NCBI GenBank assembly: GCA_913061285.1 | Contig: CAJXVR010000042.1 | Location: forward strand, 1 to 32,401 | DNA length: 32,401 nucleotides | Reading direction: 5' to 3' | Source: an uncultured Verrucomicrobiota bacterium | Lineage (GTDB): Bacteria > Verrucomicrobiota > Verrucomicrobiia > Limisphaerales > AAA164-E04 | Shown: one piece after another, positions 1 through 32,401 of the stretch | Layout: each line of letters opens with the position of its first letter | Position numbering within the stretch: the first letter of the stretch is position 1 | Notes under the pieces: model-generated | Databases searched by the model: none | The model's input: the letters and a program-made list of their open reading frames with translations, nothing else | What the model was told of the DNA's origin: nothing | Made by a program: the position numbers and the translations under genes

Positions 1-48
1 TCTACACTAGATCGCTCGTCGGCAGCGTCAGATGTGTATAAGAGACAG
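1..48 (+). other. Illumina Nextera i5/Read-1 adapter (sequencing artefact)
   Basis: Bases 1-7 (TCTACAC) match the end of the Illumina P5 oligo. Bases 8-15 (TAGATCGC) match the Nextera i5 index 501. Bases 16-29 (TCGTCGGCAGCGTC) and the Tn5 mosaic end at 30-48 (AGATGTGTATAAGAGACAG) complete the Nextera Read-1 adapter without a mismatch. On the minus strand this stretch encodes the peptide VSYTHLTLPT, a familiar contaminant in predicted proteins. This is library-construction sequence left on the contig end and not genomic DNA. Real sequence starts at about base 49. Confidence 0.98.
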
Positions 49-995
49 CTAAGAACTGAGCGTATCCCGTCTCTTTCGATGGGACTACTAGGTCAGGGCT
101 GGTGTCGTTGGACAAGAATCCCACGAAGATATTCTGGAAAACAAGGAGACCACGAACGGTGCGGCCAATGGCTGTTTCCGATCGAGTAAATGACAAAGCT
201 CCCGTCGACAATCGGAGTCAGTATCCAACCAAGTTAACTGTTAGAGGGTAGTTCTAAGTCTCCACAACAGATCTCGCCACTTGTCGCACCGACAAATCCA
301 TCCTCAGGTTTGGGCACCAGAAAACGTTCCACGATACTCACCAGTCTTTCATTGCAGCAGACGTAGGGCGGCAGCGATCGGCGGCGATAGCTCAAGACAT
401 CCCGCTGGGTTCTCAGACGATTGTTCGTTAACAACAAGAACGGCACATCTCAGTCTAGGGCATCGTTAAGAGTGTAATCTCTCCAAAAATAAGCTCGCCC
501 CCGCGTTAAATGACACCACCCATATCGCTCAAGTAATCGTGTCGCTGGTTTATATCACCCCGTGGTTGATTGGAATTCGCCAATTCGATCTCGGCCCGCT
601 TCACTCAATAAAGTAAATTTCGCTGAACGGGTTTCAATCGGTATTCACGATTCGCAAATTCTGTTATTTCTTTCTCAACTTGGTCCTTTCTGGGCATCGT
701 CAATTGTTTCTTTTAGACCAATCCGTTCCAAAGTTTCAGCAACATTCCACTTTCTGCAACGTCTTCTTACTTCTCGCCATAAGTAACCCAGACCACCTGC
801 CCTCAAACCTTTAGCTTTGATCAGGAAAAGCCCAAGGACCGAAGCGCCACCGGAAAGGTGAGAAACAATCCACATAACGATGACTAATTTGACGTCACGC
901 CACCCTTGAGGTCGGGCAATGAGTTAGCTAGCTTCAAAGAATGAGGGCCACCTCGTATTCGCCCTCTGTTGTTCATGACTCGAGAAAATAAAATA
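49..995. other. Contig-end region without a convincing gene
   Basis: No reading frame here has a recognisable domain, a good ribosome binding site or a length above about 80 codons. The best candidates are a minus-strand frame over about 49-211 (TTG start, which would run into the adapter), one at 234-446, and one at 675-875 that begins with a hydrophobic stretch followed by basic and acidic residues. Any of these could be a remnant or a small unknown gene, but none can be supported. The right end should hold the promoter of the LamG-repeat gene that begins near 996. I could not identify convincing -35/-10 boxes. Confidence 0.5.
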
Positions 996-3395
996 ATGAA
1001 AACAATCACAAACCCTCTGACCCGCCTATCCAGATCGCTCGGTCTCCTTGCGATCGGCCTGGCTCTTGTCAGCACCATGCATGCGGCCGACCCGGTCGCC
1101 TTCTCCGACACGGCCGTCGTTGAACCCACGGTCGTCGATTTCGGTGAACTTACCGACGACGCGACCTATGTATTCTTCTTTCGAGCGACGAAAGCAGGCG
1201 CCTCCACAGCGGTGGCCGGTAATGCCAGCTGGGGACTCAAATTCGAACAATGGCCAGACACGATGACCTTTGGGACCACCGAATTCGGCGTAGCGGACAA
1301 TCAATTCGAACCGGATGGAACGGGAGAACCGACCACGCTCTTCGATGAAGATGTTCATGTCGCCTTTGTCAACGACGTCACGAATGGCGAAGTTCGTCTC
1401 TTCGTGAACGGAGTTCTCTCAGGTTTTCTAGAAGGCAACTTCGAGCTCTCCGGCGAGGGCAAGGTCATGGCCGCCCGAATTGAACAAGATACCGATCCTA
1501 TGGGAGACGGCAGCATCATGTATTCGTGGGCCACTTACGATAGTGTTCTGACTGACAGCGAAATTGCGGATCTCGCGGCTTCCGCTGAACCCACCGAGGC
1601 TCCTCCGACAGAGCCCAGTGAACCGGTCAACACATTGGACATGGTCGCTTCCTCGATCTACTCCCCCATCACTCCTGCCGTCGTCGATTTCGGTGAGCTT
1701 TCAGGGGATTTCTCTCTCGAATTCTTCTTCAATGCGGCCAAAGGAGGCGCATCCACTGCCTTCGCAGGAAACGATGCTGTCGGCCTCAAACTGGATCAGT
1801 GGAATGAACAAGGTGTCTTTGGACTCACTCAGTTCGGCATCGCCGACAGCGTCTTTGAACCTGTGAGCGAAGGAAGCACGGCATCGGTGTTTGACGAGGA
1901 TGTCCACGTCGTCATTGTCAACGATCTAACCAACGCAGAAACACGCCTTTTTGTTAATGGCGCCTACGCTGGCGTCTTAGCCAGCAATTTCGAACTCGCC
2001 GGGGAGGGCAAAGTTATGGCCGCCCGAATTGAACAAGATACCGATCCCATGGGCGAGGGCAGCATCCTCTACTCTTGGGCCACCTACAACGGAGCCCTTC
2101 CCGAAGACATGATCGCGGAACTTGCTTCCTCCGCAACGCCCTTCGATCCCTCCGGACCATTCACAGAACCCACAATTGTCGATCTTGGCGTGATTGAAGG
2201 CGATGCTTCTTACGAATTCTTCTTCAACGCCGTTAAGGATGGCGCTTCAACCGCCGTCGCAGGCAACGCTGCTTGGGGACTCAAGTTTGATCAGTGGAAC
2301 GAGCAGGGCGTCTTTGGACTGACAGAGTTTGGCGTCATCGACCATATCTTCGAGCTTGAAGGCGATGGCAGCCCGGACGCCACGTTCGAAGAAGATGTCC
2401 ACGCCGTTTTCGTGAACGATGTGACGAACGGCGAGGTTCGGCTCTACGTGAATGGTGAATACGTCGGTTTCATTCTGACCAGTTTCGAACTCTCGGGCCC
2501 CACCAAGTTAATGGCCGCCCGCATCGATGTGAATACGGATCCCATGGCTGAAGGAAGCATCCTCTACTCCTGGGCCGCCCATCCGTCCGTCCTCACGCCA
2601 GAGGAAATCGCCTCTCTCGCCGCTGCCGCCGAGCCAAGAGAACCCGCCGAGCCGATGGAACCCTCAGAACCTACCGAACCTGAAACGCCGGCCCCTGAGC
2701 TTCCGGATGGTGCACTGGGAGCCCCCACGGTGGTCGACTTCGGAGACAACCCGGGTAGTACCACCTACGAGTTTTCCTTTAGAGCCGTTAAAGCAGGTGC
2801 CTCAACTGCGATCGCAGGGAATGATAGCTGGGGGCTCAAACTCGATCAGTGGAACGAGCAAGGGGTCTTCGGAATTACGCAGTTCGGAGTTGTTGACAGC
2901 ATCTTCGAAGAAGAGGGACCTGGAAGCATCGCCTCCGTCTTCGACGAGGACGTCCATGTTGTCTTTGTCAACGACGTCACGGCCGGTCAAGTCCGACTGT
3001 ATGTTGCCGGCCTCTACGCCGGTTTCATTGAGACCAACTTCGAGCTTTCTGGCGAAGGAAAAGTCATGGCAGCCCGCATCGAGCAGGACACGGATCCAAT
3101 GGGTGAAGGCAGCATCATGTATAAGTGGAATGTCTACGAAGGGGTCGTCTCGGACGCAGGAATCGCGGCACTCGCCCTTGGCGTCACAACGCCTACCTTG
3201 CCCCCAATTCCAGGCCAACAAGCAGGCAGCATTAGTGGTATCAGCAGAGCGGCCGACGGCACGATTACGATCGAGTTTACCGGATCGCTCGAATCGAGCA
3301 CTTCACTCGACGGAACCTTCTCACCCGTGAATGGAGCAACCTCTCCATTCACAGTCGATCCGTCCGAGGCATCACAATTCTATATCGCCAAATAG
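996..3395 (+). CDS. Secreted protein with four LamG-like repeats
   Basis: Predicted 799-residue exported protein. I chose the ATG at 996 because it gives a clean signal peptide: basic N-terminus, hydrophobic core LGLLAIGLALVS, and an Ala-x-Ala-like cleavage site at MHA-ADP. In-frame ATG 975 and TTG 969 only lengthen the N-terminus. The mature protein has four copies of a roughly 160-residue LamG/concanavalin-A-like unit. Each copy contains VVDFG near its start, a GAST.(A/F)(A/V)GN segment, LFVNG-like strands and a DPMG(E/D)GSI motif near its end. Repeats 1/2 and 3/4 are joined by Pro/Glu/Thr-rich linkers of the type EPxEP. The last 55 residues form a beta-rich tail ending in QFYIAK, of a kind often seen at the C-terminus of verrucomicrobial surface proteins. 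A terminator follows. Carbohydrate or matrix binding at the cell surface is inferred from the fold type. No catalytic site is visible. Confidence 0.85.
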   Translation: MKTITNPLTRLSRSLGLLAIGLALVSTMHAADPVAFSDTAVVEPTVVDFGELTDDATYVFFFRATKAGASTAVAGNASWGLKFEQWPDTMTFGTTEFGVADNQFEPDGTGEPTTLFDEDVHVAFVNDVTNGEVRLFVNGVLSGFLEGNFELSGEGKVMAARIEQDTDPMGDGSIMYSWATYDSVLTDSEIADLAASAEPTEAPPTEPSEPVNTLDMVASSIYSPITPAVVDFGELSGDFSLEFFFNAAKGGASTAFAGNDAVGLKLDQWNEQGVFGLTQFGIADSVFEPVSEGSTASVFDEDVHVVIVNDLTNAETRLFVNGAYAGVLASNFELAGEGKVMAARIEQDTDPMGEGSILYSWATYNGALPEDMIAELASSATPFDPSGPFTEPTIVDLGVIEGDASYEFFFNAVKDGASTAVAGNAAWGLKFDQWNEQGVFGLTEFGVIDHIFELEGDGSPDATFEEDVHAVFVNDVTNGEVRLYVNGEYVGFILTSFELSGPTKLMAARIDVNTDPMAEGSILYSWAAHPSVLTPEEIASLAAAAEPREPAEPMEPSEPTEPETPAPELPDGALGAPTVVDFGDNPGSTTYEFSFRAVKAGASTAIAGNDSWGLKLDQWNEQGVFGITQFGVVDSIFEEEGPGSIASVFDEDVHVVFVNDVTAGQVRLYVAGLYAGFIETNFELSGEGKVMAARIEQDTDPMGEGSIMYKWNVYEGVVSDAGIAALALGVTTPTLPPIPGQQAGSISGISRAADGTITIEFTGSLESSTSLDGTFSPVNGATSPFTVDPSEASQFYIAK
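1110..3195 (+). repeat. Four tandem intragenic LamG-like repeats
   Basis: Four coding repeats lie at roughly 1118-1605, 1670-2140, 2150-2630 and 2710-3190. Copies 1 and 2 share a 32-nt identical block (1467-1498 and 2016-2047), while the rest has diverged. That suggests tandem duplication with later divergence or local gene conversion. The repeats could also confuse short-read assembly. Confidence 0.85.
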
Positions 3396-3417
3396 ACAAA
3401 GATTACACATTAGTTGC

Positions 3418-3451
3418 AACCCAGTGACGGCCATTCGTCACTGGGTTTTTT
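3418..3451 (+). terminator. Rho-independent terminator
   Basis: A perfect 12-bp stem, AACCCAGTGACG (3418-3429) pairing with CGTCACTGGGTT (3436-3447), closes a 6-nt loop and runs into a T-tract at 3446-3451. It lies 23 nt after the stop codon of the LamG-repeat gene and is the clearest intrinsic terminator in the window. Confidence 0.93.
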
Positions 3452-3644
3452 CTTTCCCTATGGTACCTAATCGCAAATCAATCAAAGGAACGATCCTTCA
3501 AAGAAAAGCGATTCGTTTGGACCCGTATTGGCCGCTATGATAGGAGTAGGTTTCAAACCAGCAGACAAGAACATCGGGGACCAAAGATTGCAAAGGTAGG
3601 AGGACAACCGACACATTGACGTTACCGATCGATCATTAAGAAAT

Positions 3645-4232
3645 ATGAACCCAAAAGACGCACGATCTGTTGAGGCATTGACGCGATTGGTAGCCAACGC
3701 TACACGCACAAAGTACTTGTTTTTCTGGGGTCATCGCCCGCGAGTTCCCGATCGCATCGATCACAGTTGTTTCAGCAATTGGTTTCCGGCAAAATTCACC
3801 GTTGACGGGGTCGCGTATCCAACGACCGAGCATTTCATGATGGCTGAAAAGGCCCGTCTATTCGGTGACACAGTCATTTGTGACAAGATAGTCTCAGCCG
3901 AAAACCCAGGGGCCGCAAAAAGCCTGGGCCGGAGAGTGGCCAACTTCGACGAAACAACCTGGGTGGAGAAGAGGTTTGAAATCGTCGCACGAGGAAACGA
4001 GGCGAAGTTTTCCCAGAATGAACCCTTGAAAGACTTTTTAATCGCGTCAGGGTCCAAGGTGCTCGTCGAAGCAAGCCCCACCGATAGGATTTGGGGGATA
4101 GGAATGGCGGCGAATGATGATCGGGCAAAGAGACCTAGTAAATGGAATGGACTCAATCTCTTGGGATTCGCATTAATGGAGGTTCGAGAGCGCTTCCATA
4201 TCCCAAAAACAAAAGAGCCCCCTCAAGAATGA
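3645..4232 (+). CDS. NADAR-family N-glycosidase (DUF1768, YbiA-like)
   Basis: A 195-residue protein of the NADAR/YbiA superfamily. Visible family hallmarks are FFWGHRP near residue 27, the aromatic-rich FSNWFPAKF (about 43-51), YPTTEHFMMAEKA with the expected Glu62-His63, RIWGIGMAANDD starting at Arg148, and WNGLNLLG at 167-174. YbiA-type members hydrolyse the N-glycosidic bond of phosphorylated riboflavin-pathway intermediates. Other NADAR proteins act on ADP-ribose-type substrates. The length is normal for a single-domain enzyme. The gene stands alone between two unrelated genes, with no riboflavin gene, ADP-ribosyltransferase or toxin beside it, so the substrate cannot be assigned from context. 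The ATG at 3645 is preceded by a weak TAAGAA. Confidence 0.93.
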   Translation: MNPKDARSVEALTRLVANATRTKYLFFWGHRPRVPDRIDHSCFSNWFPAKFTVDGVAYPTTEHFMMAEKARLFGDTVICDKIVSAENPGAAKSLGRRVANFDETTWVEKRFEIVARGNEAKFSQNEPLKDFLIASGSKVLVEASPTDRIWGIGMAANDDRAKRPSKWNGLNLLGFALMEVRERFHIPKTKEPPQE

Positions 4233-4518
4233 CGGCCATCCACCCCATCGCAATCAATTGCAGCCGAGCCCAACGTGAGCAAAACAGAGTGTAGGATGAA
4301 ATCATTCACACTGCACAATCCTCATTGCAGTTTCTGCCGAGGAAAGGATACTTCCCCGGACCTTGGCAGGCTGAGTGAATTTTGGCGATTTCTTTTGGGG
4401 ATGCTTTCACTCTTTCCAATGATCGAGATTGGATATCGTTGCAACGCTCGCCACAAGCGTTTTCTAGCGTCGCCTCTACACGCTTAGGAAATGCTTCCGG
4501 CGACTCCGATCCCACCAT
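4233..4518. other. Convergent intergenic region, nothing assigned
   Basis: This stretch separates the plus-strand NADAR gene from the end of the minus-strand TPR gene. It holds only a weak 6-bp hairpin (AACGCT at 4443-4448 with AGCGTT at 4456-4461) without a real T-tract. No small gene or RNA could be supported. Confidence 0.5.
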
Positions 4519-5619
4519 TCAGTACATCGGAGAGTGCTCAAAATCGATTGTCTGACCCCTCTCTAGCTTAGCTTGCCACTCCTCAAGTTGATCCTGACCC
4601 GATTTCCAAATGGATTCACATGCAGTGAAGAATGCCATCGCGACTGCCTTATCACCTTTATCAATAAATCGTCTTACCAAACTCAAGTCAGGCTCATTCG
4701 ACATCTCACTGACAGATGGCGGTAAATCAATAGATTTCATTAATAAGTGTTTCGCTTCATCATATTCGCCCCGATCAAATTTCAGCACTCCCATGACAGT
4801 ATGGCCATGATAATGATTTCGTTGATAACCGAAGGACCCAGCTCCCTCTTGAAGCAACATCGATCTCGCATATCGCTCGGCCTCAGAAAACCGACCACTT
4901 GCAAGGGCTACTTGACAGAGCGAGGGCAAAAGCATTCCCTTCCCGTGCTCCACAGAAAGTCGATACGTCTGCTGGAAGAAATCAAGTGCTTCCGCGGCGC
5001 TCCTAGCCCTCTGTTCACTGCCTGGATCTGCCTTTTTCATTGCTCTTAATCTCAGGCGACCAAGATTATTCGGCCAACGAGGTTCATCGGGTTGCGCCTG
5101 GTAACCCCGTTGGAACAACGCTTCCGCTATCTCCAAATCACTCTCGCGAAGGAACAATCCGGCATACTCCATGATCGCAAGATCCGAAGGATTTCGATCG
5201 ATATGGGCCAGCCACAACTCTTTTCCGCGCTTGAAGAATTCAGGATGTTGCTCTCGGTCAAAGAAGGCATAACTTGATCTGTGCAGTCCGCATCGGGGCG
5301 AGTGTTCGATAAGCCAGATCGCATGTTCCATCCGCCTCTCAAACGCACCAGCAATCTCTCGATACCTCCCATAATAGCCGTACAATTGCAATCTTGCGCT
5401 CTCATCATCAGACTTCTTAGCTAAACCCTGCTCCAAGAGCTCCGCCTGCGCTGAATTCATCTCCGCCCCGTAGCGTTCAATATCGCTGAATCTCTGCCCC
5501 CAAACATCGAGACAGGACCAGCAACCCACCAATCCTAGAATTAGTCGGCCAATCTGATGGCCTCGCCCTAAGACGAAATCCTTCATGCGACTCAACAAAT
5601 CGTTTCTTCGATTATTCAT
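4519..5619 (-). CDS. TPR-like secreted or membrane-tethered protein, downstream paralog
   Basis: A 366-residue alpha-helical repeat protein. A hydrophobic stretch at about residues 25-40 (LILGLVGCWSCLDVWG) could be a signal peptide cleaved before Gln, a membrane anchor, or a lipoprotein signal (LVGC fits a lipobox but the hydrophobic core is short). The rest shows TPR-like helix pairs, for example EIAEALFQRGYQAQPDEPRW and a helix pair around SEAERYARSMLLQEG. It is a paralog of the gene directly upstream: both share a (L)xGYYG motif, KELWL(A/E)H, an (H/C)GHT(V/I)xG motif, AKxHLLxS-like helices and a C-terminal EW...G...FE...M signature. Its ATG directly abuts the upstream stop (TAGATG), so the two are probably translationally coupled. 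It is the last gene of the flotillin/AAA+ operon. A scaffold or partner-recruiting role for the membrane complex is inference. Confidence 0.8.
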   Translation of the reverse strand: MNNRRNDLLSRMKDFVLGRGHQIGRLILGLVGCWSCLDVWGQRFSDIERYGAEMNSAQAELLEQGLAKKSDDESARLQLYGYYGRYREIAGAFERRMEHAIWLIEHSPRCGLHRSSYAFFDREQHPEFFKRGKELWLAHIDRNPSDLAIMEYAGLFLRESDLEIAEALFQRGYQAQPDEPRWPNNLGRLRLRAMKKADPGSEQRARSAAEALDFFQQTYRLSVEHGKGMLLPSLCQVALASGRFSEAERYARSMLLQEGAGSFGYQRNHYHGHTVMGVLKFDRGEYDEAKHLLMKSIDLPPSVSEMSNEPDLSLVRRFIDKGDKAVAMAFFTACESIWKSGQDQLEEWQAKLERGQTIDFEHSPMY

Positions 5620-6759
5620 CTACATCCCCTCAAAATTCGGCACCAAGCCTTGCTCGACAGACTCCAGCCATTCGCCCTTGCGATCCTGCCGCATAGTTAG
5701 ATAAGGCGTCAGCTTCTCAATGAATTCCCGAACACTGTCTAATTCTCGCAGCCCAACAAGGCGCCGGGCCAATCGGTAGTCAGGATTCGACAGACGAACG
5801 AACTTCTTATCGCGAAGCGTGACGGACTCCAAGAGATGTGCTTTTGCGGTATCGAGATCGTTCTCATCCAAAGCGACTAATCCAAAGATGGTATGACCGC
5901 AGTGGATCAGCCGTTCTTGATAAAAGGGTCCTTCACCGGGTTTCACCATCAACGTTGCATACTGTAGAGCTCGTTCTCGATCTCCGGCGAGATACGCGAC
6001 ACGGCCCAACTTCTCAAGCACGAATCGCCCTTTTCGTTCTGGAAGGAGCCGATAGGCTCGCTCAAGGAATTCAAGTTCCAACAAGGTCTCCTGCTGTCTC
6101 GCCTTTAACGACTGTGATGATCGCCTGAGACTGTAACAGCGCGCAAGACGCTGTGCCCACTCTCCGTTTTCGGGATCTTGTTTTTCACCTTCCTTCAAGA
6201 GATCAATGGATAGCTCTCTATCCCCGAAAAGCAGCATTTCGGCAGCATTCGCTCTAATGAGCAAATTATTTGGGGACGTCTCAAGATGCTCGAGCCACAG
6301 CTCCTTAGCCTGAACGTAGGCCGGTAGATGGTGGCTGGGAAACAATCGAACTGCAGAGTCTCGCAAAATCGCGGATTCAGGACGATTTGCAATAAACCAA
6401 AATATATGTCGCCCAAGAGCCGCCTTTGCCGTCTTATCTCGCCAGCCCTGACTGCCGTAATACCCAATCAAGCGAGCTCGCCCTTCCTCACTCAGCGTTC
6501 CCTTAGCCGCACGTTCTTCGAACTTTTTGACAAGGTCGGCAGATAACTTCCTTCCAGTCCGAACAAGGTCTCGTTGCTTCCTCGCGGGAGCATCGTATTC
6601 ACGTCCTGAAGCAGCAAGACGCTGAATACGATCCAATGGTTCCCGGTCACTATAGGACCGTTCCAACAATTGGTCTCGCCTCCACCACGTAATCACCATG
6701 ATCACCACGAAAGGCAATATTCTAATCAGCAATCCCGCAATAGTTTGTTTCTTAGTCAT
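5620..6759 (-). CDS. Membrane-anchored TPR-like protein, upstream paralog
   Basis: A 379-residue protein. Residues about 8-24 (IRILPFVVIMVITWWRR) form one N-terminal transmembrane helix followed by a basic stop-transfer. By the positive-inside rule the orientation is not decisive. The remainder is alpha-helical with TPR-like units, such as DRELSIDLLKEGEKQDPENGEW and a pair around GDRERALQYATLMVKPGEG. The start is well supported by a strong AGAGGAG Shine-Dalgarno 5 nt before the ATG. It starts 30 nt after the AAA+ gene and ends exactly where the next paralog begins. TPR proteins usually serve as docking platforms, so binding to the AAA+ ATPase or flotillin is a reasonable guess. No enzymatic motif is seen. 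Confidence 0.82.
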   Translation of the reverse strand: MTKKQTIAGLLIRILPFVVIMVITWWRRDQLLERSYSDREPLDRIQRLAASGREYDAPARKQRDLVRTGRKLSADLVKKFEERAAKGTLSEEGRARLIGYYGSQGWRDKTAKAALGRHIFWFIANRPESAILRDSAVRLFPSHHLPAYVQAKELWLEHLETSPNNLLIRANAAEMLLFGDRELSIDLLKEGEKQDPENGEWAQRLARCYSLRRSSQSLKARQQETLLELEFLERAYRLLPERKGRFVLEKLGRVAYLAGDRERALQYATLMVKPGEGPFYQERLIHCGHTIFGLVALDENDLDTAKAHLLESVTLRDKKFVRLSNPDYRLARRLVGLRELDSVREFIEKLTPYLTMRQDRKGEWLESVEQGLVPNFEGM

Positions 6760-6789
6760 CTTGACTCCTCTCCCATCGCTTCATCGACC

Positions 6790-9700
6790 TCAGGGGCTTT
6801 TGGGAGACTCTTTCTTCGTTTGAGTTTTTCCGGCCTTAGATCCCTTTTTCTTCTTCGCCTGTTCAAGATACCGTTCATCTTTCTCAATCAGTCGATAAAT
6901 CTCCTTGAGCGTTCGCTTACTAATCGTAATGCCACTCAAGTCAACGCCGTCTTCGTTCTTCGTTTTCGCCGCAGCGTCCGTCTGACTACTCTGCTCCTCC
7001 TCAAAACGACTCAGTATCTCATGCGCCACCGAGAGATCGTCACGTAGATTCACGAGTTCCGATTGCACCTGCTCAACCGAAGCGTCCGATGCTAGCCTCG
7101 TCATCGCCTTAGGAAACTCTTCAACCATGGCGCTCCGAATTCCTTCCAAGGTCGCTCCCAAATCTACCAATACGGAGGCTGTCTCTGAGGCAACACCAGT
7201 ACTCGCCCCAGTCACCACCTCTTTCGCCTTCTGCTTCACAAGCGCGTCGGCGATCCGATTCAGATCTCCTGACACTGGTTTCAAATCGACGATCGGCTTC
7301 GAGCTCAAGGCATCAAAACGCCCTTCTAGCGTTTGCCGAATATCCTGTAGGCCCTCGCTGAATCCCGTCAGTTGAGCCACGACTCGACCCACCGGATCCG
7401 ACGGGTCGCCCTGTCCCATCACTTGGTTGCGTCGGAAAACTTTCTTAATCTCTTCCCATCGTGCCGCTTCTTCCTCCGTTAGCTCGCCAATGAGCTCCCT
7501 AAACTTCAAGAGATTGGCTTCAGCACCGGTCGTAAGCGTCTGCGACTCCCCTTTGTAGTGATCCATGATCAGAGCCTGCACCTCAGCGTCGTTCATGATC
7601 GGCAGTGTCTTCTCCGTCAAACGATTCATGTTTCGATACGATCCCTGCAGCTTGAAGGCGGGCTCCGTTCGGTAAGCATCGTTTTGCCCGGCTGAATGGA
7701 TGTACTCCTGATTCACTCGCATGATCACATCCCGAATCGTTACCAACTTGCCCAACACATTCAGGATTTCATTCACCTCTTCCACCGAATACTCACCCTC
7801 AAACTCGAGCCCATCTCGCGCCTTGGTTTCGGCAATTCGAATGAAGGTGTGAATATCAGCGCGACTCTTCTGGGTTAAAGCAGCCAGCACCGGATTTGAT
7901 GTCAATGCGTTCTCCAGATACGAGGCCTTAAAGGCTGCCTCATTCGATCCGACAATATCACCCAAATTATAAGTATCCGCCCGATTTGCGAGCATGTCCG
8001 GAATTCTAAACTTCTCTCCGCTTTCCGTGTAAGGATTGCCAGCCATGACGACAGCCACCTTCCGACCCCGCAGATCATAGGTCTTTGCTTTCCCTTCCCA
8101 AACGCCCTCAATCCGACGTTGCCCGTCACACAATGAAATGAACTTCTGAAGGAACTCAGGATTACAGTGCTGGATATCATCCAAGTAGATCATGATATTA
8201 TCGCCGAGCTCCAAGGCAAAATTCAACTTCCGCACTTCATCTCGGGCTGCCGCGTTGACAGCCCCCGCCGGATCGAGCGATGTGACATCATGCCCCAATG
8301 CAGGGCCATTGATTTTCACAAAGGTCACTCCCAAGCGATTAGCGACATACTCCATCAAAGTTGTCTTTCCGTATCCTGGAGGACTCACGAGCAAGAGCAG
8401 CCCCATCAAATCCGTACGTTTCGAATCGCCCGCACTCCCAATCTGTTTTGCCAAATTGTCACCAATCAACGGAAGGAAGACCTTGTCGATCAGCTGATTC
8501 CGCACAAACGATGTGAGCACACGAGGTTTGAATTCGTCCAATCGCATCTCTTCTCGAGCCGTCTCAATCAGGCGTTGCTTACAAGCATGAAATCTTTCGA
8601 ACAGAAGCACCTCGCCCTTTTGAAACCTCTTGAGACGACCAACAAATTCCAAGTAGTCCAGTTCGTATCGACCTTCGCGAATTCTCTTATGCGACCCCTT
8701 TAAACCGTCGAGTGATGCTGTCACCCGCTCCTTAGCGATTTGACGCGGGTTGACTTTACCATCAAAGAACGTCATCGCGACCTCATCGATGAATCGAACT
8801 TGCCCCACCTTCTCACGAAACATCACAAAACCTCGCACCCAATCCCGAATCAGTTGAAACTCACGTAAGGAATCCACCTCTAATGCTTTTCTTGCCTCTT
8901 GAAAGGGCCGCTCAAAATGTTCTTTCGCCAAGTGTTGTTCGAATTCCTTCGCAATTTCAGCCCCTTCTTGACTCACGACGAAAGGACCGTTCGAACACAA
9001 TTGAAAATAGAGGTACAGAGCCGCCTCCTCGACACTGTCCGACTCGAAGAGATCCAAGTCCTCGTAGAACCCGGCCAACTCCTGTTCCAAGCGCCCCACA
9101 TATTCCCTCCGAAGCTCGTCCCCTGGAAACGCCCGATTCTTCTGACCTAGCCCTTTTAATTGTGCCTCCCAGAGCTCACGACGCGACTGATCCGATTGAA
9201 CGGACCAATAAAGCCACGCACAGGCTCGCGCCGAAGGCTGAAAGCGACCCAAACCAAGATCGCGCTGCCGATGGGCCAAGGCGTTCAGGATCTGTCCAGC
9301 ATCGATATCATGAACCCCTTTCTGATAGGCCTCCGCATAACGAGGGGCCATAAACGCCTGAACCTGAGCCAATCGCTCGTCCTCTGAAGACTCCAAAAAG
9401 TTCGAAAGGCCGCTCCCATGACTCAGCTCATCAAGAATCAAGAACGCCAAGTATTCCGCCCGATAAACCCGTTCATTCTCCGCTACACATTCCTGACTCC
9501 ACACCGACTCTGTAGCCAATAATTCCGCTTCCTTGATTGGCTGAAAGTAACGCGACCCGGTGAGGTGCAGCTGCATATGTCCCTCACGATGAATCATCGT
9601 GAGATCCAAAGGCTGGATATTCACTGTAAACTGGTGCGCTCCAAACTTGATGACGTTCTTGCCATCGACAAAAAGATCATTCCGATCGCGAAGCTGTCGG

Positions 9701-12225
9701 ACAGCGTCTTCCCGAACGGTCTTTAACTGGCCGGCAAGTTCCTCGGCCCCGACAGATTCATCGAGCTCGCGAAGTTGCTCCGTCACATCACGAACCTTCT
9801 CGATCAACAAATCAGAAGCCATGTAGCCATGAATCTCTTCCAAAGTGCTCATCCCCTCGAGCCGGCTCTTAATCACTTTTAAGATTCGTTCCGCCGAGGT
9901 CATCAAGGCGCCAGCCTTCTTGCTCCTAGCCTCGACTAGCTGAAGTTTCCTCGACTCGAAAGCCTCATAGATCTCAGTCCGCTTTTCAGCCAAAGGAACG
10001 GTGAATTCATCGAAGTCGGAAAAACGCCCCTCCAATTCCTCTATTTGAACACTCAGTTTATTGAGAAACTCATCGCAGCGATCAGGCGAGTCACTGATAT
10101 CAAGGTAGTTGATCACTGACTGTGAAAGCAGCTTGATCTGAGCGTTAAACTGAGCCGCCCCTTCGGAAGCTCCAAGGGTTCGGATACGGACTTTAAGAGC
10201 GGACTTGACCTGGTTTAACGAGGAGTAAATCCCACTGATCTGATCAATCACACGAGTCGTTTCCGTCGCGTCATCGATCCGAAGGTTACTCACGATTTCA
10301 ATGAGCATTTCCAGATCGGCACCCACCTGTTCCACTGATTCCTGAAGCGTCTTAGCCTCGGCTACCTTGATAGTCTCAGGCACGTCCGCTAGTTGCTGTT
10401 CAATCCGCTTACGATAGGGATCAAGCGATTCTGGTTTCAGAAGATACTCAACGCATGCGCCGGACAACACCTCTGTCTTGTCTGCCACTCGGGTCTCTAG
10501 GGCCCCCAGAGCTTCCTGATCCATATAGCGAAGCTCCCGTGCTGTTAGAATCTCGCCACGCAATGTCCGCAATGCCGCCAAGTGAGCCACGAATTCATCA
10601 ATATTCGCCAGCGGACTCTTGCCAATCTCCTGCAATTGCCTCGAGGTTTGCATGTCCAATTCAGCCAAAGCGAGCTCTGACTCCTTGCGCAAACGTCGAA
10701 CCTTCTCAAATTCATCAATCCCTCGACTCGCTGTCTCTCGGATCACATCCAGAGACTCTCTAAGATTGAAGGCTTCTGTCTGATCAATCCAAAAATAGGC
10801 ATCTGCAATATCGCCCGTTGCTCTCACGACATCCACGTACAGCCCCGAATAAATATCATCCTTACGAACAAGATTTAGAATATCGTGGCATTCAGCCATA
10901 CAGCGGACCACATCGCGATTGCCAATCTTGTAGAGAAACGATTCCTTATTAGCCTGCTTCTCATGCTCTGGAGCGACATACGGCGTTTGCCAGATTTGGA
11001 TCGTGTGATGGCGTTGTGCCTCCTCTTCACATTTGAAGTAAGCCAACTCTCCATTATCAAACATTGAGAAACCATTGCAAAGAATGGGATTCTCCACAGC
11101 TTGATTTATCAAATTGTATGACATCATCACATAGTCCCCAGACATGCGATTGTAGAATACATAGAGGTAGTCTTCGCCATTGTTGGAAGCTACCAGTCGC
11201 TCGAAAAGCATCTCCGTTCGATTAGTATCAAATCGCTTTAGCAAGCCCGTTTGAAGATAATAACCGTCGGAAAAGATGATCCCCTGATCCTCCGGCAGAC
11301 GGACACAGGAGTGCTCAAGTGAGTCGATCTTCTCGAGTGTTTTCAACTTATCATTGAACACAAAAAATCGAAACCGTTTCTCCTGGAAAGGTCGAATCTT
11401 CAAGAGGGTGAGACACCCAATATCAGCATAGAATATTTCCGCATCATCCAAAGTTTGGTCTGGATGATCCACGGCTTCAGAGTAAATTCCCTTCCCGCTT
11501 TCGGTGTTGTCTTCCACCTTCGCAGTGAACATTCCATCGGCACACGAAACGAAGAGACGATCCTGGATTGAGATATGTGGATGCACGCCATCTCGGTGGA
11601 GATCCCGATGAGTTCGTTGCCAATCACATTCGTATTGTTTCGGAAACGAGAACTCATGATCACTACGATTATCGACGTAGACCAAGGCTCCATCTTTCAC
11701 CAACCACTTGAAGGTTTTGACATCTGAAACGAGTTTCCCAACTCGAAAAACCATGAACAAGAACGGACCGACGAACGAGAATTTTACGAATTTCGTATTC
11801 TTATAGTATTTGTAAAGACTCTTGAAATCATCCTCAAATGTCGCCTCCAACAAGAATTCGGCCTCGGCCGCATGAAAACCCTCGTCACGATACTCATAGA
11901 TTGCAAATACATCAGAGACGCAGATCTCAGACTTCAGCCCAAAATGCACATTGTAACCAAAGAGAAAACGATTCCCTCCCACAGGCACCATATCACGAGG
12001 AACACAGTTGTGTTCCGTTGTGATCCGTTCTGCCCTAAGCAAGGCTGTCGGGACAGAGCCAAACACCTCACGACGCAGTTGATTCAACTGCCCTAGGCGC
12101 CTTTCTAGTTCTGCTCCCTGAGTTTCCAGCCGGGACCGGATAATCTCATAGCTTCCTCCCTCAAGTCCCTGATCCTGGCTGGGATCATTGGTTTCGACGG
12201 GAGATTCTATCTCCTGATCAGACAT
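6790..12225 (-). CDS. Giant AAA+ ATPase, DUF3686 / 'DNA repair ATPase' type
   Basis: An 1811-residue protein. I chose the ATG at 12225, although GTG 12228 is also in frame. The layout is: a short N-terminal coiled coil (about 25-60); a beta-rich region of about 350 residues with repeated propeller-like strands (the DUF3686 part); long coiled coils (about 480-870); an all-alpha middle region; an AAA+ core; and a C-terminal coiled coil ending in a Lys-rich tail. In the AAA+ core the Walker A is SPPGYGKTT at about 1282-1290, the Walker B IMIYLDD has its acidic pair at Asp1350-Asp1351, and the sensor-type AGNPYTESG is followed by the probable arginine finger in PDMLANRAD. The 'DNA repair' name for this family is a legacy label; nothing in the protein is DNA-specific. 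Its place between a flotillin and TPR proteins points to membrane-associated remodelling of proteins. The spacer from the flotillin gene is 30 nt. Confidence 0.9.
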   Translation of the reverse strand: MSDQEIESPVETNDPSQDQGLEGGSYEIIRSRLETQGAELERRLGQLNQLRREVFGSVPTALLRAERITTEHNCVPRDMVPVGGNRFLFGYNVHFGLKSEICVSDVFAIYEYRDEGFHAAEAEFLLEATFEDDFKSLYKYYKNTKFVKFSFVGPFLFMVFRVGKLVSDVKTFKWLVKDGALVYVDNRSDHEFSFPKQYECDWQRTHRDLHRDGVHPHISIQDRLFVSCADGMFTAKVEDNTESGKGIYSEAVDHPDQTLDDAEIFYADIGCLTLLKIRPFQEKRFRFFVFNDKLKTLEKIDSLEHSCVRLPEDQGIIFSDGYYLQTGLLKRFDTNRTEMLFERLVASNNGEDYLYVFYNRMSGDYVMMSYNLINQAVENPILCNGFSMFDNGELAYFKCEEEAQRHHTIQIWQTPYVAPEHEKQANKESFLYKIGNRDVVRCMAECHDILNLVRKDDIYSGLYVDVVRATGDIADAYFWIDQTEAFNLRESLDVIRETASRGIDEFEKVRRLRKESELALAELDMQTSRQLQEIGKSPLANIDEFVAHLAALRTLRGEILTARELRYMDQEALGALETRVADKTEVLSGACVEYLLKPESLDPYRKRIEQQLADVPETIKVAEAKTLQESVEQVGADLEMLIEIVSNLRIDDATETTRVIDQISGIYSSLNQVKSALKVRIRTLGASEGAAQFNAQIKLLSQSVINYLDISDSPDRCDEFLNKLSVQIEELEGRFSDFDEFTVPLAEKRTEIYEAFESRKLQLVEARSKKAGALMTSAERILKVIKSRLEGMSTLEEIHGYMASDLLIEKVRDVTEQLRELDESVGAEELAGQLKTVREDAVRQLRDRNDLFVDGKNVIKFGAHQFTVNIQPLDLTMIHREGHMQLHLTGSRYFQPIKEAELLATESVWSQECVAENERVYRAEYLAFLILDELSHGSGLSNFLESSEDERLAQVQAFMAPRYAEAYQKGVHDIDAGQILNALAHRQRDLGLGRFQPSARACAWLYWSVQSDQSRRELWEAQLKGLGQKNRAFPGDELRREYVGRLEQELAGFYEDLDLFESDSVEEAALYLYFQLCSNGPFVVSQEGAEIAKEFEQHLAKEHFERPFQEARKALEVDSLREFQLIRDWVRGFVMFREKVGQVRFIDEVAMTFFDGKVNPRQIAKERVTASLDGLKGSHKRIREGRYELDYLEFVGRLKRFQKGEVLLFERFHACKQRLIETAREEMRLDEFKPRVLTSFVRNQLIDKVFLPLIGDNLAKQIGSAGDSKRTDLMGLLLLVSPPGYGKTTLMEYVANRLGVTFVKINGPALGHDVTSLDPAGAVNAAARDEVRKLNFALELGDNIMIYLDDIQHCNPEFLQKFISLCDGQRRIEGVWEGKAKTYDLRGRKVAVVMAGNPYTESGEKFRIPDMLANRADTYNLGDIVGSNEAAFKASYLENALTSNPVLAALTQKSRADIHTFIRIAETKARDGLEFEGEYSVEEVNEILNVLGKLVTIRDVIMRVNQEYIHSAGQNDAYRTEPAFKLQGSYRNMNRLTEKTLPIMNDAEVQALIMDHYKGESQTLTTGAEANLLKFRELIGELTEEEAARWEEIKKVFRRNQVMGQGDPSDPVGRVVAQLTGFSEGLQDIRQTLEGRFDALSSKPIVDLKPVSGDLNRIADALVKQKAKEVVTGASTGVASETASVLVDLGATLEGIRSAMVEEFPKAMTRLASDASVEQVQSELVNLRDDLSVAHEILSRFEEEQSSQTDAAAKTKNEDGVDLSGITISKRTLKEIYRLIEKDERYLEQAKKKKGSKAGKTQTKKESPKSP

Positions 12226-12255
12226 CACCGTTGCTTTCTTGCGTTGTTCAAGCCG

Positions 12256-14346
12256 CTACGCCTTGGACACTGGACTTTGCGGCCCAAGAACATCAGCGGC
12301 GAGCGTCTTGCCAAGGTCCGTGTTCTCTACCAATTGCAGTGCCCGTTGCATGGTGGATTTCGCACTGCCGTCTTTCGTTTCCTGAATCATCTTCAATAAG
12401 AGTGCCGAGATGGAAGTATTCTTCAAATCCTCACTCGACATCCCAAACTGCTGAACCCAGTTCTTGAACTGCGACTTGAAATACTCCGGATCTCCATTGA
12501 AGAAGGTTTCCTTCACGTCTGACAAGACTCGGCTATTCTCAGTCGTCCGATCTATCGCCTTTCCCTGAGTGATGGAAGAAACGATCTTATCGAAGAATGT
12601 CACGTCACCACCCACAATATCGATGCGGGCACTCTCCAAGGCAGCACCAACCACCTTAGCCTGTTCCTCGGCAATTCCTTGCTGAACTTGAATGGAAGCC
12701 AATTCAATTTCTTTGTCCTTATTTAAGCGCAGCTTAAACTCCTCGTGCTCTCGACCGACGCCGTCGAACTCTTTCATCGCTTCAGCCTTTTCAGTGATCC
12801 CCTTGGCCTCGGCAGCAAACTTCAATTGCATCACGTTGGCCTCGGCTTCACCCTGTTCTTGAATGGCTGCTGCCCGGGCCTGAGTGACCGACACATCTGC
12901 CATGCCTACGGCAGCCTCATTTGCAGTCTTCGCCGCCGCCCGGAGCTTCACAGCATTGGACTCCTTCTCTGCTGCTTTCTCCTCGGCATCGGCCAGAATA
13001 ACGACTTCTTCTGCTTTGAGATCGCTTGCTTCTCGAGCAGCTTGTGCAGCCACGAGTTGCTGATATTTCTCCTCCTCTGCCTTGAGTTCGGCTGCCTTCT
13101 TGGCGGCCTCAGCAGCCTTGATATCTCTCACCAATGCCTCTTCAGCGGTCATCTCGGCGCGAGTGACTACCACCTTCTTTTCTCGATCTGCCGAGGCGAA
13201 CGCTTCAACATCCTTCATCCGTTCTTGCTCAGCAACCACAGTCTTCTCTAGCTCAACCCGCTCGCGAATGACTTCTTGGATATTCTTCTTTTCGGTCTCA
13301 ACGGTTTTTTCTTTTTCAATCTGAGCCAAGGTCACTAGGCGCTCACGTTCGGTCGCTTCCAAGAGCCGGTCCTTCTCCAAACGCTCCGTTTCAATGGCTT
13401 CCGTCCGTTCTTTGTTCTTCTGAGCGACGATGATCTGTCGGTTCTTGTTCTCTTCGGAAATCCCGATCTCTTGATCAGAGGCAATTCGAGCCTGTTCGGC
13501 TTTCAAGCGCTCCTCCTCGGATACCTTCAACGCCTCAGCTTCCTCTCGAGCTTTGATATTGGCGATCTCCCGTTTTTGTCGTTCCTCCGTTTCGGCAAGC
13601 TGCCGCTCCATCTCCAGAATAGCTTCCCGGGCTTCAACATTCTCCTTGGTGATCGTCTTGTCCTTATTCTGCTGGATCTCGTTGGAGAGAATCTTCTGTT
13701 CTGCCGTCAATCCGATAATCTTCTTGATACCTTCGGCATCCAGAATGTTGTTCTCATCCAGTTTGGCGAGTGGCGTCTGTTCCAAATAGTCAATCGCGGC
13801 ATCATCCAGAACGAATCCATTGAGATCGGTTCCGACAACCTTGAGAATCTCTTCCTTGAAACGTTCCCGTTCGCCGTAAAGATCCGTAAAATCAAACTGC
13901 TTTCCAGCCGTCTTCAAGGCCTCAGAAAACTTGGCGTCAAATAGCTCGACCAACGCCTGCTGATCCGAAGCCCGGACACAACCGATCGATTGAGCGACCC
14001 TCAAGACATCATCCGAGGTCTTATTCACCCGCACAAAGAAAACGACCTTGATATCCGCACGGATATTATCGCGACAAACCAGCCCGTCTTCGCCGTGTCG
14101 ATAGATCTCGATCCGCTTCACCGAAATATCCATCTCTTCACACCGATGAATCACGGGAACCACGACAATGCCACTAAAGGACACCTTCGTACCTCCGATC
14201 CCATTTCGAACAATCGCCTTGCCCTGTTCAATCTTGCGGTAACACTTCACCACCAAGATCGTCACTCCGATGGCAACGACCAGACTGGCAATCAAGCCTG
14301 TCGCCCCCACCAATTGAGGGAACCCTAGTCCAAAAAACTCATTCAT
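12256..14346 (-). CDS. yqiK: Flotillin-like SPFH/Band-7 protein (YqiK type)
   Basis: A 696-residue flotillin. One N-terminal membrane helix (about residues 12-36) is followed by an SPFH/Band-7 domain (about 37-200, including ISVKRIEIYRHGEDGLVCRD and DIKVVFFVRVN). Then comes a very long Glu/Ala/Lys-rich coiled coil (about 205-480) with EAxA-type repeats, and a C-terminal segment (about 560-680) that resembles the oligomerising tail of YqiK proteins. Flotillins build large rings or scaffolds in the membrane and organise ordered lipid domains. The start is supported by AGAGGA about 5 nt upstream, placed inside the end of the preceding gene: the two genes are separated by 1 nt. That order (OB-fold protein, then flotillin) is the conserved YqiJ-YqiK arrangement. 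The gene symbol follows the E. coli family name and does not imply proven orthology. Confidence 0.95.
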   Translation of the reverse strand: MNEFFGLGFPQLVGATGLIASLVVAIGVTILVVKCYRKIEQGKAIVRNGIGGTKVSFSGIVVVPVIHRCEEMDISVKRIEIYRHGEDGLVCRDNIRADIKVVFFVRVNKTSDDVLRVAQSIGCVRASDQQALVELFDAKFSEALKTAGKQFDFTDLYGERERFKEEILKVVGTDLNGFVLDDAAIDYLEQTPLAKLDENNILDAEGIKKIIGLTAEQKILSNEIQQNKDKTITKENVEAREAILEMERQLAETEERQKREIANIKAREEAEALKVSEEERLKAEQARIASDQEIGISEENKNRQIIVAQKNKERTEAIETERLEKDRLLEATERERLVTLAQIEKEKTVETEKKNIQEVIRERVELEKTVVAEQERMKDVEAFASADREKKVVVTRAEMTAEEALVRDIKAAEAAKKAAELKAEEEKYQQLVAAQAAREASDLKAEEVVILADAEEKAAEKESNAVKLRAAAKTANEAAVGMADVSVTQARAAAIQEQGEAEANVMQLKFAAEAKGITEKAEAMKEFDGVGREHEEFKLRLNKDKEIELASIQVQQGIAEEQAKVVGAALESARIDIVGGDVTFFDKIVSSITQGKAIDRTTENSRVLSDVKETFFNGDPEYFKSQFKNWVQQFGMSSEDLKNTSISALLLKMIQETKDGSAKSTMQRALQLVENTDLGKTLAADVLGPQSPVSKA

Positions 14347-14347
14347 A

Positions 14348-14977
14348 TCAGTCCTCTAATTTCTTAATTAAGTATGTGTTATTCTCCTTGTTCTCGAAAA
14401 AAATCACGGCAGAATCTCCCTTCACCAAAGAGCGAGCACCCTCTCCGACCCGAACATTGATCTTGAGAGGCGCCCCATGCCGCTCAATCTCTGCTTGGCC
14501 AGAATCGCCATCTACCGTCAAGGTCACCACACGACAGATCTGCCCCAACATGGCTACAGAAGAGGGTTCCTCCCTTAGCTTTATCCGTCGTAGTATCCGA
14601 AAGATCGGAAAGACAATCGCCTTCGTCAACGCAACGCTAATCACGGCATTAGGAACAAAAAGAGCTCCGGCCATCAGCCAAGAATGCCCGGGATTAAAGT
14701 AGTAATTCAGCAGCATGGCACCCATCCACAAGAAAACCGTCAGGAGACTTGCTATTGCCATGAACGGCCCTTCATCGCAGTGAAAAAAATGGGCCAGAGC
14801 ATACCCCAATTTTCCAACACCGCCCTCGGCACTGGCATCCAAATCCAGGTCCAGATCAAACGCATCAGAATCCAATGCACCAAGGCACACTAGTCCCCAG
14901 TAAAGCACGACGAACCCAAGCAGACCGGTCAAAGGTAGATTAACAAAGGCTACCGCCTCAGCCACGAACTCAGTCAT
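14348..14977 (-). CDS. yqiJ: YqiJ/NfeD-like membrane protein with OB-fold tail
   Basis: A 209-residue protein with about three transmembrane helices (around 10-33, 69-91 and 98-124) and a soluble C-terminal OB-fold-like domain (about 140-209, with the strands MLGQICRVVTLTVDGDSGQ and KGDSAVIFFENKENNTY). After helix 1 there is a striking acidic repeat, DAFDLDLDLDASAE, of a kind seen in this family. NfeD-like proteins are encoded next to flotillins and are thought to act with them in membrane domain maintenance. A good AGGAG at 14984-14988 (minus strand) supports the start. It is the first gene of the tightly packed operon that continues with the flotillin, the AAA+ ATPase and two TPR genes. Confidence 0.92.
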   Translation of the reverse strand: MTEFVAEAVAFVNLPLTGLLGFVVLYWGLVCLGALDSDAFDLDLDLDASAEGGVGKLGYALAHFFHCDEGPFMAIASLLTVFLWMGAMLLNYYFNPGHSWLMAGALFVPNAVISVALTKAIVFPIFRILRRIKLREEPSSVAMLGQICRVVTLTVDGDSGQAEIERHGAPLKINVRVGEGARSLVKGDSAVIFFENKENNTYLIKKLED

Positions 14978-15140
14978 ATCATTCTCCTAATCAAAAATAG
15001 ATGCCCTCAAATCGATCCTCCAGACGAACGAACAAAAAGCAGCGCCTTGGTCAAAAAGCCGTTCTTTCAATCCTCAGTCTTTGTATCGCGAAGAATTTGC
15101 CCCTTGGAGAAAGAAAAAACACCTATAATCGCTCTGGCCG

Positions 15141-15167
15141 ATTATACCGCCCCAGATTCAGTCTCAA
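15141..15167 (-). promoter_or_regulatory. Candidate promoter of the flotillin/AAA+ operon
   Basis: On the minus strand a perfect TATAAT (15141-15146) lies downstream of TTGAGA (15162-15167) with a 15-nt spacer. That spacer is shorter than the preferred 17. It would give a leader of about 160 nt before the OB-fold gene. The boxes are by inspection only; transcription could instead come from upstream of the two small membrane ORFs. Confidence 0.35.
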
Positions 15168-15241
15168 TATACGCCACACTTCCCAATTAAGACAAGCTGG
15201 CCTGATTACCTCAGCAACTTAGATCTCAGGAGTCCACCATA

Positions 15242-15454
15242 CTAAGACTCCGTAACATCTGCTCTCGCCTCCAGCCTTCTAAGCCTTGCCTGCATCGCCA
15301 ATAGCACTTCATAAACAAGTATCCCAAAGATACCAATGACCAATAACGAGAACCCACCAGTGATCTCAACCGGCTCGCCCGCCAGAGAGCCGATCAGTGG
15401 AGGGACTACGCCCCCCACGACACAGATCCAAGACAGAAAGAAAATAGAAGACAT
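15242..15454 (-). CDS. Small two-helix membrane protein, unknown function
   Basis: A 70-residue protein starting MSSIFFLSW. I chose the ATG at 15454 because AAAGGA lies 9 nt upstream, and starting further upstream would add a poorly coding extension. It has two hydrophobic helices (about 3-24 and 32-54) separated by GSLAGEPVEITGG, and a basic amphipathic tail (MQARLRRLEARADVTES) that would be cytoplasmic. It lies 264 nt upstream of the YqiJ/YqiK/AAA+ operon on the same strand, so it may be an accessory membrane subunit, but that link is inferred from position only. I do not recognise the family. Confidence 0.7.
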   Translation of the reverse strand: MSSIFFLSWICVVGGVVPPLIGSLAGEPVEITGGFSLLVIGIFGILVYEVLLAMQARLRRLEARADVTES

Positions 15455-15471
15455 CGGTTTTATTCCTTTCA

Positions 15472-15663
15472 TCAGCATTTCAATTTCGAGATTGAATTCA
15501 TTGCACCCCGCAGAGACGAATAGACACATCTCAAAATAAAGAATGTGCTAAGGACCAAGCACAACAACATCGTCCCAAGACGCAGCCAATGCAAAATCCA
15601 TACCAGCACCAAGTCATCCTTAAATTTCCTGTCCTCGCTACAAGATACACTCCATTTTTCCAC
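15472..15663 (-). CDS. Possible small membrane protein
   Basis: A 63-residue frame with one hydrophobic helix (about residues 28-48: RLGTMLLCLVLSTFFILRC) and a charged N-terminus. In its favour are a plausible AGGGGTGG just upstream of the ATG and the position of its stop codon, which sits beside the ribosome binding site of the next small membrane gene, as in an operon. Against it are the short length, the high Cys content and the lack of any recognised family. Treat as tentative. Confidence 0.35.
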   Translation of the reverse strand: MEKWSVSCSEDRKFKDDLVLVWILHWLRLGTMLLCLVLSTFFILRCVYSSLRGAMNSISKLKC

Positions 15664-15691
15664 CCCTAGTGCGTTTCACACCGCACACCAT

Positions 15692-15724
15692 CGCTACTAG
15701 CGCTCATACTCAAAGCTACTAGCG
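15692..15724. promoter_or_regulatory. Duplicated operator-like site GCTACTAGCG
   Basis: The 10-mer GCTACTAGCG occurs at 15693-15702 and again at 15715-15724, a repeat distance of 22 bp (about two helical turns). The first copy extends to CGCTA-C-TAGCG, a 5+1+5 palindrome, as expected for a dimeric regulator. The site lies between the divergent small membrane ORF (start 15663) and the RAYT gene (start 15846). A 9-nt version recurs at 25375-25383 in another intergenic region. A regulatory role is inferred. Confidence 0.4.
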
Positions 15725-15789
15725 TCGCAAATCCAAAACCGCCCCTCTATTCTCACTCCCTCAGGAAGCAATGCACCAACTTATTCTTA

Positions 15790-15799
15790 GGGACAGGCT
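15790..15799 (+). repeat. REP-like half-site upstream of the transposase gene
   Basis: GGGACAGGCT lies 46 nt before the preferred start of the RAYT gene. Its inverse recurs just downstream of the gene (17006 and 17130), so the gene is bracketed by inverted copies of the same word. Confidence 0.6.
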
Positions 15800-15845
15800 A
15801 CGATTTCTCTTGAACCCATTTCTCAGTCTTATTACTTCTCTACTG

Positions 15846-16817
15846 ATGCGTATTGCTCGAATCAAACCTAAAGGGCGTGATATTGTGTATCACTGCGTTT
15901 CACGAATCGTAGGCGGGCAATTTCTACTGGGGAATGTAGAAAAGGAATCCTTTCGCCGAATGATGTGGACACAGGCTGAGTTTTGCGGGGTTGAGATCGT
16001 CGCTTACTGTCTCATGTCCAACCATGTTCATCTTCTAGTAAGAGTGCCGAAATCAACCCAGATTGACGACCGCTCCCTCCTGAACCGAGTGACTCATCTC
16101 TACGGAGCTAAAAGCACATTGACCAAACGTCTCAAGAACTTACTCGAAACGACCAAGTCTATTCCTTCGGGGCAAAGGAACGCCCTACTTGCAAGAATGG
16201 GAGACATCTCTGTGTTCAATAAAGAATTAAAGCAGCGTTTCAGCACCTGGTACAACAGACGGAATGGGCGATTCGGAACACTTTGGGCCGAACGTTTCCG
16301 AAGCACAATCGTCGAGGGAGTTGCGGAGACGATGCGAATAGTTGCGGCCTATATCGATCTGAACCCGGTCCGAGCTGGGCTCGTAACAGATCCCAAAGAC
16401 TATCGATTTTGCAGCTATGCAGAGGCACTTTCAGGCGGTCAAAAAAGCCAAAACGCCATCATGGGTTTCTATCCCTCGGGGACATGGCAAAGGATTTCCA
16501 GTTCCTATCGAGAATACCTCTTCGTCAAAGGAGGCCTCCCCGGGCATTCTAAGAAGATAGCGATGGAACGAGGGGCAATCCTCAGAGAGATCAAAGCCGG
16601 CGCTAGACTGAGTGCGGCCCAATTGTTGCGTCTTAAGATTCGCTATTTTTCAGACGGCCTTGCCCTTGGATCAACAAGCTATATCAACAAACTTTTCGAC
16701 GAGAACCGAAATCGGTTTGGACCTCGAAAGCGTACTGGCGCCCATTCCCTACCTCCGGCCCTGGAACGGTTAAATGTAACGACTCTCAATAAATTGAAGA
16801 ACGAGCCGATCAGTTAA
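15846..16817 (+). CDS. REP-associated tyrosine transposase (RAYT, Y1/HUH family)
   Basis: A 323-residue single-strand transposase/nuclease. It has the HUH motif in CLMSNHVHLLV (His60 and His62) and the catalytic tyrosine Tyr136 in FSTWYNRRNGRFGTLW, followed by the family's AERFRS and YIDLNPVRAGLV blocks. The Y1 domain spans about residues 5-205. The C-terminal 120 residues, basic and helical, are typical of the longer RAYTs of PVC bacteria. I prefer the ATG at 15846, where homology-like sequence starts (MRIARIKPKGRDIVYHC). The ATG at 15771 has a better AGGA, but it would place a REP-like half-site inside the coding region. RAYTs cleave and mobilise REP palindromes rather than their own gene. 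The flanking GGGACAGGCT copies fit that. All key residues are present, so it may be active. Confidence 0.94.
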   Translation: MRIARIKPKGRDIVYHCVSRIVGGQFLLGNVEKESFRRMMWTQAEFCGVEIVAYCLMSNHVHLLVRVPKSTQIDDRSLLNRVTHLYGAKSTLTKRLKNLLETTKSIPSGQRNALLARMGDISVFNKELKQRFSTWYNRRNGRFGTLWAERFRSTIVEGVAETMRIVAAYIDLNPVRAGLVTDPKDYRFCSYAEALSGGQKSQNAIMGFYPSGTWQRISSSYREYLFVKGGLPGHSKKIAMERGAILREIKAGARLSAAQLLRLKIRYFSDGLALGSTSYINKLFDENRNRFGPRKRTGAHSLPPALERLNVTTLNKLKNEPIS

Positions 16818-17005
16818 AACCCCAACAGACTTCCCACCAATAATAACGTCTGTAGCATCACCGCCGCTTCGCATCGCCTCTGCAAAGACGAAATCGTCCT
16901 CTAAACCTCTTCATCTGTTCGGTCGTCATCCAAATGTATGTGGCGAACGGTTGTGGAGGGATCCCGTAAAGAGCTCACACATCAAAAATCGCCGGTAGCA
17001 CGTAG

Positions 17006-17017
17006 GAGCCTGTCCCT
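17006..17017 (-). repeat. REP-like half-site downstream of the transposase gene
   Basis: GAGCCTGTCCCT is the inverse of the REP-like word and shares GAGCCTGTCCCT followed by an A/T-rich stretch with the left arm of the hairpin that starts 125 nt further right. It has no pairing partner directly beside it, so it looks like a lone half element. Confidence 0.6.
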
Positions 17018-17129
17018 CAAATCTGGAGACAACCTTGTTCGTATCGTTTATCGCCAAAGAATGAAGCGTTGATAGAGTTGTTGCGTTTACCATCGTAACT
17101 GAGCACGATTCGAAGATGGATTTGGAAAC

Positions 17130-17171
17130 AGAGCCTGTCCCTGAATCTAAAGGGGTTAGGGGACAGGCTCT
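17130..17171 (+). repeat. REP-like hairpin with perfect 12-bp arms
   Basis: AGAGCCTGTCCC (17130-17141) pairs without mismatch with GGGACAGGCTCT (17160-17171) around an 18-nt loop. No T-tract follows, so it is not an intrinsic terminator. Five copies of GGGACAGGCT in either orientation fall within 2.8 kb around the RAYT gene; fewer than one would be expected by chance in the whole window. This is most likely the substrate element of the neighbouring transposase. Confidence 0.8.
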
Positions 17172-17221
17172 AGACTAGTCGATCAGTGAAACAAACGAGG
17201 CTATCGGTTAGATCAAATTTT

Positions 17222-17923
17222 ATGAAAAAACGTGTTTCGTTCGGTTTTTGTTGGCTTGCGCTTTGCTCCGTTTTATTGATCGACTCGCCGAAGGCGGCCC
17301 AGCTTGATGAGCTCCGGCCGAGGGTGCTGATTGTCGGCGACTCGATTTCTCTTGGTTATACGCCCGTGCTTCAAGGTATGCTCCATGGAGAGGTCGATAT
17401 TTTTCGCCCACCCAATAAGGGCGGCGGATGGATCAACTGCGAAGGCACGAAACGCGGCGTTGAAATGATCGATCATTGGCTAAGCCCAGGCCCGTTTGAT
17501 GTCATCCACTTTAATTTCGGCCTGCATGATCTAAAACATGTCCATCCTGAAACGGGTCGAAACAGTAACGATGCGTCTCACCCTCAACAATCGGACCTCC
17601 GAGAATATGAGGCAAATCTGAGGACTATTGTCGCAAAATTGAAAGCAACCGGCGCTACCTTAATCTTCGCTACGACAACGCCGTATCCAGACAAGCCGGG
17701 TGGTCCCCTCCGTCGCGCAGATCAGCCCGTCAAATACAACGCAGTGGCTCTGAGAATCATGAAGGAGCATCAGATCGCGGTGAACGATCTTCACGGATTC
17801 ACCCAAACGCGTATGGATGAGTTCCTACTTCCCAACAACGTCCACTTTCGCCCATCGGCTAACGTGGAATTGGCGCTGCAGGTCGCCAATTGTATTCGAA
17901 CTGCATTAACAGTGGACCGGTAA
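17222..17923 (+). CDS. Secreted SGNH/GDSL-type hydrolase
   Basis: A 233-residue esterase-like protein. I chose the ATG at 17222, which starts a good signal peptide (MKKRVSFGFCWLALCSVLL, cleavage probably near SPKAAQ); a GTG at 17186 would add 12 residues. Block I is GDSISLGY with the nucleophile Ser41. Block III is FNFGLHD (His102-Asp103 where GxND is usual). Block V is LPNNVHFRP with the catalytic His208. The residue three before it, normally Asp, is Asn205. Such proteins deacetylate or de-esterify sugars and other small esters in the periplasm; the substrate cannot be told. The next gene follows after 32 nt, but the products have no clear link. Confidence 0.9.
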   Translation: MKKRVSFGFCWLALCSVLLIDSPKAAQLDELRPRVLIVGDSISLGYTPVLQGMLHGEVDIFRPPNKGGGWINCEGTKRGVEMIDHWLSPGPFDVIHFNFGLHDLKHVHPETGRNSNDASHPQQSDLREYEANLRTIVAKLKATGATLIFATTTPYPDKPGGPLRRADQPVKYNAVALRIMKEHQIAVNDLHGFTQTRMDEFLLPNNVHFRPSANVELALQVANCIRTALTVDR

Positions 17924-17955
17924 GATTACTCCAACTTAAGCCACCAAAGTAGAGG

Positions 17956-18708
17956 ATGACTTGGACAACGCCTTCTCCGTCTGATTCGTCATCCGGTTTC
18001 AAGTTCTTTCGACAGCTCAATACGGTCGAGGACCTATCCTGGGTTGCCTCGAAGACCTTTATTACTCCCGGATTGGCTGAACGTTTTTTCCAATCAGATC
18101 GACTCGGCGACAAGCTCGTGAGAATCCTCGCCCTTGAGAAAGTCCTTCCAGTCAAAGAGATACTAGAGTCCTGCGAATTTTTTGAACGGATTCGAAAGGA
18201 CCTACGGTCGGAGAGCGTGATCGATCTCTGCTGTGGCCACGGGCTCGTAGGGCTCCTCTTTGCCATCTTCGAAAGGGGCACAAAGCAGGTTGTCTTAATT
18301 GATTCGATCGAGTCACCAAGCCACCGATTACTATTGAAACAGGTCGCACTTATAGCTCCGTGGATTCAAGACAAGGTGCAATTCAGAAAGGGAACCATCG
18401 ATTCCTTTGAACCATCCGCAGCGGCGCCGTCTTCTATTGTTAGCAGCCATGCCTGCGGTCTGCTCACCGACCAATGCCTCGAGACAGCGATAGCCATCAA
18501 AGGAAATGTAGCCGTTATGCCCTGTTGCTATCCCAAGTCGAAGGGACAGGCTTCAAAGGCCTTGCAGTTTGCGTTGGGTCACGAGTTGGCCCTTGATATC
18601 GACCGAACCTATCGTCTCGAACAGTCGAATTACTCTGTTCGCTGGACTTCCATCCCAAATCCGATCACCCCAATGAACCGGGTTCTTGTTGGACGCAGCC
18701 AAAGCTAG
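17956..18708 (+). CDS. Class I SAM methyltransferase, Methyltransf_32-like
   Basis: A 250-residue protein. The SAM-binding motif I is VIDLCCGHGLVGLL (residues 88-101), followed by VVLIDS as motif II, SSHACGLLTD in the motif IV region, and VMPCCYP (187-193). The HACG and P-C-C-Y/H pair is characteristic of the Methyltransf_32 group, which includes Trm13-, METTL25- and GSTCD-like enzymes acting on RNA or unknown substrates. The N-terminal 85 residues are specific to this branch. A copy of the REP-like word lies inside the gene at 18543 without breaking the frame. The substrate is unknown. Confidence 0.85.
   Translation: MTWTTPSPSDSSSGFKFFRQLNTVEDLSWVASKTFITPGLAERFFQSDRLGDKLVRILALEKVLPVKEILESCEFFERIRKDLRSESVIDLCCGHGLVGLLFAIFERGTKQVVLIDSIESPSHRLLLKQVALIAPWIQDKVQFRKGTIDSFEPSAAAPSSIVSSHACGLLTDQCLETAIAIKGNVAVMPCCYPKSKGQASKALQFALGHELALDIDRTYRLEQSNYSVRWTSIPNPITPMNRVLVGRSQS
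18543..18552 (+). repeat. REP-like word inside the methyltransferase gene
   Basis: GGGACAGGCT occurs in frame, encoding part of SKGQAS just after the PCCYP motif. No hairpin partner is nearby. It may be a chance match or a fixed insertion remnant; it is listed because of the clustering of this word around the RAYT gene. Confidence 0.35.
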
Positions 18709-18817
18709 CCCGCCCAATTACAATCCCGGATGGGGATCATTATTGATCGGCACGACGAGATTCTCTAATTTTTTCACCGGCACACAAGATTGGCTCCCAA
18801 GAGCCCTTGGCCCTAGG

Positions 18818-20101
18818 ATGAAAGCAAACAAGACACGCCTCCTCGACTACGTCTTCGTTGACGATAGCAATCCTTCCCGACTTCTCAGCGCTCTGGCTTC
18901 GGCTTTCCTGATTGGATCGCTCGCTGGTCTTCTAGCACGCCTCCCTTTTTTGGCAACCCCTGGCAATTATGCGATCGCGTTGGCCTCCGGCCTTGGAGGA
19001 TTCTTCATCTGGCTGCTCACGCTCTTCATCCATCCCCTGGTGGCAAGCTCTGTGTGGTGCGCCGTATCGAAAAATAGCAAGAGCGTCGGCATCGCCCTGA
19101 CGGCCATAGTATTCTTTGCTGCCACCACATCGATTGCCTTGGGCTGGGGCGCCTTCGCGGGCGTCCTGCTTGCTCCCGGTGAAGGGATCACATTCACAGT
19201 ATCAGAACGTGGGGATTTCCCGGCATGGTTTGCTAATTCAATCGCCTTTCTCAAATCACCCTTTACTACGCCCTTAAACTCGGATGTCGGACTGTTGGGA
19301 CTGATCGCTTACATGGCTGCCAAAGCGTTTCTCTTTGTTCCTTTCCTCCCTCAAGCCACGGCTCGACTCAACCAAATGTTCGAACTCATGCAAGAGCTCT
19401 GTATGGCGTGGATGAAACATGTCTTACGTTGGTTGCCCATCGCCGTCTTCATGATGTCCATGAGTGTGGTGGGAGAAAATGGCATCGGATTTCTGGTCTC
19501 AAAAATGGGCAAGATCTTGGCCGCTGACATGGTCGCTCTCGCCGGGCATCAACTGACCTTGCTCGTGCTCATGGCTCTCTTTTTCCGAGGCACGATCGTT
19601 GCCTACCTCAAGACGATGAGCCCGGCCTACCTGGTCGCCGTGGCTAGCCGGTCATCAATGGGCACATTGCCCACGACCATGAAATGCGCGACGAAGGCCG
19701 GCATTCCCGAGAGTATTCGAAACTTTATCTTTCCTTTCGGTGCCACCGTGAATATGGATGGCACTTGCGCACACATTATGGTCGTTCTCTGCGTCATTCT
19801 CCAAAGCCTCGGAGTCGACATCACTGCGGCGGTCATCTTCAAGGTTGGTCTGACCGTGATGGCAGCATCCATCGCCACCGCAGCAGCCCCCGGCGCAAGC
19901 GTCTCATTGCTGAAATCAATTATCATGGCCGTTTCCGCCTCGCTTGGGCTTGGAATCGACGCCGAACAAGTCCCCCTGATGATTGCCCTTTTTGCCTCGA
20001 TCGATTTCATTTCCGATGCTCTACGCACCCAAACCAATCTCTTTGGAGATACGATGGTTGCCCTGGTCCTAGCACGCCTCTTTGGCCGCGACAGAAAATA
20101 A
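18818..20101 (+). CDS. Dicarboxylate/acidic amino acid:cation symporter (SDF family)
   Basis: A 427-residue transporter of the GltP/GltPh type with about eight membrane helices and two re-entrant hairpins. Signature sequences are the serine-containing hairpin SSMGTLPTTM (279-288), FPFGATVNMDGTC with the cation-site NMDGT at 312-316, and SDALRTQTNLFGD at 399-411. Aligning the last with GltPh, Asp400, Arg403, Thr404, Asn407 and Asp411 match Asp394, Arg397, Thr398, Asn401 and Asp405. The arginine binds a side-chain carboxylate, so glutamate, aspartate or a C4-dicarboxylate is the likely substrate, with Na+ or H+ as driving ion. The start is uncertain: ATG 18818 fits the family length, while TTG codons as far upstream as 18686 would overlap the methyltransferase. 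Confidence 0.92.
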   Translation: MKANKTRLLDYVFVDDSNPSRLLSALASAFLIGSLAGLLARLPFLATPGNYAIALASGLGGFFIWLLTLFIHPLVASSVWCAVSKNSKSVGIALTAIVFFAATTSIALGWGAFAGVLLAPGEGITFTVSERGDFPAWFANSIAFLKSPFTTPLNSDVGLLGLIAYMAAKAFLFVPFLPQATARLNQMFELMQELCMAWMKHVLRWLPIAVFMMSMSVVGENGIGFLVSKMGKILAADMVALAGHQLTLLVLMALFFRGTIVAYLKTMSPAYLVAVASRSSMGTLPTTMKCATKAGIPESIRNFIFPFGATVNMDGTCAHIMVVLCVILQSLGVDITAAVIFKVGLTVMAASIATAAAPGASVSLLKSIIMAVSASLGLGIDAEQVPLMIALFASIDFISDALRTQTNLFGDTMVALVLARLFGRDRK

Positions 20102-20105
20102 TCCC

Positions 20106-20369
20106 ATGAGCCATCACTGTCCCAATTGCCAACGGCTGGTCTACAATCGACGCCTCAAAAACTGTGGCTACTGTGCCGCCCCTATCCCCATAGAAATTCA
20201 ATTTACGGAGCGGGAGAAGGATGCTCTCGATCAGAAAATGGCCGAGCTGCAAGAGCAGCGAAAGGAGCGCGAACGTGAAGCTGAACGAAAAGCAGCTGAG
20301 AAACGTCACCCGCAACCCTATCACCACCATCTCGCGCCCTACGCTAATGGCCTGCGATGGTTTTCATGA
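20106..20369 (+). CDS. Small zinc-ribbon protein with helical tail
   Basis: An 87-residue protein. Two Cys pairs (CPNC near residue 4 and CGYC near 19) form a zinc ribbon, followed by a proline-rich turn and a highly charged helix with EKDALDQKMAELQEQRKERE. Short CPxC...CxxC proteins with a helical tail are common hypothetical proteins in Verrucomicrobiota. The ATG at 20106 is 4 nt after the transporter stop. It overlaps the following gene by ATGA, which ties these two small proteins together. Function unknown; protein or nucleic acid binding is possible. Confidence 0.8.
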   Translation: MSHHCPNCQRLVYNRRLKNCGYCAAPIPIEIQFTEREKDALDQKMAELQEQRKEREREAERKAAEKRHPQPYHHHLAPYANGLRWFS

Positions 20370-20617
20370 GTTCCCTATTAATTACCAAAGCGATAAAACC
20401 AATGAATGCAAGCACCCAAGGAAAGATCGAAGAAAAAAAGGGATCAACCATCGCCGACACCGTTCTGGGATTCGTCATCTTAGGACTCTTAGCCGCCGGG
20501 GGTATGGGTCTCATGAAAGCCTCCGGCATGTCGAGTGGCCTCGATGTTCTCTTGTGTCTCATGGGATCAGTCGCCGCATTTACTTGCATCTACTATATCC
20601 TCTTCGGGAAAGAATGA
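20366..20617 (+). CDS. Small two-helix membrane protein coupled to the zinc-ribbon gene
   Basis: An 83-residue protein with a basic N-terminus and two membrane helices (TIADTVLGFVILGLLAAGG and a helix around VLLCLMGSVAAFTCIYY), ending in FGKE. I chose the ATG at 20366 because it overlaps the stop codon of the preceding gene as ATGA, a classic coupling arrangement. ATG 20357 and 20402 are alternatives. Unknown family. Confidence 0.72.
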   Translation: MSSLLITKAIKPMNASTQGKIEEKKGSTIADTVLGFVILGLLAAGGMGLMKASGMSSGLDVLLCLMGSVAAFTCIYYILFGKE

Positions 20618-20844
20618 GGCGATCCAAGCCAACGGCACCGGCGGATTGAAAAGACGTAGCTCCCCTTGGCCGCAACGAACCCTACCTCCTCTACCAGACA
20701 CTCTCAGCACCTTCGGACGTTTCAGCGAGCGCTCGCCGTCACGACCTTCCCCCTTTCCATCGGGTAGCCTCGCCGCTAAGCTCGAATGATTAACCCGTGG
20801 TCGCGGAACAGCAACGCATCACAGCATATTGGAACGACATTCTC

Positions 20845-22971
20845 ATGACTCGATCGCTCATCCTCATTGGCCTCATTCTACAGTTGTTGACCGACATCAA
20901 CGCTCAAGTTCCGATTGCGGGCTCAACGAGTCAGACCTTCCAAGCAACCTCTCACGACTTCGAGGTCGTGGTGATTGGTGGCACCCCAGCTGGAATCGCC
21001 GCGGCAATCGCTGCTGGCCGACTCGGCAAGACGGTTGTGATCGTCGAGCAATCACCGGTCCTCGGAGGCGTTCTCTCATCTGGCGTCATTCGATTGGATG
21101 ATCTCTATGTGGCCTCGAATAGTGGGGTCATGGAAGAATTCCGTCAGCGTGTCAGAAACTATCATCGCACCACGCTCGCGGATGATCCTCTCGTCCAAGC
21201 CCACCTCACACGTGATCCCAAGTTCCCGTGGAATGTCGCCGAAGGACGCGCTTGGGAACCCCATACCGCCGCCAGAATATACGCCGAAATGGTGGCCGAA
21301 CAACCGAACATCCACACTCGATTCAATGAAGTGCCCGTAGACGTGACGATGGACGGCAACCGTGTCACGGGCGTTATCACCCAAGACCGCGACAACGAGG
21401 GAAACCTCGGATCGATCCACCGCTACTCGGGTAAAATCATGATCGACGCCACCTATGAAGCCGATCTGGCTGCCTACGCTCAAGTGCCCTTCCGAATCGG
21501 TCGAGAAGCCCGTTCGGCAGAAGAACCCCACGCAGGCCGGATCTACACCAACTTCTTTCGCCACGTCCCGGGCACCATGAAGGCTACCCTTCTTCCTGAG
21601 AGTACTGGGGAAGCGGATGACCGATCACAAGCCTTCACCTATCGCCTCACCGGAAAGGACTACGGTCGCCCCGATCACCCTTTTCGCATAAACCAAGCCC
21701 CACCAAACTATGACCCGGCAAACTATCGGTGGAATCGGAATACGAAACCGATCATTCCCAACAAAAAATTCGATCTGCTTGGCATCAGCTGGGGAGGCGA
21801 CCTGACCGGGCACGGCACCGACTGGGTACTGGCAAACTGGAAAGAACGCCAAGAGATCGAGAAGATCTTTCGGAACTACGACCTAGGCTGGCTCTACTAC
21901 ATCCAGACTGAAGGTGGCTCGCCAAACATCGGCCTTCCAGACGACGAATTCACGGACAACAAACACCTTCCCTACCGACTCTACGTGCGCCAAGGACGTC
22001 GCATCGAAGGACGCTATACCTTAAGCGAGAGCGACGTTCACAAGGATCTCCGAGGCAACGGACTTCGCGGCCCCCTTCACTCAGATTCCATCGCCACTGG
22101 AGTCTACGGAATCGACGCCCACAATGTTCAAGGACCTAGCAGTAAGGCAGAACCTCCCTATGGCAAGGGAGCGGCCGAAGGCACGCTTCACCTCTTTGAC
22201 GTGACCGGTCCCTACCAGATTCCCTACGACGTGATGCTGCCCAAACAGAAACAAGGCATCCTCTTTCCAGTGGGTATTTCGAGCACCCACATAGCGATGT
22301 GCACCGTCCGCATGGAACCGGTCTGGTCCGCGCTGGGACAGGCCGCCGGCGTTGCCGCTGCCCTCGCACTGGAACATGACCTGGCACTTGGAAACATTCC
22401 AGTGAGCGAGATTCAGAAAGAACTCTTGAAGCAAGGGCACGTCCTCTTCTTCTACACCGATCTCCCAAGCGAAACACCCCATTTTGCCGCCATTCAAATG
22501 CTTAGCCTCCGCGGCGCTCTACTCGATCCAACCCTAGCCCTTTCCCCCAGCGAGGGACCAGCGACGAGTCTCAGCGATTTGAACCAAACGGCCTATCAAT
22601 TTCGACCGAACGACCCTGTGACTCGCGGTGAGTTCGCCCGAATGGCAGTCAAAGGACTGCAGATCCCTCTCAGCATTACCGCCGCCCATTTCGGAGATGT
22701 CCCCCGAGCGCACCCGGCGTTCAAATACATCGAAACCCTCTATGACTATTCGAGCCAGTCTCTTACGCCATTCTTTAACTATGACGCAAGTCCCGCAGCT
22801 GGCAAAAGAGCACTCGCCCACCCAAACCAGTCACTCAGTGAGCATGAAGCCAAGCAGATCCTCTCAGGCCTACTAAGAACGCCCCTCCGACAATCTACGG
22901 GCCCTAATCGTCTACTAACCCGCAGCGAAGCGGCTGGGCTGATCTATCGACGATGGGACCGCACCCAGTGA
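20845..22971 (+). CDS. Secreted FAD-dependent oxidoreductase with SLH-like C-terminus
   Basis: A 708-residue protein of the FAD_oxidored (PF12831) type. The ATG at 20845 gives a signal peptide (MTRSLILIGLILQLLTDINA). The dinucleotide-binding motif VVVIGGTPAGIAAAIAAG has its glycines at 45, 46 and 50 and is followed by VVIVEQ, where Glu binds the ribose. A second conserved block near the end of the FAD domain (HIAMCTVRMEPVWSALGQAAG) completes the flavin site. From about residue 586 an S-layer-homology-like module (FRPNDPVTRGEFARMAV, then HFGDVPRAHPAFKYIETL) is fused on, so the enzyme may be held at the cell envelope. Family members are found with sugar-degradation and sulfatase genes, but the substrate is not known. 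No obvious operon partner; the alpha/beta hydrolase follows after 152 nt. Confidence 0.9.
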   Translation: MTRSLILIGLILQLLTDINAQVPIAGSTSQTFQATSHDFEVVVIGGTPAGIAAAIAAGRLGKTVVIVEQSPVLGGVLSSGVIRLDDLYVASNSGVMEEFRQRVRNYHRTTLADDPLVQAHLTRDPKFPWNVAEGRAWEPHTAARIYAEMVAEQPNIHTRFNEVPVDVTMDGNRVTGVITQDRDNEGNLGSIHRYSGKIMIDATYEADLAAYAQVPFRIGREARSAEEPHAGRIYTNFFRHVPGTMKATLLPESTGEADDRSQAFTYRLTGKDYGRPDHPFRINQAPPNYDPANYRWNRNTKPIIPNKKFDLLGISWGGDLTGHGTDWVLANWKERQEIEKIFRNYDLGWLYYIQTEGGSPNIGLPDDEFTDNKHLPYRLYVRQGRRIEGRYTLSESDVHKDLRGNGLRGPLHSDSIATGVYGIDAHNVQGPSSKAEPPYGKGAAEGTLHLFDVTGPYQIPYDVMLPKQKQGILFPVGISSTHIAMCTVRMEPVWSALGQAAGVAAALALEHDLALGNIPVSEIQKELLKQGHVLFFYTDLPSETPHFAAIQMLSLRGALLDPTLALSPSEGPATSLSDLNQTAYQFRPNDPVTRGEFARMAVKGLQIPLSITAAHFGDVPRAHPAFKYIETLYDYSSQSLTPFFNYDASPAAGKRALAHPNQSLSEHEAKQILSGLLRTPLRQSTGPNRLLTRSEAAGLIYRRWDRTQ

Positions 22972-23123
22972 AGGCACCATAGGCAACAACGATTTAGTCA
23001 CCCTCGCCTGCGGGCTGACTTCAGACAAAGTCCAGAGACAGTTGCCTAAACAGGCGCACCGCTCAACGTATTTTCCCACACCTTCGTTTGACGGCCTACG
23101 GATCGATTGATAGCGTCGCCTTC

Positions 23124-24002
23124 ATGATCAAGAGACTCTGTCGAATCATGGTGTTCGCCGTCGTTCTGAACGTGGTTGCGGGATCTGGAATCCACATTGC
23201 CACTGCCCAATCGCCGACCATTCAACCTGACATCGTTTACGGACACAAAGATGGGCTCGCTTTGACCTTTGATTCGTTCGCTCCCACCCAAAAAGCGAAT
23301 GGGGCAGCCGTGGTGTTCATGGTGAGCGGCGGTTGGTTCTCCCGCTGGACGCCCCCAGCCCAGGCCTTGCCCTTGTTCCAACCCTACCTCAACGAAGGCT
23401 ATCATGTCTTCGCAGTGCGTCATGGCAGCAGTCCACGCTATTCGATTCCTGAAGCAGTCTCCGACGTCCGACGCGCCATTCGGTTCATCCGACTCCACGC
23501 CAAGAATTACCAGGTGGATCCCGAACGTCTAGGCGTGCTCGGCATGAGTGCTGGGGGGCACTTAACGCTGATGCTCGGCACATCCGCGGATAATGGAGAC
23601 ACGAAGGCCAAGGATCCCGTCGAACGAGTCTCGAACCGGGTCGCCGCCGTCGCCGCTTTGGTCCCGCCCACAGATCTCACAGTCGCTGTCTGGAGCGCCC
23701 CAGAGTCGATACCCGCCTATCGAGGATTCCCGGCGCTCGACCTCGAAATGGGATTGGCTAAAGAGCACTCTCCGCTCAATCACGTGAGTTCAGATGACCC
23801 TCCTGCCCTGGTCATCATGGGAGAGAAGGACGAACTCGTGCCACCAAGACACGGCACCTGGATTGCCGAGGCCTTCCAGAAGCATGAGGTCACACACAAG
23901 CTCATCATCCAAGCTGAGGCCGGCCATGGGCTCGATATCAATCAGCCAAACTCCAGAGCCGTTAGGGAAGTCGTCGCATGGTTCAATCGCCACCTGCGGT
24001 AG
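23124..24002 (+). CDS. Secreted alpha/beta hydrolase (BD-FAE / esterase-lipase like)
   Basis: A 292-residue protein. The ATG at 23124 starts a signal peptide (MIKRLCRIMVFAVVLNVVAGSG, cleavage near ATAQ). The oxyanion region is VFMVSGGWFS, with Ser in place of the first His of the classic HGGG. The nucleophile elbow is GMSAGGH with Ser142. The acid is Asp236 in GEKDELVPP and the base His268 in EAGHGLD. This triad and spacing fit the esterase/acetyl-xylan-esterase-like group that includes BD-FAE enzymes, which remove acyl groups from plant or algal polysaccharides. The exact substrate is inferred at family level only. A structured inverted repeat follows 38 nt after the stop. Confidence 0.9.
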   Translation: MIKRLCRIMVFAVVLNVVAGSGIHIATAQSPTIQPDIVYGHKDGLALTFDSFAPTQKANGAAVVFMVSGGWFSRWTPPAQALPLFQPYLNEGYHVFAVRHGSSPRYSIPEAVSDVRRAIRFIRLHAKNYQVDPERLGVLGMSAGGHLTLMLGTSADNGDTKAKDPVERVSNRVAAVAALVPPTDLTVAVWSAPESIPAYRGFPALDLEMGLAKEHSPLNHVSSDDPPALVIMGEKDELVPPRHGTWIAEAFQKHEVTHKLIIQAEAGHGLDINQPNSRAVREVVAWFNRHLR

Positions 24003-24040
24003 CCTTCACTTGAAACGCCCAGGCCACTCCAGAGAAGGGC

Positions 24041-24115
24041 GGCAAAGGAATCTTGGGCACAGGAATGAGAACAGATGCCCAATTCATCCATTCCTTTGCC
24101 CTACATTCCTTTGCC
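24041..24115 (+). repeat. Nested inverted-repeat intergenic element
   Basis: GGCAAAGGAAT (24041-24051) pairs perfectly with ATTCCTTTGCC at 24090-24100, and a second identical right arm follows at 24105-24115. Inside lies a second stem, TTGGGCA (24053-24059) with TGCCCAA (24076-24082). The alternative right arms would allow two competing folds. No T-tract follows, so it is not a classic terminator. It resembles dispersed intergenic palindromes of PVC genomes, but I cannot see other copies in this window. Confidence 0.75.
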
Positions 24116-24403
24116 ATCAAATAATCTTCGCAAGAATTCAAGCTTTTCGCCGATTGTGGCCACGAGTGCCTGGGTCATGCGCGCCCGTTTTCCAGATGAG
24201 CCCGAATTGATCCTCCTCAATGATGGCCGCGTTCAGCAATGCTCTCGCGAGTTATGATCGGGTGAATTGGAGCCAGTCATTTCCGCGAGTATTCTAGGCA
24301 GTTACCCATTGTAACTGTATCAATCGCCTATCTGCCTCCATCCGGGATTCCCTGGGTCGAAACGATCATTCACTCAATCTCCCCTTCCTCCCCAACACCT
24401 CTA
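24116..24403. other. Convergent intergenic region, nothing assigned
   Basis: This region lies between the ends of the plus-strand hydrolase unit and the minus-strand PEP-CTERM gene. A short plus-strand frame (24075-24257) has no ribosome binding site or domain and overlaps the inverted repeat, so it is not called. Confidence 0.5.
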
Positions 24404-25099
24404 TTAGATGGCTGCTTCGAGGACTCGCGTTGCTCTGATTCTTCTGAAGTAGACGACTAGGATAAGACTCAGTGTAGCGCATCCGGCATAGAACTTGGGT
24501 TCAGGCACTGGCGTGAATACTGTAGAAGTCGCTACAAAACCCAAGTTAAACGCAGCACCTCCATGGGGTGCAGTCGCATGTTGAATAATACTATTGCGTA
24601 AGAAGCTGGGATCAACATTCGGATAGTCAGCATTAACGATAGATAGGGCCGCATGGTTGTCGCTAGGAAAGGTTGCTATATTCGCCTGACTTTGTTGGTA
24701 GGCAAGGCCGTTCAAAGGATCAAGTTTCTGCTCACTACGCGACCAAGTTATTGTATTTGTATATGTGATGACATTGTTCACCGTAGGCGATCCGACAGTC
24801 TGCCAATTATTCGTCGCAAAGGTTCCACTGGTGACTAGGTTGGTGCCGTTGAGAAACCATGAGTCAAATGACAATACGGTAAACGTGACTAAGCCCGATC
24901 CAGGGGTGGTCATGGAATAGTCTCCATCCGTCGTGAGGGTCCCGGAAAACGTATTGCCCTCTCCCACTGAGACCCAATTCCAAAGGAGCGCCGCTTTCAC
25001 ATCACTCACACCCACCGTGAGGCACAAGAGAAACCCCGCTGACCGAACAAAGGTTCGCCCTAGCCAATCTTTAGTATTTTTTTTGTTCTTCGTCTTCAT
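24404..25099 (-). CDS. PEP-CTERM sorted exported protein, unknown function
   Basis: A 231-residue protein. The ATG at 25099 (a TTG 15 nt upstream is possible) starts a basic N-terminus and a signal peptide (SAGFLLCLTVGVSDVKA). The mature part is beta-rich and Asn/Thr-rich, with no recognised domain. At the C-terminus the VPEP motif, a hydrophobic helix (FYAGCATLSLILVVYF) and RRIRA form a PEP-CTERM signal, read by an exosortase that transfers the protein to the cell surface or into matrix polysaccharide. The helix is less Gly-rich than usual. No exosortase gene is in the window. Confidence 0.85.
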   Translation of the reverse strand: MKTKNKKNTKDWLGRTFVRSAGFLLCLTVGVSDVKAALLWNWVSVGEGNTFSGTLTTDGDYSMTTPGSGLVTFTVLSFDSWFLNGTNLVTSGTFATNNWQTVGSPTVNNVITYTNTITWSRSEQKLDPLNGLAYQQSQANIATFPSDNHAALSIVNADYPNVDPSFLRNSIIQHATAPHGGAAFNLGFVATSTVFTPVPEPKFYAGCATLSLILVVYFRRIRATRVLEAAI

Positions 25100-25543
25100 T
25101 CTCGTTATCTTCAACCTGCATTCCGTTCCCGTTGCCCAACGCGGTCCCTTGATAGAATCTCTCCCATCGGCGCATGCCCCCTTTTCAGATTGAATTCCCT
25201 TAAAGCTAGAGACGTGCCGGCCATGGCTTTCTTTTCATCGCAGGCACCGTCACTCTTCACAAACACCTGATCATCAGATGTTTCCACGCAATGCTATCCT
25301 TCAGTATTTAGTGTTGGCTCCCTTATTCGACTCTCTCTAAACGCGGGTAGAGCGCCCATAGGACGCCCGTAGAGGCTACTAGCATTGTCGAGAATGGGGT
25401 AGTAGCGCCGGGGTGGTAAGCCTAACTCGCGATGAGTCAGCCTCGTAATGCGGTCTTCGTTGCTAGGCGAGAACCCGACTAGCCCCACGAATCGCAGTCT
25501 CGGTTCTGGGCCATCAGCGTTGTTGATTGGCTGTTGCCTCAGC
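25100..25543. other. Intergenic region between two PEP-CTERM genes
   Basis: About 440 bp with no supported gene. It probably carries the promoter of the minus-strand PEP-CTERM gene that starts at 25099. A GCTACTAGC word (25375-25383) repeats the operator-like sequence seen at 15693 and 15715. A minus-strand frame over 25294-25614 overlaps the neighbouring gene and has no recognisable protein features. Confidence 0.5.
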
Positions 25544-26329
25544 CTAGACCTCTCCTTCCCTCTTCGTGGCACCGTTGGTGCGGCGGCGCCTGAGAGCAAA
25601 CCACCCCAAGCCAAGGGCCACGACCAGGGCGTGATGAGGTTCAGGAACAGGCGAAACCGTGAGGCCTAAGCTCCAGTCATCCAGTCTCAGCGTTCCGCCG
25701 GACGACAGGTCAGCGACGAACAAACTCCAGTTTCCATTTGGAACCTGCCCGTCAAAACTACTCAAGAACGCGGAGCGATTATCCGTATCCAGGACATTGG
25801 CGGGATCGACGTTGCGTCCGTCCGGTGCCCAGGTGCCGGTGAGAGCATCCCCTGCGTTAAACCCACCTCCTAGGGTCATCTCATAGAGATGGACATCCCC
25901 GTTGGTCGCCGCGTCATCAAAGGTGACATTCGAGAAGCCCGAGCCATCGGTCCCAATTGAATTCGAAGCCGATCTCCCTGGCCGATTCAACAGCACCGCA
26001 AAACCATTGATCGTGTCATGAGTCAGATAGGCATAGATATCGCCATTGAACCCTGCGCCACCAAGGGCGGACAAATTCAGCGTGACCGTCACATCGGAAA
26101 TCAAATCCGTCTGACCCGAAACCGCAATGCCCGACGTGATGCCGTTGGCATCATTGTCAGGGATCGCTGTATTGAGTGTGCCACTGTTAAACGAAAGCAG
26201 GGCAGCATTTCCCTTCGCCCCTCCCAGTAAGAATACTATTACGAGAGGCCAGAATCCCACTCGTTGCGCCCAGCACCGAGCAGTAAGATACCGAAGTCTC
26301 CCTGGCCCGTTCGTCTTCATGCTATTCAT
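25544..26329 (-). CDS. PEP-CTERM protein with P-domain (proprotein convertase-like)
   Basis: A 261-residue exported protein. Signal peptide core is VGFWPLVIVFLLGGAKGNA. Residues about 45-225 form a P-domain-type jelly roll: an early SGIAVSGQTDLISDVTV strand pair, GDIYAYLTHD, then GNWSLFVADLSSGGTLRLDDWSL, the typical 'W.L...D...D.G.L..W.L' ending. The C-terminus is VPEP, a hydrophobic helix (ALVVALGLGWFALRRRR) and a basic tail, a textbook PEP-CTERM signal. There is no protease domain, so this is a surface-anchored P-domain by itself. Its ATG at 26329 overlaps the end of the giant LamG gene (stop 26322-26324), and a second ATG lies at 26320, so translation is probably coupled to that gene. Confidence 0.9.
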   Translation of the reverse strand: MNSMKTNGPGRLRYLTARCWAQRVGFWPLVIVFLLGGAKGNAALLSFNSGTLNTAIPDNDANGITSGIAVSGQTDLISDVTVTLNLSALGGAGFNGDIYAYLTHDTINGFAVLLNRPGRSASNSIGTDGSGFSNVTFDDAATNGDVHLYEMTLGGGFNAGDALTGTWAPDGRNVDPANVLDTDNRSAFLSSFDGQVPNGNWSLFVADLSSGGTLRLDDWSLGLTVSPVPEPHHALVVALGLGWFALRRRRTNGATKREGEV

Positions 26330-29300
26330 TGACTTCTACCGTTCGATAATACTTGGACCCCGATTGGCTGGCCGCGTCTCCATCCGTAAAGCGAATCCCC
26401 CCGCGTACCCCAGCCGTCACCGTCACACTCTCATCGGTCCAAACGATGGTTCCATCGAGACTGGTAGTGGATTGTACTTTATACTTCCTTCCGGGTATGC
26501 CCCGAAACTCGAGCTCGATATCATTGTTCTTCACAGACATGCGGATAGTGTTTCGAGTCTGGGAATTCGGCACATTCACAGAGATTGTCACGGTGGCGGT
26601 ATCTGTATGGGCGTTACCATCACTAATCGTGTATGAAAAAGTATCTGGAGTAGCCGGGGCAGCTTCAGCCGGGGTATAGAGAATCCAGCGTCCCCCGCTC
26701 AAGAGAGACAAAGTGGAACCATTCGCACTACTGGCTGGGAGTTGATTGGACACAAAGCTGATAGTATCCCCATCTGCATCCGAATCATTCCCCAGCAGAT
26801 CCGCCACTAACAACTTAACCACCCCAGTTCCAGGAGCACGTGTTACCACATCATCCACCGCCGTCGGTGGCACATTGTTACGCAGACCGAGAGTGAAGAG
26901 ATAGTTGTCTTGAACCATCTCCGCAGGGAGGTTGTTGAACGTCACCGTATCGTTGGCTAAGGAACTCCCAGCCAAGACGCTCCATTCACCCCCTCCTACG
27001 TCTCCTGGATTAGGAGCCGTAGCGGTGAGGAGGAGGAAGTTAGCGGCCGTATCCGCCCCTGCAGGGACAGTAAGCGAAGATAGGTCGAAACTTAAATCAA
27101 CAGGCCCCACTTCTCCCGTTTCCTGGACATGCCATCCATCCGACAATGCCTGATCGACTCCACTTGGCAAGGATCCACCAAACACTGAACTACCATTGAA
27201 TGCGGGCGGTCCACCGATTTGTCTCGCCCATAGTAGAAACTCCCGGTCCTCCATTCCACTACCGTTCGATTCTATGCTTACGATGGCACTAGAGGCGGAA
27301 CTTTGCGAACGGAATTGGTTGAGACCAGAAGCATCGTCTCGTCCGATCCCAGCAATGTTTCCAGTAAAATTCACCAAACTGTTTAGAGGGCGCTCCCAGA
27401 TGACTGTACCAGACGAATCACTGTAACGCATAGTATTCAATCCCCGTTCGGGTATAGGCACCCCATATTTAATCGCCAAATAAGACCATACACGCTCCGC
27501 GGTGGGGGATAGCGAGTGCTGCTCACTCACTCCGGTTATCTTATCCCGGTAAGCTATAAGCTCGCTAATTGCTCCTTTGAGATTCTGGCCATTACTATAC
27601 CCCACAGGCGGAGCCGCGATCAAAAAAGTGCTGACACTTGGTACGGGAAACCCGGTACCGAAATTAAGTTGGTGCTCGTCTCCATAAATAGAATTCTCAC
27701 TATTGTAATAAGCTCTCAGCAAATGATCCATCATCATGACTGATACAGAGTCATCGTTGTAGAGACCAACAATAGTGTTTAGTCCGTTGCCCAGGTCCGA
27801 ATTAACGAATTGATTCACCGAACCGGGACTAATTGTAGCCAGGCTCGAATGTGAGGGCGTATCTGGACTTATCAGTGTAACAGGGCTACCGATCACCGCA
27901 CCCGTAAGCTCAAACTTGCCAACAATAAAGAGTGAGAACTCCGAACTTCCCGCCAGTCCATTTAAAGTCACAGAAAGCGAATCATCCACTCCATCAAAGT
28001 AAACGGACGGATTCGAATTAATATTATCCGTAGGATTATTCCTATAGGTCGGAGGATGGGTCATTTCAGTCGCGTCATTCCCCAGTCCACTTTGATCACG
28101 CCAGGTCATCAGAGGAGCGCCGTCACTCGCCACCCCGCTCTCAGAGTCCGCCTTTAGCCACAGTTCGATTCCCGTGATGATTCCCGCTGGCCCGTTCAAA
28201 TTGCCAAGCCCTAGCGTGAAATAGCGTTTTCCGTCGAAGAGATCTTGATCGATTCCAGAGAAGCTAGCCACATTCCCACTGAAGGACGATGCCCGAACCT
28301 GCCCGGCACCTGAAGCAAAGACACCATCGTCATCGTGGATGAGAATGAATTGTTCGGGCGAGCTATACATAGAGGGGAGCGAAATCCCACTCAGATCGAA
28401 GCTCAGATCGACACTGCCAACCTCCCCGGTCTCATTCGCCACCCATACTTGATCCAAGCGTTGATCAACACCTGCCGGGATATCATTGGTTGAGAAGTTG
28501 GTGCCGGCTCCATTACTGCTCCAAACTAAGAAATTGCCATCGCCAATCGCCCCTCCATTCTTTGAGACCGTAAGAATCGCATCTGAAGCGACGCTCTTGG
28601 ATTGAGTCTGATTTAACCCTGATTTGTCATCCTGACCGATCGCGGCAACCCGGTTGCTAAAGCTCGCCCCGACATCCGCCGGATCCCATAGCACGTCACC
28701 CGAGGCGTTGACATACTGTTGAGCCCCATTATTTTGACCAAGCGTTAAACCGTACTTCATCGCTAGGTAAGAAACAACCTGCTGATTCTGTCCAGACGAT
28801 ATTCCCCCATCAAATACAATCAGCTCACTGAGACTACCGTTGAAATACTCCGCGGCCGAACGGCCGAGATAATAGGCACTGGCATCAGGAAAGGTTCCGC
28901 TGTCGTCGTCGGTAGCCATGGTATTTTGGCCATTCCGTTCTTCCTGTTCGGCCCCATCCGTACCAAACAGTAGAAACGGCGTGACCCCAGGATCATCAAA
29001 CAGCAAGGGCGTCATCGTAGAGAAGACGCCTCCTCCGGTATTCGCTCGAAAAGCGAAGGTCTGCGCCTGGTCATAGCCAAAGAAAAATCGATCCGGCGAG
29101 AGATCCGAGCCCAAGATGGCGTTCACATCACCATCCCCTCGAGTCCCGACAGCATAGATCGCGAATTGAGTCCTGCCTTCTAAGACCGCCAAGGACGTCG
29201 ACAACACATCGTCGGAACCGTCAAACGAAACAGTCGGGTTAAAGTTGATGTTATCCGTAGCATTGTCACGATACGTCGGAGGATTCGTCATTGCCGTCGC

Positions 29301-32300
29301 ATGGTTTCCATACCAACTTTGATCCGTCCACGAACTTAAACTGCTCCCATCGGCAAGGGCAGGTGTGACTGCATCCGCCTTCAACCAGAGGACAAGATCA
29401 TTAACCAGACCGCCCGGAGACACCTTGCCACCACCCCCAAAGGCACACCCTAAAGTAAAATATGTGCCCTGCTCCAAGACCGATTCAGGCACGTCGGTGA
29501 AACTTACGACTCGGCCTGTGAGACTGCTCGCAACGAGGCTACTTGCACCACTGGCAAAGGTGCCATCGGCATCGGTCAGCAAGTAAAAATTACTTGCCTG
29601 AGCCGCCCCCCCAGACAAGGGCACACCGGTCAAATCGAAGCTCACATCGACCGAGCCTACCTCGCCCGTCTCACTCACAAACCAACCTCGCCTCAGTCGA
29701 GAATCGATCCCGCTTGGCACATCCTGATCAGAGAAGGTCCTGTCACCGCCGTCATGACTCCACAGAAGAAACTCCCCATCGCTCATGCCTCCGCCACTCG
29801 TTTCAACGGCAAGCACACTCCCGTTGTTGCTACTCTGAGATCGCATTTGCATCAAGCCGGAGCGCTCGTCTATCCCGACTCCAGAGATGTCATTATTGTA
29901 ACCGCTCGGTACGCCATCCGCATCCCAAACCACGATATCGGCCGAGTTCACATAGTCCTGCCCCGCTCCGCCTTGGTCTAGTGAAATGCCGTACTTAAGC
30001 GCTAGGTAGCTCTTTATTTTCCCTCGATCCGTGGCATCGAGCTCTCGATCAAACACGATGATCTCGTTAATCCCACCATTGTAGAACCGGTTCTCTCCTC
30101 GGCCGACATAGTAGGTCCCAGCATCCGGAAATACCCCATTACTGTTCAAGCTATTCACCGTAGCTGTCCCGTTCCGTTCTTCTCGACCTTCACTGTTGAT
30201 TCCCTCCAAGAGGAACGGCGTATGGGTGGGACTATCAAAGCCAAACGGCGACGCGGCAAACTGGATCGAGGCTCCCGCACTCAAGGCTCGAAACCCGAAA
30301 TCCTGGCTACCGTGATAGCCAAAGAAGAAGTTTTCTTTGGCTAAATCCGACCCCAATACATCATTGATCCCTTCATCACGTCTTACTCCAACTGCGAAGA
30401 CGCTGTAGTTACTGGCTCCTTCCAGACTCTCCAAAGTGGTGATGAGTTGGTCGTCTGCGCCATCGAAAAGCAGCGTTGGGTATTGATTGACGGTATTGGC
30501 TGCATCGTTCTTGAACAGGGGTGGATTTGTTGCTTCCTGCGAGTGCCGCAAGTGACCACTTTGATCATTCCACTGGGTAACGCCCACACCGTCCGTCGTC
30601 GTCGACGTTCCAGAATCCGCCCGAAGCCAAACTTGGATGCCATTCTCCACCCCTCCTGGGGCCGGTTGGGGACGGACACCCAAGGTAAAATACCGGCCGT
30701 GGTCGAGAACGTCCTCGTGCACGCCCGTGAAAGTCACCACGCTCCCCGCCACTGAACTCGCCACCAAGGTCTGGGCATCGCTAGAAAAGTCCCCATCTGA
30801 ATCAGTCAACAAGAAGAACTCTCCTACCAAATCAACCCCTAGCGGCATAGACACTCCCGTGAGATCAAAACTGATATCGACCGAGCCAACCTCTCCTACT
30901 TCCTGGATCAGCCATTCTCGTCCCAAACGCTGATCAACATTTGAAGGCACCTCATTCATTTGAAATCCCTTTGCGGCTCCATCGTTACTCCAGAAAAGGA
31001 ACTCGCCACTCTCCATCCCTCCGCCCGCCTCCGCGATTGTAATGGTGCTGCCGGGACTGCGATGCCTGGACCTCGTTTGATCAAGAGGAAATCCATCGTC
31101 TTGGCCGATCGCTGTGATCTGACTATGGTATGAAGAGTTTAGACTATTGTCCCAAATGATAGCTTCCGTAGAATCGCGGTAGCTCCCTGTAGTCTGAAAC
31201 CTACTATGAACTGTTCTTCTAATGCCATATTTTATCGACAAATATGAATCAATTGAGACCGCTTCTTCATGGGTCCGCACACCTGCATAAATTATCAACT
31301 CACTCAGCCGACCAGAGAAATAGTTGGCATTCTCACGCCCCAGGTAATAGCTAGATGCATCGGGCAGATGCATCACAGCCGCAGCTTGGTCAGTGGTAGA
31401 AAAATAACTGTCGCCTACAGTTTCGGCGATTGCATCTCCAAGGATTTCAAGCTTAAACGGAGTCTGAGATGAGGCGTCAAATGCCATCACGGATGGCAAA
31501 ACCCTAGATTGGGACAGAGTGCTGACAAATTCATCCTGATCATTATAGCCATAGAATAGTTCGGTATCGGCCAAATCCGATCCGATGATCGGATTCACCT
31601 CCGAATCCCCACGAACTCCGACAGCGATAATATTAAAGCCTTGACCTTCCAGGTCACCTTTCAGGTGATCGAGGGAAATATTCAAATGGTCATCAATGCC
31701 GTCAAATTCAAGAGTGGGATTAAAATTAATGTGGTCCGTAGCATTGTTGCGGTACACGGGAGGATTAATACTCCCTCCAGCATTGACGTCTTGACCACTC
31801 TGATCCGTCCAAGTACCTATAGGAACTCCATCGACTGGCATCGAGACGCCTGCATCTGCTCTCAACCAGAGTTGGATTCCAGACTCCACTCCCGCCGGTC
31901 CATTCAAGGCCCTCACCCCAAGCGTGAAGTAGGTACTATCGTTCAAGACACGATCTCCCACTCGACTAAAAGTGATCACCGTTCCATCCCAGCTCGACAC
32001 TCGGACACTCGTGGAGCCACTACTAAAATCGCCATCACCATCGGTGAGCAAAAAGAATTCGGTTGCTAGATCGACCCCCATCGGAAGGCTTATTCCCGTC
32101 AGGTCGAAACTGATATCGACCAACCCATGCGCACTCGTCCTTTGCACTAACCATTCACGTTCCAAGCGTTGATTGATGCCCGATGGTAGCTCGCTGGTTA
32201 CAAAACTTCTCGTTCCCCCATTGTGGCTCCAGAACAGAAATGCTCCGTCAAGAAAATCGTTGGCGTTAGACGCTATGGTCACGATACTTAGGGGATTCGT

Positions 32301-32401
32301 GCTTCGGGACTGGGCTTGTACGAGTCCGGATCCCGTATCCTTACCAATCGCCGTGATGTCATGGTTGTAGATTGGGCCCACACTCGCTGCATCCCAGATC
32401 G
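26322..32401 (-). CDS. Giant LamG-repeat surface protein, 5' end beyond the window
   Basis: At least 2025 residues; the frame stays open to the right edge, so the start and signal peptide are missing. The visible part has four copies of a roughly 410-residue module plus a fraction of a fifth. Each module has a LamG-like half (W(L/LK)AD, WxDQSG, a 'NPTxxFDGxDD' strand, YYLGR, (F/Y)(N/S)GxLSELI) and a second beta-rich half opening with '(V/I)(I/V/L)WD...IG.D..SGL'. In that half 'RL...W.V.E.GEVG.VD(L/I/V)SFDL' and FTLG recur. After the last module comes a cadherin/Big-type Ig-like domain (VPPTAVDDVV...LGNDSDADGDT) and a C-terminal beta tail (KYKVQSTTSLDG...KYYRTVEVNE). No PEP-CTERM is present. 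It is likely a secreted adhesin or matrix protein. It overlaps and probably leads the P-domain gene. Confidence 0.9.
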   Translation of the reverse strand, partial: IWDAASVGPIYNHDITAIGKDTGSGLVQAQSRSTNPLSIVTIASNANDFLDGAFLFWSHNGGTRSFVTSELPSGINQRLEREWLVQRTSAHGLVDISFDLTGISLPMGVDLATEFFLLTDGDGDFSSGSTSVRVSSWDGTVITFSRVGDRVLNDSTYFTLGVRALNGPAGVESGIQLWLRADAGVSMPVDGVPIGTWTDQSGQDVNAGGSINPPVYRNNATDHINFNPTLEFDGIDDHLNISLDHLKGDLEGQGFNIIAVGVRGDSEVNPIIGSDLADTELFYGYNDQDEFVSTLSQSRVLPSVMAFDASSQTPFKLEILGDAIAETVGDSYFSTTDQAAAVMHLPDASSYYLGRENANYFSGRLSELIIYAGVRTHEEAVSIDSYLSIKYGIRRTVHSRFQTTGSYRDSTEAIIWDNSLNSSYHSQITAIGQDDGFPLDQTRSRHRSPGSTITIAEAGGGMESGEFLFWSNDGAAKGFQMNEVPSNVDQRLGREWLIQEVGEVGSVDISFDLTGVSMPLGVDLVGEFFLLTDSDGDFSSDAQTLVASSVAGSVVTFTGVHEDVLDHGRYFTLGVRPQPAPGGVENGIQVWLRADSGTSTTTDGVGVTQWNDQSGHLRHSQEATNPPLFKNDAANTVNQYPTLLFDGADDQLITTLESLEGASNYSVFAVGVRRDEGINDVLGSDLAKENFFFGYHGSQDFGFRALSAGASIQFAASPFGFDSPTHTPFLLEGINSEGREERNGTATVNSLNSNGVFPDAGTYYVGRGENRFYNGGINEIIVFDRELDATDRGKIKSYLALKYGISLDQGGAGQDYVNSADIVVWDADGVPSGYNNDISGVGIDERSGLMQMRSQSSNNGSVLAVETSGGGMSDGEFLLWSHDGGDRTFSDQDVPSGIDSRLRRGWFVSETGEVGSVDVSFDLTGVPLSGGAAQASNFYLLTDADGTFASGASSLVASSLTGRVVSFTDVPESVLEQGTYFTLGCAFGGGGKVSPGGLVNDLVLWLKADAVTPALADGSSLSSWTDQSWYGNHATAMTNPPTYRDNATDNINFNPTVSFDGSDDVLSTSLAVLEGRTQFAIYAVGTRGDGDVNAILGSDLSPDRFFFGYDQAQTFAFRANTGGGVFSTMTPLLFDDPGVTPFLLFGTDGAEQEERNGQNTMATDDDSGTFPDASAYYLGRSAAEYFNGSLSELIVFDGGISSGQNQQVVSYLAMKYGLTLGQNNGAQQYVNASGDVLWDPADVGASFSNRVAAIGQDDKSGLNQTQSKSVASDAILTVSKNGGAIGDGNFLVWSSNGAGTNFSTNDIPAGVDQRLDQVWVANETGEVGSVDLSFDLSGISLPSMYSSPEQFILIHDDDGVFASGAGQVRASSFSGNVASFSGIDQDLFDGKRYFTLGLGNLNGPAGIITGIELWLKADSESGVASDGAPLMTWRDQSGLGNDATEMTHPPTYRNNPTDNINSNPSVYFDGVDDSLSVTLNGLAGSSEFSLFIVGKFELTGAVIGSPVTLISPDTPSHSSLATISPGSVNQFVNSDLGNGLNTIVGLYNDDSVSVMMMDHLLRAYYNSENSIYGDEHQLNFGTGFPVPSVSTFLIAAPPVGYSNGQNLKGAISELIAYRDKITGVSEQHSLSPTAERVWSYLAIKYGVPIPERGLNTMRYSDSSGTVIWERPLNSLVNFTGNIAGIGRDDASGLNQFRSQSSASSAIVSIESNGSGMEDREFLLWARQIGGPPAFNGSSVFGGSLPSGVDQALSDGWHVQETGEVGPVDLSFDLSSLTVPAGADTAANFLLLTATAPNPGDVGGGEWSVLAGSSLANDTVTFNNLPAEMVQDNYLFTLGLRNNVPPTAVDDVVTRAPGTGVVKLLVADLLGNDSDADGDTISFVSNQLPASSANGSTLSLLSGGRWILYTPAEAAPATPDTFSYTISDGNAHTDTATVTISVNVPNSQTRNTIRMSVKNNDIELEFRGIPGRKYKVQSTTSLDGTIVWTDESVTVTAGVRGGIRFTDGDAASQSGSKYYRTVEVNE
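27900..32401 (-). repeat. Tandem coding repeats of about 1.24 kb
   Basis: The LamG opening motif falls at roughly 31870, 30630, 29390 and 28160, spacings of about 1.24 kb. The copies have diverged at DNA level but keep recurrent phrases such as the GEVGSVDxSFDL codons. The array continues past the window edge, so the copy number is a minimum. Confidence 0.85.

Follow-up and report, generated by a model that had tools for sequence, protein, structure and literature searches.

A described flotillin, YqiJ-type and AAA+ ATPase cassette with two added TPR genes in an uncultured Verrucomicrobiota bacterium

Our analysis of a 32,401-nt stretch of DNA from an uncultured Verrucomicrobiota bacterium (assembly GCA_913061285.1, contig CAJXVR010000042.1; the whole stretch is called the window below) identified five adjacent genes in which a conserved trio, encoding a YqiJ-type membrane protein, a divergent flotillin, and an AAA+ ATPase, is followed by two TPR genes that are absent from the other loci compared. 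The trio is an already described cassette (PMC11237479), and the TPR pair is a variant added to it. As a whole, the locus would encode a machine that remodels proteins at the inner membrane and carries TPR receptors predicted to lie outside the cytoplasm, a reading in which our belief and our doubt are about equal.

All five ORFs are on the minus strand (Table 1), and the initial annotation of the locus as a tightly packed five-gene set was borne out by the ORF coordinates, which give spacers of 1, 30, 30, and 0 nt in gene order. The ATPase is 1811 aa long when read from an ATG and 1812 when read from a GTG three bases upstream, in which case the spacer preceding it is 27 nt instead of 30. Both TPR junctions were read in the sequence, and the letters preceding TPR-B are GGAGAGGAG. 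Scans for promoters (9 found, 8.4 expected) and terminators (11 found, 10.8 expected) were at chance level, and they therefore neither support nor oppose a single transcript.

Table 1. Genes of the five-gene cluster, in gene order, with positions in the window.
Feature	Position	Strand	Description
YqiJ-type membrane protein	14348..14977	-	209 aa; several hydrophobic segments; C-terminal part predicted to be OB/NfeD-like
Divergent YqiK-type flotillin	12256..14346	-	696 aa; N-terminal hydrophobic region 15-39
AAA+ ATPase	6790..12225	-	1811 aa; N-terminal helix and beta-propeller-like DUF3686, DUF7902, AAA domain at about 1277-1401
TPR-B	5620..6759	-	379 aa; N-terminal hydrophobic helix and TPR solenoid
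TPR-A	4519..5619	-	366 aa; TPR-B paralogue; N-terminal hydrophobic segment with lipobox-like LVGC (by eye)

The window's flotillin and YqiJ-type protein gave no match in direct Pfam and NCBIfam scans, and their identity is supported by comparing alignments with E. coli YqiK and YqiJ. The flotillin alignment (55 of the 78 proteins collected) matched YqiK with an hhalign probability of 100% and 29% identity over 407 columns, and the YqiJ-type alignment (35 of 55 collected) matched YqiJ with a probability of 97.3% and 21% identity over 177 columns. Pfam recognized YqiJ_N in 27 and NfeD in four of the 35 aligned YqiJ-type proteins, and the window's protein has hydrophobic segments in three regions, as in 3TM proteins of the YqiJ/YuaF type. 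Band_7 matched 0 of the 55 flotillins, which indicates that this clade escapes the usual model; the YqiK alignment and a transmembrane region identify the window protein as a flotillin where the Pfam model itself is silent. The YqiJ-type gene 1 nt upstream of it also corresponds to the NfeD2-type partner gene of SPFH2/p-flotillins (PMC2636767). A PDB sequence search with the flotillin returned no match.

The ATPase has a DUF3686 match with an E-value of 8.9e-175, an AAA domain, and no transmembrane segment. Its GYGKT (Walker A), DD (Walker B), and AGN motifs are invariant in all 80 aligned ATPases, comprising that of the window and 79 of those from loci L024-L103. An AF2 model of residues 12-590 (pLDDT 88.1) begins with a long helix that is followed by strands, and the PDB matches listed for it, with low TM-scores, are largely beta-propeller proteins; these include the clathrin terminal domain, CyRPA, paraoxonase, and prolyl oligopeptidases, which we take to be beta-propellers. 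The matches listed for a PDB sequence search with the ATPase were to the AAA core only. Pfam, the motifs, the AF2 model, and the PDB matches agree with a beta-propeller AAA+ ATPase like the one in the published operon (Ravi et al. 2024, PMC11237479).

In the available text of that paper, the operon is composed of a YqiJ/YuaF protein, a band-7/coiled-coil/flotillin protein, and a novel AAA+ protein with a coiled coil and a beta-propeller, and it occurs with or without CesT/Tir-PspA, the abbreviated forms lacking PspA. The three proteins and their domain make-up are the same as in the window. Unlike the full operon, the window lacks the CesT/Tir-PspA dyad, and it has two TPR paralogues downstream, whereas the text mentions no TPR gene. 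The literature searched, available in part, likewise yielded no TPR gene described together with the trio, and no use of the name DUF3686 was found in it. The first two genes, which the initial annotation called known partners, resemble E. coli yqiJ-yqiK and S. oneidensis SO1376-SO1377, in which a YqiJ/DUF1449-type gene is likewise followed by a COG2268 flotillin gene (PMC2636767 and PMC1468410). An SO1377 knock-out changed iron metabolism, H2O2 sensitivity, and mutation rate, and the available part of that report mentions no TPR or ATPase gene in the SO1376-SO1377 operon (PMC1468410). In contrast to the window, the annotation of E. coli K-12 has no ATPase or TPR gene behind yqiK, and its YqiK has 553 residues compared to 696 in the window flotillin, which misses Band_7 in Pfam.

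To describe the conservation of the trio, we surveyed the best 80 of 570 confirmed loci and 20 stretches from related genomes, in which genes were called by a greedy choice of long ORFs rather than by a gene finder. The ATPase is present in 101 sources including the window, and 97 loci were left after four with identical ATPases were dropped. A flotillin gene was found upstream of the ATPase gene, on the same strand and within four called genes, in 70 of the 75 loci with at least 4.5 kb of upstream sequence (window included), and one of the other five (L085) has a flotillin further upstream. A recognizable YqiJ-type gene occurs within six called genes of the ATPase in 50 of these 75 loci and is absent in 25. 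This agrees with the published operon, and the trio is thus already known.

The genes around this core vary by lineage. A PspA-type gene is found in the same stretch in 10 of the 97 loci with one seed and in two more with a second seed (one of the two, L107, without a Pfam check), a CesT-type gene in nine, and a protein of about 275 aa with no assigned family in 16, in four of which it is 60 nt or less behind the ATPase; the window has the TPR pair. Both CesT and PspA were confirmed by Pfam at L088, and the PspA at L084 was just below the Pfam cut-off (33.8 vs 33.9 bits). This variation suggests that clients or sensors can be swapped on a common core machine.

The two TPR proteins are paralogues (27% identity, E 4e-32). 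In Pfam, TPR-A is above the cut-off for TPR_14, and TPR-B matches only TPR_19, below the cut-off. The model of TPR-B is a helical solenoid (pLDDT 85.7) for which Foldseek matched TPR structures, and both the TPR motif and the helical-hairpin solenoid of the TPR superfamily are therefore present. The C-terminal EW...G...FE pattern that had been noted as shared by the twin proteins is indeed there, but it is common to the wider family, where all 13 aligned sequences keep W364 and F376 of TPR-B. A protein search with TPR-B, in which 7996 candidates were scored, identified at least nine proteins with E<=0.001, its own cluster included. TPR-B matched in 7 of 384 genomes of the class and its relative P0004 in 4 of 320 genomes of the order, with the window's genome (G000) counted in both; TPR-B had no match in plasmids, and its alignment had no confirmed relative in viral contigs. 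G000 itself encodes further copies, namely a second tightly packed pair on contig C71 (377 aa and about 362 aa, the latter counted from a later start), a copy on C11 that is read in two frames and looks broken, and a shorter family protein on C26. In a tree of 17 rows, with both C71 proteins on long branches, C71A and TPR-A are placed together at a fork with a support of 87/90, below the starred level.

Several features bear on the side of the membrane on which these proteins are found. TPR-A and TPR-B have one N-terminal hydrophobic segment each, which is a single helix (residues 7-38) in the TPR-B model, and the LVGC of TPR-A aligns by eye near the LAGC of P0013. In 12 of the 15 TPR family sequences, a hydrophobic segment lies at the N-terminus or close to it, and it is lacking in P0007, P0009, and the second C11 piece; the 15 include both pieces of the broken C11 copy as well as the near-identical TPR-B and P0002. 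Judged by eye, the copies at L154, L176, L177, L178, and L188 begin like signal peptides. The domain also occurs in fusions. In G578 (L189) it forms the C-terminal portion of an M56 BlaR1-type protein whose gene adjoins one of the penicillinase-repressor type, and in G084 (L163) a single open frame encodes an ECF sigma factor, then membrane segments, and then the C-terminal half of the domain. BlaR1 carries an extracellular sensor in its C-terminal part. From the signal-peptide-like starts and the BlaR1-type fusion, an extracytoplasmic position of the TPR domain is predicted; the charges flanking the helix of TPR-B do not decide its orientation. These fused and stand-alone copies have the TPR profile and the C-terminal W...G...F pattern in common with the window, but unlike the window's pair, none is beside a flotillin/AAA+ cassette in the stretches read (L176-L178, L188, and L189 searched with the ATPase and flotillin, L153-L166 by eye). 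Flotillins of this type face the cytoplasm. With TPR domains predicted outside, an ATPase that has no transmembrane segment, and a flotillin facing the cytoplasm, direct contact between the TPR proteins and the ATPase is unlikely, and so is their proposed role as direct partners of the AAA+ motor.

Whether the pair is linked to the trio at all can be judged from other genomes. No TPR relative was found at the 96 other non-redundant ATPase loci (two TPR profiles, ORFs of at least 60 aa, all 101 sources). Only 70 of the 97 loci, the window among them, extend 2.5 kb or more past the ATPase, so that a fair tally is 0 of 69 other loci. The neighbourhood survey of DUF3686 ATPases that the initial annotation had called for thus recovered the upstream flotillin in 70 of 75 loci, but not the downstream pair. 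At L024, a locus from the same genus, homology to the window extends from the YqiJ-type gene through the ATPase and ends there. Among 146 related genomes, DUF3686 was detected in 23, the TPR profile in 20 (many matching only its C-terminal half), and both in three (G000, G052, and G118), which is close to the 3.2 expected from independence (23 x 20 / 146); in G052 and G118 the two are on different contigs. A DUF3686 search of the TPR-bearing genomes G077, G150, G164, G194, G575, and G578 gave no match with a query that matches the window's genome, in a search whose own controls were silent and in which G575 and G578 are 66% and 83% complete.

The protein collection points in the other direction. 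The TPR-A relative P0011 (88% identity) and the TPR-B relative P0002 (89%) both list a longest contig of 9,765,388 bp, as does a YqiJ-type fragment, P0022 (85% over 66% of the query), and the more distant TPR-B relative P0004 (47%) and the YqiJ-type P0016 (73%) both list one of 48,182 bp. These equal figures, which speak to a shared contig and neither to adjacency nor to an ATPase gene there, suggest that TPR and YqiJ-type genes share contigs in two other assemblies. Among the four TPR-B relatives with at least 44% identity, P0003 (on a 5.6-kb contig) and P0005 match no longest-contig figure of the 11 YqiJ-type matches. The linkage of TPR genes to the trio is probably more than an accident of one assembly. 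Since none of the TPR-A relatives found lists the 48,182-bp contig, TPR-B may be the older associate of the trio. The initial annotation held that TPR genes lying unlinked elsewhere would speak against a five-gene system; such copies exist in G000 and in genomes with no detected DUF3686, but the figures shared by TPR-B and the YqiJ-type gene in two other assemblies speak against a full refutation. Its view of the TPR genes as a less described addition stands for the pair itself, which was not seen at the 96 other loci or in the text on the published trio, but not for the trio, which is in print.

A serious rival to functional linkage is that the pair is a passenger: the envelope TPR family has expanded in this genome, and one of its loci would have come to lie behind the ATPase gene, sharing its transcript but not its function. 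We regard this as quite possible, if somewhat short of probable. None of the C71, C11, and C26 copies in G000 adjoins a trio, while the single DUF3686 protein and the single flotillin of this clade in that genome are both in the window; the homology with L024 is confined to the trio, and there is no association at the genome level. The tight same-strand spacing of 30 and 0 nt does not fit a passenger well, and neither do the two longest-contig figures shared by TPR-B and YqiJ-type proteins, one of them involving a TPR-B only 47% identical. TPR solenoids commonly bind protein partners, and this habit, together with the operon-like packing, would suit a version of the initial annotation's idea in which the TPR proteins serve as adaptors on the cytoplasmic side and deliver substrates to the AAA+ motor. 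Due to the N-terminal hydrophobic segments seen in 12 of the 15 sequences and the receptor-like fusions that place the domain outside given the topology of BlaR1, we consider this distinctly improbable.

Two further readings assign the locus to a known type of system. It is improbable that it represents a PspA/ESCRT-like envelope-stress (PSP) system, to which the PspA-type and CesT-type genes at other loci and the published link (PMC11237479, available text) might point, because PspA_IM30 had no match in the window's assembly (88.94% complete) in a search that matched 9 of 14 control genomes; the window also has no CesT/Tir partner beside the trio, the CesT seed matching only the nine loci given above. 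An anti-phage defence system is hardly credible, even with a large multidomain ATPase and, nearby, a convergent NADAR-domain gene with a PADLOC match. The PADLOC matches among the five proteins are found only in the ATPase, are all weak, and are confined to its AAA core, which does not place the locus in a catalogued defence family, and no relative of the ATPase was confirmed in viral contigs.

We prefer the reading of a protein-remodelling machine with TPR receptors. The gene order, the family assignments, the conservation of the trio, and the lack of the TPR genes at the other loci compared are observed, and the roles of scaffold, docking, remodelling, and reception are inferred. In such a machine, the flotillin would oligomerize into an inner-membrane scaffold stabilized by the YqiJ-type protein, and the ATPase would dock on its cytoplasmic face through the propeller or a coiled coil, spending ATP to extract, assemble, or disassemble membrane proteins. 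Membrane-anchored TPR-B and lipoprotein-like TPR-A would hold their solenoids on the opposite side of the membrane, where an envelope protein or a ligand in the periplasm would be bound and from where substrate or signal would reach the scaffold by way of the membrane proteins rather than by direct contact with the ATPase. The idea of a membrane-microdomain remodelling machine made earlier for this locus fits the flotillin, OB-fold, and AAA+ proteins, although the trio was already in print (PMC11237479). A more specific proposal, which we put forward tentatively and consider rather unlikely, is a dedicated extracytoplasmic sensor arm, in which the ATP-driven flotillin scaffold would receive signals or cargo from the periplasm, across the membrane, by way of the two TPR receptors; in this proposal, the family from which they are drawn would also supply the outer domain in receptors of the BlaR1 type and in those linked to sigma factors. 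A variant with extra receptor-like genes offers a handle on the binding partners of the scaffold and on the membrane side on which they act.

The pairing of an SPFH membrane scaffold with an AAA+ motor is also known from HflK/HflC-FtsH, in which FtsH is a protease. The window resembles this complex, which is mentioned in PMC13086221, in having both a scaffold and a motor. Pfam finds no protease domain in the window's ATPase, however, and the beta-propeller-like part of that protein is a further difference from FtsH.

The TPR domain of the family to which TPR-A and TPR-B belong is also joined to a BlaR1-type M56 membrane peptidase, in an order-level relative (L189, a stretch from genome G578), and a penicillinase-repressor-type gene adjoins the gene for this fusion. 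In BlaR1-type proteins the sensor usually sits where the fusion has its TPR domain, and judging from its sequence the protein would be a receptor in which this domain takes the sensor's place. At L163, from genome G084, the C-terminal half of the TPR domain follows an ECF sigma factor and several membrane segments within a single open frame, which is predicted to encode a membrane-tethered sigma factor with its TPR part outside. A further copy of the family, located away from the window in the same genome (L154), looks broken.

Features in the window and at related loci
Feature	Location	Strand	Remarks
M56-TPR fusion	L189:3415-5538
Penicillinase-repressor-type gene	L189:3023-3418
ECF sigma factor-TPR frame	L163:1119-3377		752 aa
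TPR family copy	L154:9014-10058		a 187-aa frame overlapping one of 211 aa
~275-aa protein	L112:12267-13100		also at 15 other loci
NADAR-domain protein	window 3645-4232	+	riboflavin intermediates N-glycosidase family; PADLOC match too
IS200-like Y1 transposase-domain protein	window 15771-16817	+	upstream of cassette
Big_9/cadherin-like-domain protein	window 26322-32381	-	at least 2019 aa

The DUF3686 ATPase gene shares its stretch with a gene for a protein of ~275 aa in 16 of the 97 non-redundant loci, and this protein, one example of which had no match in Pfam, appears to be another lineage-specific companion of the ATPase gene. For the flotillins of the window's clade, comparison of their alignment (A3) with YqiK gave 100% probability, while the Pfam Band_7 model matched none of the 55 members; surveys that rely on this model will therefore undercount the clade.

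Within the window, the NADAR gene is convergent with TPR-A and lies 286 nt from its stop codon, and the two ORFs that come after the Big_9/cadherin-like protein gene are without a Pfam match.
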